A stretch of 64,000 bases of DNA, taken from the NCBI RefSeq assembly GCF_001423885.1, contig NZ_LMPP01000001.1, positions 1,341,543-1,405,542 of the forward strand, written 5' to 3'. Position 1 is the stretch's first letter. The number at the start of each line of letters is the position of its first letter. The notes beneath the pieces were generated by a model, which saw only the letters and a program-made list of their open reading frames with translations, was not told the DNA's origin and did not search any database. The translations under genes and the position numbers were made by a program. This DNA comes from Rathayibacter sp. Leaf185. Lineage in GTDB: Bacteria; Actinomycetota; Actinomycetes; Actinomycetales; Microbacteriaceae. This document shows positions 1 through 64,000 of this stretch, in pieces.

Positions 1-448
1 CGCGGGCGAGGATGTCGACGGGTCCGATCGCGGTCATGTATTCGCGGCGGACGAGAGTGTGGCCTTCGCCGAGCAGATCGATCTGCTCGGCGAGCAGTCG
101 CTGCAGATGAGCCTCCACTCCGTCTTTCACGAGACCCGGATCGATACCGAGTTCGTGCGCCGAATCGTGCAGGACTTCGTGGATCGAGACCACGAGTGCA
201 TCGCCGGTCTTCTTGTGCGCGACCGTCCACTGCTCGAGGACTCCCGCCTCCCTCGCCTCGTCGTCGGGCAGGCCGGTCGTGAGGGTGCACGGCGGGCTCA
301 TCCAGTTGAGCGGCTTGTACGAGCCGCCGTCGGAGTGCACGAGGACGCTGCCGTCGGCCTTGACCAGCAGCAGACGGGTGGCGAGGGGGAGGTGGGCGCT
401 GAGGCGGCCGGTGTAGTCGACCGAGCAGCGCGCGATGACGAGACGCAC
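1..448 (-). CDS. nucS: Endonuclease NucS (partial, 3' end outside window)
   Basis: Mismatch-specific endonuclease of the non-canonical, MutS/MutL-independent mismatch repair of actinobacteria; it cuts both strands at certain mismatches and works with the DNA sliding clamp. About 149 residues are visible, against roughly 230 in the family. The start is GTG at 448; the protein opens [16 protein letters not shown], followed by [15 protein letters not shown] and [11 protein letters not shown], all typical of the NucS N-terminal DNA-binding domain. The last visible residues, [14 protein letters not shown], begin the RecB-like nuclease domain; the Asp of GPVD is a predicted metal ligand. A TATCCT -10-like hexamer at 455-460 (read on the minus strand) lies 6 nt before the start, so the transcript may be leaderless. 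The clamp-binding C-terminus cannot be checked. Confidence 0.93.
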
Positions 449-469
449 CCGTCGAGGATAGACGCCGCG

Positions 470-1348
470 TCAGTCCGAGTCGGGTGCTGAGCGGCGACGG
501 CCGATCGGCGGCACGGCCGGCGCGGTCATCAGGGAGGCGCGGAGGGCGACCGCGAACTCCGCCGGCGACTCGACCCACGGGTAGTGCCCGCACGCCTCGA
601 TGGCGGCGAGACTGCCGAGCGGGAACAGGGCGGCGAGCTCTGCGAGCGGCTCGAAGCCGGCCAGCGCGTCGTCCTCGCCGCCGACGACCACGACGGGGCA
701 GGCGACCCGGCTCAGTGCGCCGCGCAGCGCCTCCGCATCGATCGGGGCCGAGAAGGCCGCGAACGCCTCCGGAGACCACTGCGCCGCGCTCTCGTGGGCG
801 CGAGCGCGTTCATCCCAGGTCGACCAGCCGAGGGGAGCGGCGCGCCGGACCTGCGCGAGGCGGCGGAGCGGATCCTGCTCGTGCGGGTAGGCCGCGGCCG
901 CCGCGATCACGACGTCGAACCACTCCTCGCCGCGACGGCGGTGCGCGAGGGCGGCGCGGTCGTCGCCGTGGAGGCCGAGCCAGGCGGTGCCCGGAGCGAT
1001 CAGGAGCAGGTGCTCGAGACGTCCGGGCGCACGCGCGGCGTAGACCAGAGCGGTGCGGCATCCGGCCGAGTGGGCGACCAGGTCGAGGGCGTCGACGCCG
1101 AGGTGGAGTCGGAGGTCCTCGAGATCGTCGGCGAGGTCGACGAACGAGCGAGCGGGGACCGAGGCCGACCCGCCGACCCCGCGGGGATGCAGCACGAGGA
1201 TCCGGCGGGTGCCCGCGATCGAGTCGAAGCAGTCGAGGTAGTCGGGGTGCCGCCCGGGCCCGCCGGGAACGGCGACGAGAGCCGGCCCGCCGGCCGCACC
1301 GAGCTCGTCGACGTGGATCACCGCTCCATCACGCGCTGCGAATCGCAC
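470..1348 (-). CDS. Alpha/beta hydrolase
   Basis: A 292-residue alpha/beta-fold hydrolase, probably cytoplasmic (no signal peptide or membrane segment). The nucleophile elbow is HSAGC near residue 93 (Ser nucleophile). An Asp candidate lies in GGEDDALAG and the His in CGHYPWVESP near the C-terminus, so the triad looks complete. The N-terminal PGGPGRHPDYLDCFD resembles the HGGPG oxyanion region of proline iminopeptidase-like members. The start is GTG at 1348 with a strong GGAGGGGG on the coding strand just upstream. It lies on the same strand as nucS but separated from it. The substrate cannot be deduced; esterase, epoxide hydrolase or peptidase activity are all possible. Confidence 0.85.
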   Translation of the reverse strand: MRFAARDGAVIHVDELGAAGGPALVAVPGGPGRHPDYLDCFDSIAGTRRILVLHPRGVGGSASVPARSFVDLADDLEDLRLHLGVDALDLVAHSAGCRTALVYAARAPGRLEHLLLIAPGTAWLGLHGDDRAALAHRRRGEEWFDVVIAAAAAYPHEQDPLRRLAQVRRAAPLGWSTWDERARAHESAAQWSPEAFAAFSAPIDAEALRGALSRVACPVVVVGGEDDALAGFEPLAELAALFPLGSLAAIEACGHYPWVESPAEFAVALRASLMTAPAVPPIGRRRSAPDSD

Positions 1349-1413
1349 TGCAGCCCCCTCCGCCGTGCTCAGGAGCCTATTCGCGTCGGCTCGGCGGTGG
1401 GTGGGTGCACCTC

Positions 1414-1505
1414 CGGCTCGTGGAATCGTGGTCGGCTCGCGGGAATCGCCGCATTCTGCGAGCCGAACGTGATTCTGCGAGCCGAACGGTCGTCTGCGAG
1501 CGTGG
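1414..1505. repeat. Inverted 19-bp-unit array, family E (copy 1)
   Basis: Two forward units begin CGGCTCG at 1414 and 1433, 19 bp apart. They are followed by inverted units TTCTGCGAGCCG whose GAGCCG cores start at 1460 and 1479, with a degenerate third at 1498, again every 19 bp. The same arrangement recurs at 34297-34373. The array ends 11 bp from the stop of the adjacent SDR gene on the minus strand, so it may act as a terminator or 3'-end structure. Confidence 0.75.
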
Positions 1506-1515
1506 GGGGCGGGCG

Positions 1516-2328
1516 TCAGGCCATGCGGATGACGTTGCCGGTCACGCGCCGGCCGGCGGGCGAGACGAGGAAGGAGGCGAGGTCGGCGACCTCGTCGGGG
1601 CGGGCGACGTCGAAGAAGCGGTCGTCGGCGTCGACGGCGGTGCGGACGTCGTCGGTCACCCAGCCGGTGTCGGTGACGGGCGGGTGCAGGGCGTTCGCGG
1701 TGACGCCGAGCGGGCCGAGCTCGAGCGAGGCCGAGATCGTGTAGTCGACGAGGGCGGCCTTCGCGGCGCCGTACGAGACCTCGCCGGGGAAGCCCCGCTC
1801 GCCTCCGGAGGTCAGTGACACGATGCGCCCGCCGTGGGCGCCGCGGCGCTCGAAGCGCTCGGCGAACTCGGCGATCAGCAGGGCGCCCGCGCGGGCGTCG
1901 ACCGAGAACTGGCGGTCGAAGGTGTCGGCGGTGAGCCGGCGCTGCGGCCGGCCCATCCAGTCGGCGTCGCGGGCGCGGAAGGTGTCGATCAGGGAGGCGG
2001 TGGCGTTGTGGACGAGCACGTCGACGGGGCCGAGCGACTCCTCCGCGGCGTCGAAGAGCAGGGCGGCGGAGGCGGCGTCGCGGAGGTCGGCCGACACGGC
2101 CCGTGCGCGACCACCGGCGGCGCGGATCCGCTCGGCGACCTGCTCGCCGTCGGTCCGGTGCGCGACGCGCTGGCGCTCGGGCTCGTACTCGGGGATCTCC
2201 TCGGCGAGGTAGGCCACGAGCACGGCGAGCCCGTCGGTCGCCAGGCGCTCGGCGATCGCGGCGCCGATGCCGTGGTTGGCGCCGGTGACGAGGGCGACGC
2301 GGCAGGGCTCGAGGCCGGGCCCGCTCAT
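1516..2328 (-). CDS. SDR family oxidoreductase
   Basis: A 270-residue classical short-chain dehydrogenase/reductase. The NAD(P) motif TGANHGIG is at about residues 15-22, VLVHNATA replaces the NAG motif, and the catalytic Ser and YxxxK are in SLTSGGE and SYGAAK. A long insertion after the second strand (EEIPEYEPERQRV) is unusual for the core family. The C-terminal FLVSPAGRRVTGNVIRMA is the usual SDR end. Its start overlaps the stop of the upstream MFS gene (ATGA at 2325-2328), so the two are translationally coupled and probably controlled by the divergent LacI regulator. The substrate is unknown; a sugar or polyol is plausible given the regulator. Confidence 0.88.
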   Translation of the reverse strand: MSGPGLEPCRVALVTGANHGIGAAIAERLATDGLAVLVAYLAEEIPEYEPERQRVAHRTDGEQVAERIRAAGGRARAVSADLRDAASAALLFDAAEESLGPVDVLVHNATASLIDTFRARDADWMGRPQRRLTADTFDRQFSVDARAGALLIAEFAERFERRGAHGGRIVSLTSGGERGFPGEVSYGAAKAALVDYTISASLELGPLGVTANALHPPVTDTGWVTDDVRTAVDADDRFFDVARPDEVADLASFLVSPAGRRVTGNVIRMA

Positions 2329-3542
2329 GCGGACACCGCCTCGCGGCGGCTGCGCGCGGCGGGCGACGCGAGCCCCGCCACGACGACGAGCGCGAGCACC
2401 AGGAACAGCGCGTTGAGGATGCCGAAGTGCTCGCCGAGGAACCCGAGCGCGGGGGGCCCGACGAGGAAGGCGACGTAGCCGAGCGTCGCGACGGCGCTGA
2501 CCCGTGCGGCCGAGTGCGGCCCCTCCGCTGCCGCCGACATGCCGACCGGGAAGCCGAGCGAGCAGCCCAGACCCCAGGCGACGGCTCCGACGATGACGAG
2601 GGCGTCGATCGGCGCGAGGATGAAGAGCAGGATGCCGACGACGGCGAGGACCGCGGAGCCGCGCAGCACGGGCACGCGGCCGAAACGGTCGAGCACGGGG
2701 CCGCCGATCACCCGGCCCACGGTCATCGCGCCGACGAAGACGCCGAACACGATGGCGGCGGAGGTCATGTCGGCCCCGTGGCCGTCGACCATCGCGAGGG
2801 TCAGCCAGTCGTTCGCCGACCCCTCCGCGAACGCCATGCCGAGCATGATCAGGCCGATGAAGACGAGGCGGGTGTCGCGCCAGACGCCGATCGAGTCGGC
2901 GACGCGCTCTCGCACCGGGGCCTTGACGGCGGTCGCCGCGTCGACATCGCGGACCGGGACGAAGCGGATCGCGACGAACGCGGTCGCCACGACCACGGCC
3001 GCGATCACGACGAGGTGCACGGCGACCGGCACAGCGAGGGCGGAGGCGGCGGCGCCGAGGAGCGCGCCCAGCACCGTCCCGAGGCTGAAGAAGGCGTGGA
3101 ACAGGGGCAGCAGTGTCTTGCCGAAGGCGGCCTCGTTCGCGGCGCCCTCGACGTTCATCATCACGTCGACCGCGCCGTTGCCGAAGCCGAGCAGCGCCAT
3201 GCCGGCGAAGGCGATCGGGAGTGCGCCGAGGGAGTCGGCGGCGACGCCGAGGATCGCGAGTCCGGAGGCGCAGATCGTGAGGCCCGCGACCATGCCGTGG
3301 CGGGCGCCGACCAGCGACATGATCGTGGTCGACAGGGTGAGGCCGATGATCGCACCGATCGACATCGCGAGGATCAGCAGCCCGACGCCGGCCGTCGACA
3401 GCTCGAGATCGTCGCGGATGGCGGGCGTGCGCGAGACCCAGGTCGCGATCGAGACGCCGCTCAGCACGAAGATCGTGAAGACGGCGTTGCGCCAGGAGAC
3501 CAGCTGGGAGCGGGTGAGGGCGGGGGATGCGGCGGTGGTCAT
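2325..3542 (-). CDS. MFS transporter
   Basis: A 405-residue major facilitator with about 12 hydrophobic segments, resembling the fucose-permease-like branch (opening MTTAASPALTRSQLVSWRNAVF, with SWVSRTPAIRD and GFGNGAVDVMMN conserved regions). The frame stays open further upstream, but ATG at 3542 is preferred because a longer product would run through the operator palindrome at 3603-3628. It is the first gene of a coupled pair with the SDR and is divergent from the LacI-type gene. The substrate is probably a small sugar or sugar derivative; this is inference from context only. Confidence 0.88.
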   Translation of the reverse strand: MTTAASPALTRSQLVSWRNAVFTIFVLSGVSIATWVSRTPAIRDDLELSTAGVGLLILAMSIGAIIGLTLSTTIMSLVGARHGMVAGLTICASGLAILGVAADSLGALPIAFAGMALLGFGNGAVDVMMNVEGAANEAAFGKTLLPLFHAFFSLGTVLGALLGAAASALAVPVAVHLVVIAAVVVATAFVAIRFVPVRDVDAATAVKAPVRERVADSIGVWRDTRLVFIGLIMLGMAFAEGSANDWLTLAMVDGHGADMTSAAIVFGVFVGAMTVGRVIGGPVLDRFGRVPVLRGSAVLAVVGILLFILAPIDALVIVGAVAWGLGCSLGFPVGMSAAAEGPHSAARVSAVATLGYVAFLVGPPALGFLGEHFGILNALFLVLALVVVAGLASPAARSRREAVSA

Positions 3543-3602
3543 GACGGGGATTCCTGGAGCGGGCCGGGTCCGGTTCGTCCGGACCCCGCGGAACGGGGTT
3601 GG

Positions 3603-3628
3603 CCGCTGTCGAATCGATTCGACAGCGG
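3603..3628. promoter_or_regulatory. 26-bp perfect palindrome, predicted LacI-family operator
   Basis: Perfect inverted repeat with half-site CCGCTGTCGAATC and no spacer; the centre is ATCGAT. LacI-family operators are typically symmetric with a central CpG, as here. It lies 61 bp from the MFS start and 72 bp from the divergent LacI-type start, well placed to regulate both directions. Confidence 0.85.
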
Positions 3629-3692
3629 GTCGGTCTAAGCTATCCGGAACCCCCCGGCCGGTCAAGGAGCCGCGGGTCGCCTACCCGTCGAG

Positions 3693-3737
3693 GAGCACCG
3701 TGGAGTCGAGCACCGTGGAGTCGAGCACCGTGGAGTC
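3693..3737 (+). repeat. Three perfect 15-bp tandem repeats carrying in-frame GTG starts
   Basis: The unit GAGCACCGTGGAGTC is repeated three times without mismatch. Each copy holds a GTG (3700, 3715, 3730) in frame with the LacI-type regulator and encodes an STVES-like N-terminal repeat. Only the first GTG has a close purine-rich site (AGGAG at 3691-3695). A unit gain or loss would change the N-terminal length without a frameshift. Confidence 0.85.
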
Positions 3738-4800
3738 GTCGACCGCGGGGTCGCCGAAGCCCCGCGTCGCACGCCCGACGCTCGCGAGCGTCGCCGCCCA
3801 CGCCGGAGTCTCGGCGTCGACCGCGTCGCTCGTCTTCAGCGGGGCCGGACCGGTGTCGGCGGCCACCAAGGAGCGGGTGCTGGCGGCGGCGGCCGAGCTC
3901 GACTACGGAGGACCGGATCCGCGGGCGCGCTCGCTCCGCAAGGGCAGCTCGGGCATCGTGGGAGTCGTCGTCGATGAGCGGCTGCTGCACGCGTTCCGCG
4001 ACCCGATCAAGATCGCGATGCTCGACGGCATCGCCGACGTCCTCGGAGCGGCGGGCGCGGGCATCCTGCTGCTGACCGAGACCGAGGACGGCGCGGGCCT
4101 GCTCGCGACCGCGCCGGTGGACGCGATGATCCTGGTCGGCTGCAGCCCCTCGGTCGACGACTCGCTGGCGATCCTGCGGAGGCGCGGGGTGCCGGTCGTC
4201 GTGGTCGAGGGCTTCTCGGAGCTCGGCGCGGTGGTGGTCTCGCTCGACAACCGCGAGGCGAGTCGCACCCTCGCCGAGCACGTGCGGGAGCTGGGGCACG
4301 AGCGCGTCGCCTCCGTCGCCCTCCCGTTCGCGAAGGACCGCCGTCGCGGCCCGATCCCGGAGGACTGGCGCTCGAGCTCGAGCATCACGGCGGTCGATCG
4401 TCTGGCGGGCGTGCTCGACGTCTTCGCCGACGTCGAGGCGGTGGCCGTCGCGGCGAGCACGGTCGACGAGGGCGTCGCAGCGGGGCGCGCGCTGCTCGAT
4501 GTCGCGGAGCCGCCCACCGCGGTGATCGCGCAGAGCGACATGCTCGCGGCGGGCGTCATCCTCGCCGCCGAGCAGCTCGGACTCCGGGTGCCGGCCGACG
4601 TCTCAGTGCTCGGCTTCGACGGAGTCCAGGTGCCCGGGCTCGCGGCCGAGTACGACCTGACGACGATGGTGCAGCCGGCCGTCGACAAGGGTCGCGCCGC
4701 GGCACGCGCGGTGGTGGCGATGCTCGCGGGCGAGCCAGCTGACGAGGTCTGCTTCAGCGCGGTGTTCCACCGCGGGAGCACGAGCGCGCCGCCTCGCTGA
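3700..4800 (+). CDS. LacI family transcriptional regulator
   Basis: 366 residues from GTG at 3700. The N-terminal helix-turn-helix reads RPTLASVAAHAGVSAST near residue 25, with a diverged hinge helix (RARSLRKGSSG), followed by a periplasmic-binding-protein-like effector domain (IVGVVVDERLLHAF through SVLGFDGVQVPG). The residues before the HTH come from three copies of a 15-bp repeat, so the true start is uncertain among GTG codons at 3700, 3715 and 3730. It is divergent from the MFS-SDR operon, with a perfect palindrome between them, so autoregulation and control of that operon are likely. The inducer is unknown. Confidence 0.9.
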   Translation: MESSTVESSTVESSTAGSPKPRVARPTLASVAAHAGVSASTASLVFSGAGPVSAATKERVLAAAAELDYGGPDPRARSLRKGSSGIVGVVVDERLLHAFRDPIKIAMLDGIADVLGAAGAGILLLTETEDGAGLLATAPVDAMILVGCSPSVDDSLAILRRRGVPVVVVEGFSELGAVVVSLDNREASRTLAEHVRELGHERVASVALPFAKDRRRGPIPEDWRSSSSITAVDRLAGVLDVFADVEAVAVAASTVDEGVAAGRALLDVAEPPTAVIAQSDMLAAGVILAAEQLGLRVPADVSVLGFDGVQVPGLAAEYDLTTMVQPAVDKGRAAARAVVAMLAGEPADEVCFSAVFHRGSTSAPPR

Positions 4801-4853
4801 CGGCTCGACCGGACGCTTCCCGGGCTTCGTCGCGCGCGTTGCGCCCGGTTCGG

Positions 4854-5115
4854 GTCCGTTCGTGCAGAATGCGCGCCGTGAGTGGACGCGCGCGGGGTCT
4901 TGCGGGGCGTCCGACCCCCATGCGCGTCCGTTCGCGTGCGGTGCCGGTTGCGGGAGGGCCCTCGAGTGGACGCGTGCTGGGGTCTGCGCACGCCGTGCGA
5001 CCCGATAGGCGTCTGTTCGTGTGCGGTGCGGGTGCGTGGACCCTCGAGCGGACGCGTGTCGGGTCCTGCGGGGGGCTGTCCGACTCGATGTGCGTCCCTT
5101 CGCGGGCGAGCCTCG
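4854..5115. repeat. Degenerate tandem repeat, about 83-bp period
   Basis: Roughly three imperfect copies. The shared GTGGACGCG-like start occurs at 4882, 4966 and 5048 (steps of 84 and 82 bp), followed in each by a GGGTC-rich segment, a CGTCCGTTCG/CGTCTGTTCG segment and a CCCTCGA end. Because the steps are not all multiples of three and no frame looks protein-like, I treat it as non-coding. It lies in the 667-bp gene-free stretch between two convergent genes. Confidence 0.6.
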
Positions 5116-5246
5116 CTCGGGAGGCGGTGGCCGGGGCCCCGGGCGCCACGTCCTGGCTCGGTCCGAGCCGCCTCCGTGCGATTCGCAGGAGATGGCGCCC
5201 CGCCTGGCTGGATCACGCGGAACGATCCCGGATTCCGCCGCACCGG

Positions 5247-5381
5247 CCTGCAGACCGCACGTCCTCCTGCAGATCGCACCTCGATGCCCGGGGTCGGTGC
5301 GGTCTGCAGGTGTTCGCGTCTCCCGCGGCAGGAACAAGCGGAGAAACAGCCGATCTCGCCGCGGGCTCCTGCACATCGCAC
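5247..5381. repeat. Inverted 19-bp-unit array, family A (copy 1)
   Basis: CTGCAG-centred units: CCTGCAGACCGCAC at 5247 and CCTGCAGATCGCAC at 5266 (19 bp apart), an opposite GTGCGGTCTGCAGG at 5297, and another reverse-type unit with one change at 5368. It lies between convergent genes (LacI-type and MATE). The same units occur at 28958-29179, 46321-46424 and 61802-61944. Confidence 0.75.
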
Positions 5382-5420
5382 GCCTGCTGCCGGCGGTCGA
5401 GCGCTGCCAGGCCGGTCGAG

Positions 5421-5441
5421 TTGTCCACAGGCTTGTCCACA
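5421..5441 (+). other. Two DnaA-box-like sequences
   Basis: Two exact copies of TTGTCCACA start at 5421 and 5433, 12 bp apart and in the same orientation. This is a common form of the DnaA box in GC-rich actinobacteria. They lie just beyond the 3' end of the MATE gene. No dnaA, dnaN or AT-rich unwinding region is nearby, so this is not an origin; a DnaA-titrating or regulatory site is possible. Confidence 0.5.
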
Positions 5442-5467
5442 GCCTGTTCGAAACTCTGTTCGAGGGG

Positions 5468-6772
5468 TCAGCGGAGCCAGGCGTCGCTGCGGACGCGGAG
5501 TCCGAGCGTGAGTGCGCGGGCGCCCAGGTAGCCCAGCGCGAAGGCGATCCAGAGGGCCAGGAGGCGCCATTCCGCGGGCGCGGCGGGCGCGAGAAGGGCC
5601 AGAGGAGTGAAGATCGCGAGGTTCACCAGGCCGCTCAGAGCGAGGTAGCGGCCGTCTCCCGCGCCGATCAGGACGCCGTCGAGAACGAACACGTAGCCTC
5701 CGAGCGGTGCCGTGAGGCCGACGATCGCGAGGACAGCGGGCAGCAGGCGGAGCACCTCCGGATCGCTCGAGAAGACGTACGGCAGGTAACCGCTCGACAG
5801 GGTTACGAGTGCTCCGAGTGCGATTCCCGAGCCGATTCCCCAGGTCACACACCGTTTCGTGACCGCGCGCGCCTCCGCTCGGGCACCGGCACCGAGGAGT
5901 CGGCCGAGCAGGGCCTGCGCGGCGATCGCCACCGCATCGAGCGCGAAGGCGACCGTCGAGAAGACGGTCATCGCGACCTGGAACGCACCGAGCTCCTCCG
6001 CCCCGAGCGCCGATGCGACGGCGACCGCGAGCAGGATCGCCGCCCGCAGGCTCGCCGTGCGCAGCAGCATCCAGCCACCCGATCCGGCGGAGGAGCGGAG
6101 CCCCGCGAGGTGGGGTCGGAGCGGCGCGCGGACCCGCCGGGCGAGCCGCACGGCGACTCCCGCGTAGGCCGCGAACATCGCCCACTGGGCCACCACCGTC
6201 CCCAGAGCCGACCCGGTTATCCCCAGGCCGACGGGGTAGATCAGCACCGCGTTGAGGGCCGCGTTGAGCGCGAATCCGCCCGCCGCGATGACCAGCGGAG
6301 TGCGGGTGTCCTGGAAGCCGCGGAGGAGTCCGGTGAGGGCGAAGACGCCCAGCATCGCGGGGATGCCCGCCATGCTGACCGAGAGGTAGCGGACACCGGC
6401 GTCCGCCACCGCCGGCTCCGCGCCGAAGAGGCCGATCAGCACCGGGCTGAGGATCGCGCCGGCCACGGCGATCGCGGCGCCGAGGGCGAGGGCGAGCCAG
6501 CCGCCGTCGATCCCGGCAGCCACCGCGCGGCGCTCGTCGCCCTCGCCGAGCGCGCGGCCGACGCGGGGCGTCGTGCTGTAGGCGAGGAACACCATCAGGC
6601 CGACGATCGTCTGGAGCACCGCGCCGCCGAGGGCGAGGCCCGCGAGCGGCACCGCGCCGAGGTGGCCGACGAGGGCGGAGTCGGTGAGCAGGAAGAGCGG
6701 CTCGGCGATCAGCGAGCCGAGCGCGGGCACGGCGAGCCGCAGGATGCTGCGGTCGAGGGTGCGGGTGCTCAC
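5468..6772 (-). CDS. MATE family efflux transporter (DinF-like)
   Basis: 434-residue multidrug and toxic compound extrusion transporter of the inner membrane with about 12 helices arranged as two similar halves. The opening RSILRLAVPALGSLIAEPLFLLTDSALVGHLG matches the first MATE helix region, and GLLRGFQDTRTPL and DGVLIGAGDGRYLA are the equivalent loops of each half. The start is GTG at 6772. It exports organic cations or other toxic compounds using ion gradients; the specific substrate is unknown. It stands alone, convergent with the LacI-type gene, with DnaA-box-like sequences directly beyond its stop. Confidence 0.9.
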   Translation of the reverse strand: MSTRTLDRSILRLAVPALGSLIAEPLFLLTDSALVGHLGAVPLAGLALGGAVLQTIVGLMVFLAYSTTPRVGRALGEGDERRAVAAGIDGGWLALALGAAIAVAGAILSPVLIGLFGAEPAVADAGVRYLSVSMAGIPAMLGVFALTGLLRGFQDTRTPLVIAAGGFALNAALNAVLIYPVGLGITGSALGTVVAQWAMFAAYAGVAVRLARRVRAPLRPHLAGLRSSAGSGGWMLLRTASLRAAILLAVAVASALGAEELGAFQVAMTVFSTVAFALDAVAIAAQALLGRLLGAGARAEARAVTKRCVTWGIGSGIALGALVTLSSGYLPYVFSSDPEVLRLLPAVLAIVGLTAPLGGYVFVLDGVLIGAGDGRYLALSGLVNLAIFTPLALLAPAAPAEWRLLALWIAFALGYLGARALTLGLRVRSDAWLR

Positions 6773-6833
6773 CGCTCGACGCTAGCGGGCCCGGCGCCGT
6801 CGTCGGGCGACGTCGGACCGTCGACCGCGCCCT

Positions 6834-7244
6834 CTACTCCGGGTCGCCTCGACGCTCGGGGGTCCCCTCGCCGCGCGGAGCGACCGCCGCCAGCCACTGG
6901 CGCACGAGCGGGGTCAGCAGGTGCGGATCCTCGTCGTGGTCGAGGGTGCGCACGGCCCGGTCGGGGGCGCGCCAGTCGAGACGCGGGTCCTCGAGGACCG
7001 GGGCGACGGAGTCGGCGCGTGCCGCGACTCCGCGGTGCAGGATCACCTCGACGCGGTCGCCCGGCCGCAGGCGCAGGGTCACCAGGTGCTCGCCGAGCGC
7101 GTAGCTCGGCGCGTTCCACTTGACCGACTCGACGAGGCGGTCGTCGGCGGCGAGCACCGCCTCCCGCGCCCCCTCGATCTGCTCGCGTCGGGGGTGCGCC
7201 ATCGCGTCGACGTGAGCGGTCGCGGAGGCGTCGAGTCGGGTCAT
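6834..7244 (-). CDS. DUF1801 domain-containing protein
   Basis: 136 residues from ATG at 7244. The conserved pattern VESVKWNAPSYALGEHLVTLRLRPGDRVEVILHRG is that of the DUF1801/YdhG-like fold, a small alpha-beta protein of unknown biochemical role. No membrane segment or signal. It is divergent from the membrane-protein gene at 7324, so the two share a 79-bp promoter region. A start six codons further upstream is possible but lacks a better ribosome site. Confidence 0.8.
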   Translation of the reverse strand: MTRLDASATAHVDAMAHPRREQIEGAREAVLAADDRLVESVKWNAPSYALGEHLVTLRLRPGDRVEVILHRGVAARADSVAPVLEDPRLDWRAPDRAVRTLDHDEDPHLLTPLVRQWLAAVAPRGEGTPERRGDPE

Positions 7245-7311
7245 GCGGACACCGTCGCACACCGCGGGCGTCGTTCGCCCGCTGTTCGTCTCGGACGGGG
7301 AGGCGCGTGCC

Positions 7312-7317
7312 TAGCCT
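7312..7317 (+). promoter_or_regulatory. -10 element (TAGCCT) of the 7324 gene
   Basis: TAGCCT lies 6 nt before the ATG at 7324, too close for a full leader, suggesting a leaderless or very short-leader transcript. Similar hexamers sit 6-7 nt before several starts in this window (10384, 34416, 47564). Confidence 0.5.
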
Positions 7318-7323
7318 GGAGGC

Positions 7324-7998
7324 ATGACGAGCGCCTCCGTCCGACCCCTCTCGCGGTGGAGGACCGTGCTCGGGGCGGCCGTGCTCGTGCTGGCCTCGGC
7401 CGTGCTGCAGGCGCTCGCCGCCGTCGAGCGCTGGGTCGTCGCGGCCGACGGCTGGACGCGGGAGGACCGCACGATCGAGGACCACCTCTTCGACTACGCG
7501 TTCCCCGCCGATCCGTGGGAGAACGTCGGAGCCGCGGCACAGCTCCACGGGATCGGCACGATCCTGCTGGCGCTCGGAGTCCTCGCCGCCGGTCGAGCGC
7601 TCACGCCGCCGGGCCGCGTCGGCGGACTGCTGGTGATCCTCATCGCGGCATCGTTCGGGCTTCTGGGCCTGCACGCCCTCGTCTCGGGCGTGATCGATGC
7701 GCCGTCGCCGCTGCAGAACGTAGGGATTCAGCTGGTGCTGGGCCTCGTCTCGGCCGTCGCCCTCGTCGCGCTGGCGCTGCTGTGGGCGACCGTGTCGTGG
7801 GCGGCGGCGGTGGCGGCCGTGCTCCTGCTCGGAGCGACGCTGCCGGGCTACCTGTTCGCGGCGTTCGCGATCGCTCCGATGGTCATGGGCTACCAGTCGT
7901 ACGACACGACGCCGTGGACGGAGGGGGTGGTCGCCGCCTCGACGGCCGTGGCCGGGCTGCTGCTGCTCGTCGCGGCGGGCGGTCGCGCCGTCCGCTGA
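7324..7998 (+). CDS. Hypothetical multi-pass membrane protein
   Basis: 224 residues with about six hydrophobic helices: one N-terminal (TVLGAAVLVLASAVLQALAA), then a polar loop with acidic residues (DGWTREDRTIEDHLFDYAF), then five closely spaced helices and a short Arg tail. I do not recognise a family. No catalytic motif is visible. It is transcribed away from the DUF1801 gene and convergent with the BASS/ACR3 permease; a family D repeat unit lies 6 bp beyond its stop. Confidence 0.75.
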   Translation: MTSASVRPLSRWRTVLGAAVLVLASAVLQALAAVERWVVAADGWTREDRTIEDHLFDYAFPADPWENVGAAAQLHGIGTILLALGVLAAGRALTPPGRVGGLLVILIAASFGLLGLHALVSGVIDAPSPLQNVGIQLVLGLVSAVALVALALLWATVSWAAAVAAVLLLGATLPGYLFAAFAIAPMVMGYQSYDTTPWTEGVVAASTAVAGLLLLVAAGGRAVR

Positions 7999-8003
7999 GC
8001 GCG

Positions 8004-8022
8004 CGAGGGAACCGCTTCTCGC
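8004..8022. repeat. Single family D 19-bp unit
   Basis: CGAGGGAACCGCTTCTCGC, one unit of the family also found as longer hairpins at 37472-37538 and 54351-54418. It fills the 30-bp gap between two convergent stop codons. Confidence 0.55.
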
Positions 8023-8028
8023 CGGCGG

Positions 8029-8994
8029 TCAGGGGACGAGGCGGGGGACGAGGCGCACCAGCAGCACCATCGCGACGAGCTCGACGAGGGTCTGCGTCAC
8101 CACGACCACAGGAACGAGCGACAGCGCCGGCGGCAGGGCCAGCGCGAGCGGGAGCACCACGAGGGAGTTGCGGGTCACTCCGCTGAACAGCAGGGCCCGC
8201 CGCCCCGGGGTGTCGAGGCGCGCGACCCTGCCCGCCGTGCCTCCGATCACCGTCATCACGACGACGAAGGCGGCGAAGACGAGCGCTACTGCGCCGAGTC
8301 GCGGCAGCGCGGCTCCCACCGCGCCCGCCTGCGACGCGACCACCGTGAGCAGCGTCGCGACCATCAGCGGCACCATCGCCGCCTGCACCGCGCGCTCGAC
8401 CCGCCGCCCCGCCGCCGAGCGCGCCGCGAGCGCCTGGAGAGCCGCCGCGGCGACGAGCGGCACGACGATGAGCAGCAGGAACGCCTCGGCGAACGGCCCG
8501 ATGTCGACCGCGGCCACCGCCTCCGCGCCGAGGATCACGCGGAGGAGGACCGGCAGCAGCAGGATCTGCACGAGCATCAGCAGGGGAGCGGCCGCGAGCA
8601 GCCGTGCGGAGGCACCACCCGCCAGACCGCTGAAGACGATCACGTAGTCGACGCACGGGGTCAGCAGCACCAGCAGCACGCCGAAGACCAGGGCCGGATC
8701 GCCGGCGACGAACCGCGAGAGGCCGAAGGCGACCGCCGGCACCACGACGAAGTTGACGATCAGCACCGCGCCGAGGAACCGACCGTCGCCGAAGGAGCGG
8801 AGTACAGAGCCGAACGGCACGCCGAGGAACGTCGCGAACAGCAGCAGCCCCAGCACCGGAGTGATGGCGACGTCGAGCCGCGCGGCCGCCGGCAGGAGCA
8901 GACCGCCGGCCAGTCCCACGACGATCGCGCCGAGGTACCAGGCGACCTGGTGCCGCTCGAGCGAGGCGATGGCGGGTGTCACGAAGGGGCGCAC
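8029..8994 (-). CDS. BASS/ACR3-type permease (arsenic-resistance-like)
   Basis: 321-residue membrane protein with about ten helices of the bile acid:sodium symporter superfamily. The segment LVLLTPCVDYVIVFSGLAGG carries a Pro-Cys pair in a central helix, as in ACR3 arsenite carriers, where that Cys is needed for transport. The frame opens with GTG at 8994 (VRPFVTPAIASLERHQ). No arsR or arsC is adjacent, so arsenite efflux is only one option; organic anion uptake is the alternative. It is convergent with the gene ending at 7998 and probably transcribed alone. Confidence 0.8.
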   Translation of the reverse strand: MRPFVTPAIASLERHQVAWYLGAIVVGLAGGLLLPAAARLDVAITPVLGLLLFATFLGVPFGSVLRSFGDGRFLGAVLIVNFVVVPAVAFGLSRFVAGDPALVFGVLLVLLTPCVDYVIVFSGLAGGASARLLAAAPLLMLVQILLLPVLLRVILGAEAVAAVDIGPFAEAFLLLIVVPLVAAAALQALAARSAAGRRVERAVQAAMVPLMVATLLTVVASQAGAVGAALPRLGAVALVFAAFVVVMTVIGGTAGRVARLDTPGRRALLFSGVTRNSLVVLPLALALPPALSLVPVVVVTQTLVELVAMVLLVRLVPRLVP

Positions 8995-9034
8995 CGGCTC
9001 ATCCTCCCGCTCGGCGCATCGAGCCGCGGACGCG

Positions 9035-10285
9035 TCAGGTCGTCTTCACCGCGTTGTCGCCGTGGTTGCCGATCACTTCGTACGCCGTGCTGCCGACCGC
9101 GCGCACCGGCTTCGTGTTCATGTGCCCGGTCGCCCACTGGTTGCCCAGCACCGAGACGGCGCGCGCGTTCAGGGCCTCGACGCAGTGCGTCCAGCCGGCG
9201 CCCGCGTCCTCGCAGGCGAAGATGTTGCCGGTGATGTTGAAGCCCACGGTGCGGGCGGTCGGCGAGACGCCCGTGATCGCGATCGCGGGGTAGGTGTTCG
9301 CCGCGGCCTTGCCTCCGTTGCTGATCGCGTTGCCGACGATCTGGATCTGCGCCAGATCCTCGGTCAGCCACGGCGGCATCGTGTAGACGAGCGACTGGCG
9401 CCGCGCCCCCTCCATGATGTTGTTCGCGATCGTCACCCGCCGGTTGCCGCGCAGCTCGATGTTGATCTGCGGCGAGCCGTCGAGGTGGTTGCCCAGGATG
9501 CGGACCGGCCCGCCCTCGATCGAGAGGTCGGCGTAGGAGGCGCCGATGTTGTTCTCGACGATCCAGGAGTCGATCATCCGGTAGCCCGTCCAGATGCCGG
9601 TGCCGGTGCACTGGTCGATGCTGCAGCGCTGGATGCGGTTGAGCAGCCCCAGGTCGCCGAAGGTGCCGTCGTTCAGGCGCATCCCGTAGTCGGTCCAGCC
9701 GTACAGCTGCAGCGAGTCGAGCACGGTCTTGTCGAGGTGGGCCGAGATGCACGGAGAGCCGAGGTCGTTCGCGTCGAGGATCAGGTTGTCGAAGCGGCAG
9801 GCCGAGAAGGCGCCGGTGACCACGGGCGCATCCGTGAGCGAGCGGATGCGCGTGGACAGCTCGCCCGCCCCGCGGAACGCGATGCTCGCCAGCCCGCTCG
9901 CGCGTCCGATCGACCCGGCGATGCGGTAGATGCCGCGGGGGAAGTAGACGACGCCTCCGTAGGTCGCGAGGGCCGCATCGATCGCGGCGTCGACGGCGGG
10001 GAGGTCGTCGGTGCTGCCGTCGCCGGTCGCGCCGTAGTCGTGCACGTTGTAGACGAGCTCGCCCTTGGCCACGGGGCGCTCGCCGGAGTCGGTGAGCACC
10101 GCGGCCGGGAGCTGCGCGAGGGGCACCGCTCCGGAGGCGTCCAGCCCCGCCACTCCACCGGGCGCGGCGACCTCGGAGTGCAGCACGGGCGAGTCGGGGT
10201 CGGCGGTCGCGAGAGTGGCGCCGAGGGGGGCGGCGAAGAGTCCGCGGCGGGTGAGCTCGGCGGCAGCGACGGAGAGAAGGGGCAT
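9035..10285 (-). CDS. Secreted right-handed beta-helix protein (pectate-lyase-like)
   Basis: 416 residues from ATG at 10285. The N-terminus ELTRRGLFAAPLGATLATA has a twin-Arg motif and a weak hydrophobic stretch, suggesting Tat-type export. NVHDYGATGDGSTDDLPAVDAAIDAA is the start of the pectate lyase/GH28-like fold, followed by YFPRGIYRIAG and many short beta-helix rungs (RILGNHLDGS, RVTIANNIMEG, IQIVGNAISNGG, FNITGNIFACED). It probably cuts or binds a polysaccharide outside the cell. Catalytic residues cannot be assigned by eye. It is divergent from the c-di-GMP/exopolysaccharide operon (110-bp gap), so it may trim or release that polymer; this is inference. Confidence 0.82.
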   Translation of the reverse strand: MPLLSVAAAELTRRGLFAAPLGATLATADPDSPVLHSEVAAPGGVAGLDASGAVPLAQLPAAVLTDSGERPVAKGELVYNVHDYGATGDGSTDDLPAVDAAIDAALATYGGVVYFPRGIYRIAGSIGRASGLASIAFRGAGELSTRIRSLTDAPVVTGAFSACRFDNLILDANDLGSPCISAHLDKTVLDSLQLYGWTDYGMRLNDGTFGDLGLLNRIQRCSIDQCTGTGIWTGYRMIDSWIVENNIGASYADLSIEGGPVRILGNHLDGSPQINIELRGNRRVTIANNIMEGARRQSLVYTMPPWLTEDLAQIQIVGNAISNGGKAAANTYPAIAITGVSPTARTVGFNITGNIFACEDAGAGWTHCVEALNARAVSVLGNQWATGHMNTKPVRAVGSTAYEVIGNHGDNAVKTT

Positions 10286-10383
10286 GCGCTCACTATGGAT
10301 CCGGACCCGAGGCGTACAGACCCTAGAACAGGGGCGATGGCGCTGCACAGAATCTCGACGCGGCCGGGGACAGCGCCGCCGTC

Positions 10384-10389
10384 TAGCAT
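10384..10389 (+). promoter_or_regulatory. -10 element (TAGCAT) of the c-di-GMP/EPS operon
   Basis: TAGCAT 6 nt before the ATG at 10396, fitting a leaderless transcript. The divergent beta-helix gene starts 110 bp away, so both promoters share this gap. Confidence 0.45.
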
Positions 10390-10395
10390 GCCCCC

Positions 10396-12729
10396 ATGCA
10401 GCGCACCCACGGGCTCAGGGCCCTCGACGTCGTGATCAGCGTGCTGCTCGGCGTCTTCGCGCTGGGGCTGATCGCCAACTCGGTGCGCCTGCTCATCATC
10501 ACGCCTCCGCTGAGCTGGGCGTTCGTGGTCGCGTTCGGCCTCGCCGTGGGCCTCACCGCCGCGCTGCGGATCCCGCTCGGCCGCCGCTCCGGCATGCCGG
10601 TGATGGGGCTGACCGTGTCGCTCCTGGTCGTCCTGCAGCCGGGGGTGGACCCGCTGCGCCTGCTCGGCGTGTGGACGGCGGCGACCCTCCTCGCCCAGCT
10701 CGTGCAGACCCGCAGCGTCCCGATCGCGGCGTACATCACGGGGCTGGGGGCGTTCTCCGGCCTGGCCTACCTGACCGTGTTCGATCTGCTGCGCGGCCCC
10801 TTCGGCGCCCCTCTCGCCCTCCTGGCGGCGACCGTCGTCCTGCTGCTGGTCATCCTGCTCGTCGACCTGCTCCGCCAGCGGGGGCGCTGGGGCCTGGACT
10901 GGGAGCGGGGCTTCAGCGCGCTCGTGCCGAAGCGGGTCGGGCTGATGGCCCTGCTGCTCTGGGCGTTCGGCACCGGCATCTGGTTCCTCGACAGCATCGT
11001 CGTGCCGGCGATGGCGGGCGACCCGGCGATCGAGCAGAGCCCGCTGCTGCTGCTCGTGGTCGGCGCCGTCGTCTTCAGCGTGGCGAAGCGGATCGAGGTG
11101 CGCCGGGTGCGCAGGCGCCTCGCCGGGGTCCTCGACGCGGCGCTCGAGCTGCCGTGGGGCGGAGTCTCGCAGGCCGAGGGCGCGATCATCGCGCACGCGC
11201 GGACCTCGATCGAGGCCGACCGGATCGAGGTGCGCGACGAGCCCGCCTCGGGCAGCGAGATCGGCTCGGTGATGCTGCTCCCCGGCGGCCGGACCCGCTT
11301 CGTCGTCGCGTCGAAGCGGCTCAGCCCCACCCCGTTCAGCACCGAGGACGAGCAGATCCTCGACGCCCTGGCGCACATGGGCACCGACACGCTCGGCGCG
11401 CGCGACGATGTGGAGTCGCTGCGCCGCTACGTCGACCGCGACCCGCTCACAGGTCTGCCGAACCAGCGCGCGTTCCAGTCGGCGCTCGCGACCTACAACC
11501 GCGACCGCCGGCCGTTCGAGGGCATCGCGGTGCTCTTCCTCGACCTCGACGACTTCAAGGATCTGAACGACGGTCGCGGTCACCACGTCGGCGACAAGAT
11601 GCTCCGGCTGGTGGGGCAGCGGCTGGCCGAGGTCACGGCCGAGGGCGGCTTCGCGGCGCGCGTCGGCGGCGACGAGTTCGTGCTGATCCTCCGCGGCCTG
11701 CGCTCGGCCGACGACGCGCGCAGGCGCGCCGAGGCGCTCGTCGAGACCGTCAGTGCCACGGCGACGGTCGAGGGCGACACTCTCGCCCCGGTCGTGAGCG
11801 TCGGAGTCGCGTTCTCGGCGCACGAGGAGTCGGATCCGTCGACCATCGTCATCGAGGCCGACCGCAGCATGCTCGCCCTCAAGCGCGGGAGGGGCCGGGC
11901 CGGGCGCGAGCGCTCGAGCGCGATCGACGTCACCTCTGTGCTCGCGGATCCGGTGCGGGAGGCGGCGTCCCGAGCCGTCCGCGACCGCACCCTCGACGTC
12001 GCCTTCCAGCCCATCGTCGAGCTCGCGACCAACCGCATCTGGGCGTTCGAGGCGCTGGTGCGCCTCGAGGATCCGATCGTCGGCCGCATCGACCCGGTCG
12101 ACCTCATCGAGAAGGTGCGCGAGCTCGACCTGCTCGACGATCTCACCGTGCAGGTCGTCGACAAGGCGATGTCGGCGGCCGAGAGCTTCCGCGGCACCGG
12201 GGTGGGCATCGAGTGCATGACGGTCAACGTCGATCTCGAGCAGCTGGCGCCGGGCCGGCTCGGCGATCACCTGGCCGAGGTGCCGGCACGGTTCCCCGGC
12301 GTGCGCCTGTGCATCGAGCTCAACGAGCGCACTCTCGACGGCGCGACCGACGCCCTCCGCCAGGACGCCCAGCGGCTGCGCGACAGGGGAGTGCTGATCG
12401 CGCTCGACGACTACGGCGCGCAGGGCTCCTCCGCGGCGTCGCTGGCGACCTTCCCACTCGACATCGTGAAGCTCGACCGGGTGCTGATCACCGATCTCGC
12501 GACCGAGGTCCGCAAGCGCGAGATCGTGCGGGCCCTGCAGTCGTACTCGGTGGCGACGGGGGTGCGCGTGATCGTCGAGGGTGCGGAGGACCTCGAGACG
12601 ATCGACCTCCTCCGCGAGCTCGGAGTGACCGACGTGCAAGGGTACGTCTTCGGTCGCCCCGTCACCCGTACGGGGGCGGAGCACCGATTGCTGACCACCG
12701 GATCGGTCGCCGTGCACTCCCTAGACTGA
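10396..12729 (+). CDS. Membrane GGDEF-EAL protein (c-di-GMP synthesis/turnover)
   Basis: 777 residues. Residues 1-230 hold about seven membrane helices; 240-340 look like a degenerate GAF-type domain ending in PFSTEDEQILDALAHMG; the GGDEF domain follows RDPLTGLPNQRAF, with an intact GGDEF at 424-428; the EAL domain starts near 530, with EAL at 552-554, NVDLEQL, ELNERTL, LDDYG, KLD and VEGAED retained. Both diguanylate cyclase and phosphodiesterase activities are therefore possible. No RxxD inhibitory site precedes the GGDEF (the segment is EGGFAAR), so product inhibition is probably absent. It is the first gene of a four-gene set whose last product carries a c-di-GMP-binding MshEN domain, suggesting local signalling to that synthase. 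Confidence 0.93.
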   Translation: MQRTHGLRALDVVISVLLGVFALGLIANSVRLLIITPPLSWAFVVAFGLAVGLTAALRIPLGRRSGMPVMGLTVSLLVVLQPGVDPLRLLGVWTAATLLAQLVQTRSVPIAAYITGLGAFSGLAYLTVFDLLRGPFGAPLALLAATVVLLLVILLVDLLRQRGRWGLDWERGFSALVPKRVGLMALLLWAFGTGIWFLDSIVVPAMAGDPAIEQSPLLLLVVGAVVFSVAKRIEVRRVRRRLAGVLDAALELPWGGVSQAEGAIIAHARTSIEADRIEVRDEPASGSEIGSVMLLPGGRTRFVVASKRLSPTPFSTEDEQILDALAHMGTDTLGARDDVESLRRYVDRDPLTGLPNQRAFQSALATYNRDRRPFEGIAVLFLDLDDFKDLNDGRGHHVGDKMLRLVGQRLAEVTAEGGFAARVGGDEFVLILRGLRSADDARRRAEALVETVSATATVEGDTLAPVVSVGVAFSAHEESDPSTIVIEADRSMLALKRGRGRAGRERSSAIDVTSVLADPVREAASRAVRDRTLDVAFQPIVELATNRIWAFEALVRLEDPIVGRIDPVDLIEKVRELDLLDDLTVQVVDKAMSAAESFRGTGVGIECMTVNVDLEQLAPGRLGDHLAEVPARFPGVRLCIELNERTLDGATDALRQDAQRLRDRGVLIALDDYGAQGSSAASLATFPLDIVKLDRVLITDLATEVRKREIVRALQSYSVATGVRVIVEGAEDLETIDLLRELGVTDVQGYVFGRPVTRTGAEHRLLTTGSVAVHSLD

Positions 12730-12851
12730 CGCGAGAACGGGGCGTCGGAGCCGAATTCCACGGCTCGCGCCGAGGCCCGGGAACGACCGTTCGACTCCAT
12801 CCTCGAGCGTCGGCCGGTCCGCGCTCCCGTATGCCGATCGGATCGTCGTTC

Positions 12852-14915
12852 ATGCCTTCACCAGCCCTGCACCGGCGTGCTCTCGCGGCGGTCGCCGCAC
12901 CCGCTCTCTGCGCCGTCCTGGTCTTCGGGGCCGCCTCGAGCGCCTCCGCCGCCGAGTTCGTCGACCCGGCGACCGGATCGGTCGTGCAGGCCTCCGCCAG
13001 CGCCGCGACCCTCACCGTCACCGCGGGCGCGGCGTTCCAGTACCTCACCCTCCCGGTCGCCGACGGCGTCACTCCGACCCGCGTGCTCGCCTCCCTGCAG
13101 GCCGCCGAACCGCTGACCGGCTCGCTCGCCGTCATCGTCTCGGGCCGCACCGTGCAGACCGTCGACGCGGCGACCGCGACCCGGCTCGACCTCGCGCTCC
13201 AGCCGGGCGACGTCGTCGACGGCGTCCTCGCGATCGGCTTCCAGCTGACCGGAGCGACCGGCTCGGCCGGCGCGCTCTGCGAGGTGCAGGGGCGCTCGCT
13301 CACGGTCTCGGACATCGGGATCGTCGGCGACGGCGTGCCCGCGGCGCCCACCACCGTCGGCGACTTCTTCGGCGACTCCGTCACGGCCGTCTCGATCGTG
13401 GTGCCCGACGGCGCCGACGACGCCCTGCGCGCCGCGGGGCTCTCGGCCGCCGCCTCGCTGGCCGCGCGCTACTCCTCCGGAACCGTGATCACCGTCTCGG
13501 AGGCGAGCGACACCGACGGCCGCCCCGAGCTCGACCCCGCGCAGGGCCGCCTCGTGACCTTCGCCGCGGCCGACGGCGACGTCGTCACGTCGATCAGCGA
13601 CGAGAACGGCGTGCCCGCGCTCACGCTCAGCGGCGCCTCCGGAGACCTCGCCGCCGCCGGAGCCGCACTCGGCAGCGAGTACCGCGGTCTCGCCTCGAGC
13701 GCGACGACCACCGGCCTCGCGCAGAAGGTGGTGCCGTCGAGCTCGCTCGAGCACACCCTCGCCGACTTCGGCGCCGACCGGATCGCCCTCGGCAGCACCG
13801 GTGCCGCGGCCAGCTACACGACCATCACGCAGTCCGCGTTCGGCGGACCGGTCTCGGCGGTCGACCTCCAGCTGGTCGGCACGCACTCCGCGATCCCCGA
13901 GGGCGTCACGGCCACGGCCAACGTCTACTGGAACGACTTCCTGATCGGCTCGAGCGTGCTCGGCACCGACACCGCCGTCGACATGGAGCTGTCGGTCCCG
14001 ACCGGCCAGCTCGGCTCCTCGAACGGACTCTCGGTGCGCCTCTCGGCAGTGCGCGACGGCGACGGCCTCTGCATCGGCTCGGCCGACTCCGTGCCGATCG
14101 AGTTCTTCGTCGACGGAGCCTCCTCCACCGTCACCGGTGTCCGCGGCGAGTCCGCTGCGCCCGGCTTCGGCCGCTTCCCGCAGGCCTTCGGCGGCGAGCT
14201 CGCCGTGGCGTTCGGCGACTCGGCGACCGGTGCCGACGCTCTGCGCAGCGCGGGCGACCTCGTCGCGGCGCTGCAGCGGGTCGACTCCTCGCCGCTCGCG
14301 GTGTCGGTCGTCGGCCTCGACGACTTCGTCGACTCCGACCGCTCGGGCCTGGTGGTCGGCGCCGGCTCGGCCGACGCGGAGGCGCTCAAGACTCCGCTGC
14401 GCCTCGCCGAGTTCACCGCCATCGACGCGTCGAGCCTGAGCTACGGAGTCGGCACCGAGGCGCCCTACGCGGCTCTCGAGGCCTTCACCACCGAGGGTCG
14501 CGACCTGGTGCTGCTCGGCGGCTGGAGCCCCGACGGCGACGCGACCGCCTCCTCCGCGCTGCAGGCGTCGATCGGCGCCTACGCCGCCGAGGAGGGCTGG
14601 ACCTCGCTCTCGGGCAACCTGGCAGTGACCGGCTCGGAGGCGTCGGAACCGGTGCAGATCGACAGCAACGAGATCACGCCGCAGGACGAGGTCAAGGACG
14701 ACTACTCGGCGTACGGGATCTGGTTCGTCGTCGCGGTCGTCGTCATCGGCCTGCTGATCCTGCTCGGCTGGCTCGCCCGCCGCCGCCGGGCGCGCAAGGT
14801 CGCGGCGTACGTCGACGCGCAGGAGCGCGCCGCCGTGGAGCCGGATGCCACGACCGGGACGGCCCCCCACGGCCAGCACGCCGCCGACCCCGCGCGCCCC
14901 GACTCCTCCGACTGA
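12852..14915 (+). CDS. BcsB-like cell-surface protein
   Basis: 687 residues. Residues 1-36 are a signal peptide (ending ASSASA), followed by two alternating pairs of beta-rich and alpha/beta segments: TAGAAFQYLTLPVADGVTPTRV and FGGPVSAVDLQLVGTHSAIP resemble the carbohydrate-binding-like parts of BcsB, and SVTAVSIVVPDGADDALRAA and GELAVAFGDSATGADALRSA the flavodoxin-like parts. One membrane helix lies at about 621-645 (IWFVVAVVVIGLLILLGWLA), then a basic cytoplasmic tail. The layout fits BcsB, the anchored partner that guides polymer out of a BcsA-type synthase; sequence identity to BcsB is low, so this is structural inference. ATG at 12852 is used; an in-frame ATG at 12831 is possible. It is followed after 7 bp by the GT-C gene. 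Confidence 0.7.
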   Translation: MPSPALHRRALAAVAAPALCAVLVFGAASSASAAEFVDPATGSVVQASASAATLTVTAGAAFQYLTLPVADGVTPTRVLASLQAAEPLTGSLAVIVSGRTVQTVDAATATRLDLALQPGDVVDGVLAIGFQLTGATGSAGALCEVQGRSLTVSDIGIVGDGVPAAPTTVGDFFGDSVTAVSIVVPDGADDALRAAGLSAAASLAARYSSGTVITVSEASDTDGRPELDPAQGRLVTFAAADGDVVTSISDENGVPALTLSGASGDLAAAGAALGSEYRGLASSATTTGLAQKVVPSSSLEHTLADFGADRIALGSTGAAASYTTITQSAFGGPVSAVDLQLVGTHSAIPEGVTATANVYWNDFLIGSSVLGTDTAVDMELSVPTGQLGSSNGLSVRLSAVRDGDGLCIGSADSVPIEFFVDGASSTVTGVRGESAAPGFGRFPQAFGGELAVAFGDSATGADALRSAGDLVAALQRVDSSPLAVSVVGLDDFVDSDRSGLVVGAGSADAEALKTPLRLAEFTAIDASSLSYGVGTEAPYAALEAFTTEGRDLVLLGGWSPDGDATASSALQASIGAYAAEEGWTSLSGNLAVTGSEASEPVQIDSNEITPQDEVKDDYSAYGIWFVVAVVVIGLLILLGWLARRRRARKVAAYVDAQERAAVEPDATTGTAPHGQHAADPARPDSSD

Positions 14916-14922
14916 GCACGCC

Positions 14923-16599
14923 GTGACCAGCACGATCGCCGCACCGCCGGCCGCGCCGCCCGCGGCCCGCCCGTGGTGGCTGGGCGCCTGGGACCGGCTC
15001 GGGCAGCCCGTGACCGGCCGACAGGTGCCGGGCACGGTCGTCGTCCTGGTCGTCTCGCTCCTGGTCGGCTTCGCCGCGTGCCTGGTGACGACGTCCTCCG
15101 GCATCAACCTCGCCTACGCCGACACGCAGAGCCACCTCGCGATCTCGCGGCGCATCTTCGACTCGAAGGCGCCCGGATTCACGCAGCTCGGCACGGTGTG
15201 GCTGCCGGTCCCGAGCCTCATCCTGATCCCGTTCGTGCAGTCGCTGTGGCTCTGGCACACCGGCTGGGCCGCGGGCCTGCTCGGCATGATCTGCCTCGCC
15301 GGGACCGCCTGCGGGGTCTACCGGATCTCGGCGCGGGTGGGCCACCTCCGCGCCGGCCGCATCACCGCCGTGCTGCTGGTGCTGGCGAACCCCGGGGTGC
15401 TCTACGCGTTCTCGACCGCGATGACGGAGCCGGTGCTCATCGTCACCATGGTCGGCTGCTTCGCGGGGCTCTCGCACTGGGTCACCAGCCGCCGCACTCT
15501 GATGGCCGGCGAGATGATGGTCTTCTGCGGCCTGCCCGCGGCGGCCGCGACGCTCTCGCGGTACGAGGGCTGGGTCCTCGTGGTCGGCGGCACGCTCGTC
15601 GTGCTGATCGTCGCCTGGCGCCGCAAGAAGTCGCTCTTCTACGCCGTGAAGATGGCCTGCGCCTTCGGGATCCTGCCGCTGATCTCGATCGTCTGGTGGC
15701 TGGTCTACAACTTCACCGTCTACTCCAACCCGCTCGAGTTCATGAACGGGCAGTACTCGGCCGCGAACCTGCAGAAGGCCGTCGCCGACGCGGGACTGCT
15801 GGCCTACCAGGGCAACGCGGGTCTGACGCTCTGGTCGTACAACTGGGCGGTGCTCGAGACCTCGGGCCTCGTCACGGTCGCCCTCGGCATCGCCGGCGCT
15901 CTCGTGCTCGCGTGGCGCCGCGGGATCTCGGACGACGCCCTCGTGATCTGGCTGATGATCGTCTCGTACGCGTTCTCGCTCCTGAGCCTCTACCTCGGCC
16001 AGACGCACATGAACAACGACCAGACCCTGCCGACGAACTGGTGGAACAACCGCTACGCGCTGTCGGTGCTGCCGTTCCTCGCGGTGCTGGCGGCGGTGCT
16101 CGTCGACGCGCTGCGGCGCCTCCCGCGGGTCGGAGCGGGCGCGCTCGGCCTGGTGCTGCTCCTGCTCGGCGCCCAGACGGTGTGGTGGGCGCAGGACCTC
16201 GACCGCAACGCTGTGATCGCCGAGGCGACCGGCTACGTGGGCCTGAAGGAGGCGTCCGGCGCGACCGCCGCCGCCCGCTACCTGGGCGAGCACTACGACG
16301 GCGGGGGCGTGCTGATCGACGAGAGCGCCGCGGGCAACGCGCTCCTGCCCGAGATCGGCATCCCGCTCGCCGAGTACTACAACCGCTCGGCCGGCGAGCT
16401 CTTCGACGAGGCCCTCGCGGCTCCGTACACTCACGCGAAGTGGGTGTTCGTGACCACCGCCGACGCCCCCGAGCTGAGCGAGACCGGAGTCGCCGACCTG
16501 GTCTACGACGCGATCACCCGCGACTCGTCGTTCGACACCCGCTACCGGCCGGTCTTCTCCCAGGGCATCTACGTGATCTACGAGCGGCTCGGAGGCTGA
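14923..16599 (+). CDS. GT-C-type membrane glycosyltransferase (GT39/ArnT-like)
   Basis: 558 residues from GTG at 14923 with about ten to twelve helices. The first long extracytoplasmic loop has YADTQSHLAISRRIFDS, where GT-C enzymes carry an acidic catalytic motif; TWLP-like GTVWLPVPSLILIPF and LSRYEGWVLVVGG follow as in dolichyl- or polyprenyl-phosphate-sugar-using enzymes. The C-terminal 130 residues form a soluble outer domain. It probably transfers a sugar from a polyprenyl-phosphate donor on the outer face. It lies 7 bp after the BcsB-like gene and 2 bp before the GT2 synthase, so it likely modifies the same polymer or its acceptor. Confidence 0.82.
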   Translation: MTSTIAAPPAAPPAARPWWLGAWDRLGQPVTGRQVPGTVVVLVVSLLVGFAACLVTTSSGINLAYADTQSHLAISRRIFDSKAPGFTQLGTVWLPVPSLILIPFVQSLWLWHTGWAAGLLGMICLAGTACGVYRISARVGHLRAGRITAVLLVLANPGVLYAFSTAMTEPVLIVTMVGCFAGLSHWVTSRRTLMAGEMMVFCGLPAAAATLSRYEGWVLVVGGTLVVLIVAWRRKKSLFYAVKMACAFGILPLISIVWWLVYNFTVYSNPLEFMNGQYSAANLQKAVADAGLLAYQGNAGLTLWSYNWAVLETSGLVTVALGIAGALVLAWRRGISDDALVIWLMIVSYAFSLLSLYLGQTHMNNDQTLPTNWWNNRYALSVLPFLAVLAAVLVDALRRLPRVGAGALGLVLLLLGAQTVWWAQDLDRNAVIAEATGYVGLKEASGATAAARYLGEHYDGGGVLIDESAAGNALLPEIGIPLAEYYNRSAGELFDEALAAPYTHAKWVFVTTADAPELSETGVADLVYDAITRDSSFDTRYRPVFSQGIYVIYERLGG

Positions 16600-16601
16600 G
16601 C

Positions 16602-18536
16602 ATGGCGACGACGACGGCCCGCGTGGGCGAGATCCTCCTCGACCGGGGACTCATCAGCCAGGAGCAGCTCGACGAGGCCCTGCGCCGCCAGGCCCGCGAG
16701 GGCGGCCTGCTCGGCCGGCACCTGATCATCGACGGAGCCGTCACCCGGCGCGAGATGTACGCGGCACTCGCCGAGCAGTGGGACGCCCCGATGGTCGACC
16801 TCGTCGAGGAGCCGCCGGAGGCGCAGACGCTCGCCCGCATCGGCCCGATCACCCTCGTCGACGAGGGCTGGGTGCCGTGGCGCAGGCTCGAGGACGGCAC
16901 CGGCGTGATCGCCACCTCCGTGCCGCCGACCGAGGCGGTGCTGGCGCGGGCCCGCGAGCTGATGGGCGTCTCGCGGATCGCGGTGCGGACGACCACCGAC
17001 TGGGACATCTTCATGGCGGTCGAGAACGCGTGCCGTTCCGCGCTGCTGTTCGGCGCCGCCGACGCGCTCGCGGTCGAGAGCGGCGACGAGTCGGCGAAGT
17101 CGGGGCTCCGGCGCTGGCAGGTCGTCACTCCGCTCGTGCTGGCGGCCGTGGTGGTCGCGGGTGTCGTGATCGCGCCGAGCATCACCTTCGTGATCGTGCT
17201 CGCCGCCGCGAACCTTCTGTTCCTGATGAACATCGCCTTCAAGGCCCTGGCCGGCCTGCGTGCGCCGCTCAACAAGAGCTCGGTCACGGCGTGGGAGGAG
17301 GAGGTCGCGATCGAGCGCGGCCGGCGCGGTCTCGCGGTATCGCCTCCGCGCATGACCGACGACGAGCTGCCGATCTACACGATCCTCGTCCCGGCCTACA
17401 AGGAGGCCAACATCATCAGCAAGCTGCTGGTGAACCTCGGCGCGCTCGACTACCCCAAGGCCAAGCTCGAGGTGCTCGTGCTGCTCGAGGCCGACGACGA
17501 CGAGACGATCGGCGCGGTGCGGCGGATGAACCCGCCCGAGTACGTGCGCATGGTGATCGTGCCGCCGGGAGGCCCGCAGACCAAGCCGCGCGCCTGCAAC
17601 TACGGCCTGAGCTTCGCCCGCGGCGAGTTCGTCGTGATCTACGACGCCGAGGACCGGCCCGACCCCGACCAGCTGCGCAAGTGCGTGCGGCTGTTCCGCG
17701 AGGACGAGTTCGAGCGCCGCCACGTGGATCCCGAGCAGAAGCAGCTCGTGTGCCTGCAGGGCGCGCTGAGCTACTTCAACGCCGACTACAACGTGCTGAC
17801 CCGGATGTTCGCGGTCGAGTACGCCCACTGGTTCGGCGCGATGCTCCCCGGCCTCGACCAGTCGCACCTGCCGATCCCGCTCGGCGGCACCTCCAACCAC
17901 TTCGAGACCCGCGTGCTGCGCGAGCTCGGCGCCTGGGACCCGTACAACGTCACGGAGGACGCCGACCTCGGCCTCCGCGTGGCCGCGCACGGCTACCGCG
18001 TCGGCGTCGTCGACTCGAACACGTGGGAGGAGGCGTGCGCCGAGGTCCCCGCGTGGATCAAGCAGCGCACCCGCTGGATCAAGGGCTACATGATGACCGC
18101 GGGCGTGAACACGCGGCACCCCGTTCGCTGGTTCCGCGTCAACGGGATCCTCGGGACGCTGAGCCTCGTCGCGCTGATCATGGGGACGCCGGTGGCGTTC
18201 CTCCTGTACCCGCTCGTGCTGGGCTTCACGGTCGTCACCTACATCGGCGTGCAGTTCCTCGGGCTCGACATCCCGGAGTGGCTGATCGTGGCGGGCACGA
18301 CGAACATGCTGTTCTCGAACGCGCTGATGATCGTGGTGTCGGGGATCGCCGCATGGAAGCGCTACAACTGGCGGGTCGCGGCCTTCGCGGTGCTGAACCC
18401 CGTCTACTGGGTGCTGCACTCGATCTCGGCGTGGCGCGCGGCCTGGCAGATCGTCTTCAGCCCGCACAAGTGGGAGAAGACGCCTCACGGGCTCACGGAG
18501 GACTACGAGGACTCGACGATCGCGGCGCCGGCGTAG
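16602..18536 (+). CDS. MshEN-GT2 membrane glycosyltransferase (c-di-GMP-responsive polymer synthase)
   Basis: 644 residues. Residues 7-95 form an MshEN domain: RVGEILLDRG, LISQEQLDEALRRQ and a second half GLLGRHLIIDGAVTRREM, matching the c-di-GMP-binding pattern R-x-G-x5-G-[LIV]-[LIV] and L-x2-A-L-x2-Q. Two helices at about 170-225 come next, then a GT2 catalytic domain (YTILVPAYKEANI, LLEADDDET, YDAED at 347-351, TED at 451-453, QRTRW at 488-492) and four C-terminal helices. The D, D, TED, QxxRW set is that of processive synthases such as cellulose synthase and of NfrB. In NfrB of E. coli an MshEN domain controls a GT2 in the same way, but at the C-terminus. The polymer is unknown. Confidence 0.9.
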   Translation: MATTTARVGEILLDRGLISQEQLDEALRRQAREGGLLGRHLIIDGAVTRREMYAALAEQWDAPMVDLVEEPPEAQTLARIGPITLVDEGWVPWRRLEDGTGVIATSVPPTEAVLARARELMGVSRIAVRTTTDWDIFMAVENACRSALLFGAADALAVESGDESAKSGLRRWQVVTPLVLAAVVVAGVVIAPSITFVIVLAAANLLFLMNIAFKALAGLRAPLNKSSVTAWEEEVAIERGRRGLAVSPPRMTDDELPIYTILVPAYKEANIISKLLVNLGALDYPKAKLEVLVLLEADDDETIGAVRRMNPPEYVRMVIVPPGGPQTKPRACNYGLSFARGEFVVIYDAEDRPDPDQLRKCVRLFREDEFERRHVDPEQKQLVCLQGALSYFNADYNVLTRMFAVEYAHWFGAMLPGLDQSHLPIPLGGTSNHFETRVLRELGAWDPYNVTEDADLGLRVAAHGYRVGVVDSNTWEEACAEVPAWIKQRTRWIKGYMMTAGVNTRHPVRWFRVNGILGTLSLVALIMGTPVAFLLYPLVLGFTVVTYIGVQFLGLDIPEWLIVAGTTNMLFSNALMIVVSGIAAWKRYNWRVAAFAVLNPVYWVLHSISAWRAAWQIVFSPHKWEKTPHGLTEDYEDSTIAAPA

Positions 18537-18635
18537 GGCCTTCCGCACCTGCCGCAGGTCCCTCCGTCACGGACGGTCGTGCGATCCGAGTCGAGGGAGC
18601 CGTTCGCGACGGATCGACCGGGTCAGCGGGGTGGC

Positions 18636-19166
18636 TCAGGCGGCGCACTCCTGCGACTGCTCGGTGATGATCCACGTGGTGCCGGAGCGGGTCATCACCA
18701 CGGTGCCGCAGTCACCCGAGGCGTACGTGACGAAGAGCGTGGCGTCGGTCGCGGTCTCCTCGCGCACGTCGATGTCGACCTCGGCGCTCCGGCCGGTCGC
18801 GCGGTAGAGCTCGGCGGTCGCGGTGATCATGTCCTCGCAGCTCGCCACCTGGACCGGCCCCGTGGCCTTCATCTCGGCGACCATGCGCGCCGCGAGTTCC
18901 GGGGAGAGCCGGGCGCACGCCAGGGCCGCATCCGGCGCGCGGGAGGCGTCCAGCCACTCGCGGAAGCCGTCCTCCGCGCTCTGCTGCTCCGCCGCCGGAG
19001 CCGCATCAGGCGTCGCCGTGGTGGCCGCCGTCGCCGTGGGGGCGGGCTCCGCTGCCGGTGTCGTCCGTGTCGAGCCCGCCGGGCCCGCGGTGCAGGCGCT
19101 CAACGCGAGGAGCGCGGCGGCGGCGACCCCCAACGCTCCCGTCCATCGTCTCCGTGCCCCGATCAC
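18636..19166 (-). CDS. Putative lipoprotein
   Basis: 176 residues from GTG at 19166. A signal peptide ends in the lipobox LSAC (Cys at about 25), followed by a Thr/Ala/Pro-rich linker (residues 26-65) and a compact C-terminal domain of about 105 residues with four Cys (ALACARL, ASCEDM, GDCGTVV, SQECAA) that could form two disulfides. The fold is reminiscent of small secreted NTF2-like or DUF4878-type domains but I cannot assign it. It is convergent with the GT2 synthase gene, from which it is separated by about 100 bp without a recognisable gene. Confidence 0.8.
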   Translation of the reverse strand: MIGARRRWTGALGVAAAALLALSACTAGPAGSTRTTPAAEPAPTATAATTATPDAAPAAEQQSAEDGFREWLDASRAPDAALACARLSPELAARMVAEMKATGPVQVASCEDMITATAELYRATGRSAEVDIDVREETATDATLFVTYASGDCGTVVMTRSGTTWIITEQSQECAA

Positions 19167-19251
19167 CCGACTTTCCTACCAGGCGGATGACGTCTGCTCG
19201 ACTCCACGCCCGGACGTCGACGGACCGGTCGGGGCCGGCGACCCGAAGCGT

Positions 19252-20001
19252 CTAGATGTTGAGCCTGTTGAAGATCGGCGCCGGCAGCGCCTTGATCACG
19301 GTCATGATGACGCGCCACTTCACCGGTGCGTAGGCGACGGCGCGGCCGGCGGACATCGCGGCGGCGACGTCCTTCGCGACCGACTCGACGGAGGCGAGCG
19401 ACGCTCCGCTCTGCTTCATCGACGCGGTCATCGGGGTGTCGGTCGGGCCCGGCTTGATCAGCACGACCGAGAGGCGCGAGCCCGCGAGCCGGTGCTGCAG
19501 GCCCTGCGCGAAGCGCTCCACGAGGCCCTTCGCCGAGCCGTAGACGTAGTTGGTCTTGCGGCCGCGGTCGCCGGCGACGGAGCCGATCACGCCGATCGTG
19601 CCGGAGGTGAGCGCGTTCGCGTACGCCTCCATCCACAGGGCGACCGAGACGCCGGTGACCACGAGCACGTCGCGGGCGACGGCGAGGTCGGCCGACGCCT
19701 CCTCCTGGGTCGTCATCGCGCCGTGCGCGATCAGCACGGTGTCGGGGGCGCCGCCCTCGAGCGACGACTCCACGACGGAGGAGATGTCGGCGGGGTCGGT
19801 CAGGTCGACAGCGGACACCGACAGCGCCGCCGTCGGGAAGCGCACGCGCAGATCCGCCGCGAGCTTCTCGAGGCGGGCGGAGTCGCGGCCGACCAGCAGC
19901 GCCGAACGGGCGCCGGTGCCGAGCCAGAGGCGCAGCGTGTGCTCGGCGATGGCCGAGGTCGCTCCGACGACGACGATCTTCGAAGGGGTTCCAGTGGTCA
20001 C
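19252..20001 (-). CDS. dprE2: Decaprenylphosphoryl-2-keto-ribose reductase (DprE2-like SDR)
   Basis: 249-residue SDR starting at GTG 20001. The cofactor motif is VVGATSAIAEHTLRL, the active-site Ser is in GVIGSVAGDRGRK and YxxxK is YVYGSAKG; the C-terminus KALPAPIFNRLNI resembles DprE2. With DprE1 it epimerises decaprenyl-phosphoribose to decaprenyl-phosphoarabinose, the lipid donor of arabinose residues; DprE2 reduces the 2-keto intermediate with NAD(P)H. It starts 2 bp after the DprE1 stop and is the third gene of the gtrA-dprE1-dprE2 set. Confidence 0.88.
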   Translation of the reverse strand: MTTGTPSKIVVVGATSAIAEHTLRLWLGTGARSALLVGRDSARLEKLAADLRVRFPTAALSVSAVDLTDPADISSVVESSLEGGAPDTVLIAHGAMTTQEEASADLAVARDVLVVTGVSVALWMEAYANALTSGTIGVIGSVAGDRGRKTNYVYGSAKGLVERFAQGLQHRLAGSRLSVVLIKPGPTDTPMTASMKQSGASLASVESVAKDVAAAMSAGRAVAYAPVKWRVIMTVIKALPAPIFNRLNI

Positions 20002-20002
20002 G

Positions 20003-21301
20003 TCAGCTCCCGAGCACTCGGCGCGAGAATCCGGAGGAGATCCCCGGGTCGCGCTGTTCCATGAATTCGGCGAGGCGCGGATAGCCGGCCTCGAACATCT
20101 CGCGCGGCATGCGCGCGTCCTTGGCGGGGTAGAGCCGCCCGCCCACCGACGTCACGAGGGCGTCGAGCCGGTCGAACAGCGGCAGCGCGGCCGGCGTGTT
20201 CGGGAAGTCGAGAGCGAAGCAGACGCCCGGCGCGGGGAAGCTCAGCATCCCGGGCGACTCGAGCGACCCGAAGGTCTTCAGCACGCCGAGGAACGAGCCG
20301 GTGCCCGACGCCGCGATCAGCGCGAGCATCTCGCGGGTGACGTCGAGCGCCCCCTCCCACGGCACGGTGCTCTGGTACTGGTAGAAGCCGCGGGGGCCGT
20401 ACATGGTGTTCCAGCCCTGGATCGCGTCGAGCGGGTAGTAGAACTGCTCGTAGTGCTGGACCGAGCGGCCGGCACCGGTCGCCTTGAGGCGGTAGTAGGC
20501 GCGATTCAGCAGCGGCAGTGTCGCGCGGTTCACGACCGACAGCGGGAACGGGAACGGCACCCGCAGCGAGCCCGCCCGGGAGGACGGCAGTTCGGGAGCC
20601 GCGGTCGTGTCGCCGCGGGAGTAGACGCCGCGGCGGCCGCCTCCCGTGGTCACATCGATCCACGCCACGGTGTGCTCGAACGAGTCCATCGACTCGTGCA
20701 CGAGGTCGAGGTACGACTCGAGGCTCTGGAACGGCCTGTCCTCGGTCACGAGCCAGGGGCCCGGTACGCGCTTGAGCCGCAGCTCGACCTCGACGATGAG
20801 GCCGGTGAGCCCCAGCCCGCCGATGGTCGCCCCGAACAGCTCGACGTTCTCGGTCGGGCTGCAGCGCGACGACGAGCCGTCGCTCCGGAGCAGCGTGAAC
20901 GAGACGACGTGGCGCCCGATCGTGCCGGCCGAGGCGTGGTTCTTGCCGTGCACGTCGTTCGCGATCGCGCCCGCCAGGGTCACGTTCTTGGTGCCGGGGG
21001 TGACGGGGAGCATCCAGCCGCGCAGCGAGAAGACGGCCTGCACGTCCTTCAGCAGCACGCCGGGCTCGGCCCGCAGCACGCCGGTCTCGTCGTCGAAGGC
21101 CAGCAGCCGGTCGAAGCCGCTGAAGTCCCAGAGCACTCCGCCGCCGTTGAGCGCGACGTCGCCGTAGCTGCGGCCGACACCGTAGGCGATGCCGCCGTCG
21201 CCGCGCGCGAGAGCGTCCTGCGCCTGCTCGGCGCTCGTGATCGCGACGACCTGGTGCTGGTCGCGCGAGAGCAGGCCCCAGGAGGAGACGGCGGCGGTCA
21301 T
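20003..21301 (-). CDS. dprE1: Decaprenylphosphoryl-beta-D-ribose 2'-oxidase (DprE1-like)
   Basis: 432-residue FAD-dependent oxidase of the vanillyl-alcohol-oxidase fold. GVGRSYGDVALN and PGTKNVTLAGAIANDVHGKNH are the FAD-binding segments; FEHTVAWIDV and GRLYPAKDARM fit DprE1. It oxidises the 2'-hydroxyl of decaprenyl-phosphoribose. The residue equivalent to M. tuberculosis Cys387, the covalent target of benzothiazinones, is Ala363 here; the gapless spacing to the conserved Tyr391 and Lys394 (M. tuberculosis Tyr415 and Lys418) supports the alignment. The start (ATG 21301) overlaps the gtrA stop. Confidence 0.93.
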   Translation of the reverse strand: MTAAVSSWGLLSRDQHQVVAITSAEQAQDALARGDGGIAYGVGRSYGDVALNGGGVLWDFSGFDRLLAFDDETGVLRAEPGVLLKDVQAVFSLRGWMLPVTPGTKNVTLAGAIANDVHGKNHASAGTIGRHVVSFTLLRSDGSSSRCSPTENVELFGATIGGLGLTGLIVEVELRLKRVPGPWLVTEDRPFQSLESYLDLVHESMDSFEHTVAWIDVTTGGGRRGVYSRGDTTAAPELPSSRAGSLRVPFPFPLSVVNRATLPLLNRAYYRLKATGAGRSVQHYEQFYYPLDAIQGWNTMYGPRGFYQYQSTVPWEGALDVTREMLALIAASGTGSFLGVLKTFGSLESPGMLSFPAPGVCFALDFPNTPAALPLFDRLDALVTSVGGRLYPAKDARMPREMFEAGYPRLAEFMEQRDPGISSGFSRRVLGS

Positions 21302-21708
21302 GCTGGCTCCTCACGCGGGCCCTGGAAGGTGACGTTCTTGTCGAGGTGGTACTTGGCGATGTAGCCGATGGCCAGGCCGATGACGGCTCCGGTGTAGCGG
21401 GCGAGATCGGTGCCGAAGAGGTAGTCGAAGCCGAACTCGAAGCCCCAGAAGATCAGGGTGGTCACGCCGCTCATCACGCCGTAGAGGAAGAACGTCCTCA
21501 CTCCGTGCGCCGCATTCATCGTCTCGTGCTTGAAGATGTAGCGCTTGTCGAGGACGTACTTGGCGATCACCCCCGTAAGGGTGCCCGCGAGGACGGCGAC
21601 GATCGTCGCCCACTCACCCGTCATCACGAGCTCGACGAGCATCTGGGTGCCCAGATTCACCGCGGTGGCCAGTGCGGCGAAGGCGATGTACAGCACGGTG
21701 GTCCGCAT
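21298..21708 (-). CDS. GtrA family membrane protein
   Basis: 136 residues from ATG at 21708, with four membrane helices typical of GtrA (FAALATAVNLGTQMLVELV, a second at about 40, VLDKRYIFKHE linker, GVTTLIFWGFEFGFDYLF, and a last helix before YHLDKNVTFQG). GtrA proteins are thought to flip or assist the flipping of polyprenyl-linked sugars; in mycobacteria a GtrA-type protein (Rv3789) sits by the DPA genes. The gene is first in its minus-strand set, overlaps dprE1 by 4 bp, and is divergent from ubiA. A longer upstream start would run into the ubiA promoter. Confidence 0.9.
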   Translation of the reverse strand: MRTTVLYIAFAALATAVNLGTQMLVELVMTGEWATIVAVLAGTLTGVIAKYVLDKRYIFKHETMNAAHGVRTFFLYGVMSGVTTLIFWGFEFGFDYLFGTDLARYTGAVIGLAIGYIAKYHLDKNVTFQGPREEPA

Positions 21709-21863
21709 GCGCCGTCTCCTGGTGCTGATCGTCGTCCGTCCGGGGGATCGCGCCCGAGGGGAGTCGCGACCAGTGGAGATTGTAGATTGAGCACCGCTCC
21801 CCGGGAGAATCCCCAACGGCTCGCACTCAGCGTCCGCCCCCGACACCAGTAGAGGAAGACGCC

Positions 21864-22748
21864 GTGAGTACCGCTCGTGCACTCGTCGCCGCCATGCGCC
21901 CCCGCCAGTGGCTGAAGAACGTCCTGGTCCTCGCCGCTCCGATCGCCTCGGCGCGGATCCTCGAACCCGGGGTCCTGGTGGCCGCCGTCGTCGCCGCGAT
22001 CGCGTTCAGCCTCGCCTCCTCGGGCGGCTACATGCTCAACGACCTGCTCGACATCGAGTCGGACCGCGCCCACCCCAAGAAGCGCTTCCGTGCGATCGCG
22101 TCGGGCGCCCTGCCCGTGCGCGTGGCGTGGGTGGCGGCGTTCGTGCTGATGATCGTGCCTCCGCTGGTCACGTTCCTCGCCGGGTTCACCTGGTTCGCCG
22201 CGACGCTCGCCGGCTACCTGGTCATGCAGATCTCGTACTGCATCTGGCTCAAGCACGAGCCGGTGATCGACATCCTGATCGTGGCGGGCGGATTCGTGCT
22301 GCGCGCGATCTCGGGCGCCGCCGTGGCCGACATCCCGCTCACGCAGTGGTTCCTGCTGGCCGTGTCGTCGGGCTCGCTGTTCATGGTGGCGGGCAAGCGC
22401 TACTCCGAGAAGCTGCAGAGCGAGGGCAAGGAGGAGAGTCACACGCGGACGACCCTCAAGGTCTACACGGCGGGATACCTGCGCTTCATCTGGTCGGTCG
22501 CGGCGTCGCTGACGATGATCTCGTACGCGCTCTGGGCCCTGTTCCTCAACGGCGAGAACTCGCTGTGGTCGATGGCGTCCGTGGTGCCGTTCGGCGCCGC
22601 GCTGTTCCTCTACGCGCTCGACATCGAGAGGGGCCGCGCTTCGGCTCCGGAGGACATCGTCCTGGGCAACATGCGGCTGCTGATCTGCGGGGCGCTGTGG
22701 GCGGCGCTGTTCGTCATCGCGATCGTGACGCGGACGCCCACCGTCTGA
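21864..22748 (+). CDS. ubiA: Decaprenyl-phosphate phosphoribosyltransferase (UbiA family)
   Basis: 294 residues from GTG at 21864, with GAGGAAG 7 nt upstream. It is an integral membrane prenyltransferase-fold protein with nine helices. The first Asp-rich motif is NDLLDIESDRAHPKKRFRAI and the second DIERGRASAPEDIV-like region near the C-terminus; RQWLKNVLVLAAP and GKRYSEKL are characteristic of the decaprenyl-phosphate 5-phosphoribosyltransferase (Rv3806c) branch rather than quinone enzymes. It makes the first DPA-pathway lipid from PRPP and decaprenyl phosphate. The associated phosphatase could be the PAP2 gene at 29811, 7 kb away. Confidence 0.92.
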   Translation: MSTARALVAAMRPRQWLKNVLVLAAPIASARILEPGVLVAAVVAAIAFSLASSGGYMLNDLLDIESDRAHPKKRFRAIASGALPVRVAWVAAFVLMIVPPLVTFLAGFTWFAATLAGYLVMQISYCIWLKHEPVIDILIVAGGFVLRAISGAAVADIPLTQWFLLAVSSGSLFMVAGKRYSEKLQSEGKEESHTRTTLKVYTAGYLRFIWSVAASLTMISYALWALFLNGENSLWSMASVVPFGAALFLYALDIERGRASAPEDIVLGNMRLLICGALWAALFVIAIVTRTPTV

Positions 22749-22933
22749 GGCCCGCCCGCCTCCGGAGCGTCGCCTCCGGCCCGATCCCGGTGCTGTCGGC
22801 CGCTGTCAACCGGGTGGCTGAGCCGATCCCCCTCTCGGTAGCGTCGTCAGACCTGGAACGCCGCGGGGGGCTCGCCCGAACCTCCTTCTCCCGTCCGCGC
22901 CCGCCGCGGACCCGCCGAACGAGCCGAGCCGTC

Positions 22934-23152
22934 ATGCCGCCCCTCCGCGAGGATCCGTCGCGCCCGGTGCTGCGCGCGCTGATCGCGGCCTTCACCGTGC
23001 CGGGAGCCGTGCACTGCGGGCTCGCCGCCCGGGTGCTCGACGACGCCCGTGAGCTGCTGGAGCTGCGGCAGCGGATGCCGACGCTGATGTTCCCGCGGTC
23101 GGCCGTCGCCGGCGTTCCCGACGAGCCGCCGGTGCCGCCGGCCGCGCTCTGA
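22934..23152 (+). CDS. Small hypothetical protein
   Basis: 72 residues from ATG at 22934. Amphipathic and largely helical in appearance (VLRALIAAFTVPGAVHCGLAARVLDDARELLELRQRM) with a Pro-rich end; no signal peptide or known motif. It lies 185 bp after ubiA, in a stretch where the other frames read as Arg-rich and Pro-rich shadow. Its codon third positions are GC-biased as in real genes. No family is recognised, so its existence is uncertain. Confidence 0.4.
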   Translation: MPPLREDPSRPVLRALIAAFTVPGAVHCGLAARVLDDARELLELRQRMPTLMFPRSAVAGVPDEPPVPPAAL

Positions 23153-23297
23153 CGGGACACCGGGTCCGGAAGTCAACGCCCCCACCCCGCGGGTTCGACG
23201 CGCCTACAGTGACTGCCATCGGGGCGGAGTCGTTCGGGTCGACTCCGCTCCGGTCTCCCGGGTCCGTTCCTGCGATCGCGCAGGTCGTGCCTGCCCG

Positions 23298-25019
23298 TCA
23301 GGTCGTGGTGCCGCGCCGGAGCCGCAGCCGCGTCTCCTCGAGGTCGAGCATCGACTGCGCCTGGGCGAGGATGCGCTGCGGATACGCCCGGCGCGAGCGC
23401 GCGTCGAGAAGCGCCTCCCGCTCGGCCGTGACCACGGCGAGCCGCAGCGCGCGGTAGAGGCGGTGCGGAGTGTCGGCCACGTCGCGTCGCGCGCCGCGGG
23501 ACCGCTCCCATGCCGCCTCCGACCGCAGGAACGAGGTCTGCCGGACCCGCTCGAGGACGTCGGGGTCGACCTCGGCGACCCCCTCGACCACGTCGCCGGG
23601 CGACTCCAGGATCGAGAGCCCCTTCTCGGTGATCTCGTCGAGGAGCCCGGCGAGAGCGCGCTGATCCTCCGGCACGTCGACTCCGCGGATCCCCGTCGCC
23701 CGGATGAGCAGCGGCAGCGTGCTGCCCTGCACGAGCAGGGTCGTGACGGCCACGGTGAAGGCAATCAGCACGAGCTGCGGGCGGTAGGGGGTGTCCTCGG
23801 GGAGCGACTGGGCGGCGGCGAGCGTCACCACTCCGCGCATTCCCGACCAGCCGAGCACGACTCCGCCGCGCCAGCCGATGTCGTTGCGGCTGAAGTGCCT
23901 GTAGTCGTTCTTGCGCAGCTCGAAGCGCTCGCGGGCCTTGCGCCGCTTCTCGCGGGGCAGCCGCACGCCTCCGGTCGAGTCGAGCAGCTCCTTCTGCCGG
24001 CGCGCCCGGCGCTCGGCCCGCTGCGTCTGCCAGCGCTCGCCGAGCAGCACCGGGCCGACCCACGCGAAGCGGACGACGATCAGCCCGAGGGTCGCGATCA
24101 GCCCGATGCCGACGGCGGCCGGCACGGTGAGCGCGGCACTGTCGGCGTCCTGGATCAGGCTGCGGATCTCGAGCCCGATCAGCAGGAACACGCCGTTCTC
24201 GAGGAGGAACTGCACCGTGCGCCAGTTGATGCGGTCGTTCACCCTCGACTGCGCGGTGAACGCGCGCGAGGAGGCGTGGCCGGTGTGCAGGCCGGCGACG
24301 ACGACCGCGAGCACACCGGAGGCGCCGAGCCCCTCGGCCGGGATGAACGCGACGAACGGCACGATGAACGAGATCACGGTGTTCAGCACCGGATCTTCGA
24401 GGCGCGAGCGCACGAAGACGGTGACGACGCTCGCGACGAGGCCGACGACCACCGCCACGACCACGGCGTAGAGGAAGTCGCCGACGGCCGCCCACGGGGT
24501 GGCCAGGGTGCCGGCGGCCGCGGCGAGAGCCGAACGGAGCAGGACCAGGGCTGTCGCGTCGTTGATCAGCCCCTCGCCCTCGAGCAGGGTGAGCAGGCGC
24601 GGCGGGAGGCCGAGCCGGCGGCCGACCGAGGTGGCGGCCACCGCATCCGGGGGGCTGATGATCGCGCCGACGGCGATCGCGAGCGGGAGGCCGAGTGCGG
24701 GCAGCAGGGCGAAGAGCAGAGCGCCGACACCCGCGGCCGAGAGGACGACGAGGACGACCGAGAGCCCGGTGATCGTGGCCAGATTGCGGCGGAAGTCGAT
24801 GAACGGGACGCTGATCGCCGCCGCGTACAGCAGCGGAGGCAGCACCCCGTCGAGCACCCACTCGTGCGGCACGACCACCTCGGGCACACCGGGGAGGAAC
24901 GAGAGCCCGACTCCGGCCAGCACCAGGACGATGGGGGCGGCGACTCCCAGGCGCTTGGCGAAGACGGCGACGGCGACGAGGACCGAGACGGCGAGGATCG
25001 CCGTGATGCCGAGCTCCAT
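23298..25019 (-). CDS. CPA1-type Na+/H+ antiporter
   Basis: 573 residues from ATG at 25019. About twelve membrane helices fill residues 1-400: GAIISPPDAVAATSVGRRLGL holds the conserved PPDAVA-type site, followed by EGEGLINDATALVLLRSA with the ND motif of the cation site, and GWSGMRGVVTLAAAQSLP. This is the YjcE/CPA1 layout. A charged cytoplasmic loop (about 385-425) and a C-terminal tail of about 110 residues with two likely helices follow. It exchanges cytoplasmic Na+ or other cations for protons. The frame continues upstream of 25019, but that sequence lies near a long hairpin repeat and is not protein-like. Confidence 0.92.
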   Translation of the reverse strand: MELGITAILAVSVLVAVAVFAKRLGVAAPIVLVLAGVGLSFLPGVPEVVVPHEWVLDGVLPPLLYAAAISVPFIDFRRNLATITGLSVVLVVLSAAGVGALLFALLPALGLPLAIAVGAIISPPDAVAATSVGRRLGLPPRLLTLLEGEGLINDATALVLLRSALAAAAGTLATPWAAVGDFLYAVVVAVVVGLVASVVTVFVRSRLEDPVLNTVISFIVPFVAFIPAEGLGASGVLAVVVAGLHTGHASSRAFTAQSRVNDRINWRTVQFLLENGVFLLIGLEIRSLIQDADSAALTVPAAVGIGLIATLGLIVVRFAWVGPVLLGERWQTQRAERRARRQKELLDSTGGVRLPREKRRKARERFELRKNDYRHFSRNDIGWRGGVVLGWSGMRGVVTLAAAQSLPEDTPYRPQLVLIAFTVAVTTLLVQGSTLPLLIRATGIRGVDVPEDQRALAGLLDEITEKGLSILESPGDVVEGVAEVDPDVLERVRQTSFLRSEAAWERSRGARRDVADTPHRLYRALRLAVVTAEREALLDARSRRAYPQRILAQAQSMLDLEETRLRLRRGTTT

Positions 25020-25152
25020 CAGCGCTGCGGGGCGTGCGGGTGGCTGTGCGGCATGGGCTCGTCTCCTCGGGCCTCCGAGCGCACAGGAGGGAGGGCGCGC
25101 GGGGACACCGATGAGTCTGCGCGCCGGTGCTCCGGGCGGGCAGGGGGTTGCC

Positions 25153-25226
25153 GCGCACAACGTCAGCTGAGAGGCCTCGTCGCGCACGATGGTCGATGAC
25201 GAGGTCTCTCAGCTGACGTTGTGCGC
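25153..25226. repeat. 29-bp-stem inverted repeat, family C (copy 1), possible terminator
   Basis: Left arm 25153-25181 and right arm 25198-25226 pair over 29 bp with one mismatch, around a 16-nt loop. The core GCACAACGTCAGCTGAG recurs at 63654-63724. The right arm ends 3 bp from the stop of the small membrane gene at 25229 (minus strand), as expected for a terminator of the PspC operon. No U-tract is evident. Confidence 0.75.
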
Positions 25227-25228
25227 CG

Positions 25229-25486
25229 CTACCTCCGGTCGAGCACCCGCACCAGGCCGACGAGCAGGGCGATGCCGCCGAGGACGGCGATCGTCAGGGC
25301 GGTCGCACCGCCCTGGCCGAGAGCGAGCGCCCGGTCGACCACGTCGGCGCGCAGAGCGGTGTCGGAGGCGACCAGCAGCAGGAAGACGGAGAGGGCGGCG
25401 ACGACGAGCCCCCAGACGATCGCGCCGGCGCGGATGCGGGGGCGCTGGGCGGTGGTGGTCGTCGCTGCGGTGGATTCGGTGCTCAT
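25229..25486 (-). CDS. Small two-helix membrane protein
   Basis: 85 residues from ATG at 25486, which overlaps the stop of the PspC gene (ATGA). A polar Thr/Ser-rich start (STESTAATTTTAQ) precedes two hydrophobic helices (AGAIVWGLVVAALSVFLLLVA and LTIAVLGGIALLVGLV) and a short basic tail. No family is recognised. Coupled translation with the PspC/toastrack-like protein implies the same membrane-stress function. Confidence 0.8.
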   Translation of the reverse strand: MSTESTAATTTTAQRPRIRAGAIVWGLVVAALSVFLLLVASDTALRADVVDRALALGQGGATALTIAVLGGIALLVGLVRVLDRR

Positions 25487-27018
25487 CGTGCTGCCCCTGA
25501 CGGCTCGGTGGTGGTCGTGTCGGTGGTGCTGCCGGCGGCGGGCTCCCGGCTCGCGCCCGTCTCGTCGAAGACGCTGATCGATCCGCCGCCCTGCTCGAGG
25601 CGCACGACGAAGGGCACCGCGTCGGGGTCGCCGAAGGTCTGGGTCCACCGCCAGCGCCCGTCGACGAAGCGCAGATCCTCCGGCTCCTCCGAGAGGTAGT
25701 CCTCGCCCGAGACCCGGGTGATCCAGATGCTCGGATCGGCCGACGACGACTCGAGGCGGACCGCCGTCCCCTCCATGGCCGCGATCTGAACCGAGCCCGC
25801 GCCCTGCCAGAGGTCGAGGACCCCGCCCGCGACGTCGAAGTCGGGCGAGACCGTGACCTGCACGTCGCCCGCGAGGACCGCGTAGTCGCCGGGGGCCGAG
25901 TTCGAGAGGCTGAAGGAGCCGACCGTGCCCAGCACCGTGCGGTCGGGCGGCAGCAGTGCGGCCGTCGCCGCCGTCAGCACCGTCACCAGCGAGATCGCCA
26001 CGAGGAGGATCGCGCGTCGGCGGAGGAGCCCGGCGAGAACGATCGCGAGGGCGAGCACGAGCGTGGCGGTGGCGAATCCGACGACGGTCGCGGTCGATCC
26101 GGTCGCCGAGAGGGAGACGAGCGAGCCGAGCAGTGCCGCCGCGCCGAGGGCCAGCAGCGTCGCACTGGAGCGCAGACGCGGGTTGGCGGCTCGGCGCAGA
26201 CGCTGCCGCTCGAGGCGCGCGGCGGTGACCGCAGCGGCTCGGAGGCGCGCCTCCTCCGCTCGCTGCCGCGCGGTCTCGCGGGCGGTCGCCGCCTCCTGCG
26301 CACGGAACGCCTCGCGCTCGGCCTTCCACTGCTCCTGGCGCTCGCGCCACGCGGCGAGCTCCTCCGGCGCCTCCGGCCTGGCATCGGTCGGCCGCTCGGG
26401 GTAAGGGATGCTCTCGGGGCGCCCGTCGGTCGTCGCCGGCACCACCTCCGGAACAACGGCGGGCGCCGATGCGCGACCGGAGCGGCGCACGATCCAGACG
26501 ACGAGGCCGATCACCGCCGCGATGACGACGGCGGTCCACAGTGCTCGGCCCGCGGAGGCGCCCCAGGCGGTGGCACCCGTGTAGGCGCCGCCGATCGACC
26601 AGAAGCCCTGTGCGACGGGGAGCATCGAGGCCAGGACGAGCACGCCGATCCCGGCGTGGACGCGGTCGACGTCGCCGCGGACGAGGCGCTCGACCGGCAG
26701 CGAGTCGTTCTCGTCGGGCAGCAGCAGCCACGCCGCCGCGTAGAAGAGGAAGGCGGGGCCGCCCAGGACGGCCACGACGACGAAGACGCCGCGGACGATC
26801 AGCGGGTCGATGCCGAGCCGCTCGGCGATCCCGGAGCAGACGCCGCCGATCCAGCCGGGCCGGCGCGGGAGATCGAGGCCGCGCAGCCAGAGGAAGAAGC
26901 GGTTCTCCTTCGGCGGGGTCGCGCCGTCGGCGGGTTCGGTGGTCTGGGTGGTCGCGGTGGTCGTGTCTCCCGGATCGTCCGGTCCGCCGGTCGGCGGGGT
27001 CGTGCTCGCTGCTGTCAT
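25483..27018 (-). CDS. PspC domain protein with C-terminal toastrack-like domain
   Basis: 511 residues. The PspC domain spans about 38-100 (GWIGGVCSGIAERLGIDPLIVRGVFVV); further helices are at about 120-185. A charged coiled-coil-like stretch rich in Glu, Arg and Ala covers 215-290 (WRERQEQWKAEREAFRAQE), then three helices, and a soluble C-terminal beta domain of about 130 residues (YAVLAGDVQVTVSPDFDV to SISVFDE) like the toastrack/DUF2154 domains found with LiaF-type proteins. It probably senses or buffers envelope stress. The divergent histidine kinase (27123) also has a PspC domain, so the two sides likely form one signalling module. Start ATG at 27018; 104-bp shared promoter gap. Confidence 0.88.
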   Translation of the reverse strand: MTAASTTPPTGGPDDPGDTTTATTQTTEPADGATPPKENRFFLWLRGLDLPRRPGWIGGVCSGIAERLGIDPLIVRGVFVVVAVLGGPAFLFYAAAWLLLPDENDSLPVERLVRGDVDRVHAGIGVLVLASMLPVAQGFWSIGGAYTGATAWGASAGRALWTAVVIAAVIGLVVWIVRRSGRASAPAVVPEVVPATTDGRPESIPYPERPTDARPEAPEELAAWRERQEQWKAEREAFRAQEAATARETARQRAEEARLRAAAVTAARLERQRLRRAANPRLRSSATLLALGAAALLGSLVSLSATGSTATVVGFATATLVLALAIVLAGLLRRRAILLVAISLVTVLTAATAALLPPDRTVLGTVGSFSLSNSAPGDYAVLAGDVQVTVSPDFDVAGGVLDLWQGAGSVQIAAMEGTAVRLESSSADPSIWITRVSGEDYLSEEPEDLRFVDGRWRWTQTFGDPDAVPFVVRLEQGGGSISVFDETGASREPAAGSTTDTTTTEPSGAAR

Positions 27019-27122
27019 GGCTCGAGTGTCCCGTGGGCCGCCGGTGCCGGGCCATCGGGGGAACCCCTGACCGGACCCTGACGCCGACCCCGGCCGACGC
27101 GCCCGTCTGTTTGGATGCAGGG

Positions 27123-28289
27123 GTGAGCATCCCCACCCTGACCCGCGTCGCGGTCCGTCCGCCGCTGCGTCGACCGCGCCGGGCGGTCCTCGGCGGCGTC
27201 AGCGCCGGGCTGGCCGAGCACCTGGGCCGGAGCACGCGGTCGGTGCGGTTCCTGTTCGTCGTCGCCGCTCTGCTCGGCGGGGGCGGCGCGCTCCTCTACC
27301 TGTGGCTGTGGGCGCTCGTACCGCTCGCCGACTCCGACGACGCGGGCGTGCGGCGCTCGGTCCCCGTCGCAGGGCTCCTCGCCGTCGCCGCCGGAGTCGC
27401 GGCGGTCGCCGTGGCCGTCGCGCTCGGCGCGGGCGACGACACCGAGGTCACCCGGGCGCTCGCCGCGGTCGCCGCGCTGGCCGGGGGCGCCGTCGGCTGG
27501 AGTCTCGGCCCGGACCGCGTCGACCCGTCGCGGTCCGCGCGCTCCTCCTCCGCGGTGCGACTCGCCTCCTGTGCGGTGCTCGTCGTCGCCGGAGTCGCGG
27601 TGCTCGCCGCCCGACCGAGCGCCGTCAACGCCGTGCTCGCTGTGGGCGTGCTGCTGGTGGCCGCCGGGGTGCTCGCCGCCCCGCGGATCGTGACGCTGTG
27701 GACAGAGCTGATGGGCGAGCGCGCGGCCCGCGTGCGCGAGGAGCAGCGCGCCGAGATCGCCGCGCACCTGCACGACTCGGTGCTGCAGACGCTCGCGCTG
27801 ATCCAGAACCGCGCGGGAGCCTCGAGCGAGGTGGCCCGCATTGCGCGCGCGCAGGAGCGGGAGCTGCGCGACTGGCTGTTCGAGCGCGACGTGCCGGTCG
27901 CCAACGATCTCGCGGCCGAGATCCGCGCGATCGCCGCGGCCATCGAGCTCGACTACCCGGTGCAGCTCGAGGTGGTGGCGGTGGGCGCCTCCGTGCCGGG
28001 TGCCGCCTCGGTGCTCGCCGCGACCCGGGAGGCGATGCTCAACGCCGCGCGGCACGCGGGCGGCGAGGTCTCGGTCTACCTCGAGTGCACCGCCGCCGGA
28101 GTCGACGTCTTCGTCCGCGACCGCGGGCCGGGTGTCGACCTGGGCGCGCTCCCGGGCGACCGGCTGGGCATCCGCGAGTCGATCGTCGGGCGTATGGCGC
28201 GCGCGGGCGGCATCGCGACCGTGACGCCGGGAGCCGGCGGCACGGGCACCGAGGTGCATCTGCGGCTCCCGGCGGAGGTCGAGCGATGA
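27123..28289 (+). CDS. PspC-domain sensor histidine kinase
   Basis: 388 residues from GTG at 27123. A PspC domain opens it (LRRPRRAVLGGVSAGLAEHLG, with RSVRFLFVVAALLGG), then several helices to about residue 195, a HisKA_3 dimerisation domain with HLHDSVLQTL (predicted phospho-His217), and a HATPase_c domain with ATREAMLNAARHAG (N box) and DRGPGVD (G1). This is the LiaS/NarX family layout. Its PspC domain and the divergent PspC protein suggest a membrane-stress signal. The response regulator starts at 28286, overlapping its stop by 4 bp. Confidence 0.92.
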   Translation: MSIPTLTRVAVRPPLRRPRRAVLGGVSAGLAEHLGRSTRSVRFLFVVAALLGGGGALLYLWLWALVPLADSDDAGVRRSVPVAGLLAVAAGVAAVAVAVALGAGDDTEVTRALAAVAALAGGAVGWSLGPDRVDPSRSARSSSAVRLASCAVLVVAGVAVLAARPSAVNAVLAVGVLLVAAGVLAAPRIVTLWTELMGERAARVREEQRAEIAAHLHDSVLQTLALIQNRAGASSEVARIARAQERELRDWLFERDVPVANDLAAEIRAIAAAIELDYPVQLEVVAVGASVPGAASVLAATREAMLNAARHAGGEVSVYLECTAAGVDVFVRDRGPGVDLGALPGDRLGIRESIVGRMARAGGIATVTPGAGGTGTEVHLRLPAEVER

Positions 28290-28933
28290 CGCGGGTGGTG
28301 CTGGTCGACGACCACTCGATCTTCCGCTCCGGCCTGCGCGCCGATCTGGCGCCCGAGCTCGAGGTCCTGGGTGAGGCGGCCGACGTCGACGCGGCGGTGG
28401 CGCTGGTGGCGGCCACGAGCCCCGACGTGGTGCTGCTCGATGTGCACCTGCCGGGCGGCGCGGGCGGAGGCGGTGCCGAGGTCCTGCGCAGGAGCGCCGG
28501 GCTCCTCGAGTCGGTCCGGTTCCTGGCGCTGAGCGTCTCGGACGCGGCCGAGGACGTCGTGGGCGTGATCCGCGCCGGTGCTCGCGGCTACATCACCAAG
28601 GCGAGCTCGGGAGCCGAGGTGAGTCGCGCCGTGCTGGCGGTCGCCGGCGGTGACGCGGTGTTCTCTCCGCGGCTCGCCGGGTTCGTGCTCGACGCCTTCG
28701 GTGCGCTCTCAGGCGAGCAGGCGGAGTCGTCGGACGAGCTCGACCGGCTGTCGGCCCGCGAGCGCGAGGTGATGCGGCTGATCGCGCGCGGCTACGCCTA
28801 CAAGGAGGCGGCCGCCGAGCTGTACATCTCGGTCAAGACGGTGGAGTCGCACGTGTCGGCGGTGCTGCGGAAGCTGCAGTTGTCGTCGCGGTACGAGCTG
28901 ACGGCGTGGGCGTCGGCGCGGCGGCTGCTCTGA
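28286..28933 (+). CDS. NarL/LuxR-family response regulator
   Basis: 215 residues. The receiver domain has VVLVDDHSIFR with the acidic pair, phospho-acceptor Asp52 in VVLLDVHLPGG, Ser/Thr switch in LALSVS and Lys in YITKASS. The LuxR-type HTH follows (LSAREREVMRLIARGYAYKEAAAEL, ISVKTVESHVSAVLRKLQL). It is the partner of the overlapping PspC-type kinase and most likely controls the divergent PspC operon, as in Lia systems. The start ATG is in the ATGA overlap with the kinase stop. Confidence 0.94.
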   Translation: MTRVVLVDDHSIFRSGLRADLAPELEVLGEAADVDAAVALVAATSPDVVLLDVHLPGGAGGGGAEVLRRSAGLLESVRFLALSVSDAAEDVVGVIRAGARGYITKASSGAEVSRAVLAVAGGDAVFSPRLAGFVLDAFGALSGEQAESSDELDRLSAREREVMRLIARGYAYKEAAAELYISVKTVESHVSAVLRKLQLSSRYELTAWASARRLL

Positions 28934-28957
28934 GGGGTGCGGGCCGGGCGGCGGGCG

Positions 28958-29179
28958 CGCGGTCTGCGGGAGTTCGTGCGGTCTGCGGGAGCTCGTGCGA
29001 TCTGCAGGAGTTCGCGCGATCTGCAGGAGCTCGGGGCAGGAAGACGCTTCCCAGCGCGGGAATCCTGACGCATGGGCCGCATCTCCTGCAGATCGCACTG
29101 ACTCCTGCAGACCGCACTGACTCCTGCAGACCGCACGCGCATCTCCCGCTGGCCGCGCCGGCTCCTGCAGATCGCGCCG
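28958..29179. repeat. Inverted 19-bp-unit array, family A (copy 2, longest)
   Basis: Four contiguous 19-bp units starting at 28958, 28977, 28996 and 29015 (GCGGTCTGCGGGAGTTCGT type). After about 48 bp come three contiguous inverted units at 29082, 29101 and 29120 (CTCCTGCAGATCGCACTGA type) and a fourth at 29161. It fills the 248-bp gap between two convergent genes, starting 25 bp after one stop and ending 3 bp before the other. It could fold into a long imperfect hairpin in either transcript. Confidence 0.85.
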
Positions 29180-29181
29180 GC

Positions 29182-29757
29182 TCAGGCCAGGGCGGCGGCG
29201 ACCGTCGCGACCGCGGAGTCGACGGCGCGCGCTGTCGCCGCGCGATCCTCCGACTCGGAGTCGTGGACGAACGCCGTCACGCCGTGCCGGGCGCCGCAGT
29301 AGCCGATCACGCCGCGCTCGATCTGGGTGCGGAACGACTCCGTGTACCCGTGCCGCGCGAACGACCGCTCCGAGGTGCCCGACACCGGGATCAGGTGGAC
29401 GGTGAGGCGGTCGAGTCGCGGGACGACTCCGCCCTCCTCGTCGATGCCGAATGCCCAGCCCGCGACGAAGACCCGGTCGATCCATCCCTTCAGCAGCGCG
29501 GGCATCGACCACCAGTAGACGGGGAACACCAGGACGAGGTGCTCGTGCGCGTCGATCCGCCGCTGCTCGGCCGCGACGTCGTCGGAGGCCTCGCCCTCGC
29601 CGAGGTAGAGCCGCCGGTCGTCCAGCGTGAAGCGCGGATCGAAGCCCTCCTGAGCGAGGTGGGCGAGCGTCGCACCGGTCTGCTCGCCGAGGCGGCGGGC
29701 GGCGTGGTGGGTGAGCGACTCCGGGTCGGGGTGGGCGGTGACGACGAGGATGCTCAT
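29182..29757 (-). CDS. NAD(P)H-dependent flavodoxin-fold oxidoreductase (KefF/NQO1-like)
   Basis: 191 residues. The flavodoxin-like fold opens SILVVTAHPDPESLTHHAA, with the FMN phosphate loop at TAHPDPESLT, and has the hallmark FPVYWWSMPALLKGWIDRVF near residue 78 and HLIPVSGTSERSF. Members reduce quinones or nitro compounds with two-electron chemistry; cytoplasmic. The start is ATG at 29757. It stands alone, convergent with the response regulator across a family A array. Confidence 0.88.
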   Translation of the reverse strand: MSILVVTAHPDPESLTHHAARRLGEQTGATLAHLAQEGFDPRFTLDDRRLYLGEGEASDDVAAEQRRIDAHEHLVLVFPVYWWSMPALLKGWIDRVFVAGWAFGIDEEGGVVPRLDRLTVHLIPVSGTSERSFARHGYTESFRTQIERGVIGYCGARHGVTAFVHDSESEDRAATARAVDSAVATVAAALA

Positions 29758-29810
29758 GCGATCCAGTCTGGTGAGCGCCGCCTGCGAGAGGCCCGGGGCT
29801 GCAGGACCCG

Positions 29811-30332
29811 CTAGAACGACACCAGCGGCAGGAACGGCAGCACGGCCAGCGCCGACAGCGTGCCGAGCACCACACCGGCGAGCAGGTCGGTCGGGAAGTG
29901 CATCCCGAGCGCCATCCGCGACAGGAGCATCGCGGCGACGACGAGCACCGCGAGCGGCCAGAGGGCGGGCAGCATCACGGCGAACACGATCGCGGCGGCG
30001 GTGGTCGACGAGGCGTGCGAGCTCGGGAAGCTGAGCTTGCTCGGCGCCGAGCCGCGCACCTCCACGCCCTCGCCCAGCGGACGCGGGCGGCGCACGACGC
30101 GCTTCAGCACGATCGACAGGCCGTGCGCGAACACGATCGCGACGCAGCAGAGGGCCCAGGCCCAGAACCGCGACGGATCGACGAACGCGCCGATGACGCC
30201 GAGGATCAGCCAGCCCGCGGCGTGCTCGCCGATCAGGCTGAGCCCGCGGGCGACGGGGAGGAGGGGGCGCGTCAGCGGTGCGCGCTGCACGGCGACGATG
30301 GCCGCGGACTCGCGGCTCCGGAGGGTCGACAT
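29811..30332 (-). CDS. PAP2-family membrane phosphatase
   Basis: 173 residues from ATG at 30332, with about five helices. The three phosphatase motifs are intact: KRVVRRPRP, FPSSHASS and SRMALGMHFPTD (catalytic His in the last, nucleophile His in the second). Small PAP2 proteins of this size include the candidate decaprenylphosphoryl-5-phosphoribose phosphatase Rv3807c next to ubiA in mycobacteria; here the DPA genes are 7 kb away, so that role is only possible. Undecaprenyl-pyrophosphate recycling is the alternative. A TTG three codons upstream is another start candidate. Confidence 0.88.
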   Translation of the reverse strand: MSTLRSRESAAIVAVQRAPLTRPLLPVARGLSLIGEHAAGWLILGVIGAFVDPSRFWAWALCCVAIVFAHGLSIVLKRVVRRPRPLGEGVEVRGSAPSKLSFPSSHASSTTAAAIVFAVMLPALWPLAVLVVAAMLLSRMALGMHFPTDLLAGVVLGTLSALAVLPFLPLVSF

Positions 30333-30356
30333 CGGGCCCAACCTAGCGCACGGCGG

Positions 30357-30381
30357 GGCGGCGGGAGATCGTCCCGCCGCC
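30357..30381. terminator. Strong GC hairpin after phoX
   Basis: Perfect 10-bp stem GGCGGCGGGA / TCCCGCCGCC with a 5-nt loop, 10 bp beyond the phoX stop on the minus strand. No clear U-tract, as is common in actinobacteria. Confidence 0.7.
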
Positions 30382-30390
30382 TCCGTCGCG

Positions 30391-32778
30391 TCACGCCTCC
30401 GGCGCGTCCTCGGTGCCGGCGGAGCGGCGGCGCGCGGCGATCCCGACGGCCGCGGCTCCTGCGGCGAGCAGCGCGGTCGCCCCGGCGATCAGGCCGGCGC
30501 TCTCGACGCCGGTCGACGCGAGTCCGCCTCCCGTGCCGCCCGTGGGCAGCGGCACGGCCGTGCCCGTCGGAGTCGCGGTGGGAGCGACCGTGGGAGCACC
30601 CGTCGGCGTCGTGGTCGGCGACGGAGCGGCGGTCGGCCCGGCGGTGGGAGTCGCAGTCGGCGCCGCGGTCGGAGTCGGCGCCGTGGTCGGACCCGCCGTC
30701 GGCGTCGGGGTGGGCCCGACCACCTGCGAGGAGGGCAGGATCTGCACGATCGTCGGTCGCGGCGCGGCGACGGCTCCGGCGCTCAGTGCACCCGCAGCCG
30801 CGAAGTCCGGGAAGTACGAGGTGGGCGCCTCGAAGGTTCCCTCCTCGCCCGGGTGCTGCACGGCGACGAACACGTGCTGGTCGAGGTCGTGCACGATCGG
30901 CCCGCAGGTCTCGGCGTCGCGCGGGACCGAGAGGAACTGCTCGACGTTGCCGCGGGAGTCGCCCTCGAGCGTCACCTTGAACAGTCCGTCGTTGTAGCCG
31001 ATGCCGCTGGGGGCGCCGTCGGTCGAGATCCAGAGGTCGCCGACGGAGTCGAAGGCCAGGTTGTCGGGGCACGAGATCGGCGAGACCTTCTCGGCCGGGA
31101 AGCCCGAGAAGTAGACCGTGTCGCCCTGCGCCTGGTCGCCGCAGAGCATCAGCAGGTTCCAGGTGAAGGTGCGGCCGGTCTGGTCGCCGCCGTCCTCGAT
31201 GATCTCGACGATGTGGCCGTCGCGGTTCTCGGTGCGCGGGTTGACCTCGGTCGGCCCCTCCCTGCCCTCGGTGCCGCGGTTCGAGTTGTTGGTGCACGCC
31301 ACGTAGATCCGCCCGCTGATCAGGCTCGGCTGCACGTCCTCGCAGCGGTCCATCTTGGTCGCGCCGGCGATGTCGGCGGCCTGGCGGGTGTGCACGAGCA
31401 CCTCCTCGATGCTCATCCCGGCGATGGCGGAGGCGCCGCCCACGACGAGCGGCAGCCACTCGCCGATCCCGTCGAAGCCGCCGTCGGAGGGGACGGCGCC
31501 GGTCCCCGTGATCTCGGCGACGGGCGAGTCTCCGGTGAACTTCGCGACCCACAGGTCGCCCTCCTCGAGCAGCGTCTTGTTGTGGGCGCGGTCACCCTCG
31601 ATGTAGCGCTTCTTCGAGACGAACTTGTAGAGGTAGTCGAAGCGCTCGTCGTCGCCCTGGTAGGCCACGACGCGGCCGTCGGGAGCGATGATGACGTTCG
31701 CGCCCTCGTGCTTGAGACGGCCGAGCGCAGTGTGCTTCCTCGGCGTCGACTCCGGCTCGAAGGGGTCGAACTCGACGATCCAGCCGAAGCGGTTGGGCTC
31801 GTTCTCGTAGCCCGGGGTGCGCGCGTCGAAGCGGGGGTCGTCGAGCTCCCACAGACGGGCCGTCTCGGCGTCGGTGAGGCCGTAGCGCTTCTCGGAGTCG
31901 CTCGTGCCGGTGGCGCGGAAGTAGCCGTTGAAGTTCTCCTCGCCCGACAGGATGGTGCCCCACGGGGTGGTACCTCCTGAGCAGTTGCCGAGCGTGCCGA
32001 GCACGGTGCGGCCCTCGGGGTCGGCGACCGTCGTCAGCAGAGCGGAGCCGGCCGCCGCGCCGGTCACCTCGTAGGGGGTGTCGATCAGGTAGCGGCGGTT
32101 GTGCTCGCCGCCGCGCACGTACGCCCAGGGGCGGTCGACGGCGGTGCGGACCAGCTCGACGACAGTGAGACCGTGAGCGGCGCGGGCCACGGCGCGCACG
32201 CGCTCGGGCTCCGACTCGAGCTGCGCGGCCGGGAACATGATGTTCTCGTTCGTGTACTCGTGGTTCACGACGAGCAGCGCGCGCAGGCGCTTCGAGCCCG
32301 GGATCTCGACGATGTCGGTGTAGTCGTTGTTGTAGCCGAACTGCGCGGCCTGTGCCGCCTCCGTCTGGTTCTGGATGTCGAACGCGGGGGAGTCGGCGAA
32401 CAGCGGGTCGCCCCAGCGGATGATCGGCTGCCAGGCGAAGCCCTCGGGCACCGTGAACTCGTCGATCTCGTACTGCACGGGCGCGATGGGGGTGAAGGCG
32501 AGCGGAGACGCGGTGCCTGTCACGGCCGCCTCCGCGGTGGGCGCGCCTCCGGCCGAGGCGACGGCCACGGTGACCGCACCGGCCAGGCCGAGCCCGAGCG
32601 CGCTGCGACGCGAGATCTGCGACGAGACGATGTCGCGGAAGTAGCTGTTGTGCGAGGTGTTGCAGGTCGCGCTCGAGCACGCGTTCGCGCACTTCAGGGC
32701 GCAGGTGACCGGGCTGCGCTTGCCGCGCACGTGCCCTGCCATCGGGAGGAGGAGCGGTCGGCGGGCGGTGTCTGACAT
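30391..32778 (-). CDS. PhoX-family phosphatase (DUF839), cell-wall anchored
   Basis: 795 residues from ATG at 32778. An N-terminal Cys-rich stretch (CALKCANACSSATCN) precedes a Tat-type signal (SRRSALGLGLAGA near residues 56-68). The PhoX/DUF839 domain follows (RWGDPLF, FGYNNDYTDI, VNHEYTNENIMFP, GNCSGGTTPWGTILSGEENF). PhoX enzymes are Tat-exported phosphatases using Fe and Ca. Residues about 680-745 are a Thr/Pro-rich stalk. The C-terminus is a sorting signal: LASTG at 753-757, a helix and an RRR tail, matching the LAxTG signal of class E sortases. A candidate PHO box lies upstream (32850-32878) and a strong hairpin follows. Confidence 0.9.
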   Translation of the reverse strand: MSDTARRPLLLPMAGHVRGKRSPVTCALKCANACSSATCNTSHNSYFRDIVSSQISRRSALGLGLAGAVTVAVASAGGAPTAEAAVTGTASPLAFTPIAPVQYEIDEFTVPEGFAWQPIIRWGDPLFADSPAFDIQNQTEAAQAAQFGYNNDYTDIVEIPGSKRLRALLVVNHEYTNENIMFPAAQLESEPERVRAVARAAHGLTVVELVRTAVDRPWAYVRGGEHNRRYLIDTPYEVTGAAAGSALLTTVADPEGRTVLGTLGNCSGGTTPWGTILSGEENFNGYFRATGTSDSEKRYGLTDAETARLWELDDPRFDARTPGYENEPNRFGWIVEFDPFEPESTPRKHTALGRLKHEGANVIIAPDGRVVAYQGDDERFDYLYKFVSKKRYIEGDRAHNKTLLEEGDLWVAKFTGDSPVAEITGTGAVPSDGGFDGIGEWLPLVVGGASAIAGMSIEEVLVHTRQAADIAGATKMDRCEDVQPSLISGRIYVACTNNSNRGTEGREGPTEVNPRTENRDGHIVEIIEDGGDQTGRTFTWNLLMLCGDQAQGDTVYFSGFPAEKVSPISCPDNLAFDSVGDLWISTDGAPSGIGYNDGLFKVTLEGDSRGNVEQFLSVPRDAETCGPIVHDLDQHVFVAVQHPGEEGTFEAPTSYFPDFAAAGALSAGAVAAPRPTIVQILPSSQVVGPTPTPTAGPTTAPTPTAAPTATPTAGPTAAPSPTTTPTGAPTVAPTATPTGTAVPLPTGGTGGGLASTGVESAGLIAGATALLAAGAAAVGIAARRRSAGTEDAPEA

Positions 32779-32849
32779 GGGGGTCCTTCGGTCGCAGGCG
32801 GTGATGCGATCGAGGCAACCAGGGCGAGGGGACGTCGATGCCGCCGAGG

Positions 32850-32878
32850 GGAGGACGCTTGCTGAATGCCGCGTGAAC
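32850..32878 (-). promoter_or_regulatory. Candidate PHO box upstream of phoX
   Basis: Read on the minus strand, three units start 11 nt apart: GTTCACG (32878-32872), ATTCAGC (32867-32861) and a weak GTCCTCC (32856-32850). Actinobacterial PhoP sites are 11-nt direct repeats of GTTCACC. The site lies 72-100 nt before the phoX start. Confidence 0.45.
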
Positions 32879-32899
32879 GTTCTCACAACAAGGGAAGGC

Positions 32900-33271
32900 T
32901 CACCTCACCTGGTGCCGCGCCTCCGAGACGCGTCCGATGTTGCCCGCGATCCACTCGACGACGGGCAGCAGGCGCTCGGCGAGCTCGGCTCCGAGCGGCG
33001 TGAGGCGGTAGTCGACCCGCGGCGGGATGGTGGCGTGCGCCTCCCGATGCACGAAGCCGTCCTGCTCCAGGGTGCGGAGGGTCTGCGCCAGCATCTTCTC
33101 GCTGATGCCGCCGATGCGCCGGCGCAGCTCCCCCCAGCGCAGGCCGCGCTCGGCCAGGGCGGCGAGCACCAGCACGCCCCACTTGCTCGTGACGTGCCCG
33201 AAGATCTCGCGGCTCGGGCAGTCGGCGGAGTAGACGTCGCCCGCGAGCAGCGGGCTCTCTGCGATGGTCAT
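32900..33271 (-). CDS. HxlR-family redox regulator (QorR-like)
   Basis: 123 residues from ATG at 33271. A winged helix of the HxlR/DUF24 type: CPSREIFGHVTSKWGVLVLAAL, LRWGELRRRIGGISEKMLAQTL (recognition region) and VHREAHATIPPRVDYRLTPLG (wing). Its only Cys is Cys18, at the position of the redox-sensing Cys of QorR, YodB and related proteins that release DNA on oxidation by quinones or diamide. It is divergent from a QorB-like reductase gene, a common pairing. An inverted repeat between the genes is a candidate operator. Confidence 0.9.
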   Translation of the reverse strand: MTIAESPLLAGDVYSADCPSREIFGHVTSKWGVLVLAALAERGLRWGELRRRIGGISEKMLAQTLRTLEQDGFVHREAHATIPPRVDYRLTPLGAELAERLLPVVEWIAGNIGRVSEARHQVR

Positions 33272-33275
33272 GGAT

Positions 33276-33297
33276 GTACTAACGAAATAGTGGGTAC
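33276..33297. promoter_or_regulatory. Candidate HxlR operator
   Basis: ACTA-N6-TAGT inverted core at 33278-33291, extended by GTAC on both sides (33276 and 33294). It is an AT-rich island in a GC-rich region, directly upstream of the HxlR start and 80-105 bp before the divergent qorB-like start. Confidence 0.55.
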
Positions 33298-33380
33298 TGC
33301 ATTCCGGGAAGTTCTGCACGGCGCCCCCGGTTCTCTCCTCCGTGCGGCCCTGAAGCCGCCCTGAACGGAAGGACCACCCC

Positions 33381-34244
33381 ATGACCCTCGTCGTCACCGG
33401 AGCCACCGGACACCTCGGCCGCCTCGCCGTCGAGCACCTGCTCGCCCGCGGCACCGCCGCCTCCGACATCCTCGCGACCGGCCGTGACGCCGCCAAGCTC
33501 GAGGCGCTCGCCGCCGACCTGGGCGTCCGCACCTCCGTCGCCGACTTCGGCGATCCCGCCTCCCTCGACGCCGCCTTCTCCGGCGCCGAGGCGGTCCTCC
33601 TGGTCTCGGGCTCGGAGGTGGGCAAGCGCGTCGCACAGCACACCGCCGCCATCGAGGCCGTCGCCCGCGCCGGCGCGCGCCTCGTCTACACGAGCGCACC
33701 GAAGGCGACGACCAGCCCGCTGATCCTCGCTCCCGAGCACAAGGCGACGGAGGAGGCGATCGCGGCGTCGGGAGTCCCCGCCGTGATCCTCCGCAACGGC
33801 TGGTACAACGAGAACTACGCCTCGACGATCGCCGAGCTCGCCTCGACGGGTACCACCCTCTCGAGCGCCGGCGCGGGCCGCGTCTCGAGCGCCGCGCGCA
33901 GCGACTACGCGGAGGCGGCGGCGGTCGCTCTCGCCGACGCGTCGCTGGTCGGCTCGGTGCACGAGCTCTCGGGCGACGTCGCGTGGAGCTTCGACGAGCT
34001 GGCGGCCCTGGTCGCCGAGATCGCGGGGCGCGAGGCGTCGATCACGCACGTCGACCCGGTCGAGCACGCGCGCATCCTGACCGAGGCGGGCGTTCCCGAG
34101 GGCGGCGTCGGCTTCGTCGTCGGCCTCGACGCGAACATCGCCGACGGCCTGCTCGGTGAGACCGACGGCTCGCTCGCCCGCCTGATCGGCCACCCGACGA
34201 CGCCGATCCGCGCCTACGTCGAGCAGGAGCTCGCCGCGCGCTGA
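33381..34244 (+). CDS. NmrA/QorB-like NAD(P)H:quinone oxidoreductase
   Basis: 287 residues. Extended-SDR fold with the dinucleotide motif TGATGHLGRLAVEHLLARG at residues 7-25, VVTG start, VLLVSGSEVGKR, YTSAPKATTSPLILAPEHKATEEAI and RNGWYNENY, all typical of QorB/type 2 quinone oxidoreductases. It probably detoxifies quinones by NADPH-dependent reduction. It is divergent from the QorR-like regulator and has GAAGGACC 7-14 nt before its ATG. Confidence 0.9.
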   Translation: MTLVVTGATGHLGRLAVEHLLARGTAASDILATGRDAAKLEALAADLGVRTSVADFGDPASLDAAFSGAEAVLLVSGSEVGKRVAQHTAAIEAVARAGARLVYTSAPKATTSPLILAPEHKATEEAIAASGVPAVILRNGWYNENYASTIAELASTGTTLSSAGAGRVSSAARSDYAEAAAVALADASLVGSVHELSGDVAWSFDELAALVAEIAGREASITHVDPVEHARILTEAGVPEGGVGFVVGLDANIADGLLGETDGSLARLIGHPTTPIRAYVEQELAAR

Positions 34245-34296
34245 CGCCCCCTGGCCGCCCTCCGGCGCGGCCCCGGGTCACCTCCGGGTCGACCTC

Positions 34297-34373
34297 CGGC
34301 TCGCAGAAACCCGTTCGGCTCGCGGAATCCCCCCGTTCCTGCGAGCCGAACGCGGTTCTGCGAGCCGGAGGTC
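34297..34373. repeat. Inverted 19-bp-unit array, family E (copy 2)
   Basis: Forward CGGCTCGC units start at 34297 and 34316 (19 bp apart); inverted units have GAGCCG cores starting at 34343 and 34362 (19 bp apart). It is the 2+2 counterpart of 1414-1505. It lies 53 bp after the qorB-like stop and before the M13 peptidase promoter. Confidence 0.75.
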
Positions 34374-34415
34374 CCCGGACGTGCCGCCGGCCGACTCGGT
34401 GTCGGAGGCCCGACG

Positions 34416-34421
34416 TAGGCT
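34416..34421 (+). promoter_or_regulatory. -10 element (TAGGCT) of the M13 peptidase gene
   Basis: TAGGCT lies 6 nt before the ATG at 34428 with no ribosome-binding sequence in between, suggesting leaderless translation. Confidence 0.5.
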
Positions 34422-34427
34422 GTCCGC

Positions 34428-36392
34428 ATGACCTCGACGACGCCTCGCTCCGGTATCGAACTCTCCGAACTCGACCCGGCGACGCGCCCGCAGGACGACC
34501 TGTACCGGCACGTCAACGGCCTCTGGATCGACCGCACCGAGATCCCGAGCGACAAGGCGCGCTACGGGTCCTTCCACGTGCTCCAGGAGGAGGCCGAGAA
34601 GGCCGTCCGCGACATCATCGTCGAGGCGCAGACCGCCCACCAGGGCACCGAGGAGCGCATGTTCGGCGACCTCTACGCCTCCTTCATGGACGAGGCCCGC
34701 GCTGAAGAGCTGGGCGCGACTCCGATCGCCGACGACCTCGCGGCCGTGCAGCGCGTCGACTCGATCGCCGGCCTGCTCGCCACCGTCGGGCAGCTCGAGC
34801 GCTCGGGAGTCCCCGGGCTGTTCGGCCTGTTCGTCGACAACGACCCGGGCAGCCCCGAGCGCTATCTCGTCTTCGTGAACCAGGGCGGCCTCGGCCTGCC
34901 GGACGAGAGCTACTACCGCGAGGACGAGTTCGCCTCGGTGCGCGAGGCCTACCTGCCGTTCGTCGCGCGCATGCTCGAACTCGCCGGCATCGACGCCGCC
35001 GAGGGCCGCGCGAAGCGGATCGTCGAGCTCGAGACCGACATCGCGTCGGTGCACTGGGACAAGGTGCGCAGCCGCGACAGTCAGGCCACCTACAACCTCC
35101 GCTCCTGGGCAGAGGTCGAAGAACTCGCGGCCGGCGTCGACCTCGGCGTGTGGCTGACCGCGATGGGGGCTCCGCAGGGGGCGCTCGCCGAGGTCGTCGT
35201 CCGCCAGCCGAGCTTCCTCCAGGGTCTCGCCGGGCTCCTGACCGACGACCGCCTCCCGGCCTGGCGCGACTGGCTGAGCTGGCAGGTCATCCGCGGCGCG
35301 GCCGCCTACCTCTCGGGCGACTTCGTCGACGCGAACTTCGACTTCTACGGCCGCACCCTCACCGGCACCCCGCAGAAGCGCGAGCGCTGGAAGCGCGGCG
35401 TCTCGCTCGTCGAGGGCTCCCTCGGCGAGGCGGTGGGCCGGATCTACGTCGCGCGCCACTTCCCCGAGAGCGCCAAGACGGCGATGGACGGCCTCGTCGC
35501 GCACCTCATCGAGGCCTACCGCCGCTCGATCGTCGACCTCGACTGGATGGGCGCCGAGACCCGCGAGCGCGCGCTCGAGAAGCTCGCGAAGTTCACGCCC
35601 AAGATCGGCTACCCCGTCCGCTGGCGCGACTACTCCGCCCTCTCGATCGACCCGGCCGACCTCGTCGGCAACGCCCGCCGCGTCGCCGCGTTCGAGTTCG
35701 ACCGCGAGCTCGGCAAGATCGGCCGCCCGCTCGACCGCGACGAGTGGTTCATGACCCCGCAGACGATCAACGCGTACTACAACCCGGGCTTCAACGAGAT
35801 CGTGTTCCCCGCGGCGATCCTGCAGTTCCCGTTCTTCGACGAGGGCCGCGACTCCGCCGCCAACTACGGGGCGATCGGAGCCGTCATCGGCCACGAGATC
35901 GGACACGGCTTCGACGACCAGGGCTCGCGCTTCGACGGCGACGGCCGCCTGACCGACTGGTGGACGGCCGAGGACCGCGCCGCCTTCGAGGAGCGCACCG
36001 GCGCGCTCATCGCGCAGTACGACGCGCTCGCCCCCGCCACGACCCCCGGCCACCACGTCAACGGAGCGCTGACGATCGGCGAGAACATCGGCGACCTCGG
36101 CGGGCTGAGCATCGCGTGGAAGGCCTACCTGCTCTCGCTCGAGGGCCAGGAGCCGCCCGTGATCGACGGTCTGACCGGCGCTCAGCGCTTCTTCCTGTCG
36201 TGGGCGCAGGCCTGGCAGCAGAAGTCCCGCGACGAGGAGACGATCCGCCTCCTCGCCATCGATCCGCACGCTCCGGCCGAGTTCCGCTGCAACCAGATCG
36301 TCCGCAACATCGATGACTTCTACGCTACTTTTGACGTCACCGAAGGCGACTCCCTCTGGCTCTCCCCGAGCGAGCGCGTCGTCATCTGGTAG
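34428..36392 (+). CDS. pepO: M13 family zinc metallopeptidase (PepO-like)
   Basis: 654 residues, the usual size for bacterial PepO. The zinc motif is HEIGH at 489-493 in VIGHEIGHGFDDQGSRFD, the third ligand Glu552 is in GENIGDLGG, and NAYYNPGFNEIVFPAAILQFPFF is the substrate-binding NAxY region. No signal peptide, so it acts in the cytoplasm on oligopeptides. The end SPSERVVIW replaces the common CxxW ending by IVIW-like residues without Cys, as expected for an intracellular member. It is monocistronic between an array and a hairpin. Confidence 0.95.
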   Translation: MTSTTPRSGIELSELDPATRPQDDLYRHVNGLWIDRTEIPSDKARYGSFHVLQEEAEKAVRDIIVEAQTAHQGTEERMFGDLYASFMDEARAEELGATPIADDLAAVQRVDSIAGLLATVGQLERSGVPGLFGLFVDNDPGSPERYLVFVNQGGLGLPDESYYREDEFASVREAYLPFVARMLELAGIDAAEGRAKRIVELETDIASVHWDKVRSRDSQATYNLRSWAEVEELAAGVDLGVWLTAMGAPQGALAEVVVRQPSFLQGLAGLLTDDRLPAWRDWLSWQVIRGAAAYLSGDFVDANFDFYGRTLTGTPQKRERWKRGVSLVEGSLGEAVGRIYVARHFPESAKTAMDGLVAHLIEAYRRSIVDLDWMGAETRERALEKLAKFTPKIGYPVRWRDYSALSIDPADLVGNARRVAAFEFDRELGKIGRPLDRDEWFMTPQTINAYYNPGFNEIVFPAAILQFPFFDEGRDSAANYGAIGAVIGHEIGHGFDDQGSRFDGDGRLTDWWTAEDRAAFEERTGALIAQYDALAPATTPGHHVNGALTIGENIGDLGGLSIAWKAYLLSLEGQEPPVIDGLTGAQRFFLSWAQAWQQKSRDEETIRLLAIDPHAPAEFRCNQIVRNIDDFYATFDVTEGDSLWLSPSERVVIW

Positions 36393-36418
36393 TCACCGGC
36401 GACTGCCGTCCCGCACCG

Positions 36419-36471
36419 CGGACGAGGACCCCCGGGCATCGAGAGCCGACCGATGCCGAGGGGCTCGTCCG
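36419..36471. terminator. Long imperfect hairpin after the M13 gene
   Basis: CGGACGAG at 36419 pairs with CTCGTCCG ending at 36471, and GGGCATCG with CGATGCC closer to the loop. It starts 27 bp after the stop codon. Not one of the repeated families. Confidence 0.5.
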
Positions 36472-36559
36472 TTCAACGCGCGCCGCCCCGACGCGTCGAC
36501 GGACCATCGTCCGACCCTCCGCACGATCCGCTTCATCGACCCGTAGAGGGGCCGTACCC

Positions 36560-37462
36560 GTGGTGATCCCCACCCACGACACTCGCCGCGAGAACCGACG
36601 CGCCCGCCGGGGGCGCCACAAGGGCGCGGACGAGCACGACAACTTCCAGAGCGGCTTCGACGCGCTCGGCCGCCTCGCGATCGACGGAGTCGTGGTCTCG
36701 GCCCGCGCGGTCGACCTGGCGACCGGCCGCACCCTGTTCGCCGTCGACGACTCCGTCTCGATGCCCACGGCGGGCGTCGGCACGGTGCTGCTGCTGATCG
36801 AGGTCGCCGCACGGCTCGCGAACGACCCCCAGGAGAACCTGCGCCTCGTCGATCGGACCGCGATCGACGCGGTCGCGGACGCCGGACTCTGGCAGCACCT
36901 CCAGATCCCCTCGATGCCGGTGGCCGACCTCGCCGCGTTCGTGGGAGCCACGAACGACAACCTCGCGACCAACGTCCTCCTCCGCCGCGTCGGTCTCGAC
37001 GCCGTGCGCGAGCGCGCCGAGTCGCTCGGCCTCTCGCGGACCGCGCTGCTCGATCTGGTGCGCGACGAGCGCGGCCCCGACGACGCTCCGCAGCTCTCGA
37101 TCGGCTCGGCGCGCGAGCTCACCTGGCTGCTCGCGACCCTCGCCAACGGGGAGGTGGTCGACGCGGCAGTCAGCTCGCGGGTGATCGGCTGGCTCTCGCT
37201 CAACAGCGACCTGTCGATGGTCGCGTCGGCCTTCGGCCTCGAGCCGCAGTCGCACCGTCAGCCCGACCACGGCGTCCTGCTCGTCAACTCGACCGGCACC
37301 GATGTCGGAGTCCGCGCCGAGACCGGCGTGCTGCGCGGCCCTCGGGCCGGTGTCGCCTATGCCGTCATCACGCAGTTCGACGACACGAACCTGCACTACC
37401 GCCTCGCCGTGCTCGAGGGGATGCGGACGCTGGGCGTCGACCTGCTGGAGTACGTGCACTGA
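36560..37462 (+). CDS. Class A beta-lactamase-fold protein, catalytic residues lost
   Basis: 300 residues from GTG at 36560. The fold is recognisable (FAVDDSVSMPTAGVG, VGATNDNLATNVLLRRVG, LLVNSTGTDVGVRAETG, AVITQF), but the active site is gone: the Ser of SxxK is Gly72 and its Lys is Thr75, SDN reads NDN (132-134), KTG reads STG (244-246), and no omega-loop Glu is seen. There is no signal peptide; the N-terminus is very basic (RRENRRARRGRHKG). It is therefore probably a cytoplasmic pseudoenzyme with a binding or regulatory role. The frame is intact and conserved-looking, so it is not a pseudogene. It is followed by a family D hairpin. Confidence 0.82.
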   Translation: MVIPTHDTRRENRRARRGRHKGADEHDNFQSGFDALGRLAIDGVVVSARAVDLATGRTLFAVDDSVSMPTAGVGTVLLLIEVAARLANDPQENLRLVDRTAIDAVADAGLWQHLQIPSMPVADLAAFVGATNDNLATNVLLRRVGLDAVRERAESLGLSRTALLDLVRDERGPDDAPQLSIGSARELTWLLATLANGEVVDAAVSSRVIGWLSLNSDLSMVASAFGLEPQSHRQPDHGVLLVNSTGTDVGVRAETGVLRGPRAGVAYAVITQFDDTNLHYRLAVLEGMRTLGVDLLEYVH

Positions 37463-37471
37463 CGCCCCGCC

Positions 37472-37538
37472 CGAGGGAACCGGTTCTCGTCGAGACACCG
37501 CGCACTCGGCGGTGTCCCGCGGAGAACTGGTTCCCTCG
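37472..37538. repeat. Family D hairpin (copy 1), possible terminator
   Basis: CGAGGGAACCGGTTCTC (37472-37488) pairs with GAGAACTGGTTCCCTCG (37522-37538) with one mismatch, and GACACCGC pairs with GCGGTGTC inside. The unit start CGAG recurs 19 bp later at 37491. It begins 10 bp after the stop of the preceding gene. Confidence 0.75.
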
Positions 37539-37663
37539 CGAGCGGCGGAGGGGCGCCGGGCCCCGGTCGGGGGCGGCCGCGTCAAGGGCGTGACCGGGTC
37601 GGAGGCGCGACCTAGGCTGCCGACAGCGGCGACGCCTCCCCGGTGCGCTGCGGAGAGGCGATC

Positions 37664-37840
37664 ATGAGCAGCTTCGGATTCGACGCCCCTGAGGACGTCA
37701 CCGACACGACCCGTCCCGACGGCGACTCCCTGCCGGTGCCCCCGGAGGACCCGGCCGAGATCGACGAGACCGGGGCTCCGGGCTCGGTTCCCGCCGACGA
37801 CGATCCCGAGGAGATGCCCGCCGTTCCGTCGCCGAGCTGA
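37664..37840 (+). CDS. Small acidic protein
   Basis: 58 residues from ATG at 37664 (GGAGAGG upstream). Very rich in Asp, Glu and Pro (DVTDTTRPDGDS, DDDPEEMPAVPSPS), no hydrophobic stretch, probably disordered. No family is recognised. A TAGGCT hexamer at about 37612 could be its promoter, and a GC hairpin follows its stop, so it looks like an independent small gene. Confidence 0.6.
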   Translation: MSSFGFDAPEDVTDTTRPDGDSLPVPPEDPAEIDETGAPGSVPADDDPEEMPAVPSPS

Positions 37841-37845
37841 CCCGC

Positions 37846-37873
37846 GGCCGCGCCCGTCGATGCGGGCGCGGCC
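37846..37873. terminator. GC-rich hairpin
   Basis: Perfect 11-bp stem GGCCGCGCCCG / CGGGCGCGGCC with a 6-nt loop, 5 bp after the stop at 37840. Probable terminator of the small acidic gene. Confidence 0.7.
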
Positions 37874-37936
37874 GGGCTCTGATCAGCCCCGCACGCGACC
37901 CTCTCAGGCCTTTCCCAGCCCTGGCATACTGCTGGC

Positions 37937-38782
37937 ATGACGATGCCGCCGCCCCCCGTCCCACCCGTCCAGCCCGCTCCCGAGCCGAACGACGCGCCGC
38001 TCCCGCCGTACGGATCGCCGCCGGCACCGACGCGCAGCGGCCTCGCGATCACCGCGCTGGTGCTGGGCGTCGTCGCCGTCGTGCTCGCCGTCCTGCCGTT
38101 CGTCTTCGGTCTGGCCTTCCCGGTCGCGATCGCCGGAGTTGTCGTCGGCATCATCGCGCTGGTGCGCCGCAAGGCGCCGCGCGGCTTCTCGATCGCGGGG
38201 CTCGCGCTGAGCGTGCTCGGCTTCCTGATCGCGATCGTCGTCACGATCGTCGCCGTCGTGCAGCTCGCCACGGCGCTGGACGACTTCGACGCGTCCGACT
38301 TCCCCGAGCCGACCTCGTCGGTGAGCGCGGAGCCGCTGCCGTTCGACGACGAGACGCCCGCCGACGACGCGCCTCCTGCCGCTGCCGACGACCTGACCGT
38401 CGGCTTCGGCGACACCTTCGCCTACACCGACGGCGTGACCCTCACGGTCTCGGCGCCGGAGGAGTTCACTCCCACCGAGTACGCGGCCGGCGCCGACCAG
38501 GCGGTCAACGTGGTCTTCACCCTCACCATCCAGAACGGCTCCGGTCAGAATCTCGATCCGTTCACCTACGCCGACGTCTCCTCCGGCGGAGTCGAGGCGT
38601 CGCGCATCTTCGACACCGACGGCGTGGCCGGCGACATCAGCACGAGCCCGTCGACGGTGATCCTGCCCGGTGGCTCGGTCACCTGGAAGGAGGCGTACTC
38701 GCTGGCCGATCCCGCGAGCATCGTGATGCAGCTCAGCCCGAGCTTCGACTACCAGGACGCCGTCTTCACCAACACGCAGTAG
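37937..38782 (+). CDS. DUF4190/DUF4352-type membrane protein
   Basis: 281 residues. A Pro-rich start (PPPPVPPVQPAPEP) is followed by two helices of DUF4190 type (GLAITALVLGVVAVVLAVLPFVFGL and FSIAGLALSVLGFLIAIVVTIVAV), an acidic linker (FDASDFPEPTSS to ADDAP), and an extracellular beta domain of about 130 residues (VGFGDTFAYTDGVTLTVSAP to YQDAVFTNTQ) like DUF4352 immunoprotective-type domains. The function is unknown; surface-exposed. It ends 72 bp from a convergent monooxygenase gene, with a hairpin between. Confidence 0.8.
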   Translation: MTMPPPPVPPVQPAPEPNDAPLPPYGSPPAPTRSGLAITALVLGVVAVVLAVLPFVFGLAFPVAIAGVVVGIIALVRRKAPRGFSIAGLALSVLGFLIAIVVTIVAVVQLATALDDFDASDFPEPTSSVSAEPLPFDDETPADDAPPAAADDLTVGFGDTFAYTDGVTLTVSAPEEFTPTEYAAGADQAVNVVFTLTIQNGSGQNLDPFTYADVSSGGVEASRIFDTDGVAGDISTSPSTVILPGGSVTWKEAYSLADPASIVMQLSPSFDYQDAVFTNTQ

Positions 38783-38791
38783 CCGCGAGAA

Positions 38792-38825
38792 CTCGGAAGG
38801 TGCGGCAGTCGGGCGCGCCTTCCGA
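38792..38825. terminator. Hairpin between convergent genes
   Basis: CTCGGAAGG (38792-38800) pairs with CCTTCCGAG ending at 38825. It sits between two convergent stops (38782 and 38854) and could serve both. Confidence 0.55.
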
Positions 38826-38853
38826 GGAGTCGGGCACCGCGAGCAGGCCGGGC

Positions 38854-40215
38854 TCAGGCGCGGAAGGCCCCGCGGTAGCGCGCGGCCGGGTGCCGCGGGT
38901 CCACCCGCGCCGACCCCGTCAGGCGCTCGCGCAGGCCGCCGGGCTCGTAGTGCGAGCGCGCCAGCCCGCGCTCTCGGAGCACCGGCATCACGTGGTCGAC
39001 GAAGTCCACGTAGGTGTCGGGCAGCGTCCAGTGCGCCAGGTTGATCCCGTCGACCCCCGCGTCGCGCAGCTCGGCCAGCCCATCGGCGATCTGCTCGGGC
39101 GTGCCGACGACGCGGGGGTGCCTCCGGACGGCGAGGCGCCCGAGATCGGCGACGGTCGCATCGCGATCGGGCAGCAGCCGGATCATCGACTCGAGAGTGC
39201 TGCGGTTGCCGTTCGTGGTGATGTCGCGGAGCCTCGTCTCGGGCGGGAACGGCCGTCCGTCGGCCTGGTCGACGCTCATCCCGGCGTGCAGCAGGTGGGC
39301 GTCGATGCTCGTGTGCGCGTCGATCTCGGCCTCGCGCTCGCGGGCCTCGCGCTCGGTGCTGCCGACGATCACCGAGAGCGGAGCGAAGAAGAGCACGTCG
39401 TCCGCGTTGCGGCCCGCGGCGACGGTGAGCGCGCGTGTCGAGGCGATCAGCTCGCGGGTCTGCTCGGTCGTGGATCCGCCGACGAACTGCGCCTCGGCGT
39501 GCCGCGCGGCGAAGGCGCGGCCGGCCGGTGACGAGCCGGCCTGGAACAGGTACGGTGTCCGCTGCGGCGAGGGAGCCGAGAGGTGCGGCCCCTCGACGCG
39601 GTAGTGCTCGCCGACGTGGTCGATCCGGTGCACGGCCTCGGGGTTCGAGAAGGCGCCGGACTTGTCGCGGATCGAGGCGTCGTCGTCCCACGAGCCCTCC
39701 CAGAGCTTGTAGACGACGTCGAGGTACTCCTCGGCCTGCGCGTACCGAGCGTCGTGCTCGGTCAGCCGGTCGAGTCCGAAGTTGCGGGCGGCGTTCTCCT
39801 GGTAGCTGGTGACGATGTTCCAGGCGACGCGGCCCTTCGACAGGTGGTCGAGCGTCGACATCCGCCGGGCGAACTCGAACGGGTGCGCCTGCAGGATCGA
39901 GCTGGTCATCGCGAGGCCGAGGTGCTCGGTCGCGCCGATCAGGGCCGCGAGCAGCACGGAGGGGTCGTTGGTGGGCAGCTGCAGCCCCTCGCGCGCGTTG
40001 ACCTCGAGCGAGGAGCCGACCGCTCCGTACGTGCCGACGACGTCGGCGAAGAAGATCGCGTCGAACACGCCGCGCTCGAGGGTCTGCGCGACCTCGACCC
40101 AGAACGAGAGGTCCTCGAACGACTCGTGCCGTGCCTCCGCCCGCCGCCACTGACCGTGGTGGGTGTGCGAGGGCGTGTTCATCACGAACGCGTTGAAGCG
40201 GAGCGGACGGGACAT
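38854..40215 (-). CDS. NtaA/SnaA/DszA-type FMN-dependent monooxygenase
   Basis: 453-residue luciferase-like monooxygenase from ATG at 40215. MSRPLRFNAFVMNTPSH and HHGQWRRAEAR are typical of the NTA-monooxygenase branch, with WVEVAQTLERGVFDAIFFADV, GLAMTSSILQAHPFEFARRM, GRVAWNIVTSY and YLFQAGSSPAGRAFAARHAE. Members use reduced FMN and oxygen to attack chelators, organosulfur compounds or related molecules. No flavin reductase gene is adjacent. It lies 137 bp downstream of the MFS gene on the same strand and may be used with it; the substrate is unknown. Confidence 0.9.
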   Translation of the reverse strand: MSRPLRFNAFVMNTPSHTHHGQWRRAEARHESFEDLSFWVEVAQTLERGVFDAIFFADVVGTYGAVGSSLEVNAREGLQLPTNDPSVLLAALIGATEHLGLAMTSSILQAHPFEFARRMSTLDHLSKGRVAWNIVTSYQENAARNFGLDRLTEHDARYAQAEEYLDVVYKLWEGSWDDDASIRDKSGAFSNPEAVHRIDHVGEHYRVEGPHLSAPSPQRTPYLFQAGSSPAGRAFAARHAEAQFVGGSTTEQTRELIASTRALTVAAGRNADDVLFFAPLSVIVGSTEREAREREAEIDAHTSIDAHLLHAGMSVDQADGRPFPPETRLRDITTNGNRSTLESMIRLLPDRDATVADLGRLAVRRHPRVVGTPEQIADGLAELRDAGVDGINLAHWTLPDTYVDFVDHVMPVLRERGLARSHYEPGGLRERLTGSARVDPRHPAARYRGAFRA

Positions 40216-40352
40216 GCGGTGGCCTCCTGCGGCACGGGATCGGCGGGGCATCGAGCTCGGCCCCGCAGTGACGCTACGCGTCGACGGGCGTGACGCGGTG
40301 CACCGACCGAGGTGGGCGTCCGGTGCGGCGCTTCGGGTGACTCCCGCTCCGC

Positions 40353-41537
40353 TCACGCCTCCGGGTCGTCGCGCAGGTCGGCACCGGCCGTCACCGCGAC
40401 GGCCGAGGCCAGCACCGCCGCGTTCGCCCAGAAGACACCGGCGGAGCCCGCGGAGCCGGTCACCGCACCGATCGTGACCGGCAGCGCGATCTGCGCGAGC
40501 CGGTTCGCGGTCATCCGCAGCCCCAGCGCCGCGCCGTGCACCGCCTCCGGAGTGATGCGCACGACCCACGCCATCGTCAGCGGCTGCGGGATGCCCAGCG
40601 CCAGCCCGAGCCCGACCATCACGAGCACCGCCCCCGCCGCACCGACGAGCGGGAGTGCGACGAGCGACGCGACTCCGGCCGTGATCGCCGCGATCAGCAG
40701 CGCCTTGCGGCCCACCCGGGCGACGAGGCGAGCGAGCCCGAGGCGGCTCAGCACCGAGACCAGTGCCCGGATCGCGAGCAGGAGTCCCACGACCACTGCC
40801 GGCACGTCCTGCTCCGTCGCCCACAGCGGGATGTAGGCGTAGAGCAGATCGACGGTGACGAGCACCGCGGCGCTCACCGCGAGCGAGCGGGGGAGGCCGG
40901 GGATCCGCGCGAGTCCGGCCATCCCGAGCGCCTCCGAGCCGTCGACCTGCGGGCGGGGCGCCGCCCGGTCGACGAGGTGGAGCCTCCGCGAACCGGTGAG
41001 CCCGGCCAGCACGAGACCGGCGCTCGCCGCGGCGCCCAGCAGGGCGTTCGGGGCGGCACCGGAGGCGGCACCCACGGTCGCGACGAGCGTCACCAGGGGC
41101 GGGCCGAGCAGCTGCCCGAGCGAGGCGGCCGTGGTGAGCGTCGCGAATCCGCTGTCGCTGGATCCTCCGCGGGCCCGGTGCGCGACGAAGGTCTGCTGGC
41201 CGATCATCACGAACAGATTGCCCAGGCCGATCACGGCCGCGGCCAGCAGGAGGCCCGGCATCCCGATCGGCAGGGCGAGGCCCGCGATACCGACGACGAA
41301 GAGTCCGATGCCGATCACCGAGACGCGCGAGCCGCCGATGCGGTCCGAGAGGCGCCCCGTCGGCAGGGCGCCGAGCAGGGCGGGCACGGCGGAGGAGGCG
41401 GCGACGAGCCCCAGCGTCAGCGCGTCGGCGCCGAGCTCGACGGCGCGGTAGCCGATCATCAGGCGCACCCCGACCCAGCCCGCCTGCGCGAGCGCCGCCT
41501 GCGCACTCAGGGCGAGGCGCCATCCTCCGGCGCTCAC
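40353..41537 (-). CDS. MFS transporter
   Basis: 394 residues from GTG at 41537 with twelve helices. GRLSDRIGGSRVSVIG is the motif A-like loop between helices 2 and 3 and GLGNLFVMIGQQTFVAHRA is the fourth-helix region. It starts one base after the RpiR gene stop (41539), so the two form an operon. It could be an exporter of a toxic compound or import a regulated substrate; nothing shows the specificity. Confidence 0.87.
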   Translation of the reverse strand: MSAGGWRLALSAQAALAQAGWVGVRLMIGYRAVELGADALTLGLVAASSAVPALLGALPTGRLSDRIGGSRVSVIGIGLFVVGIAGLALPIGMPGLLLAAAVIGLGNLFVMIGQQTFVAHRARGGSSDSGFATLTTAASLGQLLGPPLVTLVATVGAASGAAPNALLGAAASAGLVLAGLTGSRRLHLVDRAAPRPQVDGSEALGMAGLARIPGLPRSLAVSAAVLVTVDLLYAYIPLWATEQDVPAVVVGLLLAIRALVSVLSRLGLARLVARVGRKALLIAAITAGVASLVALPLVGAAGAVLVMVGLGLALGIPQPLTMAWVVRITPEAVHGAALGLRMTANRLAQIALPVTIGAVTGSAGSAGVFWANAAVLASAVAVTAGADLRDDPEA

Positions 41538-41538
41538 C

Positions 41539-42390
41539 TCACCGGGACGACGGGCGCATCGGGATCTCGTCGGCGCCGCCGACTAGGCGCGTCAAGTCGT
41601 CGATGTCGCTGCGCACCGCCCCGTAGCACGCCGGGTCGAGGTGGAACACCGCGAGCTGCAGGGCGTAGGCGATCACGATCGGCACGACGAGGGTGTTGTA
41701 CTCGGAGTCGAAGCCGCGGGGCGAGGCGAGCAGGTGGTCGGGCGCGGGCCGGAAGTGGTAGCCCGGGGTGTCGGTGACGAGGATCGCCGCGCCTCCGCGG
41801 CGCTGGGCCTCGCTGACGAGCGTCGGGAGCGAGGTCGGCGCCTCCCGGAGCGCCAGGGCGATGAGGACGCTCGACGCGTCGAAGCTGACGAAGTGCTCGG
41901 CGAGGTCCTTTCCGCCGTAGCCGAGCGTCACCACGACCAGGCCGAGCCGGCGCAGGCGCCCCGCGAGCAGGTCGAGCGCCGCCCGCTCGTCGGCGCTGGA
42001 GTAGAGGTACACAGTGCGAGCCGCGTGCACCGCGCGGGCGGCCGCGTCGAGCGACTCCTGCGGGATGTAGCGGGCGAGCCGCTCGAGCGAGGCGGCCTCG
42101 TCGGCGGCGAACGCGAGCAGGTCGTGCCCGGTCGAGGCGCGCATGACGGGCACCGACTCGATCCGCGAGCCCTCGTCGCGCTGCAGATCGGCACGCAGAT
42201 CGGGGTAGCCGCGGTAGCCCAGCTTCTGTGCTAGGCGCACCACCGTGGACTCGTGCGTCTGCGAGCGCAGCGCGATCTCGGACGCGGTGATCTCGGATGC
42301 GTTGTCGACCGACAGCAGCACGCTCATGACACGCCGCTCGGACGGACTGATGGGCCGCGTGTTGCTCGCGACCACCGATTTGAAGCTCAT
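41539..42390 (-). CDS. MurR/RpiR family regulator
   Basis: 283 residues from ATG at 42390. N-terminal HTH_6 (ISPSERRVMSVLLSVDN, EITASEIALRSQTHESTVVRLAQKLGYRGYPDLRADL) and C-terminal SIS-like sugar-phosphate/effector domain (VYLYSSADERAALDLLAGRLRRLG, ILVTDTPGYHF). The segment is slightly diverged from sugar-phosphate SIS sites, so the ligand could be another acid. It is divergent from the tctBAC-rraA operon (149-bp gap), which it probably regulates, and is co-transcribed with the MFS gene. Confidence 0.9.
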   Translation of the reverse strand: MSFKSVVASNTRPISPSERRVMSVLLSVDNASEITASEIALRSQTHESTVVRLAQKLGYRGYPDLRADLQRDEGSRIESVPVMRASTGHDLLAFAADEAASLERLARYIPQESLDAAARAVHAARTVYLYSSADERAALDLLAGRLRRLGLVVVTLGYGGKDLAEHFVSFDASSVLIALALREAPTSLPTLVSEAQRRGGAAILVTDTPGYHFRPAPDHLLASPRGFDSEYNTLVVPIVIAYALQLAVFHLDPACYGAVRSDIDDLTRLVGGADEIPMRPSSR

Positions 42391-42434
42391 CGGCACTCCC
42401 CTTCGAGTCGATGAGGACCTTACCCGGCCCTGTG

Positions 42435-42470
42435 TTGACAGTCTCGCAGGTGCATGCAATTCTGTGCAAT
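42435..42470 (+). promoter_or_regulatory. Promoter and candidate RpiR site before tctB
   Basis: A consensus TTGACA -35 at 42435-42440 and a weak -10 (AATTCT, 42458). The -10 region overlaps a repeated element: read on the minus strand, ATTGCA occurs twice 9-10 nt apart between 42453 and 42470. Repeated half-sites over the promoter suit repression by the divergent regulator. Confidence 0.4.
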
Positions 42471-42539
42471 GTCGCAAGTCGCCCGTTAGCGGAGCGGCGG
42501 CCGCGACTCGAGGAAACCGCAGAGAGGCGGAGGACGAGG

Positions 42540-43130
42540 ATGTCCACGATCGAACCCAGAACCGCGAACCACCGGATCGAGCCCCGCACGCTCACCGAGT
42601 GGGCGCTCGCCGGAGCCAGCACGCTCGGCGGTGCGGCCCTCGTCGCGGCGGGCGCCGGCTACGGCCTCAGCGCCCCCACCGGAGTCGGGGCCGGCGTGAT
42701 GCCGCTCGTCGCCGGCCTCTTCGTCGGCGTCTCGGGCCTGCTGTGGTCGCTCCGGCTGCTCCGGGCCCACCGCACCCGCTCGACCCTGCCCGTCGACGAG
42801 GTGTCCGACTCGACGCTCGGCGTCTTCCTCCAGGGCGAGGACGACGAGATCGACGACACGCACTTCCCCGACCGCGCGGGCTGGCTCCGCGTCGCCGTCG
42901 TTGTCGGCTCGGTCGCGATCGCGGCCCTCCTGCTCCCGGTGCTCGGCTACTCCGTCACCATGGTCGCCCTGCTCTCGACGGTGATGGTGCTCGTCGGCAG
43001 CCGGAAGGTCTGGATCGCCGTGGTCGTCGCGATCGCGACGACGGCCGCCTCCCGCCTCGTCTTCGAGGTGTGGCTCAACACCGCGCTGCCGCACTCGACG
43101 CTCGTGCCGCTCGCCGTGCTGGGGCTGTGA
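42540..43130 (+). CDS. tctB: Tripartite tricarboxylate transporter, small membrane subunit TctB
   Basis: 196 residues from ATG at 42540. Four helices in the TctB pattern: WALAGASTLGGAALVAAGAGYGL, VMPLVAGLFVGVSGLLWSLRLL, then an acidic cytoplasmic loop (GEDDEIDDTHFPD) and LRVAVVVGSVAIAALLLPVLGYSVTMVALL. TctB is the small permease subunit of the TTT secondary transporter taking up carboxylates with a periplasmic-type receptor. It is followed 2 bp later by tctA. Confidence 0.9.
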   Translation: MSTIEPRTANHRIEPRTLTEWALAGASTLGGAALVAAGAGYGLSAPTGVGAGVMPLVAGLFVGVSGLLWSLRLLRAHRTRSTLPVDEVSDSTLGVFLQGEDDEIDDTHFPDRAGWLRVAVVVGSVAIAALLLPVLGYSVTMVALLSTVMVLVGSRKVWIAVVVAIATTAASRLVFEVWLNTALPHSTLVPLAVLGL

Positions 43131-43132
43131 TC

Positions 43133-44671
43133 ATGGGCTTCGGAGAGCTCTTCGGCGGCCTGCTCACCGTCCTCACGCCCGATCACCTGCTGTTCGCGCT
43201 GATCGGCTGCGTCATCGGGATGCTCGTGGGCGTCCTCCCCGGCTTCGGCCCGGCCGCAGCCGTGTCGCTGCTCATCCCCGTCACCTTCGGGCTCGACGCG
43301 ACGACCGCGATCATCATGCTCGCGGCCATCCTCTACGGCGCGGCCTACGGAGGCACCACCACCGCGGTCCTGCTGCGCATCCCGGGAGAGGCGTCGTCGA
43401 TCGCGACGACCCTCGACGGCTACCAGATGGCCAAGCAGGGCAGGGGCGGCCCAGCGCTGGTCACGGCGGCGATCGCCTCCTTCGTCGGAGGCCTGGTCGG
43501 AGTCGTCGGCTTCGTCCTCGTCGCACCCTTCAGCCGCCTGGCGCTCGAGTTCGGCGCCCCCGAGCTGTTCCTCGTCTCGGTGCTGGGCATGGCGCTGGTC
43601 GCCAGCTTCGCCGGCAAGGACCCGGTCAAGGCGCTCCTGAGCGTCGGGGTCGGCCTCGCCATCGCGAGCGTCGGCATCGACCAGGGCCAGGGTGTCCAGC
43701 GCTTCACCTTCGCGATGCCCGAGTTGTTCGACGGCCTGGGGCTCGTGGCGGTCGTCATGGGCGTGTTCGGGATGAGCGAGATCCTCGCCCAGGCCCGCGG
43801 CGGCGCCTCCGGATCGCGGAAGCCGATGAAGGTCGGCCGCCTGCTGCCGACCCGCACCGACCTGCGCCGCTCGTTCTTCCCCTACCTCCGCGGCTCGGTG
43901 ATCGGCTTCGCGATGGGCCTGCTGCCAGGGTCGCCCGGCGCCGCGACCTCGCTCGCCTCCTACGCCCTCGAGAAGAAGGTGTCCAAGCACCCGGGCGAGT
44001 TCGGGCGGGGCGCCGTCGAGGGGGTCGCCGGTCCGGAGGCGGCCAACAACGCCCTCGCCGTCTCGTCGATGATCCCGCTGTTCACCCTGGGCATCCCGAC
44101 CAGCGCGACGGTCGCGATCATGGCCGGCGCGTTCACGATCAACGGCCTCATCCCGGGCCCGCTGCTCTTCCGCGACAACCCCGAGGTGGCCTGGGCGATC
44201 ATCGCCAGCTTCCTGGTCGGCAACGTCATCCTGCTGATCCTCAACGTCCCGCTCGCCCGGGTCTGGGTCGCGGTGCTGAAGATCCCGTTCCACTACCTGA
44301 TGGCCGTGATCATCGCGTTCATGTTCCTCGGGACCTACAGCATCAACGGCTCCACGTTCGACATCCTCGTGATGCTCGGCGCCGGGCTCGTCGGCTACCT
44401 CTTCTCCCTGTTCGCCGTGCCGCTGACCCCTCTGGTGCTCGCGATCATCCTCGGCCCGCTGCTGGAGGAGAACTTCCAGCGCTCGCTCGCCCTGTCGCGC
44501 GGCGACTACTCCGTCTTCGTCAGCGGCCCGCTGAGCATCGCCCTCGTGGCGGTCATCGCGATCGCCGTCCTCTTCGGAGCCGTCCGTCCCGCGCTCTCCG
44601 CCGCCCTCGCGCGGCGCGCCTCCCGGAACACCCCCTCGACCACCGACAAGACGAAGGAGTCTGTCTCATGA
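43133..44671 (+). CDS. tctA: Tripartite tricarboxylate transporter, large membrane subunit TctA
   Basis: 512 residues, full family length, about twelve helices. The two conserved Gly/Pro signatures are present: GVLPGFGPAAAVSLLIPVT with YGAAYGGTTTAVLLRIPGE, and GLLPGSPGAATSLASYALEKKVS with EGVAGPEAANNA. It is the transport subunit, driven by an ion gradient. It lies between tctB and tctC with a 4-bp ATGA overlap into tctC, so receptor and permease are made together. Confidence 0.95.
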   Translation: MGFGELFGGLLTVLTPDHLLFALIGCVIGMLVGVLPGFGPAAAVSLLIPVTFGLDATTAIIMLAAILYGAAYGGTTTAVLLRIPGEASSIATTLDGYQMAKQGRGGPALVTAAIASFVGGLVGVVGFVLVAPFSRLALEFGAPELFLVSVLGMALVASFAGKDPVKALLSVGVGLAIASVGIDQGQGVQRFTFAMPELFDGLGLVAVVMGVFGMSEILAQARGGASGSRKPMKVGRLLPTRTDLRRSFFPYLRGSVIGFAMGLLPGSPGAATSLASYALEKKVSKHPGEFGRGAVEGVAGPEAANNALAVSSMIPLFTLGIPTSATVAIMAGAFTINGLIPGPLLFRDNPEVAWAIIASFLVGNVILLILNVPLARVWVAVLKIPFHYLMAVIIAFMFLGTYSINGSTFDILVMLGAGLVGYLFSLFAVPLTPLVLAIILGPLLEENFQRSLALSRGDYSVFVSGPLSIALVAVIAIAVLFGAVRPALSAALARRASRNTPSTTDKTKESVS

Positions 44672-45678
44672 CCCACCCGCCCCGCCGCCGCGCCGCGGCC
44701 CTGATCGCCCTCGCGGCCGGATCCGCCCTGCTGGCCGGCTGCACCTCCTCCACGGCCGCGGCTCCCGCCGCCGACGCCGACTTCCCGAAGGCCGGCACCA
44801 CGATCGAGTGGATCGTCCCCTCCGCCGCCGGCGCGGGCAACGACATCCTGGCCCGCATCATGGCACCCGTGATGTCCGAGGAGCTCGGCGCCAACATCAA
44901 GGTCGTCAACAAGGAGGGCGGGAGCCAGGTCATCGGCCTGAACTACCTCGCCTCGTCGGCCACCGACGGCACGACCATCGGCTTCACCAACATCCCGTCG
45001 ATCTTCGGCCGCTACCTCGACCCGAGCAAGCAGGCCGGCTTCGACCGCGAGAGCTTCGCGCCGATCGGATCGTTCGCGCTCAACGACGTCGTGATCGGCG
45101 TCAACACCTCGAGCCCCTACGGCTCGCTCGAGGAGCTGTTCGACGCCGTCGAGGCGACGCCGGGCGAGATCACGGTGGGCACCGACTCGCGGGCGGGCGA
45201 CGACCACGTCAACCTGCGCACGATCGAGAAGGAGCTCGGGCTCGACTTCAACATCGTCCACTACAACAGCGGGGCCGACAAGATCGCCGCCCTCGTCTCG
45301 GGCGAGGTCGACTTCGCGCTCGGCGGCGTCTCGAGCTTCATCGGGCAGTACAAGTCGGGCGAGATCGACATCCTGACCGTCATCAACGATGAGCAGAGCC
45401 CGTTCCTGCCCGACGTGCCGACGATCGAGGACGCCGGCTACGACCTCGAGCCCATGACCAACAACTTCGCGATCTCGGCCGCGGCCGGCACGCCGGAGCC
45501 GATCATGGCGGCACTCGAGGCCGCGCTAGAGGCGTCGTCGGAGGACCCGACCGTCGCCGAGAAGCTCGAGGCCGCGGGCACCGTCCCGACCTGGGAGTCG
45601 GCGGAGGAGGTGGCCGCGCTCTGGAAGGAGCGCGAGACCGCGTCCAAGCCGATCATCGAAGAACTCATCGCCGAATAG
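44668..45678 (+). CDS. tctC: Tripartite tricarboxylate transporter substrate-binding lipoprotein TctC
   Basis: 336 residues with a lipoprotein signal (LLAGC, Cys at 25). The TctC/Bug-family signatures are IEWIVPSAAGAGNDILARIMAP, YLASSATDGTTIGFTN, DRESFAPIGSFALNDVVIGV and FLPDVPTIEDAGYD. It captures a carboxylate outside the membrane and delivers it to TctAB. The RraA-like gene that follows suggests a C4-C6 keto- or hydroxy-acid rather than citrate, which is inference. Confidence 0.93.
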   Translation: MTHPPRRRAAALIALAAGSALLAGCTSSTAAAPAADADFPKAGTTIEWIVPSAAGAGNDILARIMAPVMSEELGANIKVVNKEGGSQVIGLNYLASSATDGTTIGFTNIPSIFGRYLDPSKQAGFDRESFAPIGSFALNDVVIGVNTSSPYGSLEELFDAVEATPGEITVGTDSRAGDDHVNLRTIEKELGLDFNIVHYNSGADKIAALVSGEVDFALGGVSSFIGQYKSGEIDILTVINDEQSPFLPDVPTIEDAGYDLEPMTNNFAISAAAGTPEPIMAALEAALEASSEDPTVAEKLEAAGTVPTWESAEEVAALWKERETASKPIIEELIAE

Positions 45679-45703
45679 CTCGACTCTGCAAAGGACCCCT
45701 CTC

Positions 45704-46315
45704 ATGACACGAGCACCCCTCATCGCCGATGAGCTCATCGACCGCGCCCGACTCGTTCCGACCGCCAACATCGGCGACGCGCAGGAGCGCTTCGGGATCG
45801 CCTCCGGGCTGCGTGCCGTCTGGACCGGCGCCCGCGTCGCCGGCCGCGCTTTCACGGTCTGGACGCGGCCGGGCGACAACCTCCTCATCCACAGCGCGCT
45901 CGACGCGGCCTCGCCCGGCGATGTGATCGTCGTCAACGGAGGCGGCGACCTCACCCGGGCGCTGATCGGCGACCTGATCGGGCTGCGCGCCTCGAGGCTC
46001 GGCGTGGCCGGGTTCGTGATCGACGGGGCGGTGCGCGATGCGGACACACTCGGCGAGGTGGGCATGCCGGTGTTCGCGCGGGCCGTCAGCCCCGCCGGGC
46101 CCTACAAGCACGGGCCCGGGAGGCTGCAGGAGCCGGTCGCGATCTCGGGCGTGGTGGTGGCCCCGGGCGATCTGATCGTGGGCGACGCCGACGGAGTGGT
46201 CGTGGTGAAGGCGGCCGAGGCCGAGGCGGTGATCGCGGCCGCGGAGTCGATCTCGCGCGGCGAGGAGGAGAAGCGCCGGTCGATCCTGGCGGGCACGGCG
46301 CGCGCGCTGGTCTGA
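45704..46315 (+). CDS. RraA-like protein / HMG-CHA aldolase type
   Basis: 203 residues. RraA-fold: TANIGDAQERFGI, PGDNLLIHSALDAASPGDVIVVNGGGD, RLGVAGFVIDGAVRDADTL and PVFARAVSPAGPYKHGPG, with GDLIVGDADGVVVV. In the aldolase branch the RD pair of VRDAD and the Gly-Asp loop bind metal and the substrate pyruvate moiety; HMG/CHA aldolase and oxaloacetate decarboxylase activities are known. It follows tctC by 25 bp, so it likely cleaves the carboxylate taken up. True RNase E inhibitor function is unlikely in this context. Confidence 0.87.
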   Translation: MTRAPLIADELIDRARLVPTANIGDAQERFGIASGLRAVWTGARVAGRAFTVWTRPGDNLLIHSALDAASPGDVIVVNGGGDLTRALIGDLIGLRASRLGVAGFVIDGAVRDADTLGEVGMPVFARAVSPAGPYKHGPGRLQEPVAISGVVVAPGDLIVGDADGVVVVKAAEAEAVIAAAESISRGEEEKRRSILAGTARALV

Positions 46316-46320
46316 GGCGG

Positions 46321-46424
46321 GTGCGGTCTGCAGGTGCGGGTGCGGTCTGCAGGCGATCGGAGCGGAATCGCGAGCCGCCTCTCGCAGGATCGACCTCCTC
46401 CGCCGGATCGCCTGCAGATCGCAC
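46321..46424. repeat. Inverted 19-bp-unit array, family A (copy 3)
   Basis: Forward units GTGCGGTCTGCAGG at 46321 and 46340 (19 bp apart) and an inverted CCTGCAGATCGCAC at 46411-46424. It begins 6 bp after the stop of the RraA-like gene. The next 50 bp to the following start show no other element. Confidence 0.75.
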
Positions 46425-46474
46425 ACGCAGCCGCCCAGGCCGCACGGGGAGCTGTGGTGCGGCAGGCTGGAGCG

Positions 46475-47401
46475 ATGCAGTTCAGAGTCTTCACCGAACC
46501 CCAGCAGGGCGCGAGCTACGACGACCTCCTCGCCATCGCGCAGGCGACCGAGTCGCTCGGCTACGACGGCTTCTTCCGCTCCGACCACTACCTCCGGATG
46601 GGCGACGGCGACGCCGGCTACGGCCCGACCGACGCCTGGACGAGCCTCGCGGGCCTCGCGCGCGAGACCGAGCGGATCGCGCTCGGCACCCTGGTCTCCT
46701 CCGTCACCTACCGCCCGCCGGGCATCCTCGCCATCCAGGTCGCGCAGGTCGACGCGATGTCCGGTGGACGCGTCGAACTCGGCCTCGGCACCGGCTGGTT
46801 CGAGGAGGAGCACGCCGCGTACGGCATTCCGTTCCCCTCGCGCCGCTTCGACCTGCTCGAGGAGCAGCTCGAGATCGTCACCGGCCTCTGGTCGACTCCG
46901 GTCGGCGAGCGCTACTCGTTCGCGGGCGAGCACTACACGCTCACCGACTCGCCGGCGCTGCCCAAGCCGGCGCGCCTCCCGCTGCCGGTGATCGTGGGCG
47001 GAGGCGGCCCGAAGCGCACCCCGGCCCTCGCGGCCCGCTTCGCCAGTGAGTTCAACCTGCCGTTCCCCGAGTTCGACGCGATCCCCGGCGCCTTCGCTCG
47101 GGTCGACGCCGCCTGCCGCGAGATCGGGCGCGAGCCCTCGTCGCTCGTGCACTCGGTGGCGCTGATCGCGGTCGGCGGAGGCACCGAGGCGGAGTTCGCG
47201 CGCCGCGCCGCCGCCATCGGTCGCGAGCCGGCCGAGCTGCGCGAGCACGGCATCGCGGGCGGAGTCGACGAGTCGGTCGACCGCCTCGAGTCGCTCCGCG
47301 AGGCCGGCGCCGAGCGCGTGTACCTGCAGTTCATGGACCTGCGCGACCTCGACCACGTCGACTTCTTCGCCCGCGAGGTGCTGCCGCGCCTGTCGGCCTG
47401 A
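46475..47401 (+). CDS. LLM class F420-dependent oxidoreductase
   Basis: 308-residue luciferase-like TIM barrel from ATG at 46475. MQFRVFTEPQQGASYDDLLAIAQATESLGYDGFFRSDHYL is the typical start; LGTLVSSVTYRPPGILAIQVAQVDAMSGGRVELGLGTGW and PVIVGGGGPKRTPALAARFASEFN match F420-type members (the GGRVELGLGTGW loop is common in them). It probably uses coenzyme F420 for hydride transfer; the substrate is unknown. Cytoplasmic. It is separated from clpS by a family B hairpin. Confidence 0.88.
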   Translation: MQFRVFTEPQQGASYDDLLAIAQATESLGYDGFFRSDHYLRMGDGDAGYGPTDAWTSLAGLARETERIALGTLVSSVTYRPPGILAIQVAQVDAMSGGRVELGLGTGWFEEEHAAYGIPFPSRRFDLLEEQLEIVTGLWSTPVGERYSFAGEHYTLTDSPALPKPARLPLPVIVGGGGPKRTPALAARFASEFNLPFPEFDAIPGAFARVDAACREIGREPSSLVHSVALIAVGGGTEAEFARRAAAIGREPAELREHGIAGGVDESVDRLESLREAGAERVYLQFMDLRDLDHVDFFAREVLPRLSA

Positions 47402-47472
47402 CGCGGCTCGCGCCCGAACCCCCCTCCACCCTCTTCTGCGGAGTGGCCACGTGGGGAGCGGCTCCCGCGACT

Positions 47473-47519
47473 CTCCAAGAGTTGTCGTACTCGAGTGCCC
47501 ACTACGACAACTCTTGGAG
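47473..47519. repeat. Family B hairpin (copy 1), possible terminator
   Basis: A perfect 17-bp stem (47473-47489 with 47503-47519) with a 13-nt loop. The core AGTTGTCGTACTCGAG is shared with the hairpin at 52338-52378. It lies 71 bp after the LLM gene stop and 57 bp before clpS. Confidence 0.8.
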
Positions 47520-47563
47520 TCTCGCGGAGGGAGCTCGCCCGCGCGGGGAGTGGCGGGCAGACC

Positions 47564-47569
47564 TAGGCT
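47564..47569 (+). promoter_or_regulatory. -10 element (TAGGCT) of clpS
   Basis: TAGGCT 7 nt before the ATG at 47577, with GGAGGGG between; the start of transcription must lie at or near the translation start. Confidence 0.5.
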
Positions 47570-47576
47570 GGAGGGG

Positions 47577-47867
47577 ATGCCTGACACGATCGAGCGCCCG
47601 GATGAGCGGCTGTCGACCCGCTCCGCCGCCGACGTGCCGTGGATCGTGCTGGTCTGGGACGACCCGGTCAACCTGATGTCGTACGTGTCGTACGTCTTCC
47701 GCAGCTACTTCGGCTTCGGCCGCGCCGAGGCCGAGCGCCTCATGCTGCAGGTGCACACGGAGGGTCGCGCCGTCGTCGCGACCGGCAACCGCGAGGAGAT
47801 GGAGCGGCACGTGGAGGCGATGCACGGCTACGGTCTGTGGGCGACCCTGCAGAAGGCCGACGCGTGA
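47577..47867 (+). CDS. clpS: ClpS adaptor protein
   Basis: 96 residues. The conserved core PWIVLVWDDPVNLMSYVSYVFRSYFGF has the DDPVN loop, and VHTEGRAVVATGNREEMERHVEAMHGYGLWATLQ the C-terminal half that binds N-degrons. ClpS delivers N-end-rule substrates to ClpA or ClpC with ClpP. It is followed 73 bp later by the DUF2017 gene, the usual actinobacterial neighbour. The N-domain-less ClpB at 50155 is nearby but ClpS normally docks on the N-domain of ClpA/C, so that protein is not an obvious partner. Confidence 0.95.
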   Translation: MPDTIERPDERLSTRSAADVPWIVLVWDDPVNLMSYVSYVFRSYFGFGRAEAERLMLQVHTEGRAVVATGNREEMERHVEAMHGYGLWATLQKADA

Positions 47868-47933
47868 CCGGCCGACGCGCGACCGGCCGACGCGCGAGCC
47901 TCCGACCGGCGATCGGCCGACCGGCGATCGGCG
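47856..47933. repeat. Two kinds of 15-bp tandem repeat between clpS and DUF2017
   Basis: GCCGACGCGYGACCG repeated at 47856, 47871 and partly 47886, then GACCGGCGATCGGCC at 47904 and 47919. The first set begins inside the last codons of clpS and the second ends 7 bp before the next start, so repeats fill the whole gap. Confidence 0.7.
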
Positions 47934-47940
47934 ACCGCTG

Positions 47941-48465
47941 ATGCGCGCCTTCCGCCGCGACTCCTCCGGTGCCGCCGTCGCCCGCTTCGACCGCGAGGAG
48001 GCGGGGATCCTCCGACACCTCGCCGGCGAGATGCTCGAGCTGCTCGATCGCGGCGCCACATCGGAGGAGGCGCGCTCCGACCCCGCGCTCGCCCGCCTCC
48101 TGCCCGACGCCTACCGCGACGACGTCGAGGCCGCGGCCGAGTTCCGGCGCTTCACCGGCGCCGACCTGGCCGGTCGCAAGATGGACGACGCCCGGGCGGT
48201 CACCGCGGCGCTCGACGCCGACGACGCGTCCCGGCACGGGCGGATCTTCGCCGGCCTCGGCGAGGTCTCCGTGCGACTCGAGCCTCCGCAGGCGCTGTCC
48301 TGGCTCCGCGCCCTGACCGATATGCGGCTCGCCCTGGCCGTGCGCCTCGGCATCGTCGACACCGACGACGTCGAGCCCGAGGGCGAGAACGGCGAGGCCA
48401 TCCGCAGCGTCTACGACTGGCTCGGCAGCGTGCAGGACGGGCTGGTCCGCGCGGTCGACGTCTGA
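47941..48465 (+). CDS. DUF2017 family protein
   Basis: 174 residues from ATG at 47941. Helical protein of DUF2017: FDREEAGILRHLAGEMLELLD, DPALARLLPDAYRDDVEAAAEFRRFT, and VRLEPPQALSWLRALTDMRLALAVRLG. Unknown function, consistently linked to clpS in actinobacteria. No membrane segment. An alternative GTG just upstream is not needed, as the ATG follows the tandem repeats. Confidence 0.88.
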   Translation: MRAFRRDSSGAAVARFDREEAGILRHLAGEMLELLDRGATSEEARSDPALARLLPDAYRDDVEAAAEFRRFTGADLAGRKMDDARAVTAALDADDASRHGRIFAGLGEVSVRLEPPQALSWLRALTDMRLALAVRLGIVDTDDVEPEGENGEAIRSVYDWLGSVQDGLVRAVDV

Positions 48466-48510
48466 GCCGTCCCCGGCCCCTGCATCGACCTCTCCCCAGC
48501 CCTCCACAGG

Positions 48511-48541
48511 TGTGGATAACCCTGTGGAGAGGTGTGGACAA
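48511..48541 (-). other. Pair of DnaA boxes
   Basis: On the minus strand there is a consensus TTATCCACA (48519-48511) and TTGTCCACA (48541-48533), 22 bp apart, about two helical turns. A weaker relative lies at 48621 and CCACAGGTGTGG symmetry surrounds the first box. The 179-bp gap between DUF2017 and DUF1206 holds no gene. No dnaA or dnaN is near, so a DnaA-titration or DARS/datA-like site is more likely than an origin. Confidence 0.6.
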
Positions 48542-48644
48542 CCACTCGCCGACCGACGCCCGGAGTGCCCCGGACCCGCTCGCCAGGCCCGATGCGCCGG
48601 TGCAAGGGGCTGTGCGGAGGTGTGGAAACAGCTACCGTCCAGCT

Positions 48645-49463
48645 GTGAACACTCAGTCGGGAACACAGGCCAAGCGCACGGCGAACGAGGCGCAGGATTC
48701 GACGGCGGTGCGGACGCTCGCCCGCTTCGGCTTCGCCGCGAACGGACTCGTGCACCTCCTCATCGGCGGTATCGCGCTCGGCATCGCGGGAGGCGGTGGA
48801 GGCGAGGCCGACCAGACGGGCGCGCTCGCCGCGCTCGCCGCGCAGCCGGGCGGCGTGTTCGTGCTGTGGGTCTGCGCCGTGGGCCTGCTCGGGCTCGCGC
48901 TGTGGGGTGCGCTCGAGGTCTTCCTCGTCTCGCCCGGCGAGAGCACCGCCGAGACCTGGGGCAAGCGCGCCAAGGAGGCGGCCAAGGCGATCGTCTACGC
49001 GGCGCTGGGTGTGACGACGCTCCGCTTCGCCCTCGGCGGCAGCTCCAGCTCGTCGCAGTCCTCCGAGAGCGCGAGCGCGCAGGTCCTCCAGGCTCCGGGC
49101 GGAGTCGTGCTCCTCGTGATCGCGGGCCTCGCCGTCCTCGTCGTGGGCGGGGTGTTCGTGTACCGCGGAGTGAGCAAGAAGTTCCAGAAGAACATCGCGA
49201 CGCCCGCGGGCACGGCCGGCACGGTCGTCACCTGGCTCGGCATCGTCGGCTACGCGGCCAAGGGAGTCGTCCTCGCCGTCCTCGGCGTGCTCATCATCAT
49301 CGCGGCGGTGACGCACGACCCCTCGCAGGCGGGCGGGCTCGACGAGGCGCTGAAGACGCTGGTCGAGCTGCCCTTCGGAGTCGCGCTGCTGAGCGGAGTG
49401 GCCGTCGGCCTGATCGCGTACGGAGCGTTCTGCTTCGCGCGGGCGCGCTGGCCCCGCCTCTGA
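48645..49463 (+). CDS. DUF1206 family membrane protein
   Basis: 272 residues from GTG at 48645. Six helices arranged as three similar helical pairs, each with a G-x2-A-x-G-type start: LARFGFAANGLVHLLIGGIALG, AKAIVYAALGVTTLRFALGG and WLGIVGYAAKGVVLAVLGVLII, the DUF1206 repeat. The segment FQKNIATPAGTAG is also conserved. Function unknown. The DnaA-box pair lies about 100 bp before the start. Confidence 0.88.
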   Translation: MNTQSGTQAKRTANEAQDSTAVRTLARFGFAANGLVHLLIGGIALGIAGGGGGEADQTGALAALAAQPGGVFVLWVCAVGLLGLALWGALEVFLVSPGESTAETWGKRAKEAAKAIVYAALGVTTLRFALGGSSSSSQSSESASAQVLQAPGGVVLLVIAGLAVLVVGGVFVYRGVSKKFQKNIATPAGTAGTVVTWLGIVGYAAKGVVLAVLGVLIIIAAVTHDPSQAGGLDEALKTLVELPFGVALLSGVAVGLIAYGAFCFARARWPRL

Positions 49464-49563
49464 GCACCCCCCGAGCGGGTGACCCCTGATCAGGGCACCT
49501 ACTCCTGGCGGCGTCCTGAAACAAGTGGTGCCGCTGTCGTTTCTGCGGTGACACTCTGTCCGG

Positions 49564-50070
49564 GTGAATGCAGGGACCGATGACGCGCAGGCGCGTCCGG
49601 AGGGCAGCCCCTCGGGGCTGGCCGAGTCTGCGGCGCACCTCCTCCGCCTCGTCGCTGCGGGCGATCGGGCCGCGTTCGGCGAGCTCTACGACCGCTTCAG
49701 CGTGCTGTTCACCTCCTCCGTCGAGACGGTGCACTCGGAGCGCACCGTGCGCGACCGCCTCTGCACCGAGGCCTTCACCGCGGTCTGGCGACGTGCCGCT
49801 GAGGGCGCCCGTGCCTCCGAACCCGTGCTCTGGCTGCTCGAGGTGCTCTGCGAGACGCTCGGTTCGAGCGCGGAGACCAGCCGCCGCCCGCTCGGCGACG
49901 GCCTCCTCGCCCTGAGCTGCCCCGACCGCGAGCTCCTCCTCCTCGCCTCGGCGGGCCGCTACTCCCAGCCCGAGATCGCCGCGCTGACCGGGATCGGCGA
50001 GCCGCGGTTGCGGGCGATCCTGCGCGATGCGCTGCGCACCCTCCGCGGCGACGAGCTGCTCACGGCCTGA
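49564..50070 (+). CDS. ECF sigma-like protein (truncated/diverged)
   Basis: 168 residues from GTG at 49564. Residues about 25-60 (LLRLVAAGDRAAFGELYDRFSVLF) resemble sigma region 2.1, and the C-terminal LSCPDRELLLLASAGRYSQPEIAALTGIGEPRLRAILRDALRTLRGDEL resembles the region 4 HTH. The intervening part is short and region 2.4-type promoter residues are not evident. It may be a functional extracytoplasmic-function sigma factor, or a regulator derived from one; no anti-sigma gene is adjacent. It lies 84 bp before the clpB-like gene. Confidence 0.7.
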   Translation: MNAGTDDAQARPEGSPSGLAESAAHLLRLVAAGDRAAFGELYDRFSVLFTSSVETVHSERTVRDRLCTEAFTAVWRRAAEGARASEPVLWLLEVLCETLGSSAETSRRPLGDGLLALSCPDRELLLLASAGRYSQPEIAALTGIGEPRLRAILRDALRTLRGDELLTA

Positions 50071-50107
50071 TCTGCGGCACGCCGCCCGGAACGGTCGCAG
50101 CGGAGCT

Positions 50108-50134
50108 AAAGTTGAGTCAAGCGACATCAACTTT
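50108..50134. promoter_or_regulatory. HAIR-like operator (HspR) before clpB
   Basis: Perfect inverted repeat AAAGTTGA-N11-TCAACTTT. Within it, GTTGAGT-N7-CATCAAC resembles the HAIR consensus CTTGAGT-N7-ACTCAAG bound by HspR in actinobacteria. It lies 21 bp before the ATG at 50155, where repressor binding would block transcription. Confidence 0.7.
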
Positions 50135-50154
50135 CGAGCTCACGGGAGGGCATC

Positions 50155-52302
<2,148 letters not shown>

Positions 52303-52337
52303 GCGCGCCCCCTCCCACCGGAGGGGCCTCGAGACTT

Positions 52338-52378
52338 CAGAAGTTGTCGTACTCGAGCGCCGAGTACGACAACTTCTG
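52338..52378. repeat. Family B hairpin (copy 2), possible terminator
   Basis: A perfect 18-bp stem (52338-52355 with 52361-52378) and a 5-nt loop, 35 bp after the clpB stop. The core AGTTGTCGTACTCGAG is the same as at 47473-47519. The rest of the gap to 52488 has a CCACAGGTGTGG sequence near 52431 but no gene. Confidence 0.8.
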
Positions 52379-52487
52379 AGGATTCGACGCGGCGGGGCTC
52401 CTCCACAGGGTGGGCGAGGGGGCGATCCGTCCACAGGTGTGGGGATCGGCCGGTCGGCGGGCGCAGCGGGTGAGTAGCGTCGCGCTC

Positions 52488-53171
52488 ATGCTTCCCCTCC
52501 CCGAGCCGCCCGCGGGCCTCCGCATGGCCGATCTCTCGCCCGAGCAGCGCCCGCGCGAGCGGCTGCGCGCCCTCGGTGCCGAGTCGCTGACAGATGCGGA
52601 GACCCTCGCGATCCTCATCGGCACGGGCGTCCGCGGGGCCAACGCGACCGTCGTCGCCCAGCGGCTGCTCGCACGGTTCGGAGGCATCGACGCCGTCTCG
52701 CGGGCGGGCGTCGCCGATCTCACCCGTCACCGCGGCATCGGCGAGGTCGCCGCGTGCCGCATCGTCGCGTCCTTCGAGCTGCGGCGGAGGATGAACCGAG
52801 CCGGCCGCGCCGCCCGCGTCCTCGACGCCGCCTCCCTCGCGGCCCTGGTGACGCCGCTGCTCGCCGCCCGCCCCGTCGAGACGGTGCTCGCCGTCGCCCT
52901 CACCGACGCGGGTGCGGTGCGCGACGTGCTCGCCCTCGCCGACGGGCCGCCCACGCACGCGGAGCTGCCCGTCGCGGGGGTCCTCGCCGAGGTCCTGGCC
53001 CGTGGCGCCGCGACCGTCGCGCTCGCGCATTCGCACCCCGGGTCGGCGCGGGTGCTGCCGTCCGACCGCGCGGCCACGCGCGTCCTGATCGAGGGGGCGG
53101 AGGCGTGCGGCCTGCGGTTCCTCGCGCACGTCGTCGTCGGCAGCGACGGCTGGGAGGAGGCGCCACCGTGA
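52488..53171 (+). CDS. RadC/DUF2466-like JAB domain protein
   Basis: 227 residues from ATG at 52488. The N-terminal helix-hairpin-helix part (QRPRERLRALGAESLTDAETLAILIGTGVRG, LLARFGGIDAVSRAGVADLTRHRGIGEVAACRI) is clear RadC. The C-terminal JAB/MPN part is diverged: the metal motif reads HSHPGSARVLPSD, one residue shorter than the usual HxHP-x7-SxxD spacing, so metal binding is uncertain. RadC proteins have no firmly established role despite the name; DNA-related function is likely. It stands alone after the clpB terminator-like hairpin. Confidence 0.82.
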   Translation: MLPLPEPPAGLRMADLSPEQRPRERLRALGAESLTDAETLAILIGTGVRGANATVVAQRLLARFGGIDAVSRAGVADLTRHRGIGEVAACRIVASFELRRRMNRAGRAARVLDAASLAALVTPLLAARPVETVLAVALTDAGAVRDVLALADGPPTHAELPVAGVLAEVLARGAATVALAHSHPGSARVLPSDRAATRVLIEGAEACGLRFLAHVVVGSDGWEEAPP

Positions 53172-53292
53172 CCGAGCCGCCGGCTCTCGGGCCCGCTCCG
53201 CCACCGCAAGCCCCTGACAGAGCCCCTCGCCGCCGCCGACCCCCGGCGTACCGTGGAGGCGTCCCCCGATCCCCTCCCGACCAGGAGCCCCC

Positions 53293-54342
53293 ATGCGAGC
53301 AACACTCATCCACGGCGAGCGCGACATCCGACTCGAGGAGGTCCCCGACCCGGTCCTCTCGACCGGCCGCGACGCGATCGTCCGTGTCACCGCGGCGTGC
53401 GTCTGCGGCTCCGACCTGTGGCCCTACCGCGGCGTGACCCCGACGAAGGAGGCGCACCGCATCGGCCACGAGTTCGTCGGGGTCGTCGAGTCGATCGGCG
53501 ACGACGTGCACGACATCGCCGTCGGCGACTTCGTCATCGCGCCCTTCTACGTCTGCGACGGCACCTGCGCCAACTGCGCCAACGGCGTCTCGACGTCCTG
53601 CCTGACCGGCGGCTGGTGGGGCGCCGAGGTCGGCGAGCAGGGCTTCGCCGACGGCGCTCAGGGCGAGAAGGTGCGCGTCCCCCTCGCCGACGGCACGCTG
53701 TTCCGCGTCGGGACCGACCCCGACCCGGCCCTCATCCCGAGCCTGCTCACGCTCGCCGACGTGATGGGCACCGGACACCACGCCGCCGTCTCCGCCGGAG
53801 TCGCTGCCGGCTCGACCGTCGCGGTCGTCGGCGACGGGGCGGTCGGCCTCTGCGCCGTTCTGGCGGCGAAGCGCCTCGGGGCGACCACGATCATCGCGAT
53901 GTCGCGGCACTCCTCCCGCCAGGCTCTCGCCACGCGCTTCGGAGCGACGCACATCGTCGACACCCGGGGCGACGAGGGAGTGGCCGCGGTCCGCGAGCTC
54001 ACGGGCGGCATCGGCGCCGACTGCGTCCTCGAGTGCGTCGGCACCAAGGAGTCGATGCAGCAGGCCCTCGACTCCACCCGCCCGGGCGGCATGGTCGGCT
54101 ATGTCGGCGTCCCCAACGGCGGGCCCGAGCTGCCCGTGCGCCAGATGTTCGGCTCGAACGTCGGCGTCAACGGCGGTGTCGCACCCGTTCGCGGCTACAT
54201 GGCCGAGCTCCTCCCCGACGTGCTCAGCGGCGCGATCGAGCCCGGCCTCGTCTTCGACCTCGAGCTGCCGCTGGAGGAGATCGCGGAGGCGTACGCCGCC
54301 ATGGACGAGCGCCGCGCCATCAAGACGCTGGTGCGCCCCTGA
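53293..54342 (+). CDS. Zinc-dependent medium-chain alcohol dehydrogenase
   Basis: 349 residues. GroES-like catalytic domain with Cys38 in CVCGSDLWPYRG, IGHEFVGVVESIG (His/Glu ligands) and the structural-zinc Cys cluster CDGTCANCANGVSTSC; the Rossmann motif is VAVVGDGAVGLCAVLAAKRLGA. Active-site Cys, His and Glu are present. Substrate unknown; the family includes sorbitol, threonine and formaldehyde-type dehydrogenases. Starts 121 bp after radC and is followed by a family D hairpin. Confidence 0.92.
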   Translation: MRATLIHGERDIRLEEVPDPVLSTGRDAIVRVTAACVCGSDLWPYRGVTPTKEAHRIGHEFVGVVESIGDDVHDIAVGDFVIAPFYVCDGTCANCANGVSTSCLTGGWWGAEVGEQGFADGAQGEKVRVPLADGTLFRVGTDPDPALIPSLLTLADVMGTGHHAAVSAGVAAGSTVAVVGDGAVGLCAVLAAKRLGATTIIAMSRHSSRQALATRFGATHIVDTRGDEGVAAVRELTGGIGADCVLECVGTKESMQQALDSTRPGGMVGYVGVPNGGPELPVRQMFGSNVGVNGGVAPVRGYMAELLPDVLSGAIEPGLVFDLELPLEEIAEAYAAMDERRAIKTLVRP

Positions 54343-54350
54343 CGTGATAC

Positions 54351-54418
54351 CGAGGGAACCCCGGACCGTCGAGACAGTCGTCCCCGACGGGCGGCTCCGG
54401 CGATTCGGGGTTCCCCCG
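54351..54418. repeat. Family D hairpin (copy 2), possible terminator
   Basis: CGAGGGAACCCCG at 54351 and CGGGGTTCCC at 54406 pair; the unit start CGAG recurs at 54370, 19 bp later, as in 37472-37538. It begins 9 bp after the dehydrogenase stop. The remaining gap to 54530 shows nothing I can name. Confidence 0.7.
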
Positions 54419-54530
54419 CGAGACGCCCGCCGAACGGACGTCATCAGAACGTGCGCCGGAGGAAATGCGGCGGAAACAGGCGCTCACTACCGTCGGACAC
54501 GACCCGGCTGAGTCCGGGTTCTTCTCGAGG

Positions 54531-54620
54531 CACTTCCGCTACAACATCGCATAACTCCGTCGACCGGGCGGAGCGCGTGCGACTCCTCCGCTCACTTCCG
54601 CTACGAAGTATCACAACTCC
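54531..54620 (+). promoter_or_regulatory. Two 28-bp direct repeats before the sugar ABC operon
   Basis: Repeats at 54531-54558 and 54593-54620 match in 21 of 28 positions: both start CACTTCCGCTAC and end AACTCC. The second runs to 11 bp from the ATG at 54632. The 62-bp spacing is about six helical turns. They are candidate binding sites for the ROK regulator encoded in the operon, or promoter duplications. Confidence 0.6.
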
Positions 54621-54631
54621 CTGGAGCCACC

Positions 54632-55930
54632 ATGACGCGCACCGCCCCGCCCCGCTCCCGCCTCCTCCTCACCGGCGGAGTCCTCGCCGTCACGGCCCTC
54701 GCCCTCGCCGGCTGCGGTCGCGGCACCGACTCCGGCGCCGCCTCCGCCGATCTCACCGTCGACGACTCGGCCGCCACCGGCACCGTGACCCTCTGGGCCC
54801 CCGACGGCGATGCCAAGCAGCTCGACACCGTCCTCGCCGACTACGAGGCCGAGAACCCCGACCTCGACCTCGAGGTGACGCTGGTCCCCTCCGACGAGTA
54901 CAACACCAAGCTCCAGACCGCCGTCGCCGCCGGCACCGCGCCCGACATCGCGTTCCTCTACACCGAGGCGCAGACCCAGTTCCTCGCGTCCGACGCCTTC
55001 GCGCCCGTCCCCGACGACCTGGTCGACTCCGACAGCTTCTTCGAGGGCTCCTGGGACGCCGGCGAGTACGACGGCACCACCTACTCCGTGCCCTGGTACG
55101 CCTACACGCGTGTGCTGATCTACCGCTCCGACTTCGCCGAGGCCGGCGGAGTCACGGCCCCGGCCACCTGGGACGAGACGATCCCGTTCTTCGAGGGCCT
55201 CGAGGCCGGCGGCGCCGAGTCCGGCTACGGCGCCGACGTCGGCTGGGACACCTACAACGGCCAGACCCTCGCGACCTTCGCGCACCAGGCCGGCGCCGAT
55301 CTGCTCAGCGACGACGGATCCGAGTGGCAGCTCGACAGCCCCGAGATGATCGAGGCGGCCGAGTTCAACGCCTCCTTCTTCTCCTCCGGCGTCTCCTCGC
55401 CCGACACCCCGCAGTTCCTCGACGCTCAGCCCTACCTCGTCTCGGGGCAGACCGGCTCGATGATCAGCGGCCCGTGGGTCGTCGCGACGCTCGACGAGAC
55501 CGCCGCCGAGGAGGGCTGGACCGCCTCCCACATCGCGACCGCCGTGCTCCCCGCCGGCCCCGAGAGCGGAGCCGGCCAGCTCGCGGGCGGCAGCTGGGGC
55601 GTGACCGCCTCCTCCGACAACGCGACGTCGGCCTGGAAGGTCGTGCGCGAGATGGCCCAGGAGGACACCCAGATCGCGCAGTACACCGCCGCCGGCAGCA
55701 TGCCCGCCGTCGTCGACGCCTGGAGCGACCCCTCGATCGCCGACCAGCCCCTGCTGAGCGCCTTCTTCACCCAGCTCCAGGACGTCGAGCCCCTGCCCGC
55801 CGTGACCACCTGGACCCAGGTCTCCACGGTCCTCGGCCAGGAGATGGAGAAGGTCGCCCGCGGCAAGGAGTCGGTCGCCGACGCGATGGCCGCCGCCCAG
55901 CAGCAGGCCGCCTCCATCGGCACGGAGTGA
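54632..55930 (+). CDS. Sugar ABC transporter substrate-binding lipoprotein
   Basis: 432 residues, family 1 extracellular solute-binding protein. The lipobox is LAGC (Cys at about 28). VTLWAPDGDAKQLDTVLADYEAENP is the standard start of domain 1, with APDIAFLYTEAQTQFL, YSVPWYAYTRVLIYRSDF and WGVTASSDNATSAWKVVREM downstream. It captures a mono- or oligosaccharide or glycoside. It is first in the operon, 4 bp before the first permease. Confidence 0.94.
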   Translation: MTRTAPPRSRLLLTGGVLAVTALALAGCGRGTDSGAASADLTVDDSAATGTVTLWAPDGDAKQLDTVLADYEAENPDLDLEVTLVPSDEYNTKLQTAVAAGTAPDIAFLYTEAQTQFLASDAFAPVPDDLVDSDSFFEGSWDAGEYDGTTYSVPWYAYTRVLIYRSDFAEAGGVTAPATWDETIPFFEGLEAGGAESGYGADVGWDTYNGQTLATFAHQAGADLLSDDGSEWQLDSPEMIEAAEFNASFFSSGVSSPDTPQFLDAQPYLVSGQTGSMISGPWVVATLDETAAEEGWTASHIATAVLPAGPESGAGQLAGGSWGVTASSDNATSAWKVVREMAQEDTQIAQYTAAGSMPAVVDAWSDPSIADQPLLSAFFTQLQDVEPLPAVTTWTQVSTVLGQEMEKVARGKESVADAMAAAQQQAASIGTE

Positions 55931-55934
55931 TCGC

Positions 55935-56849
55935 GTGGCCGTGACCGCGCTCCCCGGCAGGCCCGCCCCGCGGCAGCGCCACAGCAGGCACACCGGCATC
56001 GCCTGGCTCTTCCTCGCGCCGTTCGTGGTGATCTTCGGAGTGTTCACGGCGATCCCGGTGATCGCCTCCCTCGCGATGAGCCTCACCGACATCCGCGGGG
56101 CCGACCTGCAGCAGCCGTTCGGAGTCGACTTCACCGGCCTCGCGAACTACGCGGTCCTGCTCGGCGACGCCGCGTTCCTCCGCGCGGTGGCGAACACGCT
56201 CTACTTCGTCGTCATCGGGGTGCCGCTCACGATGGCGGTCGGCTTCGTGCTCGCCCTGGCGCTCAACACGGGCATCCGGAGGCTGCGCGGCGTCTTCCGG
56301 GCGCTGTTCTACGCCCCGGTCGTCACCAACATCGTCTCGGTGGCGCTGATCTGGCAGTACGCGTTCAACCAGAACGGCACCATCAACGAGTTCCTCGGGG
56401 CGATCGGGTTCGCCGGGCCCAACTGGCTCGGCGACGAGAACCTCGCGATGCCGGTCGTGATCCTGCTCGGGATCTGGCGCAACTTCGGTACGGCGATGCT
56501 GCTCTTCCTGGCGGGCCTGCAGTCGGTCCCCGAGGACGTGCACGAGGCGGCCTCGCTCGACGGGGCGGGGCCGTGGCGCCGGCTGATCTCGATCACCGTG
56601 CCGCTGCTGATGCCCACGACGCTGCTCGTCTCGGTGCTGCTCTCGGTGTTCTTCCTCCAGGTCTTCGACGAGCCCTACCTGCTCACCGGCGGCGGCCCGC
56701 TCGGCTCCACGGAGTCGATGGCGCTGTACACCTACCACCAGTTCGGCTTCGGCAACATCGGAGTCTCCTCCGCCGCGTCCTTCCTCCTCCTGCTCATCGT
56801 CGCGCTCGTCAGCGTGCTGCAGTTCCGTCTGCTGAGGTCCCGCTCATGA
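55935..56849 (+). CDS. Sugar ABC transporter permease (MalF-like)
   Basis: 304 residues from GTG at 55935 with six helices. The binding-protein-dependent transport loop (EAA motif) reads EDVHEAASLDGAGPWRRLISITVPLL near residue 200. Membrane subunit of a CUT1-type importer. The ATPase subunit is not encoded here, as is common for actinobacteria that use a shared MsiK-type ATPase. It overlaps the next permease by 4 bp (ATGA). Confidence 0.94.
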   Translation: MAVTALPGRPAPRQRHSRHTGIAWLFLAPFVVIFGVFTAIPVIASLAMSLTDIRGADLQQPFGVDFTGLANYAVLLGDAAFLRAVANTLYFVVIGVPLTMAVGFVLALALNTGIRRLRGVFRALFYAPVVTNIVSVALIWQYAFNQNGTINEFLGAIGFAGPNWLGDENLAMPVVILLGIWRNFGTAMLLFLAGLQSVPEDVHEAASLDGAGPWRRLISITVPLLMPTTLLVSVLLSVFFLQVFDEPYLLTGGGPLGSTESMALYTYHQFGFGNIGVSSAASFLLLLIVALVSVLQFRLLRSRS

Positions 56850-57754
56850 CCGTCACCGCCCCTCCGCTCGCTCCCGCCCCGCCGGCCCCGCCGCGCGTCG
56901 AAGCCGAGCACCCGTCGCGCACCCGAGCCTCGTCCGAGCGCCTCCGCCGGGCCGTGCTGTACCCGGTGCTGACGGTGCTCGCCGTGATCACCCTCCTGCC
57001 GTTCGTCTGGGTCTTCTCGGGCTCGCTGCGCACGACGGCCGACATCAGTGCGAATCCGGGGGCGTGGCTCCCGACCGAGGCGACGCTCGAGAACTTCGGG
57101 CGCCTGTTCTCGCAGGCCGGCTTCACCGGCTACCTCGGCAACAGCCTCGTCGTCGCGGGGGTCGTGGTGGCGGGCAACCTGGTCGCCGCGGCGGCCGCCG
57201 GGTACGCGCTCGCCAAGCTCGACTTCGCGGGCAAGCGCGCGGCGACGATCGCGGTGCTGATCGCGCTGATGATGCCGTTCTCGGCCGTCTTCGTGCCGCA
57301 GTTCGTGGTCACGGTGCGCCTCGGGCTGGTGAACACGCTCGCGGGCATCGCGCTGCCCTCACTCGTGCTGCCGATCTCGATCTTCATCGTGCGGCAGTTC
57401 GCCGAGAGCATTCCGGAGGAGCTGCTCGAGGCCGCCCGGATCGACGGGGCGAGCGAGATGCGGATCTTCGCGCAGGTGTTCCTGCCGCTGGCCGGGCCCG
57501 CGCTCGCGACGGTCACGATCATGTCGTTCCTCGCGGCGTGGAACAACTTCATCTGGCCGCTCCTCGTGGCGCAGAACGCGTCGACCTACACGCTCCCGGT
57601 CGGTCTCGCGGCGACGAGTCAGGCCTCGCAGAACGTCACCGACTACGGTCTCGTGCTCGCCGGCGCGGTGGTGGTGATGCTGCCGGTGCTGGTGCTCTTC
57701 CTGCTCCTGCAGCGCTACTTCGTGCAGGGTATCGTCGCGACGGGCCTCAAGTGA
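56846..57754 (+). CDS. Sugar ABC transporter permease (MalG-like)
   Basis: 302 residues from ATG at 56846. A Pro-rich cytoplasmic start precedes six helices; the EAA motif is EELLEAARIDGASEMRIFAQVFLPLAGPAL, and WNNFIWPLLVAQ is typical of CUT1 MalG-type permeases. It pairs with the preceding permease. The esterase gene follows 23 bp later. Confidence 0.94.
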   Translation: MTVTAPPLAPAPPAPPRVEAEHPSRTRASSERLRRAVLYPVLTVLAVITLLPFVWVFSGSLRTTADISANPGAWLPTEATLENFGRLFSQAGFTGYLGNSLVVAGVVVAGNLVAAAAAGYALAKLDFAGKRAATIAVLIALMMPFSAVFVPQFVVTVRLGLVNTLAGIALPSLVLPISIFIVRQFAESIPEELLEAARIDGASEMRIFAQVFLPLAGPALATVTIMSFLAAWNNFIWPLLVAQNASTYTLPVGLAATSQASQNVTDYGLVLAGAVVVMLPVLVLFLLLQRYFVQGIVATGLK

Positions 57755-57777
57755 GGGGACCCGGAGGGTCAGTGGGC

Positions 57778-59088
57778 ATGGACATCTCGGTGCAGGCGCC
57801 CTGCGGCGCAGTGGTCGGTCGAGTCGACGGTGGGGTGGCCCGTTTCCTCGGCGTGCCGTTCGCCGAGGCGCCGACCGGTGAGCGGCGGTTCCGTGCTCCG
57901 GAGCAGCGGGCCGACTTCTTCGAGCCGTTCGATGCGTCGGCCTACGGGGCCACACCTCAGCGCGGTCGCCCGTTCGAGTTCACGACGATCCCCGAGCACT
58001 CGATCGCGGGCGACGACACGCTGAATCTGAACGTCGTCGCGCCGGTCGACGCCGCCGCGCTCCCGGTTCTGGTCTATGTGCACGGTGGCGGCTACGTCAC
58101 CGGAGCGGCCTCCAGCGACTGGCACGAGGGCTCGGCTTTCGCGCGCGACGGCGTGATCGTCGTCACGGTCTCCTATCGCCTCGGCGTCGACGGCTTCGCG
58201 GTGATCGAGGGGGACGCCAACCGCGGCGTCCGCGACTGGCTCGCGGCGCTGCGCTGGGTGCAGGCGAACATCGCGGCGTTCGGAGGGGATCCCTCCCGCG
58301 TCACGATCGCCGGCCAGTCGGCGGGCGGCGGGGCCGTGCTCACGCTGCTCGGCTGCTCCGAGGCGCAGCCGCTCTTCGCCCGCGCGGTGGCGATCTCGCC
58401 CACCGATCGCAGCGTCCCCGTCGAGGAGGCGTCCGCGCAGGTCGCGACGTTCGCCCACGGCCTCGGCGTCCAGCCCGACCGCGCGGGGTTCGCCTCCCTC
58501 GATCCCGACGAGCTCTCCGAGACCGCCGCCCGCACGATGATGCCGGGCGCGGCGATCGTCTTCGCCCCGGTGACGGGCGACGGCCTGCTGCCCGAGCCCG
58601 TGGCCACCGCCACCGCCCTCTCCGGGCGCGACAAGCCCCTCCTGATCGGCGCGACCGCCGACGAGTTCGACACCCCGCGGATCGATCGCGCCGCCGACGC
58701 GCCGCCCCGGGCGACCGATCTGCTGTTCCGCCGCGCCGTGCTGCAGGTGGCGCGCAACCGCGCCGACGGCCCCGCACCGACCTGGCTCTACGCCTTCGAC
58801 TGGACCTCGCCCGCGATCGGCGGTGCCGGCCACTGCCTCGATCTGCCGTTCTTCTTCGACCATCTCGATGCGGAGGCGACGACGCGGGTCCTCGGCGAGG
58901 AGCCTCCCGCGGCGCTCGCCACCACGATGCACCGCGAGCTCGTCGCGTTCGTCCGCGGAGACGACCCCGCCTGGCCCGCCGCCCGCGGCGAGGCCGGCGA
59001 CCCGGCCCGGGTCTACGACGTCGAGCCCTCGGTCGTCGCCGGCCGCTACGACGACGTGCTGCCGCTCGTCGCCGAGGCGCGCCGATGA
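57778..59088 (+). CDS. Carboxylesterase family protein (type B)
   Basis: 436 residues from ATG at 57778 (an in-frame GTG at 57772 has closer spacing to GGAGGG). The oxyanion loop is HGGGY at 102-106, the nucleophile Ser181 lies in IAGQSAGGGAVL, and the His in GAGHCLDLPFFFDHL; FGGDPSRVTIAGQSAG is the type B signature. Shorter than typical type B esterases (about 500). No signal, so it acts in the cytoplasm, probably removing acyl groups from an imported glycoside or its aglycone. It overlaps the ROK gene by 4 bp. Confidence 0.9.
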   Translation: MDISVQAPCGAVVGRVDGGVARFLGVPFAEAPTGERRFRAPEQRADFFEPFDASAYGATPQRGRPFEFTTIPEHSIAGDDTLNLNVVAPVDAAALPVLVYVHGGGYVTGAASSDWHEGSAFARDGVIVVTVSYRLGVDGFAVIEGDANRGVRDWLAALRWVQANIAAFGGDPSRVTIAGQSAGGGAVLTLLGCSEAQPLFARAVAISPTDRSVPVEEASAQVATFAHGLGVQPDRAGFASLDPDELSETAARTMMPGAAIVFAPVTGDGLLPEPVATATALSGRDKPLLIGATADEFDTPRIDRAADAPPRATDLLFRRAVLQVARNRADGPAPTWLYAFDWTSPAIGGAGHCLDLPFFFDHLDAEATTRVLGEEPPAALATTMHRELVAFVRGDDPAWPAARGEAGDPARVYDVEPSVVAGRYDDVLPLVAEARR

Positions 59089-60266
59089 GGGCCGGAGTCG
59101 CGCCCAGCACGCTCCGCCGGCTGAACTCCAGCGTGGTGCTGCGCGCGCTGGCCGAGCACGACGAGCCGGTGACGATGGCGGTGCTCGTGCGCGAGGTCGC
59201 CCTCTCGCGGCGGACGGTCGAGCTGATCCTGGCGCGACTCTGCGACGAGGGCTGGGTCGACGAGACCGCCGCCGATCCGGCGAAGGCCGATGTCGGGCGC
59301 CCGCCGCGCACCTTCCGGTTCCGCGCCGACCGCGCGCTCGTCGCGGCCGTGCGGATCGACACGGACTTCGCCTCCGCCGTGGTCTGCGACATCCGCGGCC
59401 GCATCCTCGGGCGGTCGCTCCGGCCGCTCCGCGAGTACTCCTCGCCCGAGGCCTCCGTCGAGGACGTGGTGCACGCAGTGGAGGAGGCCGTCGCCGCATC
59501 CGGGCTGCCCCGTGAGCGGATCCACGCGGGAGCGGTCGCGGCCGGTGGCGCGATCGACGAGCGCGGCGTCGTCACGCGGCTGGTCAACTCGCGGCGGTGG
59601 AACGGCTTCGCTCTCGCGGACGCTCTCGCGGACCGCCTCGGAGTCCCGTTCTTCGCCGACAACGATGCGAACCTCGCCGCACTCGCCGAGCGGTGGCGCG
59701 GTGTCGCGGCCGACTCGGCCACCTCCGCCTGGTGCATCCTCGGCAACCGCACCGGCGTCGGCCTGGTGATCAACGGCGCGGTGCACCGCGGCTTCCGCGG
59801 CGCCGCGGGCGAGCTGATCGAGGCCGGCGCGCTCGCCACCGCCGGGATGGAGAACACTCCCTTCGGCTTCCTCACCTCTCCGCAGGAGGCGGAGCGCGAG
59901 CTCGCGCACCGCTCGGCCGATGCCGCCCGCGCGGGCGACCCCGAGATGCTGCGCGAGCTCGACGCCTTCGTCGACCATCTCGCCGCGCTGCTGTCGACGC
60001 TGTCGTGGACGGTCTCGCCCGACCTCATCGTGCTCGGCGGCGGCCTCGAGGAGGCGGAGGACCTCCTCCTGCCCCGCGTCACCGTGGCCATGCGCGCCCT
60101 CGGAACACTCGACGTCGACGTCCGCTCGACCGTGCTCGGCACCGATGCGCCGCTGATCGGCGCGGTGAAGTTCGTGCTCGACCGCATGGACGTCGCCTTC
60201 TTCGGCCCCACTCTCGCCGCGCAGCCCACCCGGCCCCGCGCCGCCGTCCGATCCCGGCCCTCTTGA
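59085..60266 (+). CDS. ROK family transcriptional regulator
   Basis: 393 residues in an ATGA overlap with the esterase. N-terminal winged HTH (TLRRLNSSVVLRALAEHDEPVTMAVLVREVALSRRTVELIL) and a C-terminal ROK domain (ADNDANLAALAERWRG, LGNRTGVGLVINGAVHRGFRGAAGEL). The zinc motif of ROK proteins (C-x-C-G-x2-G-C) is missing: the segment reads EAGALATAGMENTPFGF, so zinc-dependent folding is absent or different. It is most likely the operon's own regulator, with the 28-bp direct repeats at 54531 as candidate sites; the effector may be a sugar. Confidence 0.9.
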   Translation: MRAGVAPSTLRRLNSSVVLRALAEHDEPVTMAVLVREVALSRRTVELILARLCDEGWVDETAADPAKADVGRPPRTFRFRADRALVAAVRIDTDFASAVVCDIRGRILGRSLRPLREYSSPEASVEDVVHAVEEAVAASGLPRERIHAGAVAAGGAIDERGVVTRLVNSRRWNGFALADALADRLGVPFFADNDANLAALAERWRGVAADSATSAWCILGNRTGVGLVINGAVHRGFRGAAGELIEAGALATAGMENTPFGFLTSPQEAERELAHRSADAARAGDPEMLRELDAFVDHLAALLSTLSWTVSPDLIVLGGGLEEAEDLLLPRVTVAMRALGTLDVDVRSTVLGTDAPLIGAVKFVLDRMDVAFFGPTLAAQPTRPRAAVRSRPS

Positions 60267-60274
60267 GGAGAACC

Positions 60275-61792
60275 ATGCCCGACATCACCGACGTCCTCAT
60301 CATCGGCAGCGGCATCATGGGTGCCGCCGTGGCCAGAGGGCTGCGTGACGCCGACCCGACCGTCTCGATCCTCATGATCGACGGCGGGCCCGCGGCGGGC
60401 TCCGTCCCCGGGCTGCACCTGCACGACAGCGAGGAGCCCGAGATCTGGAGCCGCTACAACCAGCGGGTGGCCACTGGAGTGCAGGGTCTGTACACCGGCG
60501 CCGACGTCACTCCGGACATCACCGACGAGCTCCGCTCGGTCGAGCCCGGCATGTACAACCTGTCGGCGATGGGAGGCGACGCCCGCGCCATGCCCGCGAG
60601 CGCGGTGGCGTGGAACGTCGGCGGCATGGGCGTGCACTGGACGGCCGCCACTCCTCGGCCCGCCGGCGACGAGGTGTTCGACGACGGCGACCCTGAGCAG
60701 TGGGCCGCCGACCTCGCCCGCGCCGAGCAGCTGCTCGACGTGCACGAGTCCCCGCTCGGGCCGACAGACCCCGGCAGGGTGGTCCTCGACGTGCTCGAGG
60801 ACGTCTTCGGGCCGGTGAGTGCTCCCGGCCGTCATCCGCGGCCGATGCCGATGGCGGTCGCCGGCAACCCGACGGGCCCGCTCGCGCGCACCGGCCCCAA
60901 CCGCGTGTTCCCGCCGATCTCGAGCGGAGGCGACGACGCGTTCGAGCTCCGGGCCGGCGCGCTCGCGGTGGCGGTCCGCCTCGACGACGGGCGGGCGGTC
61001 GGCGCGCGGGTGCGCGAGATCGCGACCGGCCGCGAGTACGACATCGACGCGCGGGTGACCCTCGTCTGCGCCGACGTCGTCCGCACTCCGCAGCTGCTCT
61101 TCGCGTCGGGCATCCGACCGGAGGCGCTCGGCCGCTTCCTCAACGAGCACGCGTTCGTGACCGCGCGAGTGGTCATGGACCTCGAGCGCTTCGGCCTCGA
61201 CGCCGCGGGGCTGCCGATGCTGCGCGAGGGCGAGTTCGCCACCGACTCCCTCTGGCTGCCGCAGAACGGAGAGGCGCAGCCGTTCCACGGCCAGATCATG
61301 AACACGGTGTTCCTCGACGAGCAGCGCACTCCGTTCGCCTACTCCGTGGGCCTGTCCTTCTACACGCCGGTCGAGTCCCGGCCCGAGAACAGGCTGGTGT
61401 TCTCGGAGGAGGAGACCGATGTGACGGGCATGCCGCGCCTCCGCGTGGAGTTCGACTACACCGACCGCGACCTCGCCCTGATCGAGGACGCCCGCGAGCG
61501 GATCCGCACAGTGGCCGAGCGCTTCGGCACCTTCGACCCGGCGACCGAGTGCGTCGTGCTCGCGCCGGGCTCGTCCCTGCACCTGACGGGGACGGTGCGC
61601 TCGGGCGCTGTGGACGACGGCACCAGCGTCTGCGACCCCTCCGGCAGGGTGTGGGGCGTCGAGGGGCTCTACCTCGCGGGCACCGGCGTCATCCCGACTC
61701 CGGTGGTCTGCAATGCGACCCTGACCGGCACGATCACCGCCGTGCGCGCGACCAGGGCTGTGCTCGCCGAGCTCGAGGGCGCGCGCGTGTGA
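60275..61792 (+). CDS. GMC-type sugar oxidase (pyranose/C-glycoside oxidase-like)
   Basis: 505 residues from ATG at 60275. FAD-binding start DVLIIGSGIMGAAVARGL. WNVGGMGVHWTAATPRP (His121) aligns with the GGMSTHWTCATPRF segment of pyranose 2-oxidase, where this His carries the covalent flavin. The catalytic pair is present as His436 (LHLTGTVR) and Asn480 (CNATLTG). Bacterial relatives include pyranose oxidases and C-glycoside 3-oxidases that oxidise the sugar C3-OH and start glycoside cleavage. The TIM-barrel gene at 62657 could then cleave the 3-keto product. At about 505 residues it is shorter than fungal enzymes (about 620). Oxidase versus dehydrogenase cannot be told. Confidence 0.85.
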   Translation: MPDITDVLIIGSGIMGAAVARGLRDADPTVSILMIDGGPAAGSVPGLHLHDSEEPEIWSRYNQRVATGVQGLYTGADVTPDITDELRSVEPGMYNLSAMGGDARAMPASAVAWNVGGMGVHWTAATPRPAGDEVFDDGDPEQWAADLARAEQLLDVHESPLGPTDPGRVVLDVLEDVFGPVSAPGRHPRPMPMAVAGNPTGPLARTGPNRVFPPISSGGDDAFELRAGALAVAVRLDDGRAVGARVREIATGREYDIDARVTLVCADVVRTPQLLFASGIRPEALGRFLNEHAFVTARVVMDLERFGLDAAGLPMLREGEFATDSLWLPQNGEAQPFHGQIMNTVFLDEQRTPFAYSVGLSFYTPVESRPENRLVFSEEETDVTGMPRLRVEFDYTDRDLALIEDARERIRTVAERFGTFDPATECVVLAPGSSLHLTGTVRSGAVDDGTSVCDPSGRVWGVEGLYLAGTGVIPTPVVCNATLTGTITAVRATRAVLAELEGARV

Positions 61793-61801
61793 CCGGCACG
61801 C

Positions 61802-61944
61802 GTGCGATCTGCAGGAGCCGGCGCGGTCCGCAGGCTCTCGTACGATCTGCAGGAGCCGGCGCGGTCTGCAGGTGATCCGCCCCGCACGATGCCTGTCAGG
61901 CGGCAGAACCGCCCTTCCGCCCGCGATCTCCTGCAGATCGAACC
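61802..61944. repeat. Inverted 19-bp-unit array, family A (copy 4)
   Basis: Four forward units at 61802, 61821, 61840 and 61859, each 19 bp apart, and an inverted CTCCTGCAGATCG at about 61928. It begins 10 bp after the oxidase stop and ends 29 bp before the deaminase start. It splits the operon, so transcription may be partly terminated or processed here. Confidence 0.8.
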
Positions 61945-61972
61945 CGAACCCCACCCGCCCAGGAGGCCACCC

Positions 61973-62587
61973 GTGAACATCGACCAGCTCGCCACCCGCT
62001 ACGAGATCGCCCTGCCCGCGTGGATCGAGGACGCCGTCCGCGACGTCCCCGAGTTCCTCCCCGAGCGCGAGGACCGCATGGCGCTCGTGCACGCTCTCGC
62101 CGACCGCAACTTCCGCGAGGGCAACGGCGGCCCGTTCGCCGCGATCGTCGTCGAGCGCGACTCCGGCCGCCTGGTGTCGGTCGGCGTCAACGTGGTCCTC
62201 GCGAGCGGAGTCTCGTCGGGGCACGCGGAGGTCACCGCGCTCGGTCTCGCCCAGACCGCGATCGGCGGCTGGGACCTCGGCGGCGAGGGTCTCCCCGCGC
62301 ACGAGCTCGTCGTCAACTGGCGCCCGTGCGTCCAGTGCTACGGAGCCACGCTGTGGTCGGGAGTCCGCCGCCTCGTCGTCGCCGGCTCCGGCCCCGAGCT
62401 CGAGGAGATCTCAACCTTCGACGAGGGCCCGATGCGCGACGACTGGGCCGCCGCGTTCGAGGCGCGCGGCATCGAGGTCGTCGACGGCGTCCTGCGCGAC
62501 GAGGCGCTGGCCGTGTTCCGCGCCTACCGCGCCCACGTCGACGCCGGCAGCGTCCTCGTCTACAACGCCCGCGCCGCCTCCGACTGA
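61973..62587 (+). CDS. Cytidine/deoxycytidylate deaminase-fold protein (guanine deaminase-like)
   Basis: 204 residues from GTG at 61973, with a perfect AGGAGG 6-11 nt upstream. Zinc site: His84 and Glu86 (SGHAEVTAL) and Cys119, Cys122 (RPCVQCYGA). This is the nucleoside/guanine deaminase branch of the CDA fold. The N-terminus carries about 45 extra residues before the core. Its link to sugar metabolism is unclear; it may act on a nitrogenous or modified substrate delivered by the operon. Confidence 0.85.
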   Translation: MNIDQLATRYEIALPAWIEDAVRDVPEFLPEREDRMALVHALADRNFREGNGGPFAAIVVERDSGRLVSVGVNVVLASGVSSGHAEVTALGLAQTAIGGWDLGGEGLPAHELVVNWRPCVQCYGATLWSGVRRLVVAGSGPELEEISTFDEGPMRDDWAAAFEARGIEVVDGVLRDEALAVFRAYRAHVDAGSVLVYNARAASD

Positions 62588-62656
62588 CCCACCCGACCCG
62601 TTCCTGCGGGATCTCCGCATCCCGCCGACCCCACCCCCTCGAGAAAGCAGCCCCGC

Positions 62657-63610
62657 ATGCTCCGTCGCTCGCAGTTCGCGCTCAACGCCATCCAGTGGAT
62701 CAACGTGAAGGCCGATCCCGCCGACCCGACCAGCGAGTCGCTGTGGCGCTTCGCCGACCCCGCCTTCCGCGCCGAGTACCCGGAGGTGCTGCGCGAGATC
62801 CGCGACGCCGGCTTCGGCGCCACGATGCTCGAGGTCCTCGCCACGCAGACCCTCCAGGACTACGCGCGCATGATCGAGGAGTCGGGGCTCGAGCTCGCCC
62901 CGGGCTACGCCTCCGTCGCCCTGCCCGAGGACACGGGCCGCACCCTCGAGCGCGGCAGCGCCGAGTGGGTGCACTGGTTCGACGGCATCCGCCGCAAGGC
63001 CGAGGAGACCAACTACGTCGGACTCGACACGGTCTTCCTCGCGCCCGAGGTCAGTTTCGAGCCGGGCGTCGTCCGCACCCAGCAGTCGGTCGCGGTCGGA
63101 GCGGGGTTCGACGAGGGCCGGCTCGACCGCGTCATCGAGATCCTCGCCGAGGCGGCGGAGGTGCTGCGCGCGGAGGGAGTCCAGGCCGGACTGCACAACC
63201 ACGTCGGCACCTGGGTCGAGACCGAGCACGAGATCGACCGCGTGCTCGCCGCGATCGACCCGGCGCTGCTGGGCGCCTCCTTCGACATCGGCCACCTGGT
63301 CTGGGCGGGGATCGACCCGGTCGCGATGATCGAGCGCTACTCCGACCGCCTGATCGATCTGCACGTGAAGGATCTGCACCTCGGCATCGCGGAGGCGAGC
63401 CGCGCGGTCCCGACGCCCTACGACCGGGCCACCGACAGCGGCCTGTTCCTCGAGCCGGGGCTCGGTGGCATCGACCTCGACGGCGTGCTCGCCGCGCTGC
63501 CCGCGGACTTCGGCGGCTGGATCATCGTCGAGGTCGACCGCGCGAGCATGCCGCCCGCCGACAGCGCCCGCGTCAGCGGCGCCTGGCTCGACCGCGTCGC
63601 GACCGCCTGA
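62657..63610 (+). CDS. Sugar phosphate isomerase/epimerase-type TIM-barrel protein
   Basis: 317 residues from ATG at 62657. AP-endonuclease-2-like barrel with a predicted metal site: His180, His182 and Glu189 in LHNHVGTWVETE, Asp210 and His213 (SFDIGHL), His236 (DLHVKDLH) and Glu292 (IIVEVDRA). Family members isomerise sugars; the same fold supplies the large subunit of C-glycoside deglycosidases (CarB/DfgA-type). Being the last gene after an oxidase, it could act on a 3-keto sugar. The small beta-subunit of known deglycosidases is not seen here. It ends 130 bp from convergent nadE. Confidence 0.85.
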   Translation: MLRRSQFALNAIQWINVKADPADPTSESLWRFADPAFRAEYPEVLREIRDAGFGATMLEVLATQTLQDYARMIEESGLELAPGYASVALPEDTGRTLERGSAEWVHWFDGIRRKAEETNYVGLDTVFLAPEVSFEPGVVRTQQSVAVGAGFDEGRLDRVIEILAEAAEVLRAEGVQAGLHNHVGTWVETEHEIDRVLAAIDPALLGASFDIGHLVWAGIDPVAMIERYSDRLIDLHVKDLHLGIAEASRAVPTPYDRATDSGLFLEPGLGGIDLDGVLAALPADFGGWIIVEVDRASMPPADSARVSGAWLDRVATA

Positions 63611-63653
63611 CAGGGCGGCTGACCAGGACGGTGCCCGACCTGCACGTCGCCGA

Positions 63654-63724
63654 GCGCAACGTCGGCTGAGACGAGGTCTCAGCCACGATCAGCCGTGAGA
63701 CCCGCCCTCAGCTGACGTTGTGCA
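63654..63724. repeat. Family C inverted repeat (copy 2), possible terminator
   Basis: GCGCAACGTCGGCTGAG (63654-63670) and CTCAGCTGACGTTGTGC pair imperfectly; the core GCACAACGTCAGCTGAG is that of 25153-25226. It lies between two convergent stops (63610 and 63740). Confidence 0.7.
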
Positions 63725-63739
63725 GCCGAGCGCGAGCGG

Positions 63740-64000
63740 TCAGCGCCACCAGCCGTCGAACATCGACAGCGGGACCTGGCGCTTGTGCTCGGTCGCGGCG
63801 TAGCGCGCCTCGATCGCGTCGGCGACCTCCGGAGCGACGTCACCGCCCTCGAGGTAGGTGTCGAGGTCGGCGTAGACGAGCCCGAGGTTCGATTCGTCGG
63901 TCTGGCCGGGGTTGTCGTCGAGCAGGTCGGCCGTCGGCGCCTTCTCGTAGAGGCGGGCCGGAGCGTCGAGGTGCTCGAGCAGCGAGCGGCCCTGGCGCTT
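63740..64000 (-). CDS. nadE: NAD+ synthetase, C-terminal part (5' end outside window)
   Basis: 87 residues of the C-terminus are visible: [61 protein letters not shown] and [14 protein letters not shown] end the protein. These are the conserved C-terminal features of NH3- or glutamine-dependent NadE (KxPTADLL, PGQTDE, FDxWW), which makes NAD+ from deamido-NAD+ and ammonia. The frame runs to the last base of the window. Whether a glutaminase domain is present cannot be seen. Confidence 0.95.

Follow-up and report, generated by a model that had tools for sequence, protein, structure and literature searches.

A conserved BcsB/GT-C/GT2 gene trio in Rathayibacter and its predicted control by c-di-GMP

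The window analyzed here is a 64,000-nucleotide stretch of the genome of Rathayibacter sp. Leaf185. Four ORFs on the plus strand fill positions 10396-18536, with intergenic gaps of 122, 7 and 2 bp, and these coordinates agree with a first-pass annotation that had described four genes reading in the same direction with those gaps. The genes and their principal domains are listed below.

10396..12729, plus strand: gene 1, membrane GGDEF-EAL protein, 777 aa (Pfam GGDEF 120.8 bits, EAL 153.1 bits)
about 11434-11889, plus strand: GGDEF domain of gene 1 (Pfam)
about 11959-12660, plus strand: EAL domain of gene 1 (Pfam)
12852..14915, plus strand: gene 2, BcsB-family extracytoplasmic protein, 687 aa (family profile, AlphaFold model)
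14923..16599, plus strand: gene 3, GT-C fold membrane glycosyltransferase, 558 aa, GTG start (AlphaFold model)
16602..18536, plus strand: gene 4, MshEN-GT2 polysaccharide synthase of the processive type, 644 aa (Pfam, NCBIfam)
16620..16778, plus strand: 53-residue c-di-GMP-binding motif of MshEN, gene 4 residues 7-59 (NCBIfam NF053729 59.3 bits, cutoff 38)
17376..18086, plus strand: GT2 catalytic domain, gene 4 residues 259-495, with DAED, TED and QRTRW (Pfam and alignment)

The conserved unit is genes 2-4, a BcsB/GT-C/GT2 trio. Inspection of the loci of relatives found these three genes together in many further genomes, and this recurrence argues that the operon is not a chance arrangement. 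The four-gene unit of the first-pass annotation therefore stands for genes 2-4 but not for the GGDEF-EAL gene as a fixed member. Gene 1 lies inside the operon in 7 of the 9 Rathayibacter genomes that encode the synthase and is missing from it in the other 2 (G237 and G240), where the sole GGDEF gene lies away from the operon. A scan for promoters and terminators returned nothing above chance.

Gene 1 has hydrophobic segments at its N-terminus. Its GGDEF signature is intact, and every EAL residue that was checked is there; the residues compared for GGDEF, EAL and the I-site are those which we take to be the key ones. AEGG stands in place of the RxxD I-site, which the genome's other, unlinked GGDEF-EAL gene retains. 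With catalytic signatures intact in both domains, gene 1 is a candidate bifunctional GGDEF-EAL enzyme.

The gene 2 product begins with a hydrophobic, signal-like segment and ends with a single TM segment. Gene 2 alone scored above the cutoff of no Pfam or NCBIfam family and had no sequence match among solved structures. Pfam BcsB was matched by 18 of 30 gene-2 relatives, a profile of the gene-2 family reached E. coli BcsB at E 1.5e-7, and the AlphaFold model of gene 2 matches BcsB, with the BcsB fold extending across most of the ectodomain. By sequence profile, gene 2 is thus placed in the BcsB family through its relatives and not on its own. Gene 3 alone also exceeded the cutoff of no Pfam or NCBIfam family, and its profile had no sequence match among solved structures; its AlphaFold model matches GT-C enzymes. 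In the fold ranking OST, PMT and ArnT stand above AftB, so that arabinosyltransferases are not singled out and donors are not discriminated. Gene 3 is a candidate user of a polyprenyl-phosphate sugar. The predicted folds, together with the gene-2 family profile, bear out the BcsB-like surface protein and the GT-C transferase named at first pass.

Gene 4 matches Pfam GT2 (PF13641) at 94.5 bits and Pfam MshEN at 27.0 bits (cutoff 23.1). The MshEN motif has been described as a tandem 24-residue motif with conserved R, L, G and Q residues (PMC5013675), and residues 7-59 of gene 4 align to its 53 residues without gaps. We scored 13 positions with conservative residue sets, using the motif as defined in that description, and gene 4 scores 13/13; it differs from the published motif in having V for L10, M for L54 and, at an unscored position, L for R38. 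With a motif this close to canonical, the domain is of the c-di-GMP receptor type and is predicted to bind the messenger. DxD, TED and QxxRW are given as the signature of processive GT2 synthases (PMC8669469), and the active-site residues (D, D, TED, QxxRW) are the same in all 12 aligned sequences, that of the window included. The protein has C-terminal TM segments and matches BcsA across residues 257-537. The claim of a GT2 synthase with an N-terminal MshEN domain is therefore confirmed by Pfam, by the NF053729 motif model and by all 13 motif positions.

An ordinary cellulose (Bcs) operon with MshEN in place of PilZ would account for the BcsB fold of gene 2 and for a GT2 domain that is distantly BcsA-like, but we regard it as highly improbable. 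The CelA model TIGR03030 scored gene 4 at only 32.8 bits, its cutoff being 699.1, PilZ is absent from the genome, and a GT-C enzyme with DPA-type genes (see below) would fit a heteropolymer better. Membership in a Bcs cellulose operon was rejected on the first two of these grounds. NfrB membership was likewise rejected, with 25.5 bits to NF008411 against 1170 and a reversed domain order.

Relatives of gene 4 were sought in a family sample of 199 genomes. Twelve loci, in 10 of these genomes, form a close group with at least 46% identity to the protein of the window. Genes 2, 3 and 4 are present in 9 of the 10, and the contig of the remaining one (G065) breaks off inside gene 3; in G027, gene 4 is oriented toward genes 3 and 2. 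Members of a second Microbacteriaceae group are mostly 41-48% identical, their motif is degraded or absent, and no BcsB was found within the stretch fetched around each locus. By eye, a small GT-C-like gene and then an apparent thrS often follow gene 4 in this second group.

A wider scan of named genomes confirmed 587 gene-4 relatives, and the best 80 of the 587 were examined. A BcsB-family gene is found at 43 of these 80 loci, across phyla, and in 40 of the 43 no more than 300 bp separate it from gene 4 or gene 3. Eighteen of the best 80 have a gene-3 relative, and 16 have both BcsB and a gene-3 relative, the weakest of them near the threshold. The 16 trio loci come from Rathayibacter, Subtercola, Pseudoclavibacter, the Arthrobacter group, Nocardioides and other actinobacterial records, and more thinly from Gemmatimonadota and Acidobacteriota MAGs; 2 of the 16 are further records of Pseudoclavibacter caeni (G070) and of G027. 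Co-occurrence of genes 2-4 in Rathayibacter, Subtercola, Pseudoclavibacter and Arthrobacter bears out the conserved gene order for these genes, and the scattering of the genes among genomes that the first-pass annotation had named as counterevidence was not found.

The same neighborhoods bear on a reading in which gene 4, like DPM synthase or ArnC, makes a polyprenyl-phosphate sugar that gene 3 transfers to a wall glycopolymer, with the BcsB-like protein as a scaffold. GT2 and GT-C pairs are typical of lipid-linked sugar logic, a GtrA gene is close by in the window, and other Microbacteriaceae pair a gene-4 relative with a small GT-C-like gene (by eye) where BcsB is lacking. We consider this reading unlikely nonetheless: gene 4 carries the D, D, TED and QxxRW of processive synthases together with C-terminal TM segments, its GT2 region matches BcsA, and a BcsB-family gene accompanies its relatives at 43 of the best 80 of 587 loci, almost always within 300 bp.

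Linkage of the trio to c-di-GMP genes was assessed at 25 trio loci. At 19 of them the trio has a GGDEF gene no more than 5.5 kb away, where about 0.32 would be expected by a rough estimate from genome sizes and GGDEF counts; the other 6 have none inside that distance. The 5.5 kb distance was chosen after the loci had been seen, and at 4.5 kb L055 drops out to give 18 of 25; yes/no states and genome sizes were compiled by hand, and two genomes supply two loci each. Left out of the count were L064 (with a GGDEF-EAL gene) and L062 (with none), for which there was no genome count; L069, L078 and L101, which are from other phyla and lack a GGDEF gene inside 5.5 kb; and L060 and L061, second records of G070 and G027. 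The records of L028 and L065 stop before the trio or partway through it. At L138 and L031 the GGDEF-site strings were read directly, as GGDEF and SGDEF. The placing of the GGDEF gene varies: Rathayibacter has it upstream of the trio, Pseudoclavibacter and the Arthrobacter group have it downstream, and in Subtercola boreus it lies past a UbiA gene. The single GGDEF gene of the genome sits in this cluster in Pseudoclavibacter caeni and in the Rathayibacter genomes G238 and G245.

Within the genus, 9 of 15 genomes have a full-length gene 4; the same 9 have GGDEF genes (1-2 each) and the other 6 have none (Fisher p 0.0002). Genes 2 and 3 are present in all 9 synthase genomes, each in two frames in G240. 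On a ClpB tree, a single-gene tree in which gain and loss are not separable, there are 6 changes in whether the synthase is present, supported branches carrying at least 5 of them, and all 5 independent contrasts are in agreement (p 0.0625, the lowest value that 5 contrasts can give). Seven of the 9 synthase genomes also have an unlinked GGDEF gene, versus 0 of the 6 others (p 0.007), with 3 tree contrasts agreeing, 2 tied and 0 against. Four of these 7 unlinked genes were compared; they share about 78-93% mutual identity versus 31-32% with gene 1, and so appear to be one family distinct from gene 1. Because this separate gene also co-occurs with the synthase, deletion or transfer of a single block does not explain the whole pattern. 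The Leaf185 genome encodes 1 MshEN, 2 GGDEF and 3 EAL domains and 0 PilZ, MshEN and PilZ being the receptor types sought. A Rathayibacter genome thus has either both the polymer machinery and the messenger-making genes or neither, suggesting that the messenger there serves mainly this polymer.

Motif integrity tracks the presence of GGDEF genes better than that of BcsB. Among 61 genomes, whose rows are related, a motif score of at least 10 is seen in 26 of 42 with GGDEF and in 0 of 19 without, one of the 19 being counted twice (G027 is G205), so that 18 are different; the motif is degraded or absent in 16 of the 42 and in 19 of the 19. Only 3 phylum-scale independent pairs fall on supported branches, with an average of 0.9 agreeing and none against. 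Motif integrity does not track BcsB, the mean score being 7.9 for 54 gene-4 rows with BcsB near and 7.1 for 58 without. The six Arthrobacter-group synthase loci score 8-9 of 13, with the R and the first Q lost, yet 5 of the 6 have GGDEF neighbors.

Such cases would suit a genuine polysaccharide synthase that is not gated by c-di-GMP, with MshEN playing a structural part and gene 1 acting on some other target: the synthase is kept while the motif decays in Bacteroidota, in Nocardioides and in the second Microbacteriaceae group, and the Arthrobacter group has neighboring GGDEF genes without the motif residues. For Rathayibacter we judge this to be quite improbable, since all 9 synthase genomes of the genus retain 12-13 of the 13 motif positions, GGDEF co-occurs perfectly with the synthase, in part through the unlinked gene, and neither PilZ nor a second MshEN was found in the Leaf185 genome. 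The near-canonical motif, the GGDEF linkage and the perfect co-occurrence within the genus instead support the local c-di-GMP control of a Bcs/Nfr-like synthase that had been proposed at first pass, as far as gene content and sequence can indicate it.

Several flanking genes of the window appear to be associated with the operon.

9035..10285, minus strand: beta-helix, pectate-lyase/rhamnogalacturonase-like protein with a Tat-like signal, seen by eye (Pfam PF12708 49 bits, cutoff 27)
19252..20001, minus strand: DprE2-like SDR reductase (NF053786 133.9 bits, cutoff 250; generic SDR model 211 bits, cutoff 267)
20003..21301, minus strand: DprE1-like oxidase (NF053785 341.5 bits, cutoff 500; 251.8 bits to solved DprE1)
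21298..21708, minus strand: GtrA-family membrane protein (NF037976 167.8 bits, cutoff 50)
21894..22748, plus strand: UbiA-family decaprenyl-phosphate phosphoribosyltransferase (NF008978 331 bits, cutoff 207; 216 bits to solved enzyme 8j8j)

The beta-helix gene, divergent from gene 1, is a neighbor of the operon in all 9 Rathayibacter genomes that have the synthase and is near the trio at 2 of 4 Subtercola-group loci; its product is a candidate polymer-modifying enzyme. The DprE1-like and DprE2-like genes both score below their equivalog cutoffs, and UbiA scores above its own. Together with the GtrA gene, whose product is a candidate flippase for a lipid-linked sugar, they suggest a route of the decaprenylphosphoryl-arabinose (DPA) type, which is known from mycobacteria. 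The unit thus reaches past 10396-18536 and takes in a pathway of the polyprenyl-phosphate-arabinose type, which gives a hint as to what the polymer is composed of.

In 7 of the 9 Rathayibacter genomes with the synthase, and at 4 of 4 Subtercola-group loci, the trio has DprE genes next to it; DPA-type genes were not found in the inspected neighborhoods of the Arthrobacter-group, Pseudoclavibacter and remaining trio loci. A DprE1 match of at least 715 bits occurs in the same 9 of 15 Rathayibacter genomes and the other six give at most 39.3 bits; in G116 and G238 the DprE1 orthologue is present but not adjacent to the operon. In the family sample, DprE1 is found in 5 of the 10 close-group genomes versus 3 of the 189 others. 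Since the operon and the DPA-type genes are adjacent in 7 of the 9 genomes, one deletion or transfer could move both. In G045, none of the window's cluster lies between the counterparts of the genes at 5471-7244 and of the gene at 23301, and in G244 about 4.2 kb is left between the outer flanking genes, the block being jointly absent as in G045. Only one flank was found in G241 and G239, and the contigs of G246 and G247 are too short at that place. From this gene context, with the flanking pathway and with DprE1 in the same 9 genomes, the GT-C enzyme may add arabinofuranose.

The first-pass annotation had also remarked that the system mirrors Bcs and NfrAB logic with a different architecture, and this holds, with the CelA and NfrB models far below cutoff and MshEN at the N-terminus. 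The E. coli NfrB-NfrA-YbcH system, which makes the phage N4 receptor glycan, likewise has a GT2 synthase fused to MshEN, and is described as being under local c-di-GMP control and as making an uncharacterized polymer (PMC8669469, PMC8669472). One Achromobacter nfr cluster is reported to contain a BcsB homologue (PMC8669472). The MshEN domain of NfrB is C-terminal and that of gene 4 N-terminal, and their GT2 domains share 25% identity over 255 aa; the E. coli nfr operon codes for NfrA, an outer-membrane protein, and its annotation includes no GT-C gene. BcsA-BcsB resembles the present system in pairing a GT2 enzyme with a BcsB-family partner and in its c-di-GMP logic, and differs in having PilZ where an N-terminal MshEN is found here; the GT-C enzyme is additional here. 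The mycobacterial DPA pathway feeds GT-C arabinosyltransferases such as AftB and EmbB, but the gene-3 profile matches no solved structure by sequence.

Within the literature examined, the nearest Gram-positive parallel is Listeria PssA-E, a c-di-GMP-induced exopolysaccharide system with a GT2 protein, PssC, and a BcsB orthologue, PssD; its receptor is the degenerate GGDEF protein PssE, and an MshEN fusion is not described in the portions of that report consulted (PMC4125290). For R. toxicus a single exopolysaccharide cluster has been reported; it is similar to the wcm-type clusters of Clavibacter and, as far as it is described, is of a different kind from the present operon (PMC5552033). In the parts available of the literature on MshEN glycosyltransferases, actinobacterial c-di-GMP and BcsB, and Rathayibacter exopolysaccharide (including PMC7112194 and PMC10374906), and of that on MshEN with BcsB, BcsB with Arthrobacter, Rathayibacter with arabinofuran-, and DprE1 with exopolysaccharide, the present system was not found described, and a literature search found no paper joining Rathayibacter with c-di-GMP.

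On balance we think it probable, with some reservation, that this is a c-di-GMP-gated, synthase-dependent exopolysaccharide machine. Gene 4 would be the inner-membrane GT2 polymerase, switched on when c-di-GMP binds the N-terminal MshEN domain. Gene 1, with cyclase and phosphodiesterase domains and no I-site, would set the local level of the messenger. Judging from its fold, gene 2, anchored by one C-terminal helix, may receive or guide the chain on the outer face of the membrane, where gene 3 would add a sugar from a polyprenyl-phosphate carrier. In Rathayibacter and Subtercola the linked UbiA, DprE1, DprE2 and GtrA genes suggest, though less strongly, that the added sugar is probably arabinofuranose.

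A more tentative proposal, to which we would give rather less than even weight, is that c-di-GMP in Rathayibacter is a one-output circuit whose few GGDEF genes are kept solely for this synthase, and that the DprE1/UbiA pathway, best known from the cell walls of mycobacteria, supplies arabinose with which the GT-C enzyme decorates the exopolysaccharide. Gating of the synthase by c-di-GMP lends itself to a direct test, since a single genus has members with both the synthase and GGDEF genes and members with neither. If gating is confirmed, the synthase-dependent exopolysaccharide systems would gain a Gram-positive branch controlled through MshEN. It would also offer a very small c-di-GMP circuit, with 1-2 GGDEF genes per genome and one evident receptor in the Leaf185 genome. 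Finally, relatives of DprE1, a tuberculosis drug target, would gain a role in exopolysaccharide synthesis outside the mycobacteria.

Two sets of loci with relatives of window gene 4 (the MshEN-GT2 synthase of the operon) were noted for the state of the 53-residue c-di-GMP-binding motif of MshEN and for the genes around the synthase:

L056-L059, L085 and L091 (n=6): Arthrobacter-group synthase loci
L093, L097, L104, L109, L112, L115, L129 and L131: Bacteroidota loci with BcsB-family and MshEN-like-GT2 genes

The motif R and the first Q are missing from the synthases of all 6 Arthrobacter-group loci. Despite these missing residues, 5 of the 6 synthases have a GGDEF gene as well as a GGDEF-EAL gene next to them, and the signatures of both neighbours are intact. 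In the 8 Bacteroidota loci, a BcsB-family gene, identified by weak matches, adjoins an MshEN-like-GT2 gene in which the motif is decayed; no GGDEF match was found in the 8 genomes searched.

The motif is also degraded or absent in the gene-4 relatives of the second Microbacteriaceae group (L032-L050), and no BcsB gene was found near them in the stretches fetched around these loci. A small GT-C-like gene often lies 3' of the gene-4 relative, as, by eye, do thrS, HIT and pdxST genes. An actinobacterial MAG (L062, 1720-7289) carries two BcsB-family genes, followed by gene-3 and gene-4 relatives.

In the window, one small gene had no match in NCBIfam:

18636-19166: flanked by gene 4 on one side and the DprE genes on the other, secreted-lipoprotein-like by eye

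Within the genus, about 15.7 kb of other sequence (G045:C3, 136081-151805) separates the flanking genes in G045, where the cluster is absent. In G240, a many-contig assembly (L135, L141), genes 2 and 3 and the unlinked GGDEF-EAL gene each read in two frames, either genuinely or through an assembly error. Immediately past the operon of G116 sits a fragment resembling the C-terminal part of gene 4, with 99% identity (L021, 2533-2907; G116:C20:175640-175897).
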